46,031 nucleotides of DNA, taken from NCBI GenBank assembly GCA_036387335.1, contig DASVTZ010000048.1, positions 1-46,031 of the forward strand, written 5' to 3'. This DNA is from Longimicrobium sp. (GTDB taxonomy: Bacteria; Gemmatimonadota; Gemmatimonadetes; Longimicrobiales; Longimicrobiaceae). A program made the position numbers and the translations under genes. This document shows, one piece after another, positions 1 to 46,031 of this stretch (positions are counted from its first letter, which is position 1; every line of letters starts with the position of its first letter). The notes under the pieces were generated by a model. It had not been told where the DNA came from, ran no database searches, and worked only from the letters and a program-made list of their open reading frames with translations.

Positions 1-32
1 AGGGGCAGCCCCGCGTGGCTGCCCGTGCCCGC
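1..32. repeat. Dispersed palindromic repeat, ggcagcc type
   Basis: This partial palindrome pairs ggcagcc with ggctgcc and continues into gtgcccgc. The reverse-complement form occurs at 35782-35813, and a diverged relative lies at 34624-34648. It is cut by the window edge. I see no gene in 1-131. Confidence 0.55.
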
Positions 33-72
33 CCCCGCACCACCCTGCGCGGCCGACGCGGATGCACGCGAA

Positions 73-131
73 CTGCCCCTCCCCCGGCATTCGGGGGAGG
101 GGCAGCGAAGCAACGAGCGGGGAGGAGGCCC
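73..131. repeat. Hairpin repeat next to a gene end
   Basis: A near-perfect stem (ctgcccctcccc paired with ggggaggggcag, 73-105) is followed by a sequence related to the reverse complement of cgctcgttcctcgctgcc. The same combination recurs near 9387, 15192 and 34440, with relatives at 35900 and 41115. It begins just after the stop codon of the minus-strand gene ending at 132, so it may also act as that gene's terminator. Confidence 0.6.
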
Positions 132-2717
132 TTAGAACGGAAGCCCGAGCTTCACGTACGCCTTCCAGCCGTCCTCACCGCGGGCGGCGATGATGGTGCC
201 CGTGTAGGCGCGGTCCAGCATCGAGAAGTACAGGCCGCCGCCGTAGGTGGGGTGCCAGCCGCCGTCGGAACGGCCGTCGAAGTACACGCGGCCCGCGTCG
301 GCAAGGACGATGGCGCCCAGGTTGCCGCGCGTCACCGCCAGGTTGGCCGTGCCCAGCGAGGCCCGCAGCTCCGCGTTGCCCCACACCGCGGCGTCACCGG
401 CGAAGCGGTTGCGGGAGAAGCCGCGCAGCGACTCGCCGCCGCCCAGGAAGGCCGCTTCCTGCACCGGGAACTCGCCCCACACCCGCTCGCCGCCGGCACG
501 CATCGCCAGCACGGTGCCGCGCGCCACCGGCAGGTACCCGGCGCCCTCGCCGCGCGCCCGGCCAAAGCCGCCCACGTCGCCGCTCATCCCGCGGTGCCCC
601 TCGGCCGTCACCCGCGCCCAGCCGCCGCGCGTGGGGAAGGCCGCCGCGTCGCGCCCGTCCCACTCCATGGTGGAGCGCAGGCCGGCGGTGGTGTAGGCGT
701 CCGTGCCCAGCGGCGCCACGATGAAGAACGGGGTGTCCTCGTCCGCGCTGGCGCTGCGGTAGCGCACCACCGGGCCCACGCCCAGCCGCAGCCCCGAGCC
801 CAGCTCCTTCCCGACCTCCGACTCCAGCGTGACCACCGTCTGGTCCACCAGGTAGCGGTCGCGCGGGCCGTCGTTGGCGGTCTCGTTGCCGTAGCCGTGG
901 AAGCGGAAGGGGTCGATCTGCGAGGCGCGGGCGTGCACCAGGAGCGAGGTGCCGTCGATGCCGCGGCCGATGTGCTGCACGTCGAGCGCGAAGCCGGTCT
1001 GCATCGGCGCGAACTCGGCGCGGATCCGCTGGCGCTGCGCGAAGCCCTCGCGGCGGAAGCCGCGGGTCGTCCAGGTCATGGAGCCGCCCACGATGGGGCC
1101 GGCGTCCGCCGTGTAGCCCAGGTGCGGGCCGAAGGCGCGGGTGGTGCCGCGGTCCTGCTCCGCCTCAGGGTTGTCGAAGGTGCGGGCGCGGACCGGCTTC
1201 GTGTACGACCGCGTGTCCACTCGGGCGCCGGTCCCCGCCTCGATGGCGTTGTTGCCCTCGCTGTCGTGGAACACGGTCCGGCGCCCCGCCTCGGCCGGCG
1301 ACTCGTCGCGCAGGGTGTCGTCGCCGGCGCCGCCGATGATGCGCACCAGCGGAGTGATGGGGGCCGCGCCGGTCACGATGGCCGCGTCGTCGCCGCCGGC
1401 CAGGTGGATGCGGATCTCGCGCGTCTCGCCGTGGGCGAAGCGGCGGCTGAAGGTGGGCTCGCCGCCGGCGCGCGGGGCGATCTTCACCAGCACGGCGCCG
1501 TCGGCCATGCGCTCCACCGTCACGCGCTCCGAGGCGTCGGTGGCGTGCACGTCCACCACGTCGGCGAGCTGGCGGTAGAAGGCGTCGGCCACGGCCGGCA
1601 GCTGGTCGCGGCGGGCGCGCAGGGTGTGCGCCAGTGTGGCGCCGGCCTGCGAGTAGTGCTCGCCCGGAAGGCGGCGCACCGCCTCGTCGATGGCGTCGTT
1701 GGTCAGGCGCGCCTGGAGCGAGCGGACCGTCGCGTCCCACGTCTCCTTGGAGAGCCCGGAGAGAAGCTGCCGGTCGAGGTGCTGCGCGTTGTCGGTGAGG
1801 CCGCGCAGCCCCGCCATCGTGCTGTCGAAGGTCACCAGCTTCGGCATCATGCCGCGGCCAAAGGTGGCCACCAGGCCGCCGTGGCGCGAGAAGGCGTTGT
1901 CACGGTCGCGGGCGATCGGCGTCCAGACCTGCGTGCCGCCGCGGTCGAAGCGGGCCCAGCGCCACTGGCCGTCGTGGCGGTCCCAGTCACCCATCACCAG
2001 GTCGAGCAGGCGGGCGTTGAGGTAGGCCTCGGCGTCCACGCGGTGGGCGGGGCCGCTGGCGAGCGCAGCCAGCATCTCCTCCGTCGCTTCCACGGCAGCG
2101 GCGCCGCCGAAGTTGTCGCCCGGCCGCTCCTCGATCGTCCCCAGACGCCCCGCGAACTCGGCGCGGAAGGCGCCCAGCGCCGCGTCGTCCGGCAGCACCA
2201 CGAGGCGCGGCGGCGCGTGCTGCACCCCGGCGGCCGTCTGCAGGGCGGAGGCGACGAGCACTGCGCCCGGAAGCGCCACGCTCACCTGGTCCTGCACCAC
2301 GCGGTCCACCATCGTGTTCTTGAGGTGGGGGTGGAGCCCCTGCGTCACGTCCTTGTCCACCGGGCGGAAGACGTACTCCAGCCCGTCCGCGCCGCGGAAG
2401 CGGAGCGAGCGGGTGCTGAAGTCGCCGCCGGTGCGGGTGGGGGTCAGGCCGCCGGCGTAGCTCGCCACGTCCAGCACTTCGACGGAAGCGGGCGTCGCCC
2501 AGAGGGAGCGGTACCCGGTCCCCAGCACCATCCGCTGCACGCGGCCGGCGCGGTAGGCGGCGCCCGGCACGGCCTCGGTGGTCAGCGTGGCGCGGGGGGC
2601 GGGGGAGCTCGTTCCACCGTTTTCCGTCATGGCGATGCTCTGCGCCGCGAGACCGGCGGGAGCGATGGCGGCCAGCAGGCCGAGGCGAGCCGAGCGGGCG
2701 AACGAGGTGGGAGACAT
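132..2717 (-). CDS. BamA/TamA-like outer-membrane barrel protein with large N-terminal domain
   Basis: The 861-residue protein starts with a signal peptide (SARLGLLAAIAPAGLAAQ, cut near residue 26). The last ~300 residues look like an Omp85-type beta-barrel: alternating polar/apolar strands, the loop GGGESLRGF corresponding to the L6 VRGF/Y motif, and a C-terminal Phe (GLPF). The N-terminal ~500 residues are not POTRA-like. They contain GDWDRHDGQW and PIARDRDNAF near residues 240-265, a DRH/DRD pattern that faintly recalls metal- and ATP-binding residues of Fam20C/CotH-type kinases. That resemblance is only inference. Function is unknown; a barrel-anchored periplasmic enzyme or assembly factor is possible. 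The gene is monocistronic and divergent from the cupredoxin-like gene. Confidence 0.85.
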   Translation of the reverse strand: MSPTSFARSARLGLLAAIAPAGLAAQSIAMTENGGTSSPAPRATLTTEAVPGAAYRAGRVQRMVLGTGYRSLWATPASVEVLDVASYAGGLTPTRTGGDFSTRSLRFRGADGLEYVFRPVDKDVTQGLHPHLKNTMVDRVVQDQVSVALPGAVLVASALQTAAGVQHAPPRLVVLPDDAALGAFRAEFAGRLGTIEERPGDNFGGAAAVEATEEMLAALASGPAHRVDAEAYLNARLLDLVMGDWDRHDGQWRWARFDRGGTQVWTPIARDRDNAFSRHGGLVATFGRGMMPKLVTFDSTMAGLRGLTDNAQHLDRQLLSGLSKETWDATVRSLQARLTNDAIDEAVRRLPGEHYSQAGATLAHTLRARRDQLPAVADAFYRQLADVVDVHATDASERVTVERMADGAVLVKIAPRAGGEPTFSRRFAHGETREIRIHLAGGDDAAIVTGAAPITPLVRIIGGAGDDTLRDESPAEAGRRTVFHDSEGNNAIEAGTGARVDTRSYTKPVRARTFDNPEAEQDRGTTRAFGPHLGYTADAGPIVGGSMTWTTRGFRREGFAQRQRIRAEFAPMQTGFALDVQHIGRGIDGTSLLVHARASQIDPFRFHGYGNETANDGPRDRYLVDQTVVTLESEVGKELGSGLRLGVGPVVRYRSASADEDTPFFIVAPLGTDAYTTAGLRSTMEWDGRDAAAFPTRGGWARVTAEGHRGMSGDVGGFGRARGEGAGYLPVARGTVLAMRAGGERVWGEFPVQEAAFLGGGESLRGFSRNRFAGDAAVWGNAELRASLGTANLAVTRGNLGAIVLADAGRVYFDGRSDGGWHPTYGGGLYFSMLDRAYTGTIIAARGEDGWKAYVKLGLPF

Positions 2718-2955
2718 GGTCCGCGTCCTTTTCGAGGGTCGAGAATGGGGGTGCGGGGTGCACCGGCCGTTCGTGCCCCAAGATTGTTCGGAAGCGCCCG
2801 CGCCACACGGGTAGTTTGACCGGGGTCAGATGACCCGGGTCGGGCGACCCCGGTCATTCGACCGATTCAGGAGGGGGTGGTGCGGCGTACTCTTTCGTCA
2901 CCTCGCGGGCAGGGTGCCCGGTGAGCGCTGACCAACCGCACAACGGAAGCGAACC

Positions 2956-3807
2956 ATGCGAAACTCTTCCTGGACCACACTGGCCTCCGCGGCGCTCCTC
3001 CTTTCCGCCGCCGCGTGCACCTCGGAGGGCGACGCCCGCGAGAGCGCCCCGGCCGTCCGCGCCACCGCCAACGTGGTGACGATCACGGCATCCGACTTCG
3101 CTTTCCAGGCGCCGGCCAGCATCCCCGCCGGCCTCACCACCATCAACTTGGTCAACCGCGGCCCCGAGCTTCACCACGTGCAGCTCGTCAGGATCGCCGA
3201 GGGGCACACGGTGCAGGAGCTGATGGAGGGGATGAAGCACCACGAGGGGCCGCCGCCGCCGTGGGTGAGCTTCGTGGGCGGGCCCAACACGCCGGTGCCG
3301 GGCGGCCAGGCGCAGGCGACGGTGGAGCTCGCCCCCGGCAGCTACGCGCTCCTCTGCTTCATCCCCTCGAGCGACGGGGTGCCGCACCTGATGAAGGGGA
3401 TGGTGAAGCCGCTGACGGTGACGGCCTCCTCCAACCAGGCGCCCGCCGCGGCGCCGGACGCGCGGATCACGCTGCGCGACTACTCGTACGAGGTCACGCC
3501 GGGGATCGCGGCGGGCAAGCGCACCATCCGCGTGGAGAACGCCGCCGCGCAGCCGCACGAGCTGATCCTGGTGCGCCTGGCGCCCGGCAAGAGCGCCGCC
3601 GACATGGTCGCGTGGCTGGAGAAGATGCAGGGGCCCCCTCCGGGCGCGCCGGTGGGCGGTGCCACCCTGCTCAGCCACGGCGCCTCCAACGACGTGACCG
3701 CCGACTTCACGGCCGGCGAGTACGCGCTCCTCTGCATGGTCCCCGACGCGGGCGACGGCAAGCCGCACGTGGCGCACGGAATGGTGCAGCAGATCACGGT
3801 TCGCTGA
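2956..3807 (+). CDS. Lipoprotein with tandem cupredoxin-like domains
   Basis: The 283-residue protein has a lipoprotein signal (LLLSAAAC, Cys21). Two homologous halves follow, about residues 35-160 and 168-283. Each has an early His (ELHHVQLV; QPHELILV) and a late Cys/His/Met set: YALLC-x9-H-x4-M in half 1 and YALLC-x10-H-x4-M in half 2. That is the ligand order of a type-1 copper site with spacing close to that of nitrite reductases. I infer an electron-transfer or copper-binding protein tethered to a membrane; the copper is not proven. The start is supported by an upstream ggaag. The gene ends before a hairpin shared with the convergent gene. Confidence 0.8.
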   Translation: MRNSSWTTLASAALLLSAAACTSEGDARESAPAVRATANVVTITASDFAFQAPASIPAGLTTINLVNRGPELHHVQLVRIAEGHTVQELMEGMKHHEGPPPPWVSFVGGPNTPVPGGQAQATVELAPGSYALLCFIPSSDGVPHLMKGMVKPLTVTASSNQAPAAAPDARITLRDYSYEVTPGIAAGKRTIRVENAAAQPHELILVRLAPGKSAADMVAWLEKMQGPPPGAPVGGATLLSHGASNDVTADFTAGEYALLCMVPDAGDGKPHVAHGMVQQITVR

Positions 3808-3904
3808 ACATCGAACCACGTGGGCGGCCAACGACGGCCGCCCCGGCACACACGAGAAGGTTCGGAGAGCTGGCCCGCGCGAGCCAGCCAGCCACCGAAA
3901 CGGC

Positions 3905-3934
3905 GAAGCCCCGGGAGAGCATCCCCGGGGCTTC
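3905..3934. terminator. Bidirectional terminator hairpin between convergent genes
   Basis: A perfect 11-bp stem (gaagccccggg with cccggggcttc) has an 8-base loop. It lies between the + gene ending at 3807 and the minus gene ending at 3958. The T-run is weak, so efficiency is uncertain. Confidence 0.8.
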
Positions 3935-3957
3935 GTTCATCGTGGCGGTGCGGAAGG

Positions 3958-4713
3958 CTATTGCTGCTGCGCTGACACCGCGCCGTCGAAGGCTTCCACG
4001 CAGAGGCGGCTGTTGAGGGCGGGGACCCCCGCCCGGCCGCACGCGCGCCGAAAGGAGGTGCGGTTCTCGATTCCCAGGTAGTGCTCCACCTCGCAGCGCT
4101 TGACGCCTTCCTGTCGCAGCAGGATCCACGTGGCGCAGCGCAGCGCCGTGAAGAGGTGCTCGGCGCGTGAGAATCCGGTGGAGCGCACCAGCTCCTGCGC
4201 ACCCTCGCGCGAGAGCGGGGCGAGCGCGCGGCGCAGGTCCGTGAGGCGCGTCATCCGCGCGGGGTCAGCCAGGAATGCCGCCACCAGGCGGCGCGGCACC
4301 CGGTTCAGACGCGCGATGTGCAGGATCTGCTCGGCCACACACTCCGCGTCGCTTCCGCTGGTGGCCGAGACCACGGCGCGCAGCAGCGAGGTGGGGGTCA
4401 GCCCTTCCAGCTGCAGCGTGCTCGTGTGGAGGCTCTGGATGCGCAGCACCGCCCGGTCCGTGAGCTGCGCTCCGCTCAGGAGCACCACCACGGGGCCGGG
4501 AACCTCCGCCGGAACGTCCGAGGCGAGGCGCGAGCCCAGGCAGTACACCGCGCCCGGGGGCCCGGCGAGCAGGTCCGGCACGCGCGGGGGGAATATGCGG
4601 TACGGAAAGCACAGCGCGTCCAGGCCGGCGGCGACACGGCGGACGGCCTGAGGCTCCTCGGCCGCGATGATGGCGCGGATGACGCCGGAGGTTTGCGGGG
4701 CGGTTGCGGGCAC
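3958..4713 (-). CDS. Putative transcriptional regulator with C-terminal AraC-like helix-turn-helix
   Basis: The 251-residue protein has an N-terminal half (IRAIIAAEEPQAVRR... GPVVVLLS) that looks like a degenerate receiver or sensor domain. The C-terminal ~90 residues contain two helical pairs ending in GIENRTSFRRACGRAG, similar to the second helix-turn-helix of AraC-type regulators. I chose the GTG start at 4713 because GGAAGGAG lies 7 bases upstream. The longer open frame to 4887 runs into a terminator-like hairpin (4890-4913) and has no ribosome site. It lies downstream of the NHLP-type precursor genes, on the same strand but beyond their terminator, so it could control them or the export genes. 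That role is inference. Confidence 0.65.
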   Translation of the reverse strand: MPATAPQTSGVIRAIIAAEEPQAVRRVAAGLDALCFPYRIFPPRVPDLLAGPPGAVYCLGSRLASDVPAEVPGPVVVLLSGAQLTDRAVLRIQSLHTSTLQLEGLTPTSLLRAVVSATSGSDAECVAEQILHIARLNRVPRRLVAAFLADPARMTRLTDLRRALAPLSREGAQELVRSTGFSRAEHLFTALRCATWILLRQEGVKRCEVEHYLGIENRTSFRRACGRAGVPALNSRLCVEAFDGAVSAQQQ

Positions 4714-4720
4714 TGCGGAA

Positions 4721-4728
4721 CTCCTTCC
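4721..4728 (-). promoter_or_regulatory. Strong ribosome binding site deciding a GTG start
   Basis: On the minus strand this reads GGAAGGAG, 7 bases before the GTG at 4713. It makes 4713 more likely than the in-frame ATG at 4887. Confidence 0.75.
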
Positions 4729-4889
4729 AGAAAGCCGAAAGGTTTCGAATCTCCAGACCGCCCGCCGGGCGCCACCCTCAGAGAGATCGGGCGGAGTTGC
4801 GGCGCACGGTGAACTGACCTGCGGGATCAGGGCACGCGGGGTACCGGGTGGCCGCCGCGACCGATCGCGGGGTTCCCGTAGGTGCATGG

Positions 4890-4913
4890 AAAAACCGGCC
4901 GGAAGCCGCCGGC
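4890..4913 (-). terminator. Rho-independent terminator after the leader-peptide genes
   Basis: On the minus strand a GCCGG/CCGGC stem with a 6-base loop is followed by CGG and five T residues. It lies about 30 bases past the stop codon at 4946, so it would end the transcript of the two small precursor genes. Confidence 0.65.
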
Positions 4914-4945
4914 GTGCCGTCGCACGCCCGCGGACCCGTTCAAGC

Positions 4946-5146
4946 TCAGGCGCGCTTCTCCAGCACGCCCGCCATCGAATCGTACGCGTAGATCCGTTCC
5001 AGGCCGCCTACCGCCTCCTCGAGGTCTCCATCGGAGATCTCGAGCGCGGCCAGGAGCTCATCGGACTGCTGCTGCGGCGGTTGAGGCGGCGCCGCGGTGC
5101 GCGCCGGGCCCGGAGCCCAGCCACGCAAAAGGTTGAAGATGGACAC
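4946..5146 (-). CDS. Putative RiPP precursor peptide with double-glycine leader
   Basis: The 66-residue product has a Pro/Gln-rich N-terminal part, an acidic leader stretch LEISDGDLEEAVGG, and then an 18-residue tail LERIYAYDSMAGVLEKRA. A leader ending in D/E-rich helix plus GG is typical of peptides cleaved by C39 peptidases. The tail has no Cys, Ser is single and Thr is absent, so a thioether product is unlikely. The GTG at 5146 is preceded by AGAGGAAG at 5 bases. A longer version starting at GTG 5176 or 5179 would overlap the stop of the upstream NHLP gene and be coupled to it. The product could instead be a small non-RiPP protein. Confidence 0.6.
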   Translation of the reverse strand: MSIFNLLRGWAPGPARTAAPPQPPQQQSDELLAALEISDGDLEEAVGGLERIYAYDSMAGVLEKRA

Positions 5147-5172
5147 GGCGCTTCCTCTTGGAGGAGGGTGGA

Positions 5173-5469
5173 TCACCACGGCGCGGGGGGCGGCGACGGC
5201 GGCGGATCGTCCTCGCCGCCGGCGGCGGCGTCCAGCTGGTCGTCGTCCAGCTCCACCTGGCCGTTCTCCAGGTCCGGGAGCACGATCAGGGTGTCCACGT
5301 CCGCGGGCTTCTCGATGAAGCGCAGCCGGTGCGACGAGGGGAGCCGCACGCCGAATGCGTCATAGATCGCCTGCTCCGGCTGGGTGAGAAGACGCTTGCG
5401 GAACACCTCGTCGGTGGCGGCGCGAAGCGATGCATCCCGCAACAGTCTGTCGTTGCCTGGATCGGACAT
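5173..5469 (-). CDS. NHLP-family (nitrile hydratase leader peptide) RiPP precursor
   Basis: The 98-residue protein matches the shape of NHLP precursors: an alpha-nitrile-hydratase-like leader (FRKRLLTQPEQAIYDAFG, then RLRFIEKPADVDTLIVLPD), an acidic segment (LDDDQLDAAAGG) and a short core after the double glycine, EDDPPPSPPPAPW. The core is unusually Pro-rich and ends in Trp. NHLP leaders are known to go with the NHLM export genes; a full set lies at 12174-20334, 7 kb away. The ATG at 5469 starts MSDPGND; the upstream in-frame extension to 5553 looks unlike a leader. The ribosome site is weak. This is not a nitrile hydratase: there is no metal-binding claw motif (C-x-x-C-S-C). Confidence 0.8.
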   Translation of the reverse strand: MSDPGNDRLLRDASLRAATDEVFRKRLLTQPEQAIYDAFGVRLPSSHRLRFIEKPADVDTLIVLPDLENGQVELDDDQLDAAAGGEDDPPPSPPPAPW

Positions 5470-5602
5470 GATGACACTCACTGCAAGGGGTGAGGAGCCA
5501 GGAACCCACGCGAACAACGTGCAATACACATGCCCGATACAGGCGCAAAACACCTACGTTGGAGGGCCTAACACGAGCTTAATTCGCTCTCCTCGGCACG
5601 TT

Positions 5603-6700
5603 TCAGGTCGCATGCGGAGAGGCATGGGTCATGCTGGGCTGCGCCATGCCGGTTTTACGGCGCACCGCCTGCCTCCATTCCGCCAGCAGGTATCCCTTCG
5701 CCTCCGGTACGCGCCCGGGTTCATGCACCAGCTTGATGCAATTGAGCCGGCGGAGCATCACACTTTGCCACAATTCGTGGCGAAGCGTGGCGACGGTATG
5801 ACCGGACCATTGCGTGAGCCCCGCGCGGCGTTGCGGCGCGCAGAGCCCGAGCGCCACCAGATGGTCGAGGAAGCCGGTTTCCACTACCGTTCCGCGAAGC
5901 TGCTCGGGGCGGCGCAGCGTGTACTCCACGCCCACGCGCGGAAGGACTTCGCCGTCCAGGTCCAGGTGCGCCATCCCAACCTCCGGCGCCTCCCCCGCCG
6001 CGGCGACGCGGGCCAGGAGCTCTTCCAGCTCGTGCGCGGCGCCGCGCCACCCCGCCCGCCCCAGCACCGAGGGGAGCGCGCCCGCCCCCACGCCGGCCAG
6101 GTAGAGGCGCACCGGCTGCACCGCGCGTCCCAGCATGAAGCCCAGGTAGGGGATGCGCGCGCCGGCCGGGCGCTCCGCGATCGCGCGCTGCAGGGTCCGC
6201 CGCGTGTCCGCCGAGCCGGGGCCCAGCAGCGCCATCAGCCGGCCCACGAATCCCTCCCACTCGCCCGCGGTGAAGGAGCGGACCACGCGCTCGTCCGTGG
6301 AGACGAAGACGGAGGGCTCCGGGACGGCCGGGCCGCCGGGCGCGAGGTCGAACTCCAGCCAGAGGTTGGCGACCGCGCGGCGCAGCCCCGGCTCGTCGGT
6401 CCACGCGGCGCAGAAGCGCGCGATCCGCGCCCACACGGGCGACGAGGCCAGCGGCTCCGGCAGGCGGATGCGGGGGTTGCGGCCGGCCAGGATCTCGCGC
6501 CCCGCCTCCTCCACCCGTACGATCCAGTCCACCGGCGCGGGCTCCGCGCGCAGGCGGCACTCCAGGTAGAAGGCCTGCGGAAGCGCCGCGGGAAGGTGGC
6601 CGCCGAGGGTGCGCACCGCCCGCCACGCCTCCGCGTCCACCAGGCCGGTGGGGACGGCGTCCCGCACCACCTCCATCGTGTCCGCCACCGTGTACTTCAT
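5603..6700 (-). CDS. Conserved protein of unknown function upstream of NHLP precursor
   Basis: This is a soluble 365-residue protein with no signal peptide or transmembrane segment. Recognisable stretches are NLWLEFDLAPG, RIPYLGFMLGR, HLDLDGEVLPRVGVEY, FLDHLVALGLC and CIKLVHEP. From memory, proteins with this pattern are encoded beside NHLP-type peptides in cyanobacteria, but I know of no assigned function. It could be a peptide-modifying or accessory protein for the two small precursor genes transcribed after it (133-base gap). GGGAG lies 4 bases before the ATG. It is divergent from the FAD oxidase gene, with only 65 bases between the starts. Confidence 0.75.
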   Translation of the reverse strand: MKYTVADTMEVVRDAVPTGLVDAEAWRAVRTLGGHLPAALPQAFYLECRLRAEPAPVDWIVRVEEAGREILAGRNPRIRLPEPLASSPVWARIARFCAAWTDEPGLRRAVANLWLEFDLAPGGPAVPEPSVFVSTDERVVRSFTAGEWEGFVGRLMALLGPGSADTRRTLQRAIAERPAGARIPYLGFMLGRAVQPVRLYLAGVGAGALPSVLGRAGWRGAAHELEELLARVAAAGEAPEVGMAHLDLDGEVLPRVGVEYTLRRPEQLRGTVVETGFLDHLVALGLCAPQRRAGLTQWSGHTVATLRHELWQSVMLRRLNCIKLVHEPGRVPEAKGYLLAEWRQAVRRKTGMAQPSMTHASPHAT

Positions 6701-6765
6701 CGCGCTCCCGTGGCGTGTGCCCGCCCGTCCCGAGCCCTTTCCGACACCTCCCGGAGACCCGCCCC

Positions 6766-8106
6766 GTGACCCCAGCAGCGCTCGCCGCCGACCTGCGGCG
6801 CATCGTCCGCGGCACCGTGACCGACGCCGGGGAGGAGCTGGAAGCCCGCTCCTCCGACTACGGCCGCGTGGTCCGGCGCCGTGCCGCCGTCATCGTGCGT
6901 CCCACCGACTCCGGGGATGTCGCGAGCGTGGTGCGTTTCGCCGCGCGGCACGGCGTGGCCGTGACGACACAGGCCGCGGGGCACACGCAGGCGGGGCAGT
7001 CGCTTTCCGACGGCGGCGTGCTGCTGGACATGCACGGCTTCGGCGCGGTGGAGGAGGTGGACCCCGCGCGCGCACTGGCGACGGTGGGCGCGGGGGTCGT
7101 GTGGCGCGACCTGGTGGACCGGACGCTGGATCACGGCCTCGTCCCGCCCGTGCTGACCAACAACCTCTTCACCACCGTGGGCGGCACCGCCGCGGTGGGC
7201 GGCGTGGGCTACTCGTCGTTCCGCCACGGGGTGCAGCTGGACAACCACACCGCCCTGGAGGTGGTCACCGGCACGGGCGACGTCGTGTGGTGCTCGGCGG
7301 AGGAGAACCCCGACCTCTTTCTGCACGCGCTGGGCGGGCTGGGGCAGTTCGGCGTGGTCACCCGCGCGCGACACCGGCTGCGCCGCCCCGGCACGGAGGT
7401 GTCCAGCTCCACCCTCCTTTACGCCGACCCGCAGGAGCTGCTGGACGACGCGCGGCTGCTGGCCGGGGCCGGCGCGGCGGAGCACCTTCGCGGGTGGGCG
7501 GCGCACCGCGGCGGGCGCTGGATCTACGCCCTGTCGCTGGACTGCGAGGATGCATCCGCCCCGCTGCCGCACGGGCTCCGCTTCGTGCGCCGCGGCGGGG
7601 AGCGCCGCCAGCCCTACCGCGACTTCGTGCTGGCGAACTCCACGCTCGGGCGGCCCGGCTGGAGCCGCGACCGCGCCACCGTAGCGCCCGGGGTGGACGT
7701 GATCCTTCCGCGCGAGGCGGGGGGCGCGTTCATCGCCGAGGTGCTGGAGTGGTTTCCGCCCGGCCTGCGCGCCGCCTCCACCATCCTGATGCTCCTGTTG
7801 GACCGGGCGTCGCTCACGCGCCCCATGTTCGTGACGCCGGACGCGGAGTCGCTGGTCCTCTTCACCATCGAGCCGGAGGCGGGCGCCGCCGAAAGCGACG
7901 CGGTGATCGGACTGCTGGAGCGGATCGACGCGCGCGGCCGCGAGCTGGGCGGCAAGCGCTACGTGCCGGGGTGGCTGCGCTACGGGCCACGGGAGTGGCG
8001 CGAGCATTTTGGCAGCCGCTGGCCGCAAGTGGTCCGCATGAAGGAGCGCTTCGACCCGGCGCGCGTCCTCGTCTCCGGCGGCGTACACTTCGCGGACGGC
8101 GGATGA
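6766..8106 (+). CDS. FAD-linked oxidase resembling cytokinin dehydrogenase
   Basis: The 446-residue protein has a PCMH-type FAD domain. The covalent-flavin motif is AAGHTQAGQ (His73), followed by GGVLLDMHGF. Later stretches SSFRHGVQLDN, EVVTGTGDVVWCS and GGLGQFGVVTRAR closely parallel plant and bacterial cytokinin dehydrogenases; the C-terminus ends with RFDPARVLVSGGV. Known family chemistry is FAD-dependent oxidation of a C-N bond. The real substrate here is unknown, and a tailoring role for a nearby natural product is possible. I chose the GTG at 6766 (GGAG 9 bases upstream) over the ORF start at 6715, which begins with a Pro-rich stretch. Confidence 0.8.
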   Translation: MTPAALAADLRRIVRGTVTDAGEELEARSSDYGRVVRRRAAVIVRPTDSGDVASVVRFAARHGVAVTTQAAGHTQAGQSLSDGGVLLDMHGFGAVEEVDPARALATVGAGVVWRDLVDRTLDHGLVPPVLTNNLFTTVGGTAAVGGVGYSSFRHGVQLDNHTALEVVTGTGDVVWCSAEENPDLFLHALGGLGQFGVVTRARHRLRRPGTEVSSSTLLYADPQELLDDARLLAGAGAAEHLRGWAAHRGGRWIYALSLDCEDASAPLPHGLRFVRRGGERRQPYRDFVLANSTLGRPGWSRDRATVAPGVDVILPREAGGAFIAEVLEWFPPGLRAASTILMLLLDRASLTRPMFVTPDAESLVLFTIEPEAGAAESDAVIGLLERIDARGRELGGKRYVPGWLRYGPREWREHFGSRWPQVVRMKERFDPARVLVSGGVHFADGG

Positions 8107-8261
8107 TCCCTTTCCGCCACACTCCCGCGCGGTCCCGGAGACGGCGGGCCGGGAGTGGTGCACTCCGCATCCTTCTCCTGTATGATGTACGGCGCGGGCA
8201 AAAGGTTGTCTTTCGCCTTCCGGCGCCGCGCCCCCAACGCATTGTAATCTGCGGAGGCCCA

Positions 8262-9341
8262 TTGAAAAAGGTTTATCTTTTCGCGGCACTTGCCGTCGCG
8301 GGCGGCGCGTGCTCGGCGCCCGCCCGCTCCCCCGCGCCGGCGCCCGTGGCCGGCGCCGCGGCGTGCGTGCGCGACGTGGATTCGGCGGCGGCGGTGGTGC
8401 GGCACGACTACGCCGGCTTCGCGGACAAGGCGCGCGGAAAGGAGGGCGCCCTGGCGGCGCTCACCGACAGCGTCCGCGCCGACGCGCGCGCCGCGGCGGA
8501 TGCGGAGGCGTGCACCGCCGCCCTGCGGCGCTGGGCCGGCTTTTTCGGCGACCGGCACATGTCCGTGCTCGCCTCCGCGCCGGCCCAGCGCCCCGCCGCC
8601 CCGGGGCCGCCCGCGCCGCCGGAGGGTCCCTCGGTGCGCTACCCGGACGACAGCACGGCGGTGCTGCGGCTTCCGGACTTCGGGCAGCGCCACAAGCCTG
8701 CGATCGACTCGGTGGTGGCGGCGCACCGGGCGCGCATCCTGGCCAGGCCGTACCTGGTGGTGGACGTGCGGGGGAACGGCGGCGGCTGGACCGATTCGTA
8801 CGCATCCGTCCTGCCGCTCCTCTACACCGGCCCCATCCGCGTCCCCGGGATCTCCGTGTGGGCTTCGGCCGGGAACACGGAGTACCTGCGCGGCATGTCC
8901 ACCTCGCCCAACCTGCCGGAGGCGATCCGGACGCGGATGGCCGCCCTGGTACCCGCGATGGAGGCGAACCGGGGCGGCTTCGTGCCGATCGACGCGGATC
9001 GCGAGATCCGCTTCGACACGGTGCATCCCCTTCCGCGCGCCGTCGCGGTGCTGGTGGACCGCCGCTGCGCCAGCTCGTGCGAGCAGTTCGCGCTGGACGT
9101 GCGCCAGAGCCGCAAGGTGGTTCTGCTGGGCGCCGAGAACACGCGCGGCATGCTGGACTACGGCAACCTGCGGACGGTGGCGCTTCCTTCGGGCGAGCGG
9201 CGCATCCAGTTTCCCGTGGCGCGCTCTCATCGCCTCCCCGCGGAGCCGCTGGACGCGACGGGCGTAGCTCCCGCGGTGCGCGTTCCGCCGGGCGCGGACG
9301 CGGTGGAGTTCGCGCGGAGGTACCTGGCGGGGGCGCGGTAG
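8262..9341 (+). CDS. S41-family (tail-specific protease-like) secreted protein
   Basis: The product is 359 residues with a hydrophobic N-terminus and a lipobox-like AVAGGAC (Cys17). The C-terminal two thirds match the S41 core: TAVLRLPDFG, YLVVDVRGNGGGW, and CASSCEQFALDVR (residues 269-281), where Ser271 or Ser272 would be the nucleophile, then VVLLGAENTRGMLDYG. There is no PDZ domain, so it resembles short periplasmic S41 proteins rather than CtpA. I chose the TTG at 8262 because GGAGG ends 4 bases upstream and a signal sequence follows at once; the longer frame upstream is antisense-type noise. A nucleophile in a Ser-Ser pair between two Cys is slightly unusual. Confidence 0.8.
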   Translation: MKKVYLFAALAVAGGACSAPARSPAPAPVAGAAACVRDVDSAAAVVRHDYAGFADKARGKEGALAALTDSVRADARAAADAEACTAALRRWAGFFGDRHMSVLASAPAQRPAAPGPPAPPEGPSVRYPDDSTAVLRLPDFGQRHKPAIDSVVAAHRARILARPYLVVDVRGNGGGWTDSYASVLPLLYTGPIRVPGISVWASAGNTEYLRGMSTSPNLPEAIRTRMAALVPAMEANRGGFVPIDADREIRFDTVHPLPRAVAVLVDRRCASSCEQFALDVRQSRKVVLLGAENTRGMLDYGNLRTVALPSGERRIQFPVARSHRLPAEPLDATGVAPAVRVPPGADAVEFARRYLAGAR

Positions 9342-9482
9342 AGGAGCGAGCCCCCACCCGGCCCCCTCCCCCGCTCGTTCCTCGCGGCCCCTCCCCCAAA
9401 ACAGCCTGGGGGAGGGGCGTTTCGCGTGTGTCAGTCCGATAATCGGAGACCGCGAGGTGGCTGGTCTCCGGTGGTGAGGCAT
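9342..9482. repeat. Intergenic hairpins between convergent genes
   Basis: Two hairpins lie here. The first (9387-9418, gcccctccccca with tgggggaggggc) belongs to the dispersed hairpin family and follows cgctcgttcctcgc. The second (9444-9470) has an 8-bp stem cggagacc/ggtctccg. Either could stop transcription from both flanking genes. No coding potential is seen. Confidence 0.6.
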
Positions 9483-10592
9483 TCAGTTCAGCCGCGCCAG
9501 GATGCGGGGCGCGCCTTCGTCGCTCGCGAGCTCTTCCAGGGTGCAGCAGGCGAGGGCGGACATCAGGCGCGCGCGGCCGGCAGGGGTGCGGGCGGCGGCG
9601 GGGAGCGCGGAGTCGGCGGTCTCCAGGTTGAGCGCGGCGCGGCGTACCAGCGACTGGAGCACCGTGACGGCGGCCTCCGACAGCGAGTACGGCGCGCAGT
9701 AGTTCTCCAGGCGGCCGCCGGCGCGGTAGGCGGTGGGGTGCTCCAGGCCCATGAAGCGGAGGAACCAGTCCGCCCTGAAGCGGCCCGCCGCGGTGGAGAT
9801 GCCGGCGTAGTCGGCGATCACCTCGTCCAGCAGGCGGCTGCGCATGGAGCCGAAGACGCGGCGCGTGAAGTAGTGCGCGCACTCGTGCTCCAGCCGGATC
9901 ACGCGCGAGACGTCGAGCCACTCCTCCTCGCCCAGCCCCATCTCCGCCGCGCCCACGCCGCTGTACGGGCCGCGGCTGAGGAGGACGAAGCGGTCCTGGT
10001 ACAGCTCCTTTCGGTCGCGCATCCGCTGGAACGCCTCCGGCCAGGGAAGGCCGCGGCACTCCTCCATCTCGCCGCGCTCGTGGGCCGCGCGCAGGCGCGC
10101 CACCCGGTCCCAGTTGACGTAGCCGGCCACCATCGCCGCGCCCTGCGACGGCGGGATGTAGGCCGGCTCGTTGCGCCGGGTGAGGGCGCGCACCACCGCC
10201 ACGAAGTCGGGCCGGTGCTCCACCAGCACCACCGGAATGCGCCCCGCCGCCGTCGGATGCAGAAAGAGCCGGATGCGCTCCGGCGCCTCCAGCTCCAGCC
10301 CGGGCACGTCCGCCGGGGGCGCGATGCCGCGGCGGGTGGCCGCGGTGTACTCCGGCGTCGCGCTGATCCCCTCCGCGATGGGAAAGCGGAGCTGGACGAG
10401 GCGGTCGCGGAGGGCGGCGGCCGGGGCGGTGGCGTACTCCTCCCACACGGCCACGAAGGGCTCGTCCGGCAACGGGAGCGGACCCGCGGCGCCAGCGGCG
10501 AACTCGCTCTCGTTGTAGGCGAGCACTTCGGCCGCCGTGCCCGCGTCGGCGCCGTGGGCGCGCAGCACCTCCAGGCGCGCGGCGGCCTCCAC
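9483..10592 (-). CDS. Metalloprotease-like protein with HECAH motif, unknown family
   Basis: The protein has 369 residues and no signal peptide. It contains HECAHYFTRRVFG near residue 236, an HExxH zinc-protease motif, followed about 16 residues on by LLDEVIADYAG, where the Glu could be the third ligand as in gluzincins. Other recognisable parts are PDEPFVAVWEEY near the N-terminus and VQLRFPIAEGISATPEY. The family is not one I can name. The first in-frame GTG (10592) lies 2 bases past the stop of the upstream solute-binding gene (TGA-CC-GTG), so translation is probably coupled. There is no ribosome site of its own. Confidence 0.7.
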   Translation of the reverse strand: MEAAARLEVLRAHGADAGTAAEVLAYNESEFAAGAAGPLPLPDEPFVAVWEEYATAPAAALRDRLVQLRFPIAEGISATPEYTAATRRGIAPPADVPGLELEAPERIRLFLHPTAAGRIPVVLVEHRPDFVAVVRALTRRNEPAYIPPSQGAAMVAGYVNWDRVARLRAAHERGEMEECRGLPWPEAFQRMRDRKELYQDRFVLLSRGPYSGVGAAEMGLGEEEWLDVSRVIRLEHECAHYFTRRVFGSMRSRLLDEVIADYAGISTAAGRFRADWFLRFMGLEHPTAYRAGGRLENYCAPYSLSEAAVTVLQSLVRRAALNLETADSALPAAARTPAGRARLMSALACCTLEELASDEGAPRILARLN

Positions 10593-10594
10593 GG

Positions 10595-11779
10595 TCAGCG
10601 CGGCGCCGCGGTCTCGTCCAGGTGGTGGAACGCGCCGTTCCTCACCACCACCTTGCGGATCGGCATGTCCACCAGGCTCCCGCTCTGGTCGAAGGTGAAC
10701 TTCCCCGTCACCCCCTCCCAGCCGCGCGTGCCGTGGAGGGCCTCCGCCACCTTGTCCGGCGAGGAGGTGCCGGCGGTGCGCATGGCGTTGGCCAGCACGT
10801 TCACGGCGTCGTAGCCCAGCGCCGCGCCCGCGTCCGGATCCTTTTGGTAGCGCGCGCGGAAGGCGGAGGTGAAGCGGCGCACCGGCGGCGACGGCGCGTC
10901 GGTGTGGAAGGGGCTGGCGATCACCGTCCCCTCGGCGGCGGCCCCGGCGGTGCGCACGTAGGTGGGCGTGGCGAGGGCGTCGCTTCCCAGGATGGCCGCG
11001 TTCATCCCGCGGCGGCGCAGCTCGGTCACCAGCACTGCGGCCTGCTCGCTCTGCCCGGCGATGAAGACGGCGTCCGGGTTCAGGTCCTTCCACCCCTCCA
11101 CCGTCTGCTGCACGTCGCTGAGGTTGTGGGAGAGGCTGGGATCGTACGACTGGCGGTCCAGCACGCGCACCTTCTGCGCGGCGGCGCGCTCCTCGAAGGC
11201 GTTGGCCAGCCCGCGCCCGTACTCGTCGCGCGCGTAGTAGACCACCACCCGCTGGTAGCCCCGCTGCACCGCGTAGTCGGCCATCTGCTTCCCCACGTCC
11301 ACGTCCGAGAAGATGGTGCGGAAGACGCGGCGGTATCCGCGCGCGGTCAGCTCCGAGGTGGTGGCGGTGGAGGAGACGAGGAGGAGGCCGGAGAGGTCGT
11401 AGATGGCGGCGGCGGGCACCGTGACGTACGACTGCAGGTGGCCGATGACCGCCACCACGTCCGGGTTCTTGCCGAACTCCTGCGCGATGAGGCGCCCCTT
11501 CTCCACGTCCTCGCCGTCGTCGGCGCGCAGGATGCGGATGCGGCGGCCGTTGATCCCCCCCTTGCCGTTGATCTCGGACTCGGCGAGCTCGATGCCCTGC
11601 CAGTAGAGCACGTCCTTGTGTGCTTCCCAGGGCCACGCGGCCCCGATCACGATCTCGCCGCGCCCGCTGGCCGCGCGCTTGAGGCGCTCGGCGGAGGGGT
11701 CTCCCGCGCCCCCGCACGACGCCAGCGACACGAGCGCCAGCAGGCAGAGGATGGGGCGGATGGGTTGCGTGCGGTGCAT
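10595..11779 (-). CDS. Branched-chain-amino-acid-type ABC substrate-binding lipoprotein
   Basis: This 394-residue lipoprotein (ALVSLASC, Cys22) has the type-I periplasmic binding fold of the LivJ/Peripla_BP_6 family: VIGAAWPWEAHK, GIELAESEINGKGGINGR, VIGHLQSYVTVPAAAIYD, DEYGRGLANAFEERAA and ALGYDAVNVLANAM. It would bind a small solute, classically an amino acid or amide. No permease or ATPase of the LIV type is nearby. Its only close partner is the HECAH protein, which follows after 2 bases, so it may serve as a sensor or binding protein rather than a transporter part. GGAG precedes the ATG by about 4 bases. Confidence 0.85.
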   Translation of the reverse strand: MHRTQPIRPILCLLALVSLASCGGAGDPSAERLKRAASGRGEIVIGAAWPWEAHKDVLYWQGIELAESEINGKGGINGRRIRILRADDGEDVEKGRLIAQEFGKNPDVVAVIGHLQSYVTVPAAAIYDLSGLLLVSSTATTSELTARGYRRVFRTIFSDVDVGKQMADYAVQRGYQRVVVYYARDEYGRGLANAFEERAAAQKVRVLDRQSYDPSLSHNLSDVQQTVEGWKDLNPDAVFIAGQSEQAAVLVTELRRRGMNAAILGSDALATPTYVRTAGAAAEGTVIASPFHTDAPSPPVRRFTSAFRARYQKDPDAGAALGYDAVNVLANAMRTAGTSSPDKVAEALHGTRGWEGVTGKFTFDQSGSLVDMPIRKVVVRNGAFHHLDETAAPR

Positions 11780-11798
11780 GGGACTCCGTGGGAGGGAA

Positions 11799-12173
11799 GT
11801 GCGTTAGTGCGTTAGTGCGTTAGTGCGTTTACGAGTGCAAAGTGCCAAGTGCAAAGTGCCAAGTGCCAAGTGCCGAACCGCGGGCGCCCCCCGCTTTTTG
11901 TCATCCTGAGCGAAGCGCCTCTCAGGCCCAGCCCGTGCTCCGACCTCCGGCGCGAAGCGAAGGATCTACTGCGCGTGACGCGGGGCCCGTACGCGACCCA
12001 CCATGCTCTTGCCTCACCGGCTAGATCCTTCGCTCGCCGCCGGAGTGAAGGTGCGCCGCACGCATCGCGGAGGCGGCTCTCTCAGGATGACAGGACGTGA
12101 GTGAACGGCGATCCCGCCGGCCGCCGTCTACCCCCAGCGCACTCACGCACTAACGCACTCACGCACTTTCCGG
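11799..12173. repeat. Nested composite repeat island
   Basis: No gene is seen. The outer flanks are tandem gtgcgtta units (11799-11830) and their inverted form (12137-12167, cgcactaacgcactcacgcac). Next to the left flank is a tandem gtgc(a)aa/gtgcc block (11835-11876). Inside is a 194-base inverted-repeat element: tgtcatcctgag at 11899-11910 against ctcaggatgaca at 12081-12092, with an inner pair gaaggatcta (11959-11968) and tagatccttc (12022-12031). It resembles a MITE-like palindromic element. It separates the solute-binding gene from the export operon and may help end its transcript. Confidence 0.75.
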
Positions 12174-15137
12174 TCAGACCAGCTGCCGGCGCGCGAGCTC
12201 GGCGAACAGTCCGTCGCGGGCGAAGAGCTCGTCGTAGGTGCCGTGCTCCGCCACGCTGCCGTTCTGGATCACGTAGATGCGGTCGGCGTTGCGGATGGTG
12301 CTCAGGCGGTGCGCCACCACCACGCGCGTCACCTTGAGCGTGTCCAGGCTGTGGCTCACGATCTCCTGCGTGCGGTTGTCGAGCGCGCTGGTGGCTTCGT
12401 CGAAGAAGAGGATGCGCGGGCGGTGCACCAGGGCCCGCGCGATCATCAGGCGCTGCCGCTGCCCGCCGGACAGGGTGCCGCCGCCCGTGTTGATGACGGT
12501 GTACATCCCCATCGGCATCTGCTTGATGTCCTCGTCCAGACCCGCCATGCGCGCCGCCTCCCACGCATCGTCCATGGTGGCGGTGGTGGGACCGGTGATG
12601 TTGGTGAAGATGTCGCCCGACATCAGCCCCGAGTTCTGCACCACCACGCCGATCTGCCGCCGCACGGCAAGCAGGTCCAGCCCGCTCAGCTCCTGCTCGT
12701 CGAACGTGACCGAGCCCGTTTCCGGCGTCTCGAAGCCGAGCAGCATGCGCACGATGGTCGACTTGCCGGAGCCCGACGAGCCCACCAGCGCCACGAACTC
12801 GCCCGGCTGCACGCGGATCGACACGTCCTGGAGGACGGTGGGGCCGTCGCCGTGGTAGCGGAAGGTGACGTGCTGCAGCTCCACCGCGCCGGAAAGCTCG
12901 CCGGGGTCGTGCTTGCCCGCGTGCACCTCCGGGGTGGCGCGCAGGATGGGGGCGACCTGCTCGAACAGGGGGATGACGACCAGCGCCCCGATCAGCGCGG
13001 TGCTGCTGGAGAGCATGGCGCCCAGCGAGAAGTTGAACGCCGCCACGAAGGCCAGGAAGTCGCCCGTGGCGAGCGCATCGGGGACCGGCGCGCCGCCCGC
13101 CCCAGGTCCGCCGGGTCCGGCCGGCGCGGCGGACCAGAAGAGGACCAGCGTGGCCAGCACCGGGAAGGCCGCGTTGAACACCGAAAGGAGGTTGCCCAGC
13201 GTGCGCGCCCGGTACTGCTGCACGCGCTGGTCGCTGAAGAGCCGCGCCCACAGCGCGAACGCCTGTGGCTCCGCGCCCACCAGCCGCAGCTTGGAGAGCC
13301 CGGTGAGCAGCTGCAGGACGAGGCCTGAGTTCTTGGCGCGCAGCTGCAGGATGGCGCGCTGGCTGCGGAGCTGCGCGTAGCTCACCACCCCCGTGGTGAG
13401 CACCGCCAGGGCGATGAGGAAGGCCGCCAGCTTCGCCAGGTGCGGGCTGTAGTAGAAGAGGAGCCCGAAGTTGGCGAGCGAGAAGAGCCCGCCCAGCAGC
13501 ACGGTGACCACCGCGCCGGAGAGGATGCGCCGCATCTCCTCGATCGCCATGGCGCGGTCCGCCAGGTCGCCCGCCGCGTAGTCGCGAAAGAACGGCAGGG
13601 GGAGCGAGAGGAGCCGGTCCAGCACCGCCGCCTGCAGGCGCGGCCCCACCTTGCTCTCGATGCGCAGCAGCGCGAAGCCGCGCGCCACCTGGAAGAGGAC
13701 CGAGGCGAGCGCCGCGATCACCAGCCCGATGGTGAGCTGAAGGAGCTGCGCGCGGTCGGCGCCGGGAATGACCACGTCGTACAGCATCCCGATCGCCATG
13801 GGCGTCACCAGCCCCAGCAGGGCGACCCCGGCGCCCGCCAGGATGGCCGTGGTGCGGTCGCGCCGGATGTTGTGCTGGCCGAAGCGCCACAGATCGCGCG
13901 CGTTCAGCGGGTCGGGCGCAAAGGGCGAGTACAGCGTGAAGGCGAAGTGCCCGATCGTCTCCGCCACCTTGTCGTCCACGCGCGTCTCGGTGCGCGCGAA
14001 AGGGTCCACCAGGTTGTAGCCGCCGTCCGGAAGGGGAAAGAGCGCCACCGCGCGCGACCGCTCCGCCAGCCGCCCCAGGAGGGGGCCGTTGTCGCGCTTC
14101 CACCACTCGCCGCGCAGCGTGACGCGGCGGGTGCGCACCCGGTACGCGCGCGCCACCGCCTGGATGGGGTCGCTGGACTGGAGGAGCTCGTGCCCCCTGG
14201 GAAGGTGCCCCACCTCGATCCCCTCCGCCGCGGCGACCAGGCGGAAGGCGGCGAGGAGCGACTCCTCCTCCTTCTCGTCGCCGGTGGGGCGGGCGCGGAG
14301 CAGGGCGCGCTTCACCGGCTTCTGCATGGTGAGGGCGAGGCGCGCCACGGCCGAGGTCATGGCGTCCTGGCTGGCCTTCTTCTGCTTGCGCGCCCGCTCG
14401 CGCTGCTCGTGCTCGGCCGCCACCAGCCGGTCGGCCACGCGCTCCAGCACGCGAAGCTGAAGGTGGTCGAGGGCGTCCCACGCGGCGGCGGGGTCCCATC
14501 CGTCCTCGCCGGAGAGGAGCTCTTCGGTGCTCACCAGGCGCAGGGTGGCGGGGCCGGCCGCCTGCACCCACGCGCGCCGGGTGATGGGGAGGAGCTCGCC
14601 CTCGCCGAGCGCCACTTCGGCGCCGCCGGCCAGCGACACGCTCCCCGCGGTGGGCTGGATCCACGAGAGCTGCGGGGTGGGGCGCACGCAGGCGCCGGCC
14701 TCCACTTCCAGCATCGAACCCGGGTCGAGCGTGCGGTGGCGGGGGATGCGCCCTTCCAGCGCGAGCGTGTCGTACAGCCGCTCCACCCACCCGTGCAGCG
14801 CCTTCGCAAGCCGCGGGCGCGCGGCGGCGTCGGGGGCGCGGTCGCGGTAGGGCGCCAGGTCCACCTCCAGCAGCGTGGTTCCCGGCGCGCCCACGCCCAG
14901 CAGCGCCATTCCCGCGGCCTCGCCGGTGCCCACCATGGACTCGCCGGCTGCCACGCGGAAGAGGTGGGTGCGGCTCCCGGAGGGCTCGCCTCCCTCCATG
15001 CGCGTGGCGAAGACGTCGATCCGCCCCGTCTGTACGAGCCAGGCGCGCCCGTGCTCCAGCAGGAGCGGATGGGCGTTGGTGGCCTCGCGCACCGCCGTGC
15101 CGGCGGCGGCCCTCTGGAGCGGCGTTGAGTTGCTCAT
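12174..15137 (-). CDS. NHLM-type bacteriocin export ABC transporter (permease/ATPase, no peptidase)
   Basis: The 987-residue protein has three parts. About 390 N-terminal residues form a cytosolic region typical of the NHLP exporter subunit (GEWWKRDNGPLLG, VALFPLPDGGYNLVDP). A six-helix exporter domain follows, about residues 410-690. The C-terminal nucleotide-binding domain has Walker A GSSGSGKST near 785, signature LSGGQRQR, Walker B ILFFDEATSALD and H-loop VVAHRLST. There is no C39 domain; the neighbouring ABC protein has it, so they probably form a heterodimer or work in tandem. ATG 15137 (MSNSTPLQ) is preceded by AAAGG. A 12-bp hairpin separates it from the upstream ABC gene. Confidence 0.9.
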   Translation of the reverse strand: MSNSTPLQRAAAGTAVREATNAHPLLLEHGRAWLVQTGRIDVFATRMEGGEPSGSRTHLFRVAAGESMVGTGEAAGMALLGVGAPGTTLLEVDLAPYRDRAPDAAARPRLAKALHGWVERLYDTLALEGRIPRHRTLDPGSMLEVEAGACVRPTPQLSWIQPTAGSVSLAGGAEVALGEGELLPITRRAWVQAAGPATLRLVSTEELLSGEDGWDPAAAWDALDHLQLRVLERVADRLVAAEHEQRERARKQKKASQDAMTSAVARLALTMQKPVKRALLRARPTGDEKEEESLLAAFRLVAAAEGIEVGHLPRGHELLQSSDPIQAVARAYRVRTRRVTLRGEWWKRDNGPLLGRLAERSRAVALFPLPDGGYNLVDPFARTETRVDDKVAETIGHFAFTLYSPFAPDPLNARDLWRFGQHNIRRDRTTAILAGAGVALLGLVTPMAIGMLYDVVIPGADRAQLLQLTIGLVIAALASVLFQVARGFALLRIESKVGPRLQAAVLDRLLSLPLPFFRDYAAGDLADRAMAIEEMRRILSGAVVTVLLGGLFSLANFGLLFYYSPHLAKLAAFLIALAVLTTGVVSYAQLRSQRAILQLRAKNSGLVLQLLTGLSKLRLVGAEPQAFALWARLFSDQRVQQYRARTLGNLLSVFNAAFPVLATLVLFWSAAPAGPGGPGAGGAPVPDALATGDFLAFVAAFNFSLGAMLSSSTALIGALVVIPLFEQVAPILRATPEVHAGKHDPGELSGAVELQHVTFRYHGDGPTVLQDVSIRVQPGEFVALVGSSGSGKSTIVRMLLGFETPETGSVTFDEQELSGLDLLAVRRQIGVVVQNSGLMSGDIFTNITGPTTATMDDAWEAARMAGLDEDIKQMPMGMYTVINTGGGTLSGGQRQRLMIARALVHRPRILFFDEATSALDNRTQEIVSHSLDTLKVTRVVVAHRLSTIRNADRIYVIQNGSVAEHGTYDELFARDGLFAELARRQLV

Positions 15138-15191
15138 CTGGCCTTTGTGGTGCGTGGTGCGGGGGGCCCTCACCCCCGCTCGTTCCTCGCT

Positions 15192-15221
15192 GCCCCCTCT
15201 CCCGATAACGGGAGAGGGGGC
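15192..15221. repeat. Perfect hairpin repeat inside the export operon
   Basis: A perfect 12-bp stem (gccccctctccc with gggagagggggc) with loop gataac is preceded by cgctcgttcctcgctgcc, the shared flank of this repeat family. It lies between two ABC genes on the same strand, so it may lower or protect the downstream part of the message. Confidence 0.7.
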
Positions 15222-15240
15222 GGTACCGAATCCCGCGGCC

Positions 15241-17442
15241 TTACTCCATCGCGATCAGCTGGCTGTAGGCGCCGCCGCGAGCCTTGAGCTCGTCGTGGGT
15301 GCCGCGCTCCACGATGCGGCCGCGGTCCAGGACGACGATCTCGTCGCAGTCGCGGATGGTGCTCAGGCGGTGCGCCACGATCAGGCACATGCAGCCGCGG
15401 CGGCGCAGGTTGTCGTCGATCTCCTTTTCGGTGATCGGGTCCAGGGCGCTCGTGGCTTCGTCCAGCACCAGCAGGGTGGGGTTGTTCACCAGGGCGCGCG
15501 CGATCTCCAGCCGCTGGCGCTGCCCGCCGCTGAAGTTGCGGCCGCCCTCCTCCACCTTCCCCGAATAGCCGCCGGTGCGCGCGCTGATCTCGTCGTGGAT
15601 GCACGCGTCGCGGGCCGCCTGCACCAGGTCCGCGTCGGAGACGGTGTCGTCCCACATCGTCAGGTTCTCGCGGATCGTTCCCTCGAAGAGGAAGATGTCC
15701 TGGTCCACCACCGCCAGGCTGCTGATGAGGGTGCGGCGCGCGTGCCCGGCGCGCGGGAGCCCGTCCAGCAGCACCTGCCCGGCCCACGGGTCGTAGAGGC
15801 CGCTCACCACCCGCGCCACGGTGGACTTGCCGCTCCCCGAGCCCCCCACCAGCGCCACCCGGCTCCCGGGCTTGAGGGTGAGGTTGAAGTCCTGGATGAG
15901 CGCGGGCTCCAGCCGGCTGTAGCCAAAGGACATCCGCTGGATCTCCAGGTGCCCGTCGAGCTTGGTGCGGTGCGCCTCCTCGTCGGGCGCCTCGTGGGTG
16001 TAGCGCACCTCGGCGCGCAGCACGTCGTCCAGCCGGTTCAGATCGCTCCCCACCTCGTGCAGGGTGCTCCCCAGCGCCACCAGCCGGTTGACCGGGGTGA
16101 GGAAGGCGAGCATCAGCGCCTGGAACGCCACCAGCATCCCCATGCTCATCTCGCCGTCCATCACCCGCTGCCCGCCCAGCCCCAGCACCAGCGTGCTGCT
16201 GAGCGCCATCAGCAGGGTGGGGAGCACGGAAAGGAGCTGCGTCTGCCCGCCCAGCTCCTGCTTGGCGTTCACCACCTTGGCGTACTGCCCCGCCCAGCGC
16301 GCGAAGAAGTCGCTCTCCGAGCCGGTGCTCTTGAGCGTTTCGATGTTCATCAGCCCGCCCATGGTGGTGCCCACGGAGCGGCCGTAGTCCTTGGCCAGGC
16401 GGTAGCTGAGGTCGGTGCGCCTGCGCGACACCGCCACGAGCGCCACGATGTTGAGGGCGGCGGTCGCCACCACCACGGCCGTCATCCACAGGTCGTAGCC
16501 GGACATGAGCACGGCGTAGAACGCCACCACCACGATGCTGAGCAGCGTCGTCGCCAGCTCGCCCGAAAGGACGTGCGCGGCGCGGTCGTTGAGCCCCACG
16601 CGCGACGCGATCTCGCCCGGAAAGCGCTGCGAGAGGAACTGCATGGGAAGGTGCAGGACGTGCCAGAAGAAGCGGGTGGAGGCCGTGAGCGACAGCTTCG
16701 TCTCCAGCCGCAGCAGGTAGAGCTGCTGCAGCCAGGTGAGCGCGGCCATGAAGAGCGCGGTGACCCCCATGGCCGCCAGGAGCGGCGTCACCCAGTCGCT
16801 CAGCCCGCGGATGAGCACGGCGTCCACGTACACGCGTGAGAAGGTGGGCACCACCAGCCCCGGCACCACCAGCGCCAGCCCCGCGAGCACGATGAAGGCG
16901 AGCGCGGCGTGCGAGCGCGGCAGGCGGCGACGCAGCGCGCTCACCAGCGAGCGCCCTTCGCCGCCGGGCTTGAACTCGGGCCCCGGCTCCATGACCAGCG
17001 CCACGCCCGTGAACGACTCGTCCAGCTCCTTGTCCGACACGACGCGAGGGCCGTACGCCGGGTCGTTGAGGAAGACCCGCCCCCTGGACCCGAACCCCTC
17101 CAGCACCAGGAAGTGGTTGAAGTTCCAGTGCACGATCATGGGGAGCGGCATGCGGCGCAGCGCCGCGGGCTCCAGCTTGTACCCCTTGGAGGTGAGCCCG
17201 AAGGTGCGGGCCGCGCGCACGATGTTGCTGGCCTTGCTCCCGTCGCGCGAGATGCCGCAGGCGATGCGCAGCTCCTCCAGCGGCACGTAGCGCCCATGGT
17301 GGGCCAGGATCATGGCGAGCGAGGCGCCCCCGCACTCCACCGCCTCCATCTGGAGCACGGTGGGCACGCGGCGGCGCCGGGGCGAGGGTGGGGCGTCCTC
17401 GCCGCCGGCGCGGCCCCGCGCGCGTTCCAGGAGCGCGGTCAT
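15241..17442 (-). CDS. NHLM-type bacteriocin ABC transporter with C39 leader peptidase
   Basis: The 733-residue protein has an N-terminal C39 peptidase with Gln31, Cys37 (QMEAVECGGAS), His110 (HWNFNHFLVLEG) and Asp127 (FLNDPAYG), the full catalytic set. It then has a six-helix exporter domain and a nucleotide-binding domain with GGSGSGKST, FSGGQRQRLEIARAL, LLVLDEATSALD and IVAHRLST. Its job is to cut the leader after a double glycine and export the core. The precursors in this window (4946-5469 and 23413-23989) all carry GG, so they are the likely substrates. The ATG at 17442 overlaps the HlyD stop as ATGA, so translation is coupled. Confidence 0.93.
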   Translation of the reverse strand: MTALLERARGRAGGEDAPPSPRRRRVPTVLQMEAVECGGASLAMILAHHGRYVPLEELRIACGISRDGSKASNIVRAARTFGLTSKGYKLEPAALRRMPLPMIVHWNFNHFLVLEGFGSRGRVFLNDPAYGPRVVSDKELDESFTGVALVMEPGPEFKPGGEGRSLVSALRRRLPRSHAALAFIVLAGLALVVPGLVVPTFSRVYVDAVLIRGLSDWVTPLLAAMGVTALFMAALTWLQQLYLLRLETKLSLTASTRFFWHVLHLPMQFLSQRFPGEIASRVGLNDRAAHVLSGELATTLLSIVVVAFYAVLMSGYDLWMTAVVVATAALNIVALVAVSRRRTDLSYRLAKDYGRSVGTTMGGLMNIETLKSTGSESDFFARWAGQYAKVVNAKQELGGQTQLLSVLPTLLMALSSTLVLGLGGQRVMDGEMSMGMLVAFQALMLAFLTPVNRLVALGSTLHEVGSDLNRLDDVLRAEVRYTHEAPDEEAHRTKLDGHLEIQRMSFGYSRLEPALIQDFNLTLKPGSRVALVGGSGSGKSTVARVVSGLYDPWAGQVLLDGLPRAGHARRTLISSLAVVDQDIFLFEGTIRENLTMWDDTVSDADLVQAARDACIHDEISARTGGYSGKVEEGGRNFSGGQRQRLEIARALVNNPTLLVLDEATSALDPITEKEIDDNLRRRGCMCLIVAHRLSTIRDCDEIVVLDRGRIVERGTHDELKARGGAYSQLIAME

Positions 17443-18743
17443 CGCCCGGCTCGCGACGCGAGGTCGGCCGGCCCGGCGGCGCCGATCCCCAGGAAGCGGC
17501 GGAGCTGCGGCACCACCAGCAGGATGGGCCGGCGGCGCTCCACCACGATGTTGGCGTCGGCCAGCGTGCCGCTCTGGATGCGGATGGGCGGGCCGCTGGA
17601 CGACGACCAGCGGTACTGCGTGGCGCTGGCCGCGTCGGGAATCAGGTCGGCGTGCACCTCGTAGGGCGCGTCCTGCCCTGAGAGCGCCGTCACCAGTTGA
17701 GCGTTCTTGAGCACGCGCTGCATCCCCTGCGGCGTGCTGGGGAAGTCGGAGGCGTACGTCACCCGACCCAGCAGGTAGCCGTACTCCTCCTTCTTGACCG
17801 TGGAGGGGACGATCTGGATCTCCATCCCCGGCTTGATCTTCTTGCCGTGCAGCGAGGGGACGTAGACCACCGCCTCCAGGTTCTTGACCGCCTTGCCGGC
17901 CAGGCTCACCGTCATGATGGGCTCGCCGCGGTCCACCAGACCGCCCTGCTCGGCCATCACCTCCAGCACGCGCCCCGTGTACGGCGAGGTCACCTCGGAC
18001 TGCAGGCGCAGGTCGTTCTCCAGCTTTTCCAGGTTGCGCTCGGCCTCGTGCAGCTGGTTGCGGCTGGCGAGGAGCTCCTGCTCCTTCTGGTTGCCGGCCT
18101 GCAGGCTCTCCACGTTCAGCTGCACCAGCTGGCTGCGGTCCGCGCGGATGCGCTCCTTCACCGTCTCGTGCTCCTGGCGGGAGCGGAGGAGGTTCTGCCG
18201 CGTCATCAGCCCCTGCTGCACCAGCCGCTCCTCGTTGGCGATGCGCTCGGTGAGCGCCGCCAGCGTGGCCTCGGAGGCCTGGATCGACTGTTCCAGGTTG
18301 GTGCGGCGCTGCGCCTGCGAGGCGGCCTGCAGCTGCCGGTCGCGGTCCACGAACGACCCCACGCGGCGGTACTGCCCCTCCAGCTCGGCCACGCGCGAGC
18401 GGGCGTTCCTCACCTGCTCGCTCAGCTCCGGCTGCGACAGGCGGGCGATGACCTGCCCCTCGCGGATGGTGTCGCCCACGCGGATGGAGAGGTCGGATAC
18501 GAGGCCGCCGCTCTGGGCGACCACCTCGTACACGCCGCCGCTGCGCAGCAGGATGGCCTGCGCCGCGATGCGCTCGGGGATGCTCCCCACCACGCTCCAC
18601 GCGATGGCGACCACCAGGAGCGCCGCCAGCCCCGTGAGCGCCAGCCACCCCTTGGGCGTGGCCACCTGCATGAGCTCGTCGAGCTGGTCGGGCGAACCCA
18701 GGCGGTCGAGCGCGACCTTTCGGAAGATGTCCGGCTTGGCCAT
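17439..18743 (-). CDS. HlyD-family membrane fusion protein of NHLM-type secretion system
   Basis: The 434-residue protein has one N-terminal transmembrane helix (WLALTGLAALLVVAIAWSVV, about residues 33-52). It has a split biotinyl-lipoyl domain (GGVYEVVAQSGGLVSDLSIRVG and SPYTGRVLEVMAEQGGLVD) around a long coiled coil rich in Glu, Gln and Arg (about residues 105-235). It links the inner-membrane ABC pair to the TolC channel. The start is MAKPDIF at 18743; no strong ribosome site is seen. It sits 34 bases after the TolC gene. Confidence 0.9.
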   Translation of the reverse strand: MAKPDIFRKVALDRLGSPDQLDELMQVATPKGWLALTGLAALLVVAIAWSVVGSIPERIAAQAILLRSGGVYEVVAQSGGLVSDLSIRVGDTIREGQVIARLSQPELSEQVRNARSRVAELEGQYRRVGSFVDRDRQLQAASQAQRRTNLEQSIQASEATLAALTERIANEERLVQQGLMTRQNLLRSRQEHETVKERIRADRSQLVQLNVESLQAGNQKEQELLASRNQLHEAERNLEKLENDLRLQSEVTSPYTGRVLEVMAEQGGLVDRGEPIMTVSLAGKAVKNLEAVVYVPSLHGKKIKPGMEIQIVPSTVKKEEYGYLLGRVTYASDFPSTPQGMQRVLKNAQLVTALSGQDAPYEVHADLIPDAASATQYRWSSSSGPPIRIQSGTLADANIVVERRRPILLVVPQLRRFLGIGAAGPADLASRAGR

Positions 18744-18777
18744 AACACCGTTCGTGGGCTGATGGTGAGCGGGTGCG

Positions 18778-20334
18778 CTACTGCCGCGGAGCGGCGGGCG
18801 CCCACGACGTGATGCGTTCCGGGTCCGCGGCGGCCTCTCCGTCGCCGTCGCCCAGCAGGGCGCCGGTGTGGAAGCGCAGCTGGGCGACCGCCACCGCGTA
18901 GCGCCGCCGGGTGCCGATCCAGCCGAGGAGCGCGCCGGTGCGCCCGTCCTCCACCTGGATGACCTCCAGGAGGGTGGAGGTGCCCAGCTTGAACTTCTCG
19001 TTCTCGCTCTCCACCGAAAGCCGGTGCAGCCGCACCGCCTCGCGCGAGATCTCCAGCTCCTCAACGGCGCGGCGCAGCGATTCGGCCGCGAGCGCCGCGT
19101 CCAGCGCGATCTGCCGCGTGAGCTCGTCCAGGAAGAGGGATGCGCGCCGGTCCGCGGCGGTGCTCCGCATCACCTGCCCCGCCGCCACGTTGCGCGTCAG
19201 CGGCAGCGCGTACGACAGCGCCACCTGCGCGTTGAAGCCGTGCGTGCTGGCGTAGAAGGGCGAGAAGAGCCGCTCGAACTGCGCCCCGCTCTCCAGCCCG
19301 GTGTAGCCCACGCCCACGCTCAGGTCCACGCGCGGCGCCGCCTCGCTGCGGCTTCCGCGCAACGACGCGCGCGCGGCGGCCACGCGGCTGCGCGCAGCAT
19401 CCAGGTCCGCGCGCCGCTGCAGCGCCTCGGCCACGCTCGCCTCCTCGGCGGGGACGGCGGCGGCACCGCCCGGCGGCGCGATGGGGAGCGAGTCGGCCGG
19501 GAGCGGCAGCGTGGCGAAGCTCTCCGCGCCGAGCCCCACCGCCCGCACCAGCGCCTGCCGCGCGGACGACACCGACCCCTCGCCGCCCAGCCGCGCGGCG
19601 CGCTTGGAGGCCAGGCTGGCCTGCACGGCGAGCCGGTCCGACGCGGGGCGGGCGTCGGCCGCGATCAGCGTCTCCGTCTGCCCGACCAGCGTGCGGGCCC
19701 GCTCTTCGGACTCACGCAGCACGTCCAGCGACTGGAGGGCGGCCACGTAGCCCCAGTACGCCGTGACCGCGTCCAGCACGCGCAGCGCCTGCAGCTGGCG
19801 AAGCTCGCCGCGGCTGGCGTCGAGCGAGGCGGAGGCGGCGCGCTCGCCGGCGCGCAGCCCTCCCCCGCCCCGCCCCCGCCCCAGCGGCACCAGCAGGTCC
19901 AGCCGCGCCACCCCGGTGTTGCGCGTGGGCGCCCCCTCCGCGTCGATCCCCTGGCGGTTGTAGGAGAGGCTGGGCGAGAGCACGAGCCCCGGCCGCAGGC
20001 GCCAGTCCACCCCCGCCGTGTAGTCCAGCCCGCGGCTCTGTGTGGTGGAAGGCCCCGTCTCCGCGTTGCCGAGCGAGGGGTTCCCCGCGCGCTCGCTGGT
20101 GACGCTGGCGAGCGCCTGCGGGTCGAAAGCGCCCCTGGCCTGGCGGAGCGTGCCCTCCTGCGCGTGCACGTCCCACTGCCCCAGCGCGATGTCCGCGTTG
20201 CGGGCCAGGGTGGCGCGGACCACTTCGGCCAGGGTGAGGCGCGGGCCGGGCGGGGCCTGCTGCGCGCGCAGGGGCGCGCTCCCGGCGCCCAGGGCCAGGA
20301 GGAGGATGCCGAACCGGCTCGCCGCGTTGCTCAT
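18778..20334 (-). CDS. TolC-family outer membrane efflux protein
   Basis: The 518-residue protein has a signal peptide (FGILLLALGAGSAPLRAQ) followed by the duplicated TolC/OEP pattern: LTLAEVVRATLARNADIALGQ at the start of half 1, long Ala/Arg/Glu-rich helices, and FKLGTSTLLEVIQVEDGRTGA near the end of half 2. It would form the outer-membrane duct for the HlyD/ABC exporter transcribed just after it. The ATG at 20334 is chosen because the signal peptide starts there and GCAGG is upstream; in-frame extension to 20376 adds an unlikely hydrophilic stretch. Confidence 0.88.
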   Translation of the reverse strand: MSNAASRFGILLLALGAGSAPLRAQQAPPGPRLTLAEVVRATLARNADIALGQWDVHAQEGTLRQARGAFDPQALASVTSERAGNPSLGNAETGPSTTQSRGLDYTAGVDWRLRPGLVLSPSLSYNRQGIDAEGAPTRNTGVARLDLLVPLGRGRGGGGLRAGERAASASLDASRGELRQLQALRVLDAVTAYWGYVAALQSLDVLRESEERARTLVGQTETLIAADARPASDRLAVQASLASKRAARLGGEGSVSSARQALVRAVGLGAESFATLPLPADSLPIAPPGGAAAVPAEEASVAEALQRRADLDAARSRVAAARASLRGSRSEAAPRVDLSVGVGYTGLESGAQFERLFSPFYASTHGFNAQVALSYALPLTRNVAAGQVMRSTAADRRASLFLDELTRQIALDAALAAESLRRAVEELEISREAVRLHRLSVESENEKFKLGTSTLLEVIQVEDGRTGALLGWIGTRRRYAVAVAQLRFHTGALLGDGDGEAAADPERITSWAPAAPRQ

Positions 20335-20516
20335 CTCGCACCTGCCCGGAGCTGGGGTATCTTCGTCGGCGGGCATCCCCGTCCGATTCGCCGCATCATC
20401 GTTCACCCTCGCGGAGCGGGCGAAGGCCACTGAGCCGCGCGAGATCCGCCCTCGGGTGCATCCCTCGACCGCCTTTCCGTCGTCCCGACGCGCCACTTCG
20501 TGGCGGCCGCGCCGCC

Positions 20517-21062
20517 TCACGCGAGCGGAGCCAGCGCCGGCCGTACGCGCGGGGCGAGCTGGTGCCAGGCCAGCGGGAGCCACGCGGTGAACGTCTCCGG
20601 GTAGTCGCGGAGGGCGGCTTCCAGGGCGTCCACCGGGCACCACCGCCAGGCGCCCACCTCGGAGGGGTCGGGAAGCGGCACGCCGCTCCAGACGCCGGAG
20701 AATACGTGGTCGAGCTCGTGCTCCACGAGGCCGTTGCCCAGCTCGGCGCGGTAGGTGAAGTGCCCGGCGCCGGCCAGCGCGCAGTCGAAGCCCATCTCCT
20801 CGCGCAGCCTGCGGTGCGCCGCATCCTCCACCGCCTCGCCGGGGCGGGGATGGCTGCAGCAGGTGTTCGACCAGAGGCCGCCCGAGTGGTACTTGCCGTC
20901 CGCGCGCCGCTGCAGGAGGAGCGAGCCCGCCGCGTCGAAGACGAACACGGAGAAGGCGCGGTGAAGGAGCCCCTCCTGGTGCGCCCGCAGCTTTCCCGCG
21001 GTGCCCACCGGGGCATCGTGCGCGTCCACCAGCACCACCTCGCCGTCCAGGTCGCCGTGCAT
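20517..21062 (-). CDS. idi: Isopentenyl-diphosphate delta-isomerase, type I
   Basis: The 181-residue Nudix protein has the family landmarks: HRAFSVFVFD, LLLQRRADGKYHSGGLWSNTCCSHP (active-site Cys region), PGEAVEDAAHRRLREEMGF (Nudix-type helix), and HELDHVFSG. It converts IPP to DMAPP. The ATG lies one base past the stop of the isoprenoid-synthase-like gene (TGACATG), so the two are translated together. The pairing suggests DMAPP is supplied to the neighbour's prenyl chemistry. Confidence 0.92.
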   Translation of the reverse strand: MHGDLDGEVVLVDAHDAPVGTAGKLRAHQEGLLHRAFSVFVFDAAGSLLLQRRADGKYHSGGLWSNTCCSHPRPGEAVEDAAHRRLREEMGFDCALAGAGHFTYRAELGNGLVEHELDHVFSGVWSGVPLPDPSEVGAWRWCPVDALEAALRDYPETFTAWLPLAWHQLAPRVRPALAPLA

Positions 21063-21063
21063 G

Positions 21064-23283
21064 TCAGACGGCCACGGCGAGCGGCGCCTGGGCGGCCTGG
21101 CGCGCGCGATTGCGCACGCCCACCGCCGCGGCCTCGGTGCGCGCGCGCTCCATGTAGCCCCGGAAGACGGCCAGCCACTCCCGCCAGTCGTCCAGCGGCA
21201 GGTGCGCCACGAGGGCATCGGCCGCGTCCAGGTGCGCGATGGAGACGTCCAGCACCTTCTCCGCCTCGCCGTCGCAGTAGAGGGCGCGGGCGAACGCGGA
21301 GGGCTCCTCCGCCTCGCGCAGCTCAGGCCGGGCGGAGAGGACGTGCCCCACCACCAGCGAGGGGCCGCGCTCGCGCAGGTCCTTGCGCCAGTCCTTGAGG
21401 TCGTCCCAGTAGTACGAGGCCATGTCGAAGTGCTCGATCGACTTCGCCAGCGCCTCCACGTTGCTCTGGTCGCCCGCCAGCGCGGCCATCCCGTGCACCA
21501 CGATGGCGGCGAAGGGAAACTTCCCCTCGGCGATGCGCACGGACATCTCGCGGGTTACCAGTGAGCGGTCCTCGCCGCCGGTGCGCAGCCTGCGCTCCAG
21601 CCCGCAGGCGCGGGTGTACAGGGCAAAGGTCTCGCGGAAGCGGTCCCAGAAGGGCGAGTCCGCGGGAAAGAGCCCCTGGAAGAGGCGGTACGCCTCGAAC
21701 TGCATGGCCACGGCGCGCAGGTAGAGCTGGCCGTGGTCGTAGTTCTTGTGGCCGTCCACGATCTTGTCGGCCATGAAGGCGGACTCGAAGTAGACGCGGC
21801 ACGCCAGCGCGAAGCGGCTCACCGCCTCCTCGGGCACGCTCGGAAAGACCGGGTGGAGGATGAAGGGATAGGCCTGGTACAGCACTCCCTCGTTCCCCTC
21901 GATCCAGAGGAGGATGTCGTCGGGCCAGTGCCGCTGCAGCTCCAGCAGGAGCGGCTCGGCGGCGTTCCGCTTCGCGCGCAGACGGGCGACAGGGGTCATG
22001 GCTGGCTCCTTCCGGGTACGTGTGGGTGGAAGCGTCGCCGCCCTGCGCGGCCCCGCGGACCTTGGTTCCGTCTGGCGGACCGAGGCCGGCACGGGGCGCG
22101 CGGCGTCCGCGCGCTCCACCGGCCCCCGCTCCCGCCCCAGCCTTTCCAGCAGCCCCGCCGCCGCGCCGAAGCCGTCCCTCGCGCCGAACGCCGCACGCGC
22201 GGCGCGGGCACCCCGGCGCAGCGGCTCGCTCGTCATGGCTGCGCCGATCGCCCGCCGCAGCCCCTGGCCGTCCACCTCCGCGGGGACCCCCGCGCCGCAG
22301 CCGGCCCTCTCCGCCCAGTGGGTGAGGGTGACGGACTCGCTGCTCACCGGCACCAGCAGGCTGGGCACTCCGTGGGCGGCGGCGCCCAGCACGGCGGTGG
22401 TGGTGGATCCGCACACCACCGCCGCGGCGCGGGGGAGCACCAGCCCCTGCGGCACGTGCGGCTCGGCGATGAAGTTGGGCGGCAGCGGCCCGGCGGGTAC
22501 GTCCATCCGCGCCGTGGAGGCCACCACCTGCACCGGCCCGCAGGCGAGCGCGTCCACCAGCCGGGGCCAGAAGCCGGGCCCGCCGAAGGAGCGCCCCGCC
22601 TGCGCGTAGACCAGCGGCGCGTCCGGCGCGGCGAAGCGGGCGCGCAGGGCGGCCCACTCGGCGGCTTCGTCGCGCGGCGGCTCCCACAGGCAGGCGCCCG
22701 CCGCGTGCACCCGCGCGGGGAAGGCGGCGAGCTCCGGCTCCAGCCGCGGCACCGTGCGCAGGAGGAAGAGGTCCCCCAGCAGCGGGTGGTCTTCCGGGCC
22801 CCACTCGCCGGGGGCGAGGCGGCAGAGCGCCCGCACCTCGTTGAGCAGGCGGAGGTTGTCCACCAGGTGGCCGTGCCGGCGCGACTCCACCTCGCGCGGG
22901 GCGGCCGCTTCGCCGCGGCGCGCGGCGGGCCACAGGTACGACGCCGTCCCCATCACGGCCAGCGGCAACCCGCTCCGCTCGCGCGCCACCAGCGCGGACT
23001 GGCAGAGCTGGTGCGTCACCAGTACGTCGGGCCGAAAGCGGCGGGCCGCCTCCTCCACCTGCTTCACTCCGAGGACGGCGGCGGGGGCGAGCCCCCACAC
23101 GCGGATGTCGAAGCACCGCTCGTCGTCGCCGTGCTGCGCCAGGCCCGCCTCGTCCAGCAGCGGCCGCGCGGAGGGGCCGGTGACGAAGGCGGCCTCGTGC
23201 CCCCGGCGCCGAAGCTCCAGCGCCATCCCCGCCATGGGGAAGAGGAAGCCCGGGGTGGTGAACGAGCAGAACAGGTAGCGCAC
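21064..23283 (-). CDS. Glycosyltransferase fused in frame to class I isoprenoid-synthase-like domain
   Basis: A single 739-residue open frame. Residues 1-~395 are a UGT/MGT-type glycosyltransferase: MRYLFCSFTTPGFLFPM, FRPDVLVTHQ, PHVPQGLVLPRAAAVVCG and GVPSLLVPVSSE. After a Pro/Arg-rich linker, residues 429-739 form an all-helical isoprenoid-synthase-like domain with DKIVD (weak first Asp motif) and YYWDDLKDWRKD, a good DDxxDxxxD second motif. An internal ATG at 21999 is preceded by GGAAGGAG at 6 bases, so the second domain may also be made alone (311 aa). The start is GTG 23283 with GGGAG 5 bases upstream. It follows the precursor genes and precedes idi; it may glycosylate or prenylate a product. 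Confidence 0.8.
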   Translation of the reverse strand: MRYLFCSFTTPGFLFPMAGMALELRRRGHEAAFVTGPSARPLLDEAGLAQHGDDERCFDIRVWGLAPAAVLGVKQVEEAARRFRPDVLVTHQLCQSALVARERSGLPLAVMGTASYLWPAARRGEAAAPREVESRRHGHLVDNLRLLNEVRALCRLAPGEWGPEDHPLLGDLFLLRTVPRLEPELAAFPARVHAAGACLWEPPRDEAAEWAALRARFAAPDAPLVYAQAGRSFGGPGFWPRLVDALACGPVQVVASTARMDVPAGPLPPNFIAEPHVPQGLVLPRAAAVVCGSTTTAVLGAAAHGVPSLLVPVSSESVTLTHWAERAGCGAGVPAEVDGQGLRRAIGAAMTSEPLRRGARAARAAFGARDGFGAAAGLLERLGRERGPVERADAARPVPASVRQTEPRSAGPRRAATLPPTRTRKEPAMTPVARLRAKRNAAEPLLLELQRHWPDDILLWIEGNEGVLYQAYPFILHPVFPSVPEEAVSRFALACRVYFESAFMADKIVDGHKNYDHGQLYLRAVAMQFEAYRLFQGLFPADSPFWDRFRETFALYTRACGLERRLRTGGEDRSLVTREMSVRIAEGKFPFAAIVVHGMAALAGDQSNVEALAKSIEHFDMASYYWDDLKDWRKDLRERGPSLVVGHVLSARPELREAEEPSAFARALYCDGEAEKVLDVSIAHLDAADALVAHLPLDDWREWLAVFRGYMERARTEAAAVGVRNRARQAAQAPLAVAV
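22006..22013 (-). promoter_or_regulatory. Internal ribosome binding site within the fusion gene
   Basis: On the minus strand this reads GGAAGGAG, 6 bases before an in-frame ATG (21999) that begins the isoprenoid-synthase-like domain. It is one of the best ribosome sites in the window, which argues for independent translation of the C-terminal part. Confidence 0.7.
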
Positions 23284-23378
23284 GGGTCTCCCGGTGCAGG
23301 TCGCGATGGCGCGGGGACCCCCCCGGCCAGCCCTCTCCCCTCAGCCCCTCGAGTGCGACGGCCCACGTTCGTGGTGAA

Positions 23379-23400
23379 GGCCGGCCCCGTGGGGCCGGCC
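23379..23400 (-). terminator. Hairpin after the precursor genes (attenuator or terminator)
   Basis: A strong GC stem (ggccggccc with gggccggcc) has a minimal loop, 12 bases past the stop of the last precursor gene and about 100 bases before the glycosyltransferase start. There is no clear T-run. A partial terminator would keep small precursor messages abundant relative to the enzyme genes. Confidence 0.6.
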
Positions 23401-23412
23401 CCCCTTGCATCA

Positions 23413-23583
23413 CTACTGGATCGACTGCTGCTCTTCGAACGACTTGTTCGTGCCGCAGGTCATGTCCCAGCACCCGCCGGCGGCTTCCTCCAGGCTCTGG
23501 TCGTCGAGCTCTTCCACGTCGAGGTCGTCGGCGTTGAGGCTCACCAGCTCGTCTTCGGGCTTGCCCTGATTCGCTTCGCTCAT
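23413..23583 (-). CDS. RiPP precursor peptide 1, GG leader and Cys core
   Basis: The 56-residue peptide has a 37-residue acidic leader beginning MSEANQGKPEDELVS, followed by ADDLDVEELDDQSLEEAAGG. The core after GG is CWDMTCGTNKSFEEQQSIQ. Its first 26 codons are identical in sequence to precursor 2 and the ribosome site GGAGGTGGATCC is shared, so the two arose by recent duplication. Two Cys at core positions 1 and 6 are the obvious targets for a radical SAM/SPASM enzyme such as the one at 24168-25676, and the GG fits the C39 transporter. The type of cross-link cannot be read from the sequence. Confidence 0.85.
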   Translation of the reverse strand: MSEANQGKPEDELVSLNADDLDVEELDDQSLEEAAGGCWDMTCGTNKSFEEQQSIQ

Positions 23584-23661
23584 GGATCCACCTCCGAGAG
23601 GGTTGAAGGGGCGCTCGCCGGAGCCATGCGCCCCGTCGCGTAGACCGCCCCAGCACTGCTG

Positions 23662-23808
23662 CTACCCGAAAGCGGAGCCGCTGCCGCAGTCACATTCGCG
23701 GCACCCGCCGGCGGGGGCGCCGGCGCGGGGGCTGATCAGCTCGTTTTCCGGCCCTTCCCCGCCGCCCCCGTGGGAGCGGCGGGCCCAGCACCGCCGGGGC
23801 CCTGTCAC
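23662..23808 (-). CDS. Diverged third RiPP precursor, possibly degenerate
   Basis: A reading frame of about 48 residues from GTG 23808 ends in GPENELISPRAGAPAGG, then CRECDCGSGSAFG and a stop. PENELIS matches PEDELVS of precursors 1 and 2, and the core keeps Cys1, Cys6, the following Gly-Ser and Phe12; it has an extra Cys at position 4. About 19 residues of the acidic leader are missing, and there is no Met start or ribosome site. It may be translated by re-initiation, since the GTG lies 13 bases past the stop of precursor 2, or it may be a decaying copy. Confidence 0.5.
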   Translation of the reverse strand: MTGPRRCWARRSHGGGGEGPENELISPRAGAPAGGCRECDCGSGSAFG

Positions 23809-23821
23809 GGACGCCAGCGAC

Positions 23822-23989
23822 TCAGACCGCCCGCTGCTCCTCGAACGAGGAGTTGCTGCCGCAGGTCATGTCCCAGCATCCGCCGGCCGCTTCCTCCAGG
23901 TCCTGATCGTTGAGCTCTTCCACGTCGAGGTCGTCGGCGTTGAGGCTCACCAGCTCGTCTTCGGGCTTGCCCTGATTCGCTTCGCTCAT
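23822..23989 (-). CDS. RiPP precursor peptide 2, GG leader and Cys core
   Basis: The 55-residue peptide has the leader MSEANQGKPEDELVS, then ADDLDVEELNDQDLEEAAGG, and the core CWDMTCGSNSSFEEQRAV. GAGGTGGATCC precedes the ATG by a few bases. It is the first of the three tandem copies and lies 178 bases downstream of the radical SAM/SPASM stop. The core differs from precursor 1 only at the T/S and K/S positions and in the tail after FEEQ. The invariant CWDMTCG suggests these residues are the modified part and the tail is variable. Confidence 0.85.
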   Translation of the reverse strand: MSEANQGKPEDELVSLNADDLDVEELNDQDLEEAAGGCWDMTCGSNSSFEEQRAV

Positions 23990-24133
23990 GGATCCACCTC
24001 AAGGAGAGGGTAGAGGGTGCGCGGCGGAACGTGCTCCGCGGCGGCACCGGGACCCGCGCCCGCCACCGCGGAAGTGCGATGCGGCGGGATCCTGCACTGG
24101 TCCGGGCTCGTTCACGGACGTATCTCGAATGGA

Positions 24134-24155
24134 ACCCGGGCTGCTGCTCCCGGGT
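24134..24155. terminator. Hairpin between radical SAM gene and precursor genes
   Basis: A 7-bp stem acccggg/cccgggt has an 8-base loop. It lies 13 bases past the stop codon of the radical SAM gene. Without a T-run it may be a processing or stability element separating the enzyme message from the precursor message. Confidence 0.5.
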
Positions 24156-24167
24156 GCGGAGGGCGGT

Positions 24168-25676
24168 CTACAGGTCGCAGACGCGCGTGTCCTCCACGAT
24201 GGCGGCGCCGGCCACGTGGTCCAGGTACGCCTGCGCCACCGAGTGGCGGAAGCGGTCGCCGTAGCCGTCGCAGTAGTTGGAGTAGAACTTCCCGTTCTGC
24301 CCCTCGGCCAGCACCGCGCACCCCCCGCCGCAGTGCAGGGCGTAGCGGCACTTGCGGCAGGTGGGGTTGCTGGCGGGGGTGCGGCTGCGCCACATCTTGG
24401 TGAGCCCCGCGTTCATCTCCACCCCGCCGTCGTCCAGCACGCGGCCGATGCGCACCTTCTCGTCGCCCGTGCGCTCCCAGCACGCGTAGATGTCCCCGAA
24501 CTGGTCGAAGATGTACATCCCCGTGTGCGCGCCGCAGAAGCTGCTCTTGAGGTGCGGAAGTCCGTGCGCGCGGTCTTCGAACAGGCGGCGGGCGCGGGCC
24601 TGCAGCCCGTCGTCAGGCCGGCCGATCACGCGCATGTCCGGGAAGGCGATGCGCAGGTCGTCGATGGTCTCGTCCAGCTCCCAGGTGGTGGCGAAGCCGG
24701 TCTGGAACTTGGCGTTGGCGTTGCCGTGCACCACGCGCGCGGTGTACACCGAGAAGCCGCGCCGCCGGTCCCACCCGCGCGCCACGATCTCCTCGGCCAG
24801 CCGCGGCACGTGCAGGATGTTGGTCTTGTCCAGGTTCATGCGCACGGAGACGATGGCGCCCCGGTCCAGGCACAGGTCGATGTTGCGCGCGATCTGGTCG
24901 AACGAGCCGCTGCCGTCCGCGTGGATGCGGCGCTTGTTGTGCTCCTCCGGCGGGCCGTCGAGCGTGATCTGCACCGAGGCGATCCCCTCCGGCCCCAGCA
25001 GGTCCTCGTAGGCCTCCAGCTCGGTGGCGTTGCTCACCGCCCAGAAGCGCACCGGGCCCATGTCGCGCGCGCCCTTGATGATGTACTCGATGATCGGCCG
25101 GTTGACGGCCAGAAAGGGCTCGCCGCCGTAGAAGCCGATGTTGCGCGTGAACTCCACGCCCTCTTCCCAGCCGTGCTCCGCCTCCAGGGTGGGCATGGCG
25201 GCGAAGATGCGGTCCACCATCTCCGGGGTGATGACGTTGAGGAGGCGCGCGTACTGCGGGTCCGTGCGCATGTGGTCCTGGAAGCAGTACGGGCAGCGCA
25301 GGTTGCAGTTGTAGGTGGGCATGAAGATGTACGACGTGCCCTGCTGCAGGGCGCGCTGGTGCCGCTTCTTGGCCGTGCGCGCGAAGAAGCCCTCCTCTTC
25401 CTCGAAGTCCATCACCGTCATGTAGCCGCGCTGCTTCAGCAGCTCCACGGTGCGGTCCGACGGCGCGTACGTGCTCACCGGGCGCTCCGCCGCCGGGTCC
25501 GACTTCCACTCGCCGTGCAGCGGCTTGTGCGCGGGCCCCCGCTCCTGCGAGCGGAGGTAGTCGCCCACCGTGCGCGAGACCTTGTCGTAGGCGCCCGTGT
25601 AGCCATGCACCAGGAGCATTTCGCCGGCGTCTTCCGGGATGTCCACGTAGATGGTGTAGCTGCTCGTCCGAAGCAT
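24168..25676 (-). CDS. Radical SAM/SPASM peptide maturase
   Basis: The 502-residue protein has a PqqD-like winged-helix N-terminal region (about 5-95, YTIYVDIPEDAGEMLLVHG). The radical SAM cluster motif is C124-x3-C128-x2-C131 (TYNCNLRCPYCF), followed by FYGGEPFL and QITLDGPPEEHNKRR. A C-terminal SPASM domain has Cys in SSFCGAH, ACWERTG, NPTCRKCRYALHCGGGCAV and YCDGYG, enough for two extra iron-sulfur clusters. Such enzymes form thioether, C-C or related cross-links on RiPP cores. The three precursors with Cys1/Cys6 lie directly downstream, so they are the likely substrates. ATG 25676 has GGAGA 6 bases upstream; the longer start at 25745 is less likely. Confidence 0.92.
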   Translation of the reverse strand: MLRTSSYTIYVDIPEDAGEMLLVHGYTGAYDKVSRTVGDYLRSQERGPAHKPLHGEWKSDPAAERPVSTYAPSDRTVELLKQRGYMTVMDFEEEEGFFARTAKKRHQRALQQGTSYIFMPTYNCNLRCPYCFQDHMRTDPQYARLLNVITPEMVDRIFAAMPTLEAEHGWEEGVEFTRNIGFYGGEPFLAVNRPIIEYIIKGARDMGPVRFWAVSNATELEAYEDLLGPEGIASVQITLDGPPEEHNKRRIHADGSGSFDQIARNIDLCLDRGAIVSVRMNLDKTNILHVPRLAEEIVARGWDRRRGFSVYTARVVHGNANAKFQTGFATTWELDETIDDLRIAFPDMRVIGRPDDGLQARARRLFEDRAHGLPHLKSSFCGAHTGMYIFDQFGDIYACWERTGDEKVRIGRVLDDGGVEMNAGLTKMWRSRTPASNPTCRKCRYALHCGGGCAVLAEGQNGKFYSNYCDGYGDRFRHSVAQAYLDHVAGAAIVEDTRVCDL

Positions 25677-25751
25677 GGCGGTCTCCGCTGCGTGGGTGGT
25701 CAAGAGAGGGTGAGGGCGGAGCGGCGCTCCGCCGTGTCTTTTCACTCGGGT

Positions 25752-26969
25752 TCAGCTCACCAGCAGCGGCGCCTCGGCGCGCGGAGCGGCGGGGGCGGGT
25801 CCGGCCACCACCACCAGCCCCTGCCCCACCAGCTTGCCCAGCAGGCTGCGTACTGTGTCGCGGTCCACCTGGCCGGCCGCTTCCGCCACCACCCGGGCGA
25901 TGCTCACCGGCTGGCCCTGGAGGAGCGGCTCCACGATGGGCCGCGCGGAGGGGGCGAGCCGCAGCCGCTTGCCCGCGGCCACCAGTTGCACCCGGCCGTC
26001 GGGGGTCTCGGTGAGGGTGGCGTCGCGCGCGGCGGGGAGCTGCACCAGGAAGTCGTCGGTGGGGGGGAGCCCCTCCGCCATGGCGCTCCACGGGAGCCCG
26101 GCCGTCTGCTGCGGCCGCGCGCGGCTCTCCAGGTGCGCGTAGAAGCGGTCCACCAGGTCGGGAGTCAGCTGCGCCAGCAGGTCCTGGCGCAGCAGCTCCA
26201 CGTGCTCCGCGCGCGCCGCCGCCGTGGCGAAGCGCGGCAGGTCCTTGCGCGTGACGGCCGACGCGGCGCAGAGCTGGTCCACCATCCAGAGGAGGAGGTG
26301 GCGCCCGTTGTGGACGTCCACGCCGAAGGTGAGGTGCAGCGACGGCTCCTCCATGGGCACCGCCACGTGCCACCACCCGCGGGGGATGTACAGCAGCTCC
26401 CCCTCGCCCAGGATGCCGTCCCACACCACCTCTTCGGGCGGCGGGTACGACCCGTCCAGCGCGTGCGAGATGGGGTAGGGCCGGTTGTCGCCGTAGACGC
26501 GCCAGTGCTTGCGCCCCGCCACCTGTAGCACGAACACGTCGTGCTCGTCCCAGTGCAGGTCGAACCCCTTGGTGGAGCGCCACCCGGCGTACATGTTGAC
26601 GGTCACGGGCTCGCGGAAGGCGCGCGAGATGGCCTCGGCCAGCTCCCCGATGGGGGCGTACATCTGGTCGATGCGGTTGATGTTGAGCGTGGCCCCCTCG
26701 CGCAGGTGCCGCGTGAGCGCGGACGGCACCACCCGCGGAAAGGGCTGCTCCTGCACGTACGCCGTCCGCGCCACCGGCTTGCCGTCGGTCACCAGCCGCA
26801 GCCGCTGCGCGTCGAAGCTGTGCTCCGCCAGGATGCGGTTGAGCGCGTCCCACGGAAGGAGGTCGGCGAACTTCCCCGGCCAGCCCGGGACGTGCTCGAA
26901 GCGCTTGCCCCAGGAATCGCGGATGAACTCGTCCACGGTGTGGGGCGCGAAGAGGCGGTCGATCAGCAT
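25752..26969 (-). CDS. JmjC/cupin-type Fe(II) oxygenase with C-terminal winged helix
   Basis: The 405-residue protein resembles bacterial ribosomal-oxygenase-like cupins (YcfD/RoxA): WGKRFEHVPG at the N-terminus, NMYAGWRSTKGFDLHWDEHDVF with the HxD iron ligands His139 and Asp141, and YIPRGWWHVA with the distal His201. The last ~110 residues look like the dimerising winged-helix tail. The expected reaction is 2-oxoglutarate-dependent hydroxylation, here most likely of a peptide. The start overlaps the stop of the GT9-like gene (ATGCTGA), so the two are translationally coupled. It lies 75 bases before the radical SAM gene, consistent with a shared peptide substrate. Confidence 0.85.
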   Translation of the reverse strand: MLIDRLFAPHTVDEFIRDSWGKRFEHVPGWPGKFADLLPWDALNRILAEHSFDAQRLRLVTDGKPVARTAYVQEQPFPRVVPSALTRHLREGATLNINRIDQMYAPIGELAEAISRAFREPVTVNMYAGWRSTKGFDLHWDEHDVFVLQVAGRKHWRVYGDNRPYPISHALDGSYPPPEEVVWDGILGEGELLYIPRGWWHVAVPMEEPSLHLTFGVDVHNGRHLLLWMVDQLCAASAVTRKDLPRFATAAARAEHVELLRQDLLAQLTPDLVDRFYAHLESRARPQQTAGLPWSAMAEGLPPTDDFLVQLPAARDATLTETPDGRVQLVAAGKRLRLAPSARPIVEPLLQGQPVSIARVVAEAAGQVDRDTVRSLLGKLVGQGLVVVAGPAPAAPRAEAPLLVS

Positions 26970-28441
26970 GCGATGGTTCCAGGTAGCGGGGGCTCTGCGC
27001 GACGGGGGCGTACGGTGGGGCGCCGGCGCCGCGGCGGCCCCGTGTCGCCCTCGCCGCGCGCGGCGCGCCGCCGGGCCACCATCGCCTCCACCGCGGCCAC
27101 CACGCGCCGCGCGTCCAGGCGGTCCCACAGCGCCTCGGCGAAGGCCACGTGGGCCGGGTGGTCGCTCACGCCCCGCCCCAGCAGCGGGTTGTCCTCAGGC
27201 TGAAGCGCGATCCCCTCCACGTACGGGTAGTACGCGGTGCGGCTCTCGGGCGTCATGGAGGTGAAGAGGACCACGGCCGGCACGTCGAAGGCGTCGGCCA
27301 GGTGGTAGGCGCACGTGTCGGTGCTCACCACCATGTCCGCCCGCGCCACCAGGTGCGCGAAGTGGTCGAAGGTGCGCGAGTGCGCCGACCAGTCCAGGAA
27401 GCGGGGATGGTCCACCGCCAGCGGCACCGCGCTCGCCACGCGCCACCCGGTGAGCTCCAGCAGCTCGTGGACGAAGCGGGCGGCCCGCTCCGCCGGAAAG
27501 GTGCGGATGGGGGTGGAGCTCTGCGGGTGGAAGAGGAGCACCGGCGCGCCGCCGCCGTCCGCCGCGAGCCCGTTCGCCAGCTCCGCCGCGACGGCCGGCG
27601 ACGGGGGGAACGACATCCGCTTGCGCGACGCGGGGACGGCGCGGGGGTCGAGCCCGCAGGCGTCCATGCAGATGTCTACCCAGTGCGCATCGGCCGTTAC
27701 GCGCTCCCCCGTGAGATCCAGGTACGCGTCGTAGCCCGTGAGGAGCTGCACGGGTGCGGGAAGAAAGTGGATTCCGTCGATCAGGCCGGAGCGGCGGAAG
27801 AGCGCTTCCGCCTCGGCGTTACATCGGTGCTGCACCAGGTCAAGCGTGACCTCGTCGAAGCGCGCTTCCAGGGTGGCGCGCAGCTCGCGGAGGGCGCAAA
27901 GGCCCAGCAGTGTGTCGCCGAAGGCCAGGTGGAGGATGTTGACGACGGCCACCCGCACCGCGCGCCGCCCCTGGAGCAGCTCCAGCGCGCTCGCCAGCGG
28001 CGCGAACTCGCCGGTGGCTCCCAGGCGTCCCACGCGTGCCGGCATCCCGCGCTGCGCCAGCAGCTTGGCCTGCGCCCCGGCGGAGAGCACCTTGAGCACG
28101 TCCGGGCATCCGCGCGCCCGCGCGCGCCTGGCGTACTCGTTGAGCGCGCCGAAGAAGACGGGCGAGTTGGCCAGGTGCACGTCGCGCCCGGTGAGGCGCC
28201 CGTCGCGCGGGGCCTCCAGGCGGAGGGCGAGCTCGCCGGGGGCGGCGGGGGGCGCCTCTCCCGCGGGGTGGATGGAGTACACGGAGACGTCCGACCCGCG
28301 GCCGTAGTAGCGCACCCGCACGTCCAGCGGCTCGGTGACGTAGAAGAGCGTCGCCGAACGGGCGTCCGGGGGGAGGACGCCCGCGGAACGCCTCGCACCC
28401 CGTTCGAGCGTGTCTGCTGTGCCGGCGGGGCGAGCGTTCAT
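26963..28441 (-). CDS. GT9/heptosyltransferase-like glycosyltransferase
   Basis: This 492-residue protein has a C-terminal ~280-residue half that matches the GT9 heptosyltransferase fold: VAVVNILHLAFGDTLLGLCALRELR, GYDAYLDLTGE, LLFHPQSSTPIRTFPAERAARFV, and ADMVVSTDTCAYHLADAFDVPAVVLF. The N-terminal ~200 residues are unusual for the family and have no clear match; they might bind the acceptor. I infer transfer of a sugar to the peptide or a lipid acceptor. The ATG at 28441 (MNARPAG) follows AGGAAGCAGG; a longer frame to 28636 would run through the promoter. Its end overlaps the cupin start by 7 bases. Confidence 0.75.
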   Translation of the reverse strand: MNARPAGTADTLERGARRSAGVLPPDARSATLFYVTEPLDVRVRYYGRGSDVSVYSIHPAGEAPPAAPGELALRLEAPRDGRLTGRDVHLANSPVFFGALNEYARRARARGCPDVLKVLSAGAQAKLLAQRGMPARVGRLGATGEFAPLASALELLQGRRAVRVAVVNILHLAFGDTLLGLCALRELRATLEARFDEVTLDLVQHRCNAEAEALFRRSGLIDGIHFLPAPVQLLTGYDAYLDLTGERVTADAHWVDICMDACGLDPRAVPASRKRMSFPPSPAVAAELANGLAADGGGAPVLLFHPQSSTPIRTFPAERAARFVHELLELTGWRVASAVPLAVDHPRFLDWSAHSRTFDHFAHLVARADMVVSTDTCAYHLADAFDVPAVVLFTSMTPESRTAYYPYVEGIALQPEDNPLLGRGVSDHPAHVAFAEALWDRLDARRVVAAVEAMVARRRAARGEGDTGPPRRRRPTVRPRRAEPPLPGTIAC

Positions 28442-28556
28442 CCTGCTTCCTGGCGGTGCGGAGACCGGGACGGGGGACCGAAGATCGGTCGTGAAGGGCG
28501 TGCCCGGCGGGGGTGCGCCCCAGGCACGCGGCCCTGGCACGACATCCCTACTGAGC

Positions 28557-28620
28557 AAGATAGATCCGAAAAAACGTTCTTCAAGATACCGTTCGAACGG
28601 AAACGGGCGCCGAACAAACG
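28557..28620 (-). promoter_or_regulatory. Promoter with bipartite operator upstream of GT9-cupin-radical SAM genes
   Basis: On the minus strand the order is CGTTTGTTCGGCGCCC (28605-28620), 4 bases, the 12-bp palindrome CCGTTCGAACGG (28589-28600), 4 bases, a -35-like TTGAAG (28579-28584), 16 bases, and a -10-like TATCTT (28557-28562). The same bipartite element is upstream of the nucleotidyltransferase gene, with identical spacing. The position upstream of -35 suggests an activator site. Confidence 0.7.
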
Positions 28621-28652
28621 TCGCGCTCCGGGCCATGCGGGCGGCGGCGCGT

Positions 28653-29756
28653 CTACTCCGCGCCCCTTCCCAGCATGCCCGTGACTCCCCCCAGCCAGGG
28701 GTTGATGACCCGCCGCCTGCGCGCGCGCTCGTCGGTGTCGCGGCGGGGCGCGCGCAACACGTACTCGCGGATAACGGGAAGGATGCGCTCGTCGGCAGGC
28801 CTCCACTCCACCTCCGGCAGCAGCCCCGCCGGGATGGGCGCGTGAAGGATCTCGCGCGTCAGCCGCAGCGTCACCGCCACCAGCTTGGCCGCGTTCCAGG
28901 CGCGCGCCGTCGCCTCCACCCGCTCCCAGTCCACCCGCGGCTCCGCGCGCGCGGCCCAGGCGATGTCGCACAGCTTCTGGACGGTGATGTTGAAGCCGTG
29001 GTGAAAGGAGGCGTGCAGGCACAGGTGGAGGAGGAGGTCTTCGGGCGAGAACGCCAGCAGCTCCGCGTCGTGGAAGCCGGCCGGCCGCACCCGCGCCCAC
29101 AGGTCGTCCATGCGCAGGGTGAAGGGGCTCGCCGGCGGTCCGCCCCCGCGCGGGTGCCCCACCGCGTCGATCGACCAGTGCAGCTCCACCTCGAGCTCCC
29201 CCTCCTTCTGCATGGGAACGAGGTGGTGGTTGCACGCGTACACCGGCTCCAGATGGGGGTGGTTCTCCGGACGGTAGCCCAGCTCCAGCAGGACGCGGTA
29301 CGCGCGCTCGATGTCCGGGCGCGGCACCAGCAGGTCCACGTCCTCCATGCAGCGGAAGGCGGGGTCGCCGTACACGCCGCGCGCCAGGTACGCCCCCTTG
29401 AGCACCACCGCGGGGATTCCCGCCCCGCCCAGCTCGCGGGCCACTTCGGCCAGCCCCCGGTACATCCGCGCGTTCGAGCTCGAGGTGGCCGCGTACGCCT
29501 CCTCCATCGCCCGGGCGGCGGCGGGGGGCACCGCCAGCCCCGGCTCGTCGGCGAGCCGCGCGCCCACCAGCGGGGCCACTTCGTGACGGAGCGCCCGCGC
29601 CACCAGCACCTCCCATTCGGCGGCGGTCAGCGCGGCGAGCCGCTCCACGAGGGGCTCACCGGCTCGCAGCGACAGGCAGGCGGCCAGCAGGTCGCGGGGA
29701 GTGCCGCCCGCCACGTCCGCGTCCACCGGCTCGGCCAGCAACGGGATCTGCGCCAT
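28653..29756 (-). CDS. Nucleotidyltransferase-family protein (NTP_transf_5 type)
   Basis: The 367-residue protein has the nucleotidyltransferase core IPAVVLKGAYLARGVYGDP (Lys120) followed by the metal-binding CMEDVDLLVPRPD (Asp139, Asp141), then VELHWSIDA and LLHLCLHASFHHGF. Members of this family often sit in RiPP and peptide gene clusters, where their substrate is mostly unknown. It begins its own transcript at a promoter that shares an operator with the gene that follows it. AGAGG precedes the ATG by about 8 bases. It is probably an accessory enzyme that adenylylates a peptide or sugar; that is inference. Confidence 0.82.
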   Translation of the reverse strand: MAQIPLLAEPVDADVAGGTPRDLLAACLSLRAGEPLVERLAALTAAEWEVLVARALRHEVAPLVGARLADEPGLAVPPAAARAMEEAYAATSSSNARMYRGLAEVARELGGAGIPAVVLKGAYLARGVYGDPAFRCMEDVDLLVPRPDIERAYRVLLELGYRPENHPHLEPVYACNHHLVPMQKEGELEVELHWSIDAVGHPRGGGPPASPFTLRMDDLWARVRPAGFHDAELLAFSPEDLLLHLCLHASFHHGFNITVQKLCDIAWAARAEPRVDWERVEATARAWNAAKLVAVTLRLTREILHAPIPAGLLPEVEWRPADERILPVIREYVLRAPRRDTDERARRRRVINPWLGGVTGMLGRGAE

Positions 29757-29871
29757 GGGGATACCTCTGTTTCGGTGGCCGGGTCACGCATCCCAGCCGC
29801 GCGGGCGGAGGGGGGCGGGAGCAAGAACTGGGGCGGGGCTACACTCATTGATCGTCGGGAGGAGGGGTGTG

Positions 29872-29913
29872 TCGCAAGCCACCGTTCGAACGGCGTGGGG
29901 CACCGAACGAACG
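29872..29913 (-). promoter_or_regulatory. Second copy of bipartite operator upstream of nucleotidyltransferase gene
   Basis: On the minus strand this is CGTTCGTTCGGTGCCC (29898-29913), 4 bases, the palindrome CCGTTCGAACGG (29882-29893), 4 bases, and a -35-like TTGCGA (29872-29877). It matches the 28589-28620 copy in both halves and spacing. The -10 is not obvious. Confidence 0.65.
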
Positions 29914-30126
29914 CCCTACGTTGGCCGCGGGGCGCACGGAATCCGACGCTCGACACGGGGTCGACCGTCCTTTGTGGAACGAGCGTGCGCGCGCCGCACG
30001 CCCGCCCCGCCACGCCTTCCCACCCCGCCCGATGCGCCCCTACGACGCGGACGAGTTCGGCACGCTATTGCTGAAGCCGGACGGTGTGGAGTGGGGGATG
30101 GAGGGGGAGATGGCGCTGGCGTCGCT
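29914..30126. other. Intergenic stretch, no gene supported
   Basis: The short + frame 30031-30136 (MRPYDADEFGTLLL..., 34 residues) has no ribosome site and runs into the convergent methyltransferase gene. I see no conserved element apart from the operator on the left. Confidence 0.4.
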
Positions 30127-31305
30127 TCAGGCCTGATCCGCCGGCGGGTCAGTGCAGACGAGCATCCAGGGGCGGTCGGAGACACGGGTGAGGACGACGG
30201 TGGCGGCGCGGGCGCCGGTGAGCTTCAGCTTGCGCTGGATCTCGTCCACGTCCACCGCCGAGCCGCGCTTGCGGATGTCCACCACGCCGATGCCCGCCTC
30301 GCGCAGCACGTGGCGGAGCTGCTTGAGGTTCCAGGGGAGCGACGCCTCCACCCGCAGCGTGCGCCCGAACGGGGTGCGCACGTCGCGGTCGCAGGAGAGG
30401 AAGGCGATCTGCTCGTCGATCTTCCAGCAGTCCAGCGAGCGCGCCAGCTCTTCCACCGTGCCGGAGCGGGTTACGGCGGGGTCGGGGTCGATCAGGTAGT
30501 CGCCGGGCAGGCGGACTTCGACGGCGGGGCCATCTTCCGGCACCAGCGTGTCGCCGGAGGGGAGGAGGGTGGCGCGGCGGGCCACCGTGGACAGGGCGGG
30601 CGACCAGAGGACGGACTCCTTGAGCTCGCCGCCCTCGGACACGAACTCCACTTCCCAGCCGTCCGGCGCCAGCTCCAGCGGAAGTCCGGGCGCGGCCTTG
30701 ATGCCGAGCGCCGTGCCGCGGGCGGCGAGGTCGAAGCACCATTCCAGCGACGGCTCGCCGCTCCCCGTCTGGAAGCGGCGTCCGCCGGCGCGGCGGGCGG
30801 GGTCCACGAAGGCGGCGGGGATGCCATCCAGCGAGAGGTCGCGCACGTCGGCGCAGACGCACTCCACCGACGCGCCCACGCCGTTGGCCTCCGCGTTTAT
30901 GCACGCCAGCCGGCTGTGCACCGGGTCCAGGTCGGCGGCCAGCACCGAGCGCCCCTCCGCCAGCGCGATCAGGTCGCCCCCGATGCCGCTGCACAGGTCG
31001 GCCATGCGGTCGAAGCCTGCGTAGCGGCGCGCGTGGTTGCGCGCCATCCGCTCGGTGGAGGCCTGCTCCAGCGCGGGCGCGGTGAAGTACATCCGGTCCG
31101 CGTGGGTGAACTTCGCGCGGGCGCGGGCGCGGAGCTTCGCCTGCCCCACCGCGGCCTGGACGAGCTCCGGCGGATGCTTGTCGCGCAGACGCATGATGAG
31201 GCGGATCTCGTTGGCTGCCGTCAGCGGCTCCGCGGCGAGCTCCGCCATGAGCTCCTGCCCGGCGGGCGCCAGCAGCGCGCCGATCCACCCGGTCGGATCG
31301 TCCAT
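30127..31305 (-). CDS. Class I SAM methyltransferase with THUMP-like C-terminal domain
   Basis: The 392-residue protein has an N-terminal helical region (about 1-90), then a Rossmann methyltransferase with FDRMADLCSGIGGDLIALA (SAM-binding glycine loop), VLAADLDPVHSRLACINA and AAFVDPARRAGGRR. The last ~90 residues (LRHVLREAGIGVVDIRKRG...) look like the THUMP-like domain of putative RNA methyltransferases. It is likely to act on RNA, but the target is unknown. ATG 31305 has GAGG 8 bases upstream and lies 17 bases after the PAS gene on the same strand. Confidence 0.85.
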   Translation of the reverse strand: MDDPTGWIGALLAPAGQELMAELAAEPLTAANEIRLIMRLRDKHPPELVQAAVGQAKLRARARAKFTHADRMYFTAPALEQASTERMARNHARRYAGFDRMADLCSGIGGDLIALAEGRSVLAADLDPVHSRLACINAEANGVGASVECVCADVRDLSLDGIPAAFVDPARRAGGRRFQTGSGEPSLEWCFDLAARGTALGIKAAPGLPLELAPDGWEVEFVSEGGELKESVLWSPALSTVARRATLLPSGDTLVPEDGPAVEVRLPGDYLIDPDPAVTRSGTVEELARSLDCWKIDEQIAFLSCDRDVRTPFGRTLRVEASLPWNLKQLRHVLREAGIGVVDIRKRGSAVDVDEIQRKLKLTGARAATVVLTRVSDRPWMLVCTDPPADQA

Positions 31306-31322
31306 CGGAGTCGCCTCGTGCG

Positions 31323-32126
31323 TCAGGCCGGCTGCTTCCTGTCCGACCCGCCGCCGAGCCGGGACAGCACCGCCTCCTGCTCGGCGGCGCGCTGCTCCAG
31401 GCGCGAGCGCTCCAGCACCAGATCGGTCACTTCCACGCTCACGCTCAGCACGCCGTTCACCCGGCCGTCCACCGAGAAGAGGGGCTGGTAGCTGAAGTTG
31501 AAGAACCCGTGGTGCAGGGTTCCGTCGCCGTTGCGGTCGAAGGCGATGGGGACCTCGCTGCCCTGGAACGGCTCGCCGGAGGTGTACACGCCGTCCAGGA
31601 TCTCGAACAGCCCCTGACCCTCCAGTTCCGGGAGCACCGAGCGGACCGTCTTCCCCTCCAGGTCCCGTCCACCCAGCAGCTGCCGCGCGAACTGGTTCAC
31701 GATCTCCACGCGGTGGTCGGGGCCGCGAATGACGCTGATGGCCACGGGCGCCAGGTCGATCACCTCGCGCACCGCTTCGCGCACCGTCTCCTGCTGCCGT
31801 GCGCGGGTCACGTCGGTGACGTCGCGCATCACCAGGAGGATGCCGTCGCCGGAGGGGATGGCCGTCACCTCGTGCCAGGCGTAGCGCGGCGGGTGGAAGA
31901 CCTTGAAGTGCCGGGCCAGCCGCCCCGTGGCCACCGCGCGCAGGTCCCGCTCGGCCGGCGAGCCCACCAAGTAGGGAAAGATCTCCCACCACCCCTGCCC
32001 CACCAGGTCCGCGCACCGCTTCCCCAGCAGGAGCTCGGCGCGCCCGTTGGCGTACGCTACGCGGAACTCAGCGTCCAACCCGACCACGCCATCCGACACG
32101 TGCTCGAGCGCGTCCTCGATCTTCAT
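31323..32126 (-). CDS. Protein with two PAS domains
   Basis: The 267-residue protein has two PAS domains: about 1-115 ([51 protein letters not shown]) and about 125-250 ([59 protein letters not shown]). There is no kinase, GGDEF or helix-turn-helix output domain. It may be a stand-alone sensor acting through a partner. The ATG at 32126 is preceded by AAGGGA; the ORF start at 32192 adds a Pro/Arg-rich piece. It is divergent from glgX. Confidence 0.85.
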
Positions 32127-32296
32127 CTCGTCCCTTTGACTTCGTGGCCCGCAACGAGACGCGAAGTTGGCCCCGCGGGGCACCGGGGGCAAGGGCGGGC
32201 CCCCCGCGCGGAGGGTGTCGCCGGTCCGGCCCCCGACTTGCCATCACCCCGGCGTCCGGCATCGGCGGGACCGAAATCGATCAACGGAGTGAACCA

Positions 32297-34432
<2,136 letters not shown>

Positions 34433-34789
34433 GGGGCCCTCACCCCCGCTCGTTCCTCGCTGCGGCCCCCACCCCCCGGCCCCCTCCCCCGCCTGCGGGG
34501 GCGCAGGGCGGGTGAGGGGGAGAACACCTGTCCGCCATGCGCAGATTCGGTAGGTAGGGGCGCGATTCATCGCGCCCGTGCCTGCCGCCACGCCAACGCC
34601 CGCCGCCGCAAACCGCCACCCGGTAGGGGCAGACCTGCGTGTCTGCCCTCCCTTCTCGCCCCGCAATCCCGACTACGCGCGCCGTGCCCGCTGTTCCACC
34701 GTTCCGCCGCTGTCCCCAATGGCGCTCTGCGTAGCGACCCGCCACATTTCCGGCGCGGGCGAGGGCAACGCAAAATCACGCGAGGAGCA
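34433..34789. repeat. Intergenic repeats between glgX and arginase genes
   Basis: No gene is seen. The stretch contains a hairpin-family copy (34436-34520, with cgctcgttcctcgctgcg), a palindrome taggggcgcgattcatcgcg at 34555 that is inverted near 35851-35880, and a diverged ggcagac palindrome at 34624-34648. The arginase ribosome site gaggag is at its right end. Confidence 0.65.
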
Positions 34790-35698
34790 ATGAATCTGGA
34801 GATCGTAGGCGCCCTGATGGATTTCGGTTCGGGGCGCCGTGGGGTGGACATGGGGCCGAGCGCAATTCGATACGCGGGGCTGCAGGAGCGGCTGGAGGCG
34901 CTGGGGCACACGGTTACGGACCGCGGCAACATCGGGGTGCCGCCCAGCGAGACGCTGCAGACGGGCGACCCCAAGCTCAAGTACCTGGAGCCGATCCTCT
35001 CCGTCTGCCAGCGGCTGGCGGATCAGGTGGCGGAGAGCACGCGCCAGGAATCGGTGACGCTGGTGCTGGGCGGCGACCACGCCATCTCGCTGGGGAGCGT
35101 GTCCGGCGCGACGCGCGGGCGGAACCTGGGGCTGATCTGGCTGGACGCGCACGGCGACTTCAACACGCACGAGACCACGCCCACCGGCAACATCCACGGA
35201 ATGCCGCTGGCGGCGCTCTGCGGGATCGGGCACGAGCACCTGGTGACGCTGGGCGGCACCGCCGACACCACGCCCAAGATCCTCCCCAAGAACGTGGCCG
35301 TCGTGGGCGCGCGCGACCTGGACACCACCGAGCGCGACCTGATGCGCGAGGCCGGGATCGCCGTGTACTCCATGGAGGCCGTCGACCGCTACGGCATCGG
35401 CGAGGTCATACGCCGCGCCATCGACAGCGCGTCCCTGGGCACGGACGGCATCTACGTGAGCCTGGACCTGGACGTGATCGACCCGATGTACGCCCCCGGC
35501 GTGGGCACCCCGGTCCCGGGCGGCCTCACCTACCGCGAAGCCCACCTCGCCGCCGAGATGCTGGCCGAGACGGGCCGCATCGTGGGCCTGGACCTGGTGG
35601 AGGTCAACCCCATCCTCGACCGCAGCAACGCCACCGCGGACCTGGCGGTGGAGCTGGCGTTGTCGGCGCTGGGGAAGCGGGTTTGGGGGACGGTGTAG
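34790..35698 (+). CDS. rocF: Arginase
   Basis: The 302-residue ureohydrolase has all three metal-binding motifs: LVLGGDHAISLGS, LIWLDAHGDFNTHETT with NIHGMPLAAL, and YVSLDLDVIDPMYAPGVGTPVPGG. It hydrolyses arginine to ornithine and urea. Length and sequence fit arginase more than agmatinase. The ATG is 3-5 bases from AGGAG. It faces the cyanophycin synthetase operon across a repeat-filled gap; both concern arginine. Confidence 0.93.
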   Translation: MNLEIVGALMDFGSGRRGVDMGPSAIRYAGLQERLEALGHTVTDRGNIGVPPSETLQTGDPKLKYLEPILSVCQRLADQVAESTRQESVTLVLGGDHAISLGSVSGATRGRNLGLIWLDAHGDFNTHETTPTGNIHGMPLAALCGIGHEHLVTLGGTADTTPKILPKNVAVVGARDLDTTERDLMREAGIAVYSMEAVDRYGIGEVIRRAIDSASLGTDGIYVSLDLDVIDPMYAPGVGTPVPGGLTYREAHLAAEMLAETGRIVGLDLVEVNPILDRSNATADLAVELALSALGKRVWGTV

Positions 35699-35999
35699 GG
35701 GGGAAGTGCGTTAGTGCGTGAGTGCGTTAGTGCGGAACGGCGGAGGAGCGGGCGCGGGAAGGCGGGGGTCGGCGTGCGGGCGGGCACGGGCAGCCACGTG
35801 GGGCTGCCCCTACGAATTCGGGGTGCTGGGGCAGGCGGTGGTGCGAAGTCGGGCACGGGCGCGATAAATCGCGCCCCTACAAGACCCGTGCGTTCCATAG
35901 CCCCCTCTCTCGATAACAGCGAGGGCGCAGCCCTCTCCTGTTATCGGGAGAGGGGGCAGTCGAGTGTAACGAGACGGGGGTGAGGGCCCTCCGCCCTCC
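35699..35999. repeat. Repeat-filled region between convergent arginase and cphA
   Basis: No gene is seen. Included are gtgcgtta-type units (35706-35733), a ggcagcc palindrome (35782-35813), gggcacgggcgcgataaatc beginning at 35851 and extending as a palindrome to 35880, and a long hairpin (35900-35957) whose arms contain gataacag and ctgttatc. The last may end both convergent transcripts. Confidence 0.7.
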
Positions 36000-38600
36000 T
36001 CACCCAAACCCCTCCACCTGCTCCAGCACCTTTTCCGGCTCCGCGGCCAGGATCACCACCACGTCGCCGTCGCCGATCATGCGCAGCGCGTGGGAGATGG
36101 CCTCGGTCTCGTCGAGCACCGTTTCGTAGCGCTCGGGGGGGAGGCCGCCGGATTCAAGCCCTTCGGCCAGGATGCGCATCGCGTCGCCGACGGGGCGTCC
36201 GCGGCGGTAGGCCTCGTTTTCCTTGAGGACGACGTGGTCCAGGGCGGCGAAGATGGAGCCGATCTCGCGCATGTCCTCGTCGCGCCGATCGCCGGCGATG
36301 CTCAGGACGCCGATCCGCCGCCGCGCATCCATGCGCACCACGAAGTCGATCAGGCCGCGCACGCCGGCCGGGTTGTGCGCGTAGTCCACCACCACCTTGC
36401 CGCCGCGCACCGGCAGCACGTTCAGCCGCCCCGGCGTCGCGGCGCGCGAGGGGACGAAGGTGCGCAGCGCTTCCGCGATGTTGACGGGCGGGACGGCCTG
36501 CGCGTGCGCCACCGCAGTCGCCGCCAGGATGTTCTCGAGCTGGAAGCGCGCGGCGCCGCCCATCGTCAGCGGCACGTCCGCGACCGCGACCACCGGGAGC
36601 CGCTCCGAGCCCAGGCGCAGCACGATGCTCTCCCCCCCATCCTCCGGCTCGACGGTGACGGCCGCGCCGCCGGATGCCAGGTGCTCGGCCACGGCGGGGT
36701 TCTCCTCACCTTTGATCGAGATTAGCACCACGTCGCCGCGGGTGCGGGAGCGCATGGCGAGGACGAGCGGATCGTCCGCGTTGAGCACGGCGTGGCCGCC
36801 GGGGGCGACGGCGGCGGCGATCACCGCCTTCACCTCCGCGAGCTGCTCCAGCGTGTGGATGCCGCGCTGGCCCATGTGGTCGGCCGACACGTTGAGCACC
36901 ACGCCCACGTCGCAGCTCTCGAAGCCCAACCCCGACTTCAGGATGCCGCCGCGCGCCGTCTCCAGCACCGCCACGTCGACGCGCGGATCGGAGAGCACCA
37001 CGTTGGCGGCAAAGGGGCCCGTGAGGTCGCCCTCCATCAGCAAGACGTCCTGGTAGTAGACGCCGTCCGTGGTGGTGAAGCCGACCCGCCGCCCCGTGTG
37101 CCGGAAGAGGTGCGCGATCAGGCGCGTTGTCGTCGTCTTCCCGTTCGTCCCCGTGACGGCGATCACCGGGATGCGCGTCTCGCTGCCCGGCGGGTAGAGC
37201 ATGTCCAGGATGGCGCCGGGAACGTCGCGCGGCGTGCCCACGTCCGGGTCGGTGTGCATCCGGATGCCGGGCGACGCGTTGACCTCGATGATCGCCGCGC
37301 AGTTCTCGTCGAAGGGGACGCCCACGTCGTCCGTCAGCACGTCCACGCCAGCGATGTCCAGCCCCACCGCCGCCGCCGCGAACTCGCACAGGGCGCGGTT
37401 GCGGGGGTGGATCTCGTCGGTGCGGTCGATGGAGGTGCCGCCGGTGGAGATGTTCGCCGTCCCGCGCAACTGCACCTGCTCCCCCGCTTCCGGAACGGAG
37501 TCCAGCGTGCGGCCGGTGCGCGCCAGGAAGCGCTCCGTGAGGTCGTCCAGCGGGAGCGGGACGAGGGGCGATGCGGGATCGTGCGGGTCGCGCTTGGGGT
37601 TGCGGTTCTCCTCCTCCGCCAGCTCGCGGATGCTGCGCGTCCCATCCCCGACGACGTGTGCGGGGACGCGCTCCGAGACGGCGACCACCCGCCCGTCCAC
37701 CACCACGACGCGGTGGTCGCGCCCGGTGACGAAGCGCTCCACGATCACCCGCGGATGCTCGGCCACGACGATGGTCCACGCGGCGCGCACGGCGGCCTCC
37801 GTGTCCAGCCGACCCGAGATGCCGCGGCCGTCGTTCGCGTCCAGCGGCTTGAGGAGGACGGGATAGCCGAGGTCCTCCGCCAGCTCGACCGCGTCGTCCA
37901 GCGAGGTGACCACCTCGCCCTCAGGGACGGCGAGGCCAATGCGCTCCAGGATCTCCTTGGTGCGGTGCTTGTCCGAGGTGATGTCGGTGGCGATGACGCT
38001 GGTGAAGTCCGTCATCGCCGCGTCCAGCCGCCGCAGGTTGCGCCCAAGGCCGAGCTGCACCACGCGGTCGCCGGGCGTCCGACGCACCGGGATGCCGCGG
38101 CGGCGCGCTTCCGCGATCAGCACCGAGCCGGTGGGGCCGGGGTGCGAGCGCGCGTACACGCCGCGCAGCTCTTTGACCACTTTGTCCACTCTCACGCTCT
38201 CGCCGCGGATGCACTCGCGCACCACGGCGGCGGCTTCGCGCAGGGCTTCGATGCCGAGATCCTCTTCGTCGAAGCCCAACGCCAGCACGGCGGGGTCGTC
38301 GCCGGCGGCGGGGGCGATGCGGCAGAAGGCAGGCGGCGAGCCGGCCTGCGCCTGGAGCACCGACGCCACGCGCGCGATCACCTCGGGCCAAGTCGATCCA
38401 TCGCCCGCCTCTACGGAGGGGAGAACGGTGCGCAGCCGCTCCGCGAAGCCCTCCACCGCCGCGCACGTCGTCCCGACGAGCTCGCCCTCCTCCACCTCGG
38501 CGACGGCGGCGGGGCCGGGCGACCACAGGCTGCGGCCGCGCAGGGCCCCGACGCCGCGCAGCCGGAGCCCGTCCGCCAGGTCGCGCGGATCAGACGGCAT
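36000..38600 (-). CDS. cphA: Cyanophycin synthetase
   Basis: The 866-residue protein has the three-part layout of CphA: an N-terminal domain, an ATP-grasp domain (about 210-470: YPVLLKPLDANDGRGIS, RVIVERFVTGRDHRVVVVDG, IEVNASPGIRMHTDP) and a Mur-ligase domain (VIAVTGTNGKTTTTRL near 480, VVDYAHNPAGVRGLIDFV). It joins aspartate and arginine into the storage polymer multi-L-arginyl-poly-L-aspartate using ATP. Length fits the family. The start overlaps the upstream M14 gene by 11 bases, so translation is coupled. Confidence 0.95.
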   Translation of the reverse strand: MPSDPRDLADGLRLRGVGALRGRSLWSPGPAAVAEVEEGELVGTTCAAVEGFAERLRTVLPSVEAGDGSTWPEVIARVASVLQAQAGSPPAFCRIAPAAGDDPAVLALGFDEEDLGIEALREAAAVVRECIRGESVRVDKVVKELRGVYARSHPGPTGSVLIAEARRRGIPVRRTPGDRVVQLGLGRNLRRLDAAMTDFTSVIATDITSDKHRTKEILERIGLAVPEGEVVTSLDDAVELAEDLGYPVLLKPLDANDGRGISGRLDTEAAVRAAWTIVVAEHPRVIVERFVTGRDHRVVVVDGRVVAVSERVPAHVVGDGTRSIRELAEEENRNPKRDPHDPASPLVPLPLDDLTERFLARTGRTLDSVPEAGEQVQLRGTANISTGGTSIDRTDEIHPRNRALCEFAAAAVGLDIAGVDVLTDDVGVPFDENCAAIIEVNASPGIRMHTDPDVGTPRDVPGAILDMLYPPGSETRIPVIAVTGTNGKTTTTRLIAHLFRHTGRRVGFTTTDGVYYQDVLLMEGDLTGPFAANVVLSDPRVDVAVLETARGGILKSGLGFESCDVGVVLNVSADHMGQRGIHTLEQLAEVKAVIAAAVAPGGHAVLNADDPLVLAMRSRTRGDVVLISIKGEENPAVAEHLASGGAAVTVEPEDGGESIVLRLGSERLPVVAVADVPLTMGGAARFQLENILAATAVAHAQAVPPVNIAEALRTFVPSRAATPGRLNVLPVRGGKVVVDYAHNPAGVRGLIDFVVRMDARRRIGVLSIAGDRRDEDMREIGSIFAALDHVVLKENEAYRRGRPVGDAMRILAEGLESGGLPPERYETVLDETEAISHALRMIGDGDVVVILAAEPEKVLEQVEGFG

Positions 38601-39843
38601 CGGCGGGCTCCCGCTCGTCCGCGCCGCGCAGCACGCCCTCGCGGATCACCGCGACCTCGTCGCTTCCCGGGTCCGCGCCGCGGCGCACGGTGTACGATGC
38701 GGGGAGCCCCTCCTCCAGCGACGTGCGCCCCGCGTCGTCCCGCTCCATCGCCTCGGGCTCGGGGTGGACGAAGCATCCATCCGCCTCCACCACCACCCGG
38801 GCCGTGTAGTCCGCCAGGTCGCCGACCGACGCGGTGGCGCCGCCTTCGAGGTCGAGCGGCGTGGCGAAGTTAGCGCCGACGTCCGCGCGAAAGGGCTCCA
38901 GCCCCGGCACCACCACGCTCCCGCCGCGCACGAGCAGGTCGAAGACGTGGGTGTCGTTCTCCTCCAGCGTCTCGTACTCCTCCACCGGCACCTGCTCGTA
39001 GCTCCCGTCCGCCAGCGCCTCCAGCGCGGTCAGGACGGCGACGAAGCTGAGCTTGCGCAGGAACTGCTTCTCCGGATCGCCCGGCCAGTAGCCGCACTCC
39101 AGCAGCAGAGAGGCGGCGCCGGAGCGCTGGGTGTACTCGCCCGAGCCGGTGGGGTTGTATTCTTCCTGGAAGCGCGCCACGCGTCCCTCCGCCAGCGGCT
39201 CCACGGCGCGGCGGATGGCGCCGCACAGCCGCTTCGCGCGGATGCGCCGCTCGTCGTCCTCCATCTCCGGATTGCCCGGCGTGGCCAGCATGGCGAGCGC
39301 CGTGATCGCGCCCTTCTTCCCCACCCGCTTGCGCACGTCCTGGTCGTGCAGGGTTAGGACGAAGCCGGGGCGGAAGTCGTCGTGGAAGCGCTTGAACGCC
39401 TGCATCTCCGGGGTGCGCCAGGCGCGGGCGTCGCGGTTGATGTCGATCCCCTGCGCGTTGGTGCGGATGAAGCGCTCGGCGCCATCGGGGTTCAGCATGG
39501 GGATGGCGGCGATCGTCAGCCCCTCGGCGATGCGGTGCACCCGCTCGTCGTCCGGCTCGCGCGCGAAGTAGCAGAGGAGGTCGGCGAGGCCCATCGTGTG
39601 GCTCGGCTCGTCGCCGTGCATCTGGCTGAAGAGGAGGACGCGCAGGGGCCCGCTTCCGAAGCGCACCGCGTAGAGCGGCCGGTCCTCCGCCGAGCGCCCG
39701 ATCTCCTCGCGCGAAAGGCACCCGGCCTCCTCCACCAGCGTGCCGAGGATCTGCCACAGCTCCGCGTGCGTGAACTTGCGGTGGGTCAGTGCGGGAAGGG
39801 CGTACGCTTCGTGGAGAAGGTCCCGTTCTGCGTCGAACGTCAT
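38590..39843 (-). CDS. M14-family zinc carboxypeptidase-like enzyme
   Basis: The 417-residue protein has the M14 zinc set His76-x2-Glu79 (FSQMHGDEPSH) and His166 (LTLHDQD), the substrate-binding NPDGAERF and GIDINRD, and a likely catalytic Glu in LLLECGYWPGD. There is no signal peptide, so it acts in the cytosol. Because it is cotranscribed and overlapping with cphA, I infer a role in cyanophycin or beta-Asp-Arg dipeptide turnover; no cyanophycinase is in the window. It could instead be a succinylglutamate-desuccinylase-like amidohydrolase. The ATG at 39843 starts MTFDAERD. Confidence 0.8.
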   Translation of the reverse strand: MTFDAERDLLHEAYALPALTHRKFTHAELWQILGTLVEEAGCLSREEIGRSAEDRPLYAVRFGSGPLRVLLFSQMHGDEPSHTMGLADLLCYFAREPDDERVHRIAEGLTIAAIPMLNPDGAERFIRTNAQGIDINRDARAWRTPEMQAFKRFHDDFRPGFVLTLHDQDVRKRVGKKGAITALAMLATPGNPEMEDDERRIRAKRLCGAIRRAVEPLAEGRVARFQEEYNPTGSGEYTQRSGAASLLLECGYWPGDPEKQFLRKLSFVAVLTALEALADGSYEQVPVEEYETLEENDTHVFDLLVRGGSVVVPGLEPFRADVGANFATPLDLEGGATASVGDLADYTARVVVEADGCFVHPEPEAMERDDAGRTSLEEGLPASYTVRRGADPGSDEVAVIREGVLRGADEREPADAV

Positions 39844-39865
39844 CCGGCTCGTCTGCTGGGGGTGG

Positions 39866-40123
39866 TCAGGGCTCGCCGTGGAGCTTGGTCCAGCGCGAGG
39901 AGGGGCCGGGCGCTCTGATCCCGGCGAGGATCGCGCGTCCGCGCCGCTCCAGAAAGGCGAGGAGGCTCGCCAGCTCGTGCTCGCGCTCGCCGGCGTCCTC
40001 GGCCCAGGCGCTGCGAGGGTACGCGGCTCCGCAACGGGCGCACGCAACCGTGCACGCGCCGCGGCCCTCGCCGTGGAGCGTCCAGCTTCCGGTGCAGTCC
40101 GGGTGCGAATGGTCCAGCAGCAC
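39866..40123 (-). CDS. Small zinc-ribbon-like protein
   Basis: The product is 85 residues, with HSHPDCTGSW, ACTVACARCGAAYP (Cys pairs that could bind zinc) and a helical C-terminal half. The start is GTG 40123, because AAGGAGG lies 5 bases upstream; a longer frame begins at 40171 but has no ribosome site. It is the first gene of the M14-cphA operon (22-base gap). No function is known to me. Confidence 0.65.
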   Translation of the reverse strand: MLLDHSHPDCTGSWTLHGEGRGACTVACARCGAAYPRSAWAEDAGEREHELASLLAFLERRGRAILAGIRAPGPSSRWTKLHGEP

Positions 40124-40128
40124 GAGAT

Positions 40129-40135
40129 CCTCCTT
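40129..40135 (-). promoter_or_regulatory. Shine-Dalgarno site deciding a GTG start
   Basis: On the minus strand this reads AAGGAGG, 5 bases before GTG 40123. It is a near-perfect anti-16S match and supports the short zinc-ribbon gene. Confidence 0.75.
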
Positions 40136-40191
40136 TTGATGCGCTTCGCCGCTCGCAATCGCACCGGGCATGCCCCGTCCGTATCAGCGCC

Positions 40192-40305
40192 AAAGGCCGG
40201 CCCCTTCCTGGGACCGGCCTCTTTAACTGCAGGCTCACGCGGAGACGCGGAGACGCAGAGGAGAGGGCGCGAAGTTCTCTCTGCGCCTCCGCGCCTCCGC
40301 GTGAG
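40192..40305. terminator. Two tandem inverted repeats between genes
   Basis: The first hairpin (40192-40224) has a ggccggcccc/gggaccggcc stem with one mismatch, flanked by aaa and ttt, so it can work in both directions. The second (40234-40305) is a long imperfect inverted repeat whose arms begin ctcacgcggag and end ctccgcgtgag. It lies just past the stop of the barrel gene at 40327 and could terminate it. Confidence 0.65.
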
Positions 40306-40326
40306 ACCGCTTTTCGGTTGGACGGC

Positions 40327-40824
40327 TCAGAAGCGGAGGTTGAGCCCCACGCCGATCGTCACGTAGTCGAGCTCGTCGATGTTGCGGTAGCGCACCATCG
40401 GGGTCAGCGACAGGTTCTGCCCGACCGGGTAGAAGCCGCCCAAGCCCGCCTCGATCCCCGTCTCGTCGTCCTGAAAGAGCGCGCCGATCTGGAAGTACGG
40501 GTTGTAGATCCCGCCGCCGGTTCCCAGCGTCACCCGTCCGCCCAGCTCGAAGCCGTCCGACGTGAGCTCGTCGTCCAGGTCATCGACGTCGAACTCGAAG
40601 CTGCTCCACCCGCCGTACAGCCCGAAGAGCGGGGTGAGCTGGAACGCACCCGTGATCCCGAACCCGACCCCCGGCTCCAGCACGTCCGCCGCGTCGCCGA
40701 CCGGAACGCCCAGGTCGAGGCGCCCCTCGACGGAGATCGGAATCGTGCTCTGCGCCTGCGCGCCCCCCGCCCCCGCCAGCGCCGCCGCCGCGATCACCAG
40801 CCCCGCAAAGATTCCCTTCTTCAT
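40327..40824 (-). CDS. Small outer-membrane beta-barrel protein
   Basis: The 165-residue protein has a signal peptide (KKGIFAGLVIAAAALAGAGGAQAQ). The mature part alternates polar and apolar residues in short strands (DLGVPVGDA, FGITGAFQLTP, GLYGGWSSFEFDV, VTIGVGLNLRF) and ends in Phe, as in OmpA/OmpW-like eight-stranded barrels. No ligand is suggested. AGGGGAAC directly precedes the ATG. Confidence 0.8.
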   Translation of the reverse strand: MKKGIFAGLVIAAAALAGAGGAQAQSTIPISVEGRLDLGVPVGDAADVLEPGVGFGITGAFQLTPLFGLYGGWSSFEFDVDDLDDELTSDGFELGGRVTLGTGGGIYNPYFQIGALFQDDETGIEAGLGGFYPVGQNLSLTPMVRYRNIDELDYVTIGVGLNLRF

Positions 40825-41160
40825 GTTCCCCTGTCCCTTGTTGGTAGAAGTGACCGTCCGCCGTGGAGGACAGACCCGCGCCCACGCGCCGCACCCCCGC
40901 GACTCGCAACCATAATCGCCGCAACGACATCGCCCCAAACGACGAATCCCGGCGCATGCGCGTCGGGATTCGAAATGGGCAAGAACCGGGCTGAAAGGCA
41001 GTGCTTGGCAAGGCCCGGCGACTGAAGTCGCGGCAACAACAGCAGGAAGTCCGCCTTCGCGGACTCGCGCCGCCGATGTCGGGCCCGGACCCGCAGTTCT
41101 CCCCCTCCCCCACGCTCCCCCGCATTGCGGGGGAGGGGGTCGGGGGGTGGGGGCCCTCCC
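40825..41160. repeat. Intergenic region with two repeat types
   Basis: No gene is seen. A double palindrome occurs at 41018-41065 (gcgactgaagtcgc and agtccgccttcgcggact). A hairpin (ctcccccgcattgcgggggag, 41115-41134) belongs to the poly-C/poly-G family and lies just past the M20 gene's stop, so it may act as terminator. Confidence 0.6.
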
Positions 41161-42600
41161 CTACCGCACCACCCCGCTCAGCACCCGGTACAGATACTCC
41201 GTCGCCCACCCCAGCGCGGCCACCGGCACGCGCTCGTTGTCGCCGTGCATGCGCAGCTCGTCCTCGTCGGCGAGCGGCATGGGGAGGATGCCGTAGGTGG
41301 GGATCCCCGCGCCGCGCAGGATGGCGCCATCCGTGGCGCCGGTGGACATGAAGGGGAGCACCACCGCGTTCGGCACCATCGCGCGCGCGGCCGACTCCAT
41401 CGAGCGGTACAGGTCGGTGGAGACGGGCGAGGGGTCGGGCGCGGGGAGGGGGTCGCCCTCCAGCTCGAAGCGCACCGAGGGCTCGCCGCCCACGCGGTTC
41501 ATCTCCGCCACGATCTGGCGGATGTCGTCTCCGGGGATGATGCGCACGTTGAAGGTCGCCTTCCCCTCGGACGGGATCACGTTGGCGCGGAAGCCGCCGT
41601 TCAGCAGCGTCAGCGACGCGCCCGCGCGGAGCACCGCGTTGTGCAGCGGCTCGCGCGACAGCGTGGCGGCGGCCGCGTCGATCTGCGCCTGCGTGGCGCC
41701 GGGAGCCGTCAGCGCCTGCATCGCCGCGCGCATCTCCGCGTCCGGCTCCGTGGCCGCGAGGCGGTTGAAGTAGAGGCGCGTCGTCTCGATGAGGCGCACG
41801 GGCGGCTTCCACTCGTGCACGCGGTTCACGGCGCGGGCGAGGGCCGCCAGCGCGTTGCCGGGGAGCGGGACGGAGCCGTGCCCGCCCGTTCCCGTCGCCG
41901 TGGCCACGACGTTGTAGTAGACCTTTTCGGTCGTCTGGATGTTGACGGTGCGGATGGCGCCGTCGCGCACGCGGATGCGCCCGCCCTCGTTGAGCGCGAA
42001 CTCGGCGTTGCCCAGCAGCTCGCGGTGATGCTCCACCACGCTGTCGATCCCCACCGGTGGGCCGCCCTCCTCCGCCGCCGTCGCCAGGAAGATGACGTCG
42101 CGCGTCATCCGCCCGCGGTCGCGCGCCAGCTCCTGCATGGCGACGAGGGCGGCGGCGAGCATCCCCTTGTCGTCGATGGCGCCGCGGCCGTACAGGTGCG
42201 CGCCGCGGATGGTGGGGACGAAGGCGTTCGTCTCCCACTTGGTGCTGTCGGCGCCCACCACGTCCATGTGCCCCATGATGACGACGGGCCGCTTGGTGGC
42301 GCGCCCCGCGCGGAGCCGGGCCACGAAGTTGGCGCGCCCCGGAGCCACGTTCAGCACGTGCGTCTCCACGCCGGGCACGGTGCGGAAGACGGAGTCGAAG
42401 TAGGCCGCCGTCAGCGCCTCGTTCCCCGGAGGGTTCTGGGTGTTGATGCGGATCAGGTTCTGGAGGTGCGCCAGCGTCGCGCGCCCGGTCGCCGCGCGGT
42501 CGAAGCGGGCGGGCGCCGGGGCGGCGACGTCGTACTGCGCCGCGGCGGGCGCGGCGAGGAGGGCGGCGAGGCCGGCCGCCACGAGGGTCTTCTTCAGCAT
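41161..42600 (-). CDS. Secreted M20-family metallopeptidase
   Basis: The 479-residue protein has a signal peptide (TLVAAGLAALLAAPAAAQ) and the M20 landmarks: VIMGHMDVVGAD (zinc His, Asp), YGRGAIDDKGMLAA (bridging Asp), LATAAEEGG (catalytic Glu and zinc Glu), GTGGHGSVPLPGNAL (dimerisation region) and FMSTGATDGAILRGAG. It is a periplasmic di-zinc exopeptidase or amidohydrolase, most like carboxypeptidase G2/PM20D1-type enzymes. GGAAG lies 4 bases before the ATG. Confidence 0.92.
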   Translation of the reverse strand: MLKKTLVAAGLAALLAAPAAAQYDVAAPAPARFDRAATGRATLAHLQNLIRINTQNPPGNEALTAAYFDSVFRTVPGVETHVLNVAPGRANFVARLRAGRATKRPVVIMGHMDVVGADSTKWETNAFVPTIRGAHLYGRGAIDDKGMLAAALVAMQELARDRGRMTRDVIFLATAAEEGGPPVGIDSVVEHHRELLGNAEFALNEGGRIRVRDGAIRTVNIQTTEKVYYNVVATATGTGGHGSVPLPGNALAALARAVNRVHEWKPPVRLIETTRLYFNRLAATEPDAEMRAAMQALTAPGATQAQIDAAAATLSREPLHNAVLRAGASLTLLNGGFRANVIPSEGKATFNVRIIPGDDIRQIVAEMNRVGGEPSVRFELEGDPLPAPDPSPVSTDLYRSMESAARAMVPNAVVLPFMSTGATDGAILRGAGIPTYGILPMPLADEDELRMHGDNERVPVAALGWATEYLYRVLSGVVR

Positions 42601-42661
42601 CGATCTTCCGCGTTGGGGGTGTGGCGGATGTGTACGCCGCGGGGCCCCGATGGGTCCAGCG

Positions 42662-43108
42662 TCAGAGCGTGTCGCGCTGGATCAGCAGCGGGACGCCTTC
42701 CAGCGCGGAGGTGGTCAGCGAGCCCAGGATCGCGTGGCGGTTCTCGCGCAGCACGGCCGGCGTCGACCCGCTGGCCTTCGCGATGGTGTCCCGCCGGAAC
42801 GCGGCATCGAACGTCAGCGGCACGAACCCGGGCGCGCTGAGCGTCAGGTCCACGTTGGGAAAGCCGAAGACGCCGTCCACCCGCACCTGCACCGTCTGCC
42901 CCCGCACGCGCACCGTGCCGCTCCCGGAGATGTCCTCCTCGCTCTGCGTGAGATCGAGGTCGAAGTCGTAGCGCGACGTGTCCGCGAGCGTGGTCCCGGT
43001 CCAGCGGCCGGTGACGTCGTACTGGCCGGGATCGAAGTCCTCTCCGCCGCACGCGGCCAGGAGGACGATGAGGGCGAACCCCGCAAAGAAACGCATTCTG
43101 ATGTCCAT
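42662..43108 (-). CDS. Small lipoprotein of unknown function
   Basis: The 148-residue lipoprotein has the lipobox VLLAAC followed by GGEDFDPGQYDVTG. The rest is rich in short beta strands (GRWTGTTL, YDFDLDLTQSEEDISGSGTV, VQVRVDGVFGFPNVDLTLS) and may form a small barrel or immunoglobulin-like sandwich. The start may be ATG 43108 (MDIRM) or 43096 (MRFFAG); neither has a good ribosome site. It lies 61 bases upstream of the M20 gene on the same strand. Confidence 0.7.
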   Translation of the reverse strand: MDIRMRFFAGFALIVLLAACGGEDFDPGQYDVTGRWTGTTLADTSRYDFDLDLTQSEEDISGSGTVRVRGQTVQVRVDGVFGFPNVDLTLSAPGFVPLTFDAAFRRDTIAKASGSTPAVLRENRHAILGSLTTSALEGVPLLIQRDTL

Positions 43109-43209
43109 CGGGTGAAGGAAGAACGTGTCCCCGCCAAGTTTACCCGCGCGCCTCCCCCACAACAAGCGGTGACCCGCTCCCGGCAGCGTTCTTGCCGAAA
43201 ACGGGGCGC

Positions 43210-43986
43210 ATGTTCAAGAAGCAGATCCATCAGACAACGCGCTCCGAGGGACCGTGGGGCGGCGGGCGGAGGATCGTGGTGGACTTCCGCACCACGGGCG
43301 ATCCGGTGCCGGCGGTCCTGCTGGTGCCCCGCGACCGCACGCCCGCCCCGGCCGCGCTGCTCCTGCACGGCTACACGTCGCGCAAGGAGCACATGAGCGA
43401 GGGCGTGGGCGCCGCGCTCCTCAAGCGGGGGATCGCCTCGCTCTCCATCGACCTCCCGCTGCACGGCACCCGCAACGACCCCGTGCAGGCGCAGGCGAGC
43501 CGCAACCCGCTGGCGCTGATGAAGATCTGGCGCCAGGCGGTCTCCGAGTGCTCCCTCTCGCTCCGCTACCTGGCCGCCCGCCCCGAGGTGGACGGAAATC
43601 GGCTGGCGGTGGCGGGATACTCGCTGGGCTCCTTTCTGGCGGTGCTGCTGGCGGCGCAGGATCCCTCCGTCCAAGCCCTGGTCCTCGCGGCCGGCGGCGA
43701 CCTCCCGTCCGGCACGCCGTTCGCCGCCGTCGCGCGCACCGTCGCGGACCCGCTGCGCGCCATCCGCAAGCTGGACGGCCGCCCTTTGCTGATGGTGCAC
43801 GGCCGCGGCGACCGCACCATCCGCCCGGACCAGGCGGAGCGCCTCTTCGCCGCCGCGCAGGAGCCCAAGGAGCTGCGCTGGTGGAACGCCGGCCACATCC
43901 TCCCCCCCGACGCCATCGCCTACGCCGCCACCTGGCTCGCCGATCGCCTGTGCGACGACCCGAAGCGCACGGGGACGGACGGGTGA
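43210..43986 (+). CDS. Alpha/beta hydrolase
   Basis: The 258-residue protein has the dienelactone-hydrolase-like layout: LLLHGYTSRKEH (oxyanion region), VAGYSLGSFLAV (nucleophile Ser in GxSxG), LLMVHGRGDRTIRPDQ (acid Asp) and WWNAGHILPPDA (His). It has no signal peptide. The substrate is unknown; a short-chain esterase or peptidase is likely. I chose ATG 43210; the frame's TTG at 43192 has no better ribosome site. Confidence 0.85.
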   Translation: MFKKQIHQTTRSEGPWGGGRRIVVDFRTTGDPVPAVLLVPRDRTPAPAALLLHGYTSRKEHMSEGVGAALLKRGIASLSIDLPLHGTRNDPVQAQASRNPLALMKIWRQAVSECSLSLRYLAARPEVDGNRLAVAGYSLGSFLAVLLAAQDPSVQALVLAAGGDLPSGTPFAAVARTVADPLRAIRKLDGRPLLMVHGRGDRTIRPDQAERLFAAAQEPKELRWWNAGHILPPDAIAYAATWLADRLCDDPKRTGTDG

Positions 43987-44102
43987 TCCCAGGGTTGCGC
44001 GATCCCACTCAGGGGGCGTCCGGGAGGCTGGCACCGCCTGTGCAATCACATGCGGTCCACGATCGGCGGGCGCGGGGGGTTACAACGAAGGCGAAAGGAC
44101 GG

Positions 44103-44567
44103 ATGGCGGATCAGCAGGAGCACCCGGAAGGACCTGAGCAGCAGCCGGAGGAGCGCGTGCCGCGCCATGCGGGAGAGAAGCCCATCGCGCTGGTGGACGG
44201 CTCCAACGTCGCCCATTCCGGCGAAGGCGAGCGGGCACGGCTGCAGAACATCGACATCGTGGTCGAAAAGCTGATCGAAGAAGGATACCGGCCGATCGTG
44301 GTGGTGGACGCGGCGCTCCGCCACCAGATCGACAACCGGCCCCTCTACGAGCAGCAGGTGGGCGATGGCAAGATCCGCCAGGCCCCCGCCGGCACCGACG
44401 CGGACTACTTCCTCCTCGCCTTCGCCCGCGAGTTGGATGCCTCCATCGTCAGCAACGACCGCTTCCGCGACCGCCAGGAAGTCTTTCCCGAGGCGCACGA
44501 GCGCATGATCCGCTACATGATCGTGGCGGACGAAGTCGTCTTCGAGCGGCGCAACAAGCGGCGGTAG
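44103..44567 (+). CDS. NYN/Zc3h12a-like ribonuclease domain protein
   Basis: The 154-residue protein has a PIN-like fold: KPIALVDGSNVAHSG (first acidic site), YRPIVVVDAALRHQID, GTDADYFLLAFAREL (acidic pair) and ASIVSNDRFRDRQ. The order matches the Zc3h12a-type NYN domain, a metal-dependent RNase. The first ~25 residues are Glu/Gln-rich and probably disordered. ATG 44103 follows AAAGGA. The gene lies 116 bases after the hydrolase. Confidence 0.85.
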   Translation: MADQQEHPEGPEQQPEERVPRHAGEKPIALVDGSNVAHSGEGERARLQNIDIVVEKLIEEGYRPIVVVDAALRHQIDNRPLYEQQVGDGKIRQAPAGTDADYFLLAFARELDASIVSNDRFRDRQEVFPEAHERMIRYMIVADEVVFERRNKRR

Positions 44568-44571
44568 TACA

Positions 44572-44669
44572 GAAAAGCCTCACACACAGACGCGGAGGAA
44601 ACGGAAAGGGCACAGAGAACCCCTTCTCTGTTCTTTCCGTACCCCTCTGTGGCTCTGTGTGAGGCTTTC
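44572..44669. terminator. Long inverted repeat between convergent genes
   Basis: The outer arms gaaaagcctcacacacag and ctgtgtgaggctttc pair closely. Further inner pairs are ggaaag/ctttcc and cacagagaa/ttctctg, so most of the 98 bases fold into one long hairpin. It sits between the + RNase gene and the minus VOC gene, and probably terminates both. Confidence 0.8.
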
Positions 44670-44670
44670 A

Positions 44671-45060
44671 TCAGCTCCCGAACTGCGCGAAGCCAACCAG
44701 GTTCCCCGCGGGCTCGCGCACAAAGATCTCATCGGCGCCGTAGGGCGTCTTCCTCCGCGGCACCACCTGCTCCACCCCTTGCAGCGCGCGCTCCACCGCG
44801 TCCAGGTCGTCCACCTCGATGAAGAGGAGCGAGCCCTCCATCGTCAGCCCTTCCGCGACGGCGGGAGCATCGGCCTGGACGCTGGCGCGCGTCTGGTACA
44901 TCACCTCCACGCCGTCCTTTTCCAGGATCAGGAAGCCGAGATGCTCCTCATGGGGCACCTCGGCGGTTCGCTCGAAGCCCAGGCGGTCGACCCAGAACGG
45001 GATCGCGGGCTCGATCCGCTCGACGTAGAGGATCGGGGTCAGCTTCTTCATGGTGGGCAT
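44671..45060 (-). CDS. VOC (glyoxalase/bleomycin-resistance-like) family protein
   Basis: The 129-residue protein has one vicinal-oxygen-chelate domain made of two beta-alpha-beta-beta-beta units: LTPILYVERIEPAIPFWVDRLGFE, HLGFLILEKDGVEVMYQ, LLFIEVDDLDAVERALQG and EIFVREPAGNLVGFAQF. The substrate is unknown. The start could be ATG 45060 (MPTMKK) or 45051 (MKKLTP); neither has a ribosome site. It lies 42 bases after the AraC-type gene. Confidence 0.85.
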   Translation of the reverse strand: MPTMKKLTPILYVERIEPAIPFWVDRLGFERTAEVPHEEHLGFLILEKDGVEVMYQTRASVQADAPAVAEGLTMEGSLLFIEVDDLDAVERALQGVEQVVPRRKTPYGADEIFVREPAGNLVGFAQFGS

Positions 45061-45102
45061 AGGCGTCGTTTCGGTTCAGGTGAGTGGGATGATCGCATTA
45101 CC

Positions 45103-45870
45103 TTACGGCGCCCCCGCCGCGGTCGCTTGTACGGATGCGACACGCTCGGCGCGCCAAACGTGCGGCGCCACACCGGCCAGCCGCGCGAACTCGCGGTTGA
45201 AGTGCGCCTGGTCGTAGTAGCCCGCCCGCAGCGCCACGCGCCCCAACGGAAGCTCCGCGCGCGCCATCAGCGCGATCGCTGCATTGAGCCGCGCCACGCG
45301 CGCAGCCTGCTTGGGGGTGAGCCCCACGTGATCGTGGAAGATGCGCTGCAGCCGCCGCTCGCCCACCCCGAGCTGCGCCGCCAGCTCGCGCACGGGGAGC
45401 GCGCCGGCCGTCGAGCGCAGGCGCGCCCACGCCGCGGCAGCGATCGGCTCAGGCGCGTCCCGGAAGCGCGCGGCGAGCACCTCCTCCAGCACCGGCACGG
45501 CCGCGAGCGCGGAGCCAGCGTCCAGCACCGGCGCGCACAGGGAGCCCAGCCCCAGCTCGTCCAAACCCGCGTCCAGGTCCGTTAGCTCGCCCGCGGGTAA
45601 GCCCAGCGCGGCGCCGCCCGGCCGGAAGCGCACTCCCACGATCTCCACGCGCCCCGCCACGTGCACGGGAACCGCGCGCGTCATGGCGCCCACCGCATAG
45701 CCGCGCGGGCGATCGCCGAGGTCGAAGATCAGGTCGATGCACCCGTCCGGCAGCACGCGGTTGAGCGCGGGGGCGGGCAGCGGCCCGTCCGAGCGCAGCG
45801 TCCACAGGCACTCCACGCGGGCGGCGAGGGCGGGCGGTGGATCGTGTTCGAGGTACAGGGGCGCGGTCAT
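45103..45870 (-). CDS. AraC-family transcriptional regulator
   Basis: The 255-residue protein has an N-terminal sensor domain (YLEHDPPPALAARVECLWTL, PDGCIDLIFDLGDRP) of the kind found in AraC proteins with a DUF6597-like input. The C-terminal AraC helix-turn-helix pair is GERRLQRIFHDHVGLTPKQ with RLNAAIALMA, and AGYYDQAHFNREFARLAG. It probably controls the VOC gene that follows it. ATG 45870 is chosen over the frame's earlier start because the protein-like sequence begins there. Confidence 0.85.
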   Translation of the reverse strand: MTAPLYLEHDPPPALAARVECLWTLRSDGPLPAPALNRVLPDGCIDLIFDLGDRPRGYAVGAMTRAVPVHVAGRVEIVGVRFRPGGAALGLPAGELTDLDAGLDELGLGSLCAPVLDAGSALAAVPVLEEVLAARFRDAPEPIAAAAWARLRSTAGALPVRELAAQLGVGERRLQRIFHDHVGLTPKQAARVARLNAAIALMARAELPLGRVALRAGYYDQAHFNREFARLAGVAPHVWRAERVASVQATAAGAP

Positions 45871-46031
45871 GGGGGGACGATAAGGTGAGCCCGCGCGGTG
45901 GACAACGGGGACGGCGTGCGGCGGGGTGCTTGTGGCCGGGGAGCGGCTTCGGTTACAATGGTAGGCCCGCACCGACCTCGCGGGCGCCTTCCCCGCACCG
46001 CCACGCAAGAGCCATCCGTTGAGAGATGTAG

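Follow-up and report, generated by a model that had tools for sequence, protein, structure and literature searches.

Does an open reading frame that joins a glycosyltransferase (GT) to an isoprenoid-synthase-like domain specify one bifunctional enzyme, or are two neighboring genes being read as one, and on what would the second domain act? The question is raised by a locus of Longimicrobium sp. (GCA_036387335.1), located in a 46,031-nucleotide stretch of contig DASVTZ010000048.1 that was analyzed as a whole and is referred to here as the window.

One open frame holds two domains and an internal start

On the minus strand, a single frame of 739 codons (21064–23283) extends from a GTG start at 23283 to a stop at 21066–21064 and contains no internal stop. 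A preliminary description had read it as a UGT-type domain running uninterrupted into an isoprenoid-synthase-like domain, and both assignments are supported, the first by profile matches and the second by a fold model. The ATG at 21999–21997 is the first codon of the 311-aa second domain and is preceded by the ribosome-binding site GGAAGGAG, placing site and start exactly at the second domain, as previously described (Table 1). Of the 769 ATGs that the two strands of the whole window contain, just 1.4% are accompanied by a Shine-Dalgarno (SD) match of at least 6 nt; hence the internal start stands above chance, while the duplex energy of the site is less special, being equalled by 12% of window ATGs. 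Judged by these signals, independent initiation of the 311-aa domain, as had been proposed, is likely, and one gene would yield two products of 739 and 311 aa.

Table 1 Features of the joined frame, its surroundings, and two related loci (window positions unless a locus is named).
Feature	Position	Strand	Basis or remark
NHLP exporter permease/ATPase	12174..15137	-	TIGR03797 E 2e-266
C39-peptidase ABC exporter (leader cleavage and export), start approximate	15241..17367	-	PF03412, PF00664, PF00005
NHLP-system HlyD protein, start approximate	17439..18704	-	TIGR03794 E 9e-116
TolC-family outer membrane protein, start approximate	18778..20337	-	PF02321
Isopentenyl-diphosphate isomerase type 1	20517..21062	-	NF002995, TIGR02150 above cut-off; ATG 1 nt past prenyltransferase stop (TGACATG)
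trans-IDS-fold (class I isoprenoid synthase) domain, 311 aa	21064..21999	-	AF2 model; structure alignment; invariant Asp residues
Junction, codons 394-428	22000..22104	-	In frame; codon statistics of non-coding DNA
Ribosome-binding site of second domain, GGAAGGAG	22006..22013	-	6-nt spacer to ATG
GT1-type glycosyltransferase domain, codons 1-393, CalG/EryCIII-like	22105..23283	-	Weak PF06722; TIGR01426 E 9e-14; profile CalG4 E 5e-33
RiPP precursor 2, 56 aa, ...LEEAAGG then CWDMTCGTNKSFEEQQSIQ	23413..23583	-	Strong SD GGAGGTG
RiPP precursor 1, 55 aa, ...LEEAAGG then CWDMTCGSNSSFEEQRAV	23822..23989	-	
Radical SAM/SPASM peptide maturase, CefB/PapB-like, below equivalog cut-offs	24168..25676	-	PF04055, TIGR04085 above cut-off; NF038107 E 3e-34
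JmjC_2 (RoxA-like) oxygenase	25752..26969	-	PF08007 E 5e-25
GT9-like glycosyltransferase, cluster membership inferred	26963..28636	-	PF01075
NTP_transf_5 protein, probable cluster edge	28653..29756	-	PF14907 E 3e-59
trans-IDS-like domain with single-domain class II terpene cyclase, Gemmatimonadota, ChrPC layout	L011 8716-10773; L020 8463-10502		

The junction carries the codon signature of non-coding DNA

In alignments with relatives, glycosyltransferase homology runs out near codon 393, followed by a 35-residue linker rich in Arg, Pro, Ala, and Thr. Across the junction (codons 394–428), G+C at codon positions 1, 2, and 3 amounts to 0.74, 0.80, and 0.80, compared with 0.81/0.58/0.96 and 0.73/0.44/0.96 on either side. 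The dip in third-position G+C (GC3) is confined to this segment, where all of the frame’s lowest 35-codon windows lie, and, taking the first domain’s rate, a GC3 count this low is expected with P 2e-4. Among ten other genes of the window, seven show no stretch as low, and such stretches make up 0.5 to 6.6% of the codon windows of the remaining three. Because the coding GC3 signature drops there, codons 394–428 are probably a former intergenic spacer, a reading based on base composition; weak selection on an Arg/Pro/Thr-rich linker could partly produce the same dip. The lack of a stop codon is in itself unremarkable and was discarded as an argument, since 72% of shuffled versions of the 105-nt junction (78% G+C) lack an in-frame stop.

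Our preferred explanation, which we hold to be rather probable, is that loss of a stop codon joined two neighboring RiPP tailoring genes, that the downstream start was kept, and that the second gene encodes a peptide prenyltransferase. Stop loss is inferred from the two halves: a comparison of fused and split homologues, as suggested in the preliminary description, yielded separate genes for each half alone and, in the genomes searched, no orthologous pair with an intervening stop. As no orthologue of the gene pair was found, a sequencing or assembly error stays a real, if unlikely, rival, by which two distinct genes would exist and an indel of one base within the GT tail would conceal the first gene’s TGA. 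In the +1 frame, a TGA at 21998–21996 does overlap the ATG of the second domain (ATGA). Such an overlap is a textbook coupled gene junction; moreover, the G-rich tail could be prone to indels, the genome is a draft of 265 contigs, and other family members are separate genes. Frame 0, however, remains similar to the G004 GT protein to its end (ERLGRERxP...RxD), and none of the other frames of the junction has coding statistics, so that a real GT tail is not seen elsewhere; a frameshift recognizable as coding in an alternative frame was rejected on the same grounds.

The second domain is a probable trans-IDS-like peptide prenyltransferase

An AlphaFold2 model of the second domain (pTM 0.76, with a two-sequence alignment as input) aligns over 258 residues with the trans-prenyl diphosphate synthase 4lob (VIA Z 19.6, rmsd 3.4), in structure comparisons that covered the chains ranked by Foldseek. 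Prenyl diphosphate synthases are the best matches on this list, which also contains MoeN5 and the Trp prenyltransferase Ord1. At the sequence level, the domain matches neither PF00348 nor any other Pfam model at E-values up to 10, no NCBIfam model names it, and reading the 311 residues by eye revealed neither a GGKRxRP-type motif for the IPP site nor an RRG after motif 1. To our knowledge, very few trans-IDS-type peptide prenyltransferases are known, and the type has no Pfam name.

Two Asp motifs, DKIVD (D78, D82) and DDLKDWRKD (D199–D207), are present as the preliminary description had stated. Its further claim, that the first is degenerate and the chemistry therefore possibly non-canonical, was rejected upon alignment of nine relatives. 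Invariance is limited to columns P45, D78, D82, D199, D200, D203, and D207, whereas position 2 of motif 1 is free to be K, R, A, E, or D (DKLVD in Hymenobacter DG01, DRLMD, DAPID); DKxxD recurs among the relatives, and DKIVD is ordinary for the family. As far as the alignment tells, the conserved core is Asp1 and Asp5 of motif 1 together with DDxxDxxxD of motif 2. ComQ has been shown to require the first and fifth Asp of its motif 1 (PMC5331326).

One residue does set the domain apart from its relatives. Three residues before motif 2, all eight relatives have Gln and only this protein has Tyr (Y196). Gln at this place has been tied to Trp recognition in ComQ, PalQ, ChrPC, and Ord1 (PMC13290415). 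Because a residue linked to Trp recognition is replaced here, the acceptor may differ from Trp, or else Tyr may do the job of Gln.

Overall, the second domain most resembles the trans-IDS-like peptide prenyltransferases ComQ, PalQ, and the P domain of ChrPC. ComQ is likewise trans-IDS-like with the same need for Asp1 and Asp5, but its motif 2 must be NDxxx or GDxxx where DDLKD is found here (PMC5331326). PalQ, the Trp prenyltransferase of Paenibacillus alvei, belongs by its description to the isoprenoid-synthase superfamily, is encoded in an NHLP-type RiPP cluster and lies far from named subfamilies, yet its acceptor is a terminal Trp, whereas the Trp would be internal here (CWDMTCG) (PMC10853753). 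For ChrPC, compared by description, the P domain is reported to be trans-IDS-like as well, to stem from clusters for RiPPs with polycyclic isoprenoids, and to prenylate Trp, while cyclisation of the prenyl group falls to the C domain (PMC13290415); the joined frame differs in having a GT in place of the cyclase domain and in missing the Gln before motif 2. The locus shares with the Trp-prenyltransferase group the isoprenoid synthase fold, Asp1 and Asp5, and a RiPP cluster with a Trp-bearing precursor, and lacks the Gln upstream of motif 2.

Relatives of the prenyltransferase half occur near RiPP genes

Sequence relatives are rare: at an E-value of 0.01, eight of 395 genomes of the phylum contain one, and several of these matches are partial or weak. 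In genome contigs, a single-protein scan found no match and an alignment-based scan found one relative. Two relatives, on MAG RYN_364 and on a Gemmatirosa plasmid, combine the P domain with a C-terminal single-domain class II terpene cyclase, the same layout as that reported for ChrPC (PMC13290415), and the Gemmatirosa gene overlaps a PqqD/M50 gene. Two Hymenobacter plasmids harbor stand-alone versions of 309 and 303 aa, the best match having E 2e-12; either version has downstream of it an M50 gene and an ORF of 49–51 aa in which Trp occurs exactly once. This unnamed trio of trans-IDS-like enzyme, PqqD/M50 protein, and one-Trp ORF (AWSMG, IWSKD; L059 8905-11232, L060 8905-11501) is a candidate minimal prenylated RiPP system. 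The relative in genome G426 has a LanM-type gene 1.2 kb away on the opposite strand.

These surroundings bear on whether the second domain might instead make a prenyl diphosphate or a small terpenoid and modify no peptide. Its best fold matches are indeed prenyl diphosphate synthases, and its motif 2 is a canonical DDxxD, unlike the pseudo-motif of ComQ (PMC5331326). We nevertheless consider this rather unlikely, given the missing PF00348 match, GGKRxRP-type motif, and RRG, three ordinary PF00348 synthases elsewhere in the same genome, and relatives found beside RiPP M50 genes and small ORFs with a Trp. Taking motifs, cluster, and relatives together with the fold of the model, the second domain is a probable trans-IDS-like peptide prenyltransferase.

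None of its relatives has a GT attached. No second GT-prenyltransferase fusion was found in 394–395 genomes of the class or phylum or in 72,556 plasmid records, which speaks against a selected bifunctional enzyme whose fusion would itself work by coupling glycosylation and prenylation of one peptide; the literature searched yielded no such fusion either. An open frame with a 35-residue linker, the encoding of both activities within one RiPP cluster, and the natural fusion of related P domains to another tailoring domain, the cyclase, would suit such an enzyme; the strong internal start and a linker resembling non-coding DNA would not, and we judge it quite improbable.

The joined frame lies in a RiPP cluster with its own isomerase

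Based on its gene content, the joined frame sits in an NHLM-exporter RiPP cluster (Table 1), a context that the preliminary description had not mentioned. The two precursors are near-identical (LEEAAGG-CWDMTCG...) and have a single Trp in the core. Between them, a degenerate third precursor-like ORF (23662–23808, minus strand) ends in APAGG-CRECDCGSGSAFG, has a core without Trp and looks like a decayed or diverged copy. The isopentenyl-diphosphate isomerase gene is one of two copies in the genome, and this is the only one among ten genomes of the genus with two above-cut-off isomerase matches. Since it adjoins the prenyltransferase and is a second genomic copy, the cluster isomerase fits a dedicated DMAPP supply.

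Further RiPP-like genes were observed outside the cluster. A paralogue of the radical SAM maturase, 66% identical and with the same GT9-like gene upstream, lies on contig C126 of this genome (80896–82407, locus L053); the contig ends 0.2 kb past it and a precursor is therefore out of view. Within the window, another RiPP locus is possibly formed by two minus-strand ORFs far from the exporter, one resembling an NHLP-leader precursor (5173–5553; TIGR03793 E 9e-13, slightly below cut-off) and the other small and containing LEEAVGG (4946–5179).

The GT half belongs to a RiPP-linked family

Profile matches to CalG4 (E 5e-33), EspG2, CalG1, and CalG2 place the first half among GT-B enzymes, CalG2, EspG2, and CalG4 being its closest solved structures by sequence profile. 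The catalytic His of the N-terminal GHxxP and the donor-site His of HGG are absent: GFLFP stands where most relatives have GHxxP, and CGS replaces HGG. GFxxP is common to all four compared members of a RiPP-linked GT family, which differs from CalG2, EspG2, and CalG4 in combining GFxxP with the lack of the HGG motif. CalG2 and EspG2 are likewise without the His of GHxxP, so the GFxxP family need not be dead; its acceptor would be a thiol or another ready nucleophile.

The other members are separate genes in three other RiPP clusters, and all four are near RiPP enzymes. A 431-aa stand-alone paralogue of the same genome, 48% identical, adjoins a PqqD/M50 protein and Cys-rich precursors; a 406-aa relative in G004 follows LanM; and a more distant one in G202 lies downstream of LanKC and LanC genes. 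The second RiPP cluster of this genome that holds the paralogue (contig C156, locus L012) contains several Cys-rich precursors (...LDVEELERRLEMA...CGxNxxCxC), the PqqD/M50 protein, and an S8 protease-like gene.

A proposed course of events and its implications

Stop loss between two tailoring genes would imply the following course, the order of which is our proposal. An ancestral operon would have held a GT1-type peptide glycosyltransferase gene beside a trans-IDS-like peptide prenyltransferase gene; once the first stop was lost, ribosomes would read through the old spacer in frame into the second gene, and internal initiation would probably supply free 311-aa prenyltransferase in addition to some 739-aa joined protein. 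An allylic diphosphate would be bound via Mg on the two Asp motifs and ionised, with DMAPP provided by the downstream isomerase, and the prenyl group would pass to the precursor peptide, where the single Trp of the CWDMTCG core would be the likeliest acceptor. Y196 in place of Gln speaks, as a sequence feature, against Trp, and conservation of this Trp is uninformative because the precursors amount to two near-identical copies. Further modification of the peptide would come from the radical SAM, JmjC, and glycosyltransferase enzymes, followed by cleavage behind GG and export through the C39 ABC/HlyD/TolC machine. In a very improbable variant, the joined protein would act as a bifunctional glycosyl- and prenyltransferase on one radical-SAM RiPP, the Gln-to-Tyr change having shifted the acceptor to Cys or to an added sugar, with free prenyltransferase made too.

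The interpretation in the preliminary description is partly supported; besides the cluster context, it lacked the Gln-to-Tyr change and the codon signature of the linker. The locus adds to a known type a putative trans-IDS-like RiPP prenyltransferase that is encoded in a radical SAM cluster, shares its frame with a glycosyltransferase, and is without the putative Trp-recognition Gln. Together with its Hymenobacter and Gemmatirosa relatives, it extends the trans-IDS type to Gemmatimonadota and Bacteroidota, as well as to a RiPP cluster that combines a radical SAM enzyme with an IPP isomerase of its own. Having Tyr in place of Gln by nature, the enzyme offers a direct test of the rule proposed for Trp recognition. 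With its GT half, the locus also points to a small family of RiPP-linked glycosyltransferases, seen with four different RiPP maturation systems. Finally, the fused frame illustrates how easily gene pairs run together in genomes of 72% G+C, a trap for the annotation of ‘fusions’.

Follow-up and report, generated by a model that had tools for sequence, protein, structure and literature searches.

Isoprenoid RiPPs have been described (Hubrich et al. 2024, as cited in PMC13290415 and PMC12715784). The trans-IDS-like peptide prenyltransferases ComQ, PalQ and the P domain of ChrPC all act, so far, on tryptophan, and a conserved glutamine upstream of their second Asp-rich motif has been proposed to recognize this residue (PMC13290415). 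Radical SAM RiPPs are known as well, and the S-C-alpha bond between Cys31 and Gly34 of streptosactin provides a published precedent for an i,i+3 linkage (PMC8172795). Here we describe an operon that encodes a radical SAM/SPASM enzyme and a candidate peptide prenyltransferase on either side of a pair of short precursor peptides. Each kind of enzyme is known; their combination and the rule that we find in the cores look new. In the open literature that we searched, we found no described family with such a maturase, leader and C-x-x-[N/F/Y] core, and no description of a radical SAM enzyme paired with a prenyltransferase, of which prior notice is possible.

The window, by which we mean the whole stretch of 46,031 nucleotides at its full length, has every gene on the minus strand from position 29756 down to 12174. 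The gene order is NTP_transf_5 nucleotidyltransferase, GT9-like protein, JmjC cupin protein, radical SAM/SPASM enzyme, two precursors, MGT-type glycosyltransferase, prenyl-synthase-fold protein, IPP isomerase, TolC-type protein, HlyD-type protein, C39-ABC transporter and a further ABC transporter. The nucleotidyltransferase gene (28653..29756, minus strand; PF14907, 2.5e-59) is the probable operon start. A sequence-only reading had proposed a tandem RiPP precursor family accompanied by a radical SAM/SPASM gene and a C39 exporter, and this proposal is well supported for the precursor pair. It overlooked the genes of the prenyltransferase-like protein, the IPP isomerase, the two glycosyltransferases and the JmjC protein, and with these genes the product is probably a different one.

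The two precursors, of 55 aa (23822..23989, minus strand; core CWDMTCGSNSSFEEQRAV) and 56 aa (23413..23583, minus strand; leader MSEANQ...EEAAGG, core CWDMTCGTNKSFEEQQSIQ), share 87% protein identity, and both carry a CWDMTCG[ST]N core behind the GG leader. Codons 1-26 are the same in both, and the ribosome site and start read GAGGTGG-ATCC-ATG in each, which bears out the near-identical leaders and common ribosome site noticed before. Among the next 29 codons, 11 differ at both silent and replacing sites, and the replacements in the core include S/T, S/K and R/Q. Identical codons followed by these differences indicate that the pair is no product of chance but a tandem duplication whose core is diverging. 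The reported distance of 178 bases also holds, as counted from the stop of the radical SAM gene at 24168 to the start of the first precursor at 23989. A conserved leader, a variable core, an adjacent maturase and a cleavage site, the features that mark a RiPP precursor, are thus all present in the window.

Three small minus-strand frames had been proposed in this region. The 56-aa and 55-aa ORFs stand, whereas the middle frame (23662..23808, minus strand, opening with GTG) has neither an ATG nor a ribosome site and is missing most of the leader, including the LNADDLDVEEL...LEE part. It gives no match to the leader profile, and its DNA aligns with the precursors in short blocks only, with scores of 36 and 35 against shuffled-null maxima of 37 and 31. 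The middle frame is no working copy and is best read as a decayed one. The same precursor core was not found in a second genome among viral contigs, 21 genomes of the family and 394 other genomes of the phylum; the viral contigs gave no relative of the precursors, and the 21 family genomes gave only weak leader-like matches beyond the two precursors of the window.

The radical SAM/SPASM peptide maturase (24168..25676, minus strand, 502 aa) contains the CxxxCxxC motif (C124, C128 and C131) and seven SPASM cysteines (C381, C399, C440, C443, C449, C453 and C469), and it scores 48.1 against the SPASM model TIGR04085, above the cut-off of 27. With both cysteine sets present and a precursor adjacent, it belongs to the radical SAM/SPASM RiPP maturases. 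The NCBIfam equivalog models all score below their cut-offs on this enzyme, with CefB, TIGR04463 and PapB the nearest, and five of its relatives are likewise uncovered by NCBIfam models. The best NCBIfam similarity is to the CefA/CefB Cys-every-fifth system (NF038108/NF038107; 2.5e-34), which many relatives resemble in having a cysteine at every fourth or fifth residue; however, the score of 118.8 bits is far from the cut-off of 600, and the window precursor has no match to CefA. The ranthipeptides share with this locus a radical SAM/SPASM maturase and a Cys-based core motif, but the score against PapB (NF047865) is 110.6 bits for the window enzyme and 119-134 for relatives, with a cut-off of 340. 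The substrate spacing of PapB is C-x3-D, in contrast to C-x-x-N/F/Y in the radical SAM loci compared here. Unlike in streptosactin, the acceptor in these loci would be Asn, Phe or Tyr, and the leader, maturase and partner genes also differ.

By scanning species genomes with the window enzyme and with its 66% paralogue, which the same genome encodes at the end of contig C126, we collected 43 related radical SAM loci, mostly at 45-60% identity, and compared them with a quick tree. They are distributed over at least seven phyla, including Cyanobacteriota, Acidobacteriota, Myxococcota, Chloroflexota, Actinomycetota, Pseudomonadota and Vulcanimicrobiota. In the comparison of 43 full sequences, none has lost any of the three radical SAM or the seven SPASM cysteines. 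At E <= 1e-45, a search for the radical SAM enzyme in the phylum's 394 other genomes returned nothing besides the paralogue in the window's own genome.

The small ORFs that directly follow the radical SAM gene on its 3' side have in common the leader L-N-x-D-D-L-D-x-E-E-L-E-x-R-L-E-[LM]-A, and many cyanobacteria, Rheinheimera and the window have a GG leader instead. In the related loci, 29 of the 33 leader-profile matches (E <= 1e-3) share the strand of the radical SAM gene and fall no more than 2 kb beyond its 3' end, a figure that is partly circular because many seeds of the profile came from these loci, although L055, L054, L065, L040, L031 and L051 were not among the seeds. The sequence-only reading had named a lack of homologues beside radical SAM genes in other genomes as one refutation, and this check favours its proposal, since many genomes do have homologous leaders and Cys-rich cores beside homologous radical SAM genes. 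In three cyanobacteria (L038, L039 and L042), unlike in the other loci, a peptide lies just upstream of the radical SAM gene, and its long, Nif11-looking leader ends in AVAGGFYYGS...CSQW. Separately, several weak leader-like tandem ORFs were seen near other biosynthetic genes in genome G243 (L025, 8100-11230), upstream of a very large synthetase gene.

The cores of these peptides follow a spacing rule. In the clean test of 19 loci, with cores chosen by leader only, N, F, Y or H stands at position +3 after a cysteine at a frequency of 0.684, compared with 0.162 after shuffling (z = 13.6; reached in 0 of 3000 shuffles). A partly hand-picked set of 33 loci gives the same result at +3 and shows enrichment of Gly at +1 too. 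The offsets beside +3 are at or below chance. In the long cores of L048, L043 and L047, the C-x-x-[N/F] unit is repeated four to seven times. In the window cores, the second cysteine fits the rule (CGSN and CGTN), while the first one (CWDM) does not. The previously proposed core, C-x4-C-G-[ST]-[NG]-[SK]-[SA]-F, is accurate locally as far as C-x4-C-G-[ST], but what is conserved among the relatives is C-x-x-[N/F/Y]; the local pattern is a case of the broader C-(G)-x-[N/F/Y] rule.

The second modifying enzyme is encoded at 21064..21999 on the minus strand, with its own AAGGAG and ATG. A Pfam search of this protein gave no match. An AlphaFold2 model built on a 15-sequence alignment (pLDDT 88.4) predicts the fold of polyprenyl diphosphate synthases, with Z 25.7 and an rmsd of 2.4 over 273 residues to 4lob, and the Foldseek matches of the model include Ord1, a Trp prenyltransferase. 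The invariant Asp-rich motifs D78xxxD82 and D199D200xxD203 are kept. The predicted isoprenoid synthase fold, the two Asp-rich motifs and the position of the gene beside short precursors are shared with ComQ, ChrPC and PalQ, and the trans-prenyl-diphosphate-synthase-fold protein is therefore a candidate peptide prenyltransferase. The isopentenyl-diphosphate delta-isomerase (20517..21062, minus strand; NF002995, 175.6 bits against a cut-off of 127) begins with an ATG one base past the prenyltransferase stop, which ties the isoprenoid supply to the prenyltransferase.

The window protein differs from ComQ, ChrPC and PalQ in several respects. The glutamine before the second Asp-rich motif is present in 14 of 14 relatives, whereas the window protein has Tyr196 in its place (ASYYWDD). 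A C-terminal squalene-hopene-cyclase-like half (SQHop_cyclase_C), which by published description is similar to the cyclase domain of ChrPC, is fused in 10 of 12 members and absent in the window, so that the window protein is no ChrPC-type fusion with a terpene cyclase. Moreover, a radical SAM/SPASM enzyme and a Cys motif accompany it. The fold and the Asp-rich motifs, and in the relatives also the glutamine and the fused cyclase, match published enzymes and support the assignment to this prenyltransferase family. Since the glutamine is proposed to hold the indole, its replacement by tyrosine makes the acceptor of the window prenyltransferase, and even its activity, uncertain.

Of the 43 radical SAM loci, 12 have a homologue of the prenyltransferase, mostly right after the precursors. 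In G224, G080 and Hymenobacter, relatives also lie beside leader-like peptides, with no radical SAM gene seen in the vicinity. The Myxococcota prenyltransferase loci that lack the radical SAM gene yielded no leader-like peptide. Trp is found in the core at 8 of 12 loci with a prenyltransferase and at 6 of 20 without, a weak association (p = 0.07). In Hymenobacter the core has Trp and no Cys. This core suggests that cysteine serves the radical SAM enzyme and tryptophan the prenyltransferase, a division that the weak association of Trp across loci leaves tentative.

Some of these loci show further features. The peptide that neighbours the prenyltransferase-cyclase of genome G080 (L010, 9567-9851, minus strand) has an LEERIEF leader and, at its end, the PEP-CTERM-like sequence PEPATLVLAATGIGAVGLGSYLRRRAARRR, a possible hint that such a peptide is anchored at the surface. 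Ktedonosporobacter (L064, 12700-14910; L077) has a second prenyltransferase-cyclase copy with several stops and a frame break, which on its sequence looks like a pseudogene beside the intact copy at 4730-6802. In two genomes (L099 and L100), the cyclase half of the protein occurs alone.

The exporter genes had been recognized as a C39-ABC/HlyD/TolC set in the same orientation as the precursors; the set is real, co-directional and of the NHLM type. All three NHLM-specific subunits exceed their curated cut-offs: the HlyD-type adaptor (17439..19064; TIGR03794, 387.3 bits against 156.2), ABC1 with its C39 peptidase (15241..17403; TIGR03796, 1091.8 bits against 853.3; PF03412, 4.8e-34) and the ABC2 permease/ATPase (12174..15173; TIGR03797, 885.9 bits against 709.4), all on the minus strand. 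The TolC-type outer membrane protein (18778..20643, minus strand; PF02321, 5.1e-27; TIGR01844) precedes them. For the TolC-type and HlyD-type proteins, the coordinates are ORF limits and the starts are uncertain. Cleavage after GG and export by the C39-containing ABC1 are expected. The three subunits and the GG leader are thus those of an NHLM export system, but by the models scanned the cargo is neither of the Nif11 nor of the nitrile-hydratase type.

The remaining genes point to further tailoring. The MGT-type glycosyltransferase (22000..23283, minus strand; TIGR01426, 9.4e-14, below cut-off) has homologues at 18 of the 43 related loci, and its reading frame runs into the prenyltransferase gene with no stop between. 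Upstream of the radical SAM gene lie a JmjC/cupin oxygenase-like protein (25752..26969, minus strand; PF08007, 4.6e-25, with a weak winged-helix-like C-terminal match) and a GT9 (heptosyltransferase)-like protein (26963..28636, minus strand; PF01075, 2.6e-07). On contig C126, a GT9-like gene likewise lies before the radical SAM paralogue. Neither the JmjC and GT9 genes nor the NTP_transf_5 gene recurs in the 43 related loci, so their roles are drawn from operon position. An Rfam scan of the window gave no match.

We regard it as likely that this is a RiPP operon whose product undergoes an i+3 cross-link of cysteine by the radical SAM enzyme, prenylation, probable glycosylation, cleavage after GG and export. 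This reading is based on the precursor pair with its ribosome sites and GG, the recurring loci of radical SAM gene and leader, the +3 rule and the SPASM cysteines kept throughout; it is further based on the recurrence of the prenyltransferase homologues, the prenyl-synthase fold, the adjoining isomerase and the NHLM subunits above their cut-offs. In the pathway that we infer, with its bond chemistry, acceptor residues, sugar and order of steps, the duplicated precursors would be bound via the conserved leader, possibly by the N-terminal region of the radical SAM enzyme. The radical SAM/SPASM enzyme would most likely form an S-C thioether between the Cys of CG[ST]N and the alpha or beta carbon of the Asn at i+3. 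With the IPP isomerase as its supplier, the prenyl-synthase-fold enzyme would most likely transfer an isoprenyl group onto the core, for which Trp is the leading acceptor candidate. One or two glycosyltransferases would probably add a sugar, and the JmjC oxygenase a hydroxyl. The C39 peptidase would then cut after GG, and the product would leave through HlyD and TolC. By analogy with RiPPs at large, its role may be guessed to be that of a secreted antimicrobial or signal.

The radical SAM enzyme might instead form other bonds, such as nested sactionines, ranthipeptide-type links from two cysteines to distant residues (e.g. Phe), or a C-C link at Trp, with C-x-x-N reflecting turn geometry only. 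The enzyme is near PapB, CefB and TIGR04463, whose recorded target patterns are of more than one kind, and the first cysteine of the window cores breaks the rule. We nevertheless consider such bonds unlikely, given how sharply +3 is preferred over neighbouring offsets and how often the C-x-x-[N/F] unit is repeated in long cores (L048, L043 and L047).

Doubt of another kind concerns the prenyl-synthase-fold protein and the IPP isomerase, which might make a free prenyl diphosphate or lipid and leave the peptide unmodified, as would suit a fold common to GGPP and polyprenyl synthases and the Tyr at the Trp-recognition position. This seems improbable, as relatives directly follow precursor genes in many phyla, also where the radical SAM gene is missing, and carry the Gln and cyclase fusion known from peptide prenyltransferases. 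That the peptide is a lanthipeptide, a Nif11 peptide or other known NHLM cargo, with the radical SAM gene incidental, is very improbable: the NHLM exporter and GG leader are common to those classes, but no lanthionine synthetase, YcaO or nitrile-hydratase leader was matched among the scanned genes and peptides, and the pairing of leader and radical SAM gene recurs across phyla.

Beyond the RiPP operon reading of the window, we propose tentatively, and with considerable doubt, that these loci represent a widespread undescribed RiPP family. Its members would carry radical SAM-made i-to-i+3 rings from Cys to Asn, Phe or Tyr, an isoprenoid on the same peptide, attached by a prenyl-synthase-fold enzyme either alone or together with a terpene cyclase, and then a sugar, making a radical-SAM/terpenoid/sugar hybrid; in the window, the change from Gln to Tyr suggests a switched prenyl acceptor. 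If this is true, radical SAM cross-linking and terpenoid attachment, which have been studied separately, would meet in a single family of ribosomal products that spans at least seven phyla. The search rule for such clusters would be C-G-x-[N/F/Y] behind an L-N-x-D-D-L-D-x-E-E-L leader, and the natural Gln-to-Tyr variant would be useful for probing how these prenyltransferases choose their target residue.

The window's own genome contains a further set of precursors. At the end of contig C156 (L024, 1-5925) lie five precursors in tandem, with leaders of the type seen in the window and cores such as CGSN...CGTY, all of which also fit C-x-x-[N/F/Y]. C156 is perhaps a second cluster, served by the radical SAM paralogue on C126; a sequence overlap between the two contigs was sought and none was found, which leaves their link unproven. 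Downstream of the C156 precursors are a daptide-like intramembrane protease, below cut-off, and then an MGT glycosyltransferase.

Follow-up and report, generated by a model that had tools for sequence, protein, structure and literature searches.

A third precursor frame between two intact genes

The RiPP cluster on the minus strand of the window (the whole 46-kb contig analysed here, with 72% G+C, from a genome of 5.8 Mb) contains two intact precursor genes, A1 and A3, separated by a 238-nt spacer that holds a diverged third copy. Does this copy provide the radical SAM enzyme of the cluster with a further substrate, or is it a relic? A sequence-only reading had described a precursor with a conserved core and a lost leader, resulting from a recent deletion or translated by re-initiation after A1. 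We conclude instead that it is very probably a pseudogene: an A1-like RiPP precursor gene was duplicated in tandem long ago, and the duplicate has since lost its start region, mid-leader and C-terminus and is drifting without constraint between two working copies.

The genes are transcribed in the order nucleotidyltransferase (PF14907), GT9-like, JmjC_2, radical SAM/SPASM, A1, third copy, A3, GT1, prenyltransferase-fold, IPP-isomerase-like NUDIX, outer-membrane efflux, HlyD and two NHLM exporters, one of them with C39 (Table 1). A1 and A3 both have the complete set of features of a functional precursor: the leader motif, a Shine-Dalgarno sequence, Gly-Gly and a Cys-containing core.

Table 1. 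Features of the third copy, the intact precursors and the neighbouring genes in the window.
Feature	Position	Strand	Basis
Third precursor copy, degenerate, 48-codon GTG...TAG frame	23662..23808	-	Frame and alignment
Retained leader piece PENELIS (A1: PEDELVS)	23731..23751	-	Alignment
Junction of 39-nt in-frame deletion, 13 codons, DVEELNDQDLEEA in A1	23712..23713	-	Alignment
Core remnant CRECDCGSGSAFG (A1: CWDMTCGSNSSFE), indel-like changes near Cys4	23665..23703	-	Alignment
TAG in place of A1 GAG, codon 51/55; premature stop relative to A1	23662..23664	-	Alignment
Probable relic of the old C-terminus, untranslated: CAGC, 7-nt insertion AGTGCTG, GGGCGGTCT as in A1 end	23642..23661	-	Alignment
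Intact precursor A1, 55 aa, MSEANQGKPEDELVSLNADDLDVEELNDQDLEEAAGG / CWDMTCGSNSSFEEQRAV	23822..23989	-	Frame and family profile
Shine-Dalgarno of A1, GAGGTG	23995..24000	-	6-nt match, 5-nt spacing
Intact precursor A3, 56 aa, leader near-identical to A1, core CWDMTCGTNKSFEEQQSIQ	23413..23583	-	Frame and family profile
Shine-Dalgarno of A3, GGAGGTG	23589..23595	-	7-nt match, 5-nt spacing
Radical SAM/SPASM peptide maturase, predicted N-terminal leader-binding (RRE-like) domain	24168..25676	-	Profiles and model
JmjC_2 (PF08007) protein, possible peptide hydroxylase	25752..27068	-	Profile match
GT1-type glycosyltransferase; homologues adjoin the radical SAM gene in many relatives	22000..23283	-	Profile and relatives
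Trans-prenyltransferase-fold protein, invariant DDLxDWxxD	21064..21999	-	Predicted structure
NHLM-type C39 peptidase/exporter (TIGR03796), likely Gly-Gly leader cutter	15241..17400	-	Profile; end taken from the searched frame, start codon left unassigned
Nucleotidyltransferase PF14907	28653-29756	-	Profile match

The third-copy frame MTGPRRCWARRSHGGGGEGPENELISPRAGAPAGGCRECDCGSGSAFG opens with GTG at 23806-23808, 13 nt past the A1 stop, and closes with TAG at 23662-23664. As described earlier from the sequence, it holds PENELIS, GG, Cys1, Cys6, Gly-Ser, Phe12 and an extra Cys4, and, as in the family, a Cys-containing core lies downstream of Gly-Gly (GG-CRECDCGSGSAFG). The Smith-Waterman score of the spacer against A1 was 83; all 1,494 other contig windows and all 2,000 dinucleotide shuffles scored lower, with maxima of 69 and 56. 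The retained leader piece and the core each matched above chance on their own in local alignment, and the score against A1 exceeded that against A3 (83 versus 65). The third copy is a genuine homologous copy, beyond chance. We also considered that its GTG derives from the A1 upstream region; only 1 of 1,000 shuffles scored as high, which is suggestive, but 17 of 3,654 overlapping contig windows scored equally and we do not claim this origin.

Lesions in the start region, leader and C-terminal end

We found no ATG, and no Met, in the third copy, and the best Shine-Dalgarno match upstream of its GTG is 3 nt long, compared with 6 nt (A1) and 7 nt (A3) at 5-nt spacing; the earlier remark that the frame has neither Met nor ribosome site was correct. 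In the leader, SLNADDL of A1 has become SPRAGAP by substitution, with Arg where the SLN motif has Asn. Directly after this stretch, an in-frame deletion of 39 nt has removed 13 codons (DVEELNDQDLEEA) that include 7 acidic residues. These two changes replace the previous account, in which about 19 acidic residues were simply absent. The Leu and acidic residues ahead of Gly-Gly in A1 are missing from the third copy as well; in canonical double-Gly protease sites, Leu and acidic residues precede Gly-Gly.

Further downstream, the core codons read TGC-TGG-GAC-ATG-ACC-TGC in A1 and TGC-CGC-GAA-TGT-GAC-TGC in the third copy. Because the alignment favours small compensating indels at this place, the extra Cys4 may have arisen through slippage. 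The TAG at A1 codon 51 deprives the frame of its C-terminal end, too. The third copy combines homology to an intact gene with disabling lesions, as a pseudogene does.

Absence of a purifying-selection signal

Conservation of the core had been taken to indicate function. In the comparison of A1 with the third copy, dN/dS was 0.47/0.21 in the retained leader and 0.36/0.28 in the core, noisy estimates from about 33 comparable codons within one genome. Differences fell on first, second and third codon positions at 10/32, 11/31 and 7/29 sites, without a third-position excess (Fisher P = 0.47). When neutral decay was simulated with the observed substitution spectrum, neither core identity (P = 0.11) nor the core-versus-leader contrast (P = 0.17) was significant, and the frame stayed open up to the position of the stop in 60% of the decays (P = 0.60). 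With dN at or above dS in both leader and core, and with these P values, core conservation does not argue for function. The description of a core kept and a leader lost is right about the leader lesions, but the contrast with the core is weak for the alignable parts, which mismatch at 14/45 nt (retained leader) and 15/54 nt (core).

Some features do speak against a pseudogene: the frame is open over 48 codons, the length of the deletion is divisible by three, and none of GG, C1, C6 and G7 has been lost. The joint survival of these residues was borderline (P = 0.03), and they were picked as family-type residues but after the copy had been seen, which comes close to a post hoc choice. About half of the A/T sites and under a fifth of the G/C sites have changed, so that decay ran mostly from A/T to G/C. 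This bias alone would leave Gly, Cys and Ala codons largely untouched, and the G/C-rich codons of the four retained elements belong to the class with the fewest changes. Within these few codons, there is no sign of purifying selection on the third copy.

The first 78 leader nucleotides of A1 and A3 are identical, silent sites included, and their cores differ; A1 and the third copy differ at 29 of 99 aligned sites. Judged from this divergence, the third copy is older and not a fresh deletion product, and A1 and A3 were duplicated or homogenised more recently than the third copy diverged. The recent deletion suggested previously survives as an in-frame loss of 39 nt, but "recent" finds no support for the copy as a whole.

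The lost leader element is kept in detected relatives

When GTDB genomes were scanned with the genome's own two enzyme copies, aligned, as query, 43 related loci came up, among others in Cyanobacteria, Acidobacteriota, Myxococcota, Chloroflexota and Gammaproteobacteria; an earlier contig scan with a single enzyme as query had returned none. Near related radical SAM genes at 28 loci, a leader profile detected 51 precursor-like frames, 50 of which have an SLN-type motif, usually followed by xxDLDxEELERRLELA; this set includes the contig C156 of the same genome, and the profile favours frames with a leader. The third copy has SPRAGAP and then the 13-codon deletion at the place of the SLN-type motif and the acidic DDLDxEEL. 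A family profile built without the window sequences gave 32 bits for A1, 34 bits for A3 and 0.7 for the third copy.

The lone exception among the 51 frames is an extra Myxococcus copy that is decayed itself: in this third copy of Myxococcus qinghaiensis (L024:7519-7690), SLN has become GRN and EELE has become EERK, and the core is broken by a stop and indels. A second independent relic, an orphan 3' precursor fragment, lies in the L054 array. Closer to the window, the enzyme was found in no other genome among 99 relatives and 395 genomes of the phylum, the precursor had no real match in any other of 154 genomes of the order, the third copy has no counterpart in a relative, and a search of the own genome for a further copy of the region gave short matches only. 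A weak match in genome G014 was set aside as belonging to another system, where the Gly-Gly precursors are multi-copy and lie next to an apparent LanB-type gene. This family relative (contig C273, locus L057) carries a different RiPP array, in which the LanB-like gene is accompanied by several similar Gly-Gly precursors with a PLSDESLEEVAGG leader and Cys-containing cores.

A leader-binding domain is predicted in the radical SAM enzyme

The enzyme matches PF04055 (radical SAM) and TIGR04085 (SPASM) above cut-off. A structural model based on an alignment of 41 sequences (mean pLDDT 84) has its best PDB matches in the radical SAM RiPP maturases CteB (5WGG/5WHY) and TigE (8VPO), which align over nearly the whole length of the enzyme; they share only 14-19% identity with it and act on other precursors. 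Strands are predicted at residues 8-12, 19-24 and 30-34 and helices at 35-43, 74-83 and 91-111 of the first 111 residues. Such a beta3-alpha3 N-terminal domain, followed by a radical SAM core and SPASM, is the architecture of an RRE-type maturase, and in the model the domain looks like a RiPP recognition element or the leader-binding domain of CteB.

The system also resembles the PapA/PapB ranthipeptide pair, which combines a Cys-containing core with a radical SAM/SPASM enzyme and a leader that is expected to bind the RRE and in which an Asn has been proposed to be required (PMC9413430). It differs in that the enzyme scores 110.8 bits against NF047865 (PapB ranthipeptide maturase), below the curated cut-off of 340 and thus outside that family, and in that the cores in the window have no CX3D repeats.

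From fold and family, we would expect the N-terminal domain to bind the SLNxDDLDxEEL stretch of working precursors, the enzyme to modify, probably cross-link, their Cys-containing core, and the C39 exporter to cut after Gly-Gly. The relic should give no product, because its start site and leader stretch are missing and its protease site is altered; the exporter should not cut it where the Leu and acidic residues before Gly-Gly have gone. The relic offers a natural contrast: because the element that it has lost is kept in the detected relatives, the SLN/DDL stretch is likely to be the recognition handle of this radical SAM family, as the analogy with PapB also suggests.

Other explanations for the third copy

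It is very unlikely, in our view, that re-initiation after A1 yields a leader-poor precursor from the third copy and that modification of its core, in trans or by a different enzyme, leads to a different three-Cys product. Such a role would fit the open frame, the retained GG, C1, C6, G7, S8 and F12 and the short distance from the A1 stop to the GTG, and the related PapB is very tolerant of core sequence; however, PapB showed this tolerance on substrates that carried their leader, which is presumed to be required (PMC9413430). Re-initiation, as put forward earlier, would have to bridge a 13-nt gap to a GTG that has no Shine-Dalgarno sequence, and the product would have no leader motif and, with the Leu and acidic positions ahead of Gly-Gly gone, no canonical double-Gly site for the protease; that dN equals or exceeds dS also counts against it. 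The narrower proposal, that the frame is translated into a precursor with almost no leader and that the radical SAM enzyme of the cluster modifies its three-Cys core in trans to give a distinct product, is less probable again.

Equally improbable is a role of the spacer as RNA or DNA, namely as a structured element, an attenuator or a terminator controlling the A1:A3 ratio, the coding likeness being left over. The spacer has 76% G+C and a strong fold (-137 kcal/mol), but the fold is not significantly better than those of shuffled sequences (z = -1.1, 26 of 200 as good), and neither a terminator- or promoter-like site nor an Rfam match was found in it. On the shuffle test and these searches, we rejected the reading of the spacer as a structured RNA, a terminator or an Rfam element.

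Least probable of all is that the relic is preserved because A1 and A3 draw core sequence from it by gene conversion. Gene conversion would also explain the identical A1 and A3 leaders (78 nt, with different cores), and the proposal agrees with the closer match of the relic to A1, but neither the A1 nor the A3 core was shown to contain a stretch derived from the relic, and recent duplication explains the A1/A3 identity equally well.

Decayed precursor copies and the surrounding RiPP family

As a pseudogene, the third copy has parallels. PMC10027976 describes pseudogene precursor copies as common in the prochlorosin family. In these diversity-oriented lanthipeptide clusters, according to the same paper (citing Cubillos-Ruiz et al. 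2017), early stops or frameshifts disable extra precursor copies next to intact ones, whose leader is conserved and whose cores are diverse; the pattern in the window is the same. The precursors are modified by a LanM there and by a radical SAM/SPASM protein here, and the leaders are of prochlorosin type there and of SLN/DDL type here. The third copy adds an ordinary pseudogene example from a different RiPP type. Tandem duplication in RiPP clusters can be expected to leave decayed precursor copies behind, and taken alone such a copy carries little weight; for annotation, only A1 and A3 should be counted as substrates.

The surrounding RiPP family is more interesting than the third copy. The type represented by positions 12174-29756 of the window and by loci L014-L055 has an RRE-type radical SAM enzyme, an SLNxxDLDxEELERRLELA leader and often a GT1; no matching description of this widespread type was found in the libraries and literature searched. 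In the same genome, the radical SAM enzyme occurs a second time (66% identical) at a contig end (C126, L009:16897-18408), where a GT9-like gene precedes it, as it does in the window, but no JmjC gene is present. On contig C156 (L010:4597-5925), five precursors that share this leader type and have Cys-rich cores stand in tandem next to an M50-like peptidase and a GT1. We considered joining these two contigs, but found no exact overlap of their ends and no detectable link.

Homologues of the prenyltransferase-fold protein in this RiPP type are fused to a squalene-hopene-cyclase-like domain. The protein in the window has no Pfam match and does not have the cyclase domain of its homologues; its model (pLDDT 88) has polyprenyl and GGPP synthases as top PDB matches, and the adjoining gene (20517-21218) encodes the IPP-isomerase-like NUDIX protein. 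A terpene-decorated peptide is a possible product of this RiPP type. The GT1 and prenyltransferase-fold genes form one open frame (21064-23283, minus strand) with no stop between them, and a good Shine-Dalgarno sequence, AAGGAG, ahead of an internal ATG suggests that they are two proteins.

Follow-up and report, generated by a model that had tools for sequence, protein, structure and literature searches.

The window, by which we mean the whole 46,031-nucleotide stretch of Longimicrobium sp. DNA analysed here, contains two copies of a 39-bp element, A and B, which head a single NHLM-type RiPP gene cluster on the minus strand. Cluster genes were called by combining a codon-usage gene model with family searches (Pfam, NCBIfam), giving the following features:

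29875-29913, minus: element B, 39 bp long and 118 bp upstream of the NTP_transf_5 start codon, with its distal repeat at 29899-29913, its proximal repeat at 29878-29892 and the perfect palindrome at 29882-29893
28653-29756, minus: NTP_transf_5 nucleotidyltransferase-like gene (Pfam PF14907, E 2.5e-59), downstream of element B
28582-28620, minus: element A, 39 bp long and 140 bp upstream of the GT9-like start codon, with its distal repeat at 28606-28620, its proximal repeat at 28585-28599 and the perfect palindrome at 28589-28600
26963-28441, minus: GT9-like gene (Pfam PF01075, E 2e-7), the first gene after element A
25752-26969, minus: JmjC_2 (ribosomal-oxygenase-like) gene
24168-25676, minus: radical SAM/SPASM peptide maturase gene
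23822-23989, minus: RiPP precursor 1 (55 aa), whose leader ends in AAGG and whose core is CWDMTCGSNSSFEEQRAV
23413-23583, minus: RiPP precursor 2, 56 aa, a near-duplicate of precursor 1
12174-20334, minus: export genes overall
18778-20334, minus: TolC-like gene (OEP match)
17439-18743, minus: NHLM HlyD gene
15241-17442, minus: NHLM ABC1 gene with C39 peptidase (Peptidase_C39 match)
12174-15137, minus: NHLM ABC2 gene

Read along the minus strand, the order is NTP_transf_5, GT9-like, JmjC_2, radical SAM/SPASM, the two precursors, a glycosyltransferase and an IPP isomerase, followed by the TolC-like, NHLM HlyD, ABC1 and ABC2 genes. The exporter set, with matches to TIGR03794, TIGR03796 and TIGR03797 that exceed their cut-offs, and the GG-leader precursors, both with leaders that end in AAGG and two-cysteine cores, mark the cluster as NHLM-type, peptide modification being predicted. 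Within the precursor region (23413-23989, minus), a 204-bp stretch is duplicated at 87% identity, and a degenerate third precursor copy (23658-23712) lies between the two main ones; in it an AGG-type junction and a short core with Cys survive, but most of the leader is gone.

A second pair of GT9-like and radical SAM genes, truncated at the end of its contig, was also identified in the same genome (L024, 13263-16411 of G000:C126), its proteins being 45% (GT9-like) and 66% (radical SAM) identical to those of the cluster. The open frame of the cluster's GT9-like gene continues upstream through element A to 28636. Given that the GT9-like paralogue begins at 'FYV', which corresponds to residue ~32 from the 28441 start and thus lies downstream of A, and that the upstream stretch of the frame is not accepted by the codon model, element A is taken as intergenic.

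Alignment of the two intergenic regions yielded a minus-strand consensus common to both copies, CGTTYGTTCGGYGCCCnnnnCCGTTCGAACGGTnnCTTG (39 bp). The best ungapped matches between the regions were identical at 26/32 and 31/39 positions, compared with maxima of 25/32 and 28/39 (39-mer mean 23.2, sd 1.1) among 2000 dinucleotide-preserving shuffles of the region pairs. Conversely, the 60-bp flanks of the elements are only 23% and 30% identical, approximately as expected from base composition, and all four positions of the inner 4-base spacer differ between A and B. Given this 31/39 identity, the chance-level flanks and the divergent spacer, the 39-bp element is a bounded conserved unit. Re-reading of both sites agreed with the coordinates and sequence reported for them in the preliminary description, including a TTG that begins 4 bases past the palindrome on the minus strand in each copy. 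The 32-base motif described there is real but too short, since a T, the CTTG and their spacing are also common to A and B. Similarly, the copies had been placed in two otherwise different regions; their flanks are indeed dissimilar, but the copies are separated by 1.3 kb, share one orientation and precede adjacent tandem genes of one cluster.

The bipartite motif is confined to this cluster. A scan of the 5.82-Mb genome allowing up to 3 mismatches located it in two places only, elements A and B, so that the scattering through the genome that had been named as evidence against a shared activator was not observed. A relaxed core version found only 3-mismatch matches elsewhere in the genome, and the best further candidate in a degenerate scan of the window carried 12 mismatches of 33. 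The palindrome alone occurs three times in the genome; the third occurrence, on C157, falls within a coding sequence read as X-Pro-peptidase-like, and was counted as chance. The motif was also absent from 394 of 394 other genomes of the phylum, and a 23-base version had no match in a collection of 84,980 species, which may omit the window's own genome. With two copies and no scatter, the element is a putative operator, intergenic and restricted to one cluster. A search of the 84,980 species likewise yielded no relatives of the GT9-like gene downstream; with neither these nor the bipartite motif to be had there, phylogenetic footprinting is impossible, and the evidence base comprises two sequences only, without orthologous promoters.

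Closer examination of the internal anatomy of the element revealed two overlapping symmetries. When the element is shifted on itself, an offset of 21 bp scores best in A as well as in B, aligning CGTTyG-TT-CGGy-nn-C with CGTTCG-AA-CGGT-nn-C, with 9/15 (A) and 12/15 (B) positions matching. The joint direct-repeat score of 21/30 was reached in 10 of 5000 column shuffles with all offsets allowed, and the 16-mer score at a fixed 21-bp offset in none of 5000. Also present is a perfect 12-bp palindrome, CCGTTCGAACGG, which is identical in A and B and arises in 43/5000 shuffles of the element. The palindrome is therefore about as unlikely by shuffle as the repeat, and the two are not fully separable. 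Nonetheless, both copies have two ~15-bp half-sites in direct repeat 21 bp apart, in line with the 21-22 bp of AraC/XylS-type sites, and from sequence the imperfect direct repeat (CGTTYGwwCGGY) with its 21-bp period appears to fit activator sites of this type better than a palindrome plus extra box. The palindrome noted in the preliminary description, with a separate box beside it, is thus perfect as claimed but probably not the working unit, which would be the 15-bp imperfect direct repeat at 21 bp.

The elements lie 118-140 bp before the start codons of co-oriented neighbouring genes, and in both copies the proximal half-site adjoins the -35-like TTG of a weak candidate promoter:

28557-28584, minus: candidate weak promoter of unit A, TTGAAG-N16-TATCTT, matching at 4/6 and 4/6 (read from sequence)
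29851-29877, minus: very weak candidate promoter of unit B, TTGCGA-N15-GACGAT, matching at 4/6 and 3/6 (read from sequence)

A strict consensus promoter scan returned no match for unit A or unit B, and the candidate promoter of B is without a convincing -10. Readings of the sites by eye as ECF-sigma (GAAC...CGTC/CGTT) or sigma-54 promoters were dropped, as the matching parts were not conserved between A and B. At the paralogous C126 locus, conversely, the 39-bp operator-like element is absent and a near-consensus promoter (TTGACC-N16-TATACT) is present. This contrast between poor hexamers at both units and a near-consensus promoter at the locus lacking the element favours a role of the element in activation.

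Because AraC/XylS-type sites are laid out as ~15-bp direct repeats that are spaced by two helical turns and end at a weak -35, we predict that A and B form an operator pair for a transcription activator dedicated to the cluster, the likeliest reading, to which we give roughly an even chance. Under this model, each site would comprise a ~15-bp half-site (CGTTYGwwCGGYnnC) present as an imperfect direct repeat at 21 bp, a period of two turns that would align two bound subunits along one face of the helix. Relative to the A promoter as drawn, the half-sites would occupy approximately -70 to -55 and -49 to -35. With the proximal half-site touching a poor -35 hexamer, an activator of the AraC/XylS type could recruit RNA polymerase to a weak promoter. 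The pair might in this way coordinate two minus-strand promoters, that of NTP_transf_5 and that of the run from GT9-like through JmjC and radical SAM to the precursors, so that the two units would be expressed jointly. Of the shared activator put forward in the preliminary description, a shared cis-regulatory site before two genes is well supported by uniqueness and placement, and activation would fit the position at a weak -35.

A homodimeric regulator (e.g. of TetR, MarR or LuxR type) might instead bind the perfect palindrome by the -35, with the upstream box as a weaker second dimer site, and either activate or repress. This reading is close to that of the preliminary description, and the perfection of the palindrome, its identity in A and B and its rarity among shuffles all speak for it. 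However, the upstream box is non-palindromic yet nearly as conserved (14/16 positions), with its 4-base distance to the palindrome kept as well, whereas one half-site in the direct-repeat reading accounts for both box and palindrome; we consider a symmetric operator a genuine alternative, though on balance a doubtful one. Control at the level of RNA appears improbable. Here a longer transcribed leader would form a hairpin (CGUUYG UU CGG ... CCG UU CGAACG) controlling elongation or translation, and it is true that A and B fold into one common hairpin whose internal loop is a symmetric UU/UU, that the C/U change at position 5 keeps pairing (C-G or U-G), and that few shuffles fold as well as B (z -2.4, 3/200). 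The fold of A, however, is unexceptional (z -1.4), the hairpin is a consequence of the self-complementary words CGTTCG/CGAACG, conservation extends to the unpaired GCCC, T and CTTG, and a promoter scan found no promoter-like site upstream of the elements.

That the copies are a non-functional leftover, either because a short stretch was recently duplicated locally or because a small insertion is present twice, seems very unlikely. Their proximity, shared orientation and the 204-bp duplication in the precursor region of the same cluster would be in keeping with such an origin, but identity breaks off abruptly at both ends of the 39-bp stretch, the inner spacer differs throughout, the distances to the start codons are similar, and the genome holds no further copies. 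We also considered a private two-site regulon under a regulator of an undescribed class, for which the site would be both direct repeat and palindrome and of which the orphan protein encoded at 3958-4713 might be an example; this we judge to be a slim prospect.

Returning to a paired activator operator of AraC/XylS type, family searches found no regulator of a known family inside the cluster. The genome contains 15 AraC-type HTH genes, including one within the window (45103-45870), but no link connects any of the 15 to the elements. The protein at 3958-4713 (minus), which had been proposed as a regulator, was without support as a DNA-binding protein in any sequence test run. It had no Pfam or NCBIfam match, no PDB relative and no relative in 60 other related genomes, and its score against a profile built from the AraC domains of this genome was 7.4 bits, which several shuffles of the protein itself exceeded. 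Its single-sequence fold (pLDDT 40) was too poor for a structure search; in this very low-confidence model nothing but the order of the predicted helices resembles an AraC-type double helix-turn-helix, a lead at most.

Two described systems share the predicted layout. XylS binds Pm of the Pseudomonas putida TOL plasmid at two 15-bp direct repeats, proximal and distal, contacted by two monomers touching RNA polymerase (PMC5481539), and MtlR binds PmtlE of Pseudomonas fluorescens at two 15-bp blocks at approximately -72 to -58 and -50 to -36, directly before the -35, from a regulator gene that is not adjacent to its operon (PMC4514859). Like the Pm site, A and B consist of two ~15-bp direct repeats, promoter-proximal and distal; however, the half-site is unrelated (CGTTYGwwCGGY here, TGCA-N6-GGTA in XylS), and two promoters of a RiPP cluster are involved rather than one catabolic operon. 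The likeness to PmtlE lies in two 15-bp blocks just upstream of a putative -35 and in the lack of an adjoining regulator gene, no regulator of a known family being located inside the cluster. The spacing is 21 bp as against 22 bp, the half-site is again unrelated, and a perfect palindrome covers most of the proximal half-site in A and B. The regulatory principle would be ordinary, the element pair being a new example of a common kind of control switch, albeit one that is real, specific and placed where it makes sense. Many RiPP clusters of little-studied bacteria are silent in culture, their control unknown; a cluster-specific site pair provides a handle for finding the regulator and for switching on a cluster with unusual enzymes.

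As in other NHLM/NHLP-type RiPP clusters, HlyD, ABC1 and ABC2 exporters are combined with a radical SAM/SPASM maturase and GG-leader precursors, with a candidate NHLP leader gene nearby. In contrast to such clusters, the two main precursors are without an NHLP leader match, and JmjC, GT9-like, NTP_transf_5, IPP isomerase and glycosyltransferase genes are linked here. The NHLP-leader-like precursor was found at 4946-5406 (minus; E 8e-11 to TIGR03793, short of the cut-off), some 18 kb away from the main precursors, in a stretch that also encodes a second small GG-motif peptide and adjoins the orphan gene at 3958-4713. Also unusual for an NHLM cluster is the enzyme set at 20517-28441 (minus), comprising the JmjC_2 oxygenase, the GT9-like protein, a glycosyltransferase with a long C-terminal part that has no Pfam match, and a type 1 IPP isomerase, which may hint at an isoprenoid part in the product.
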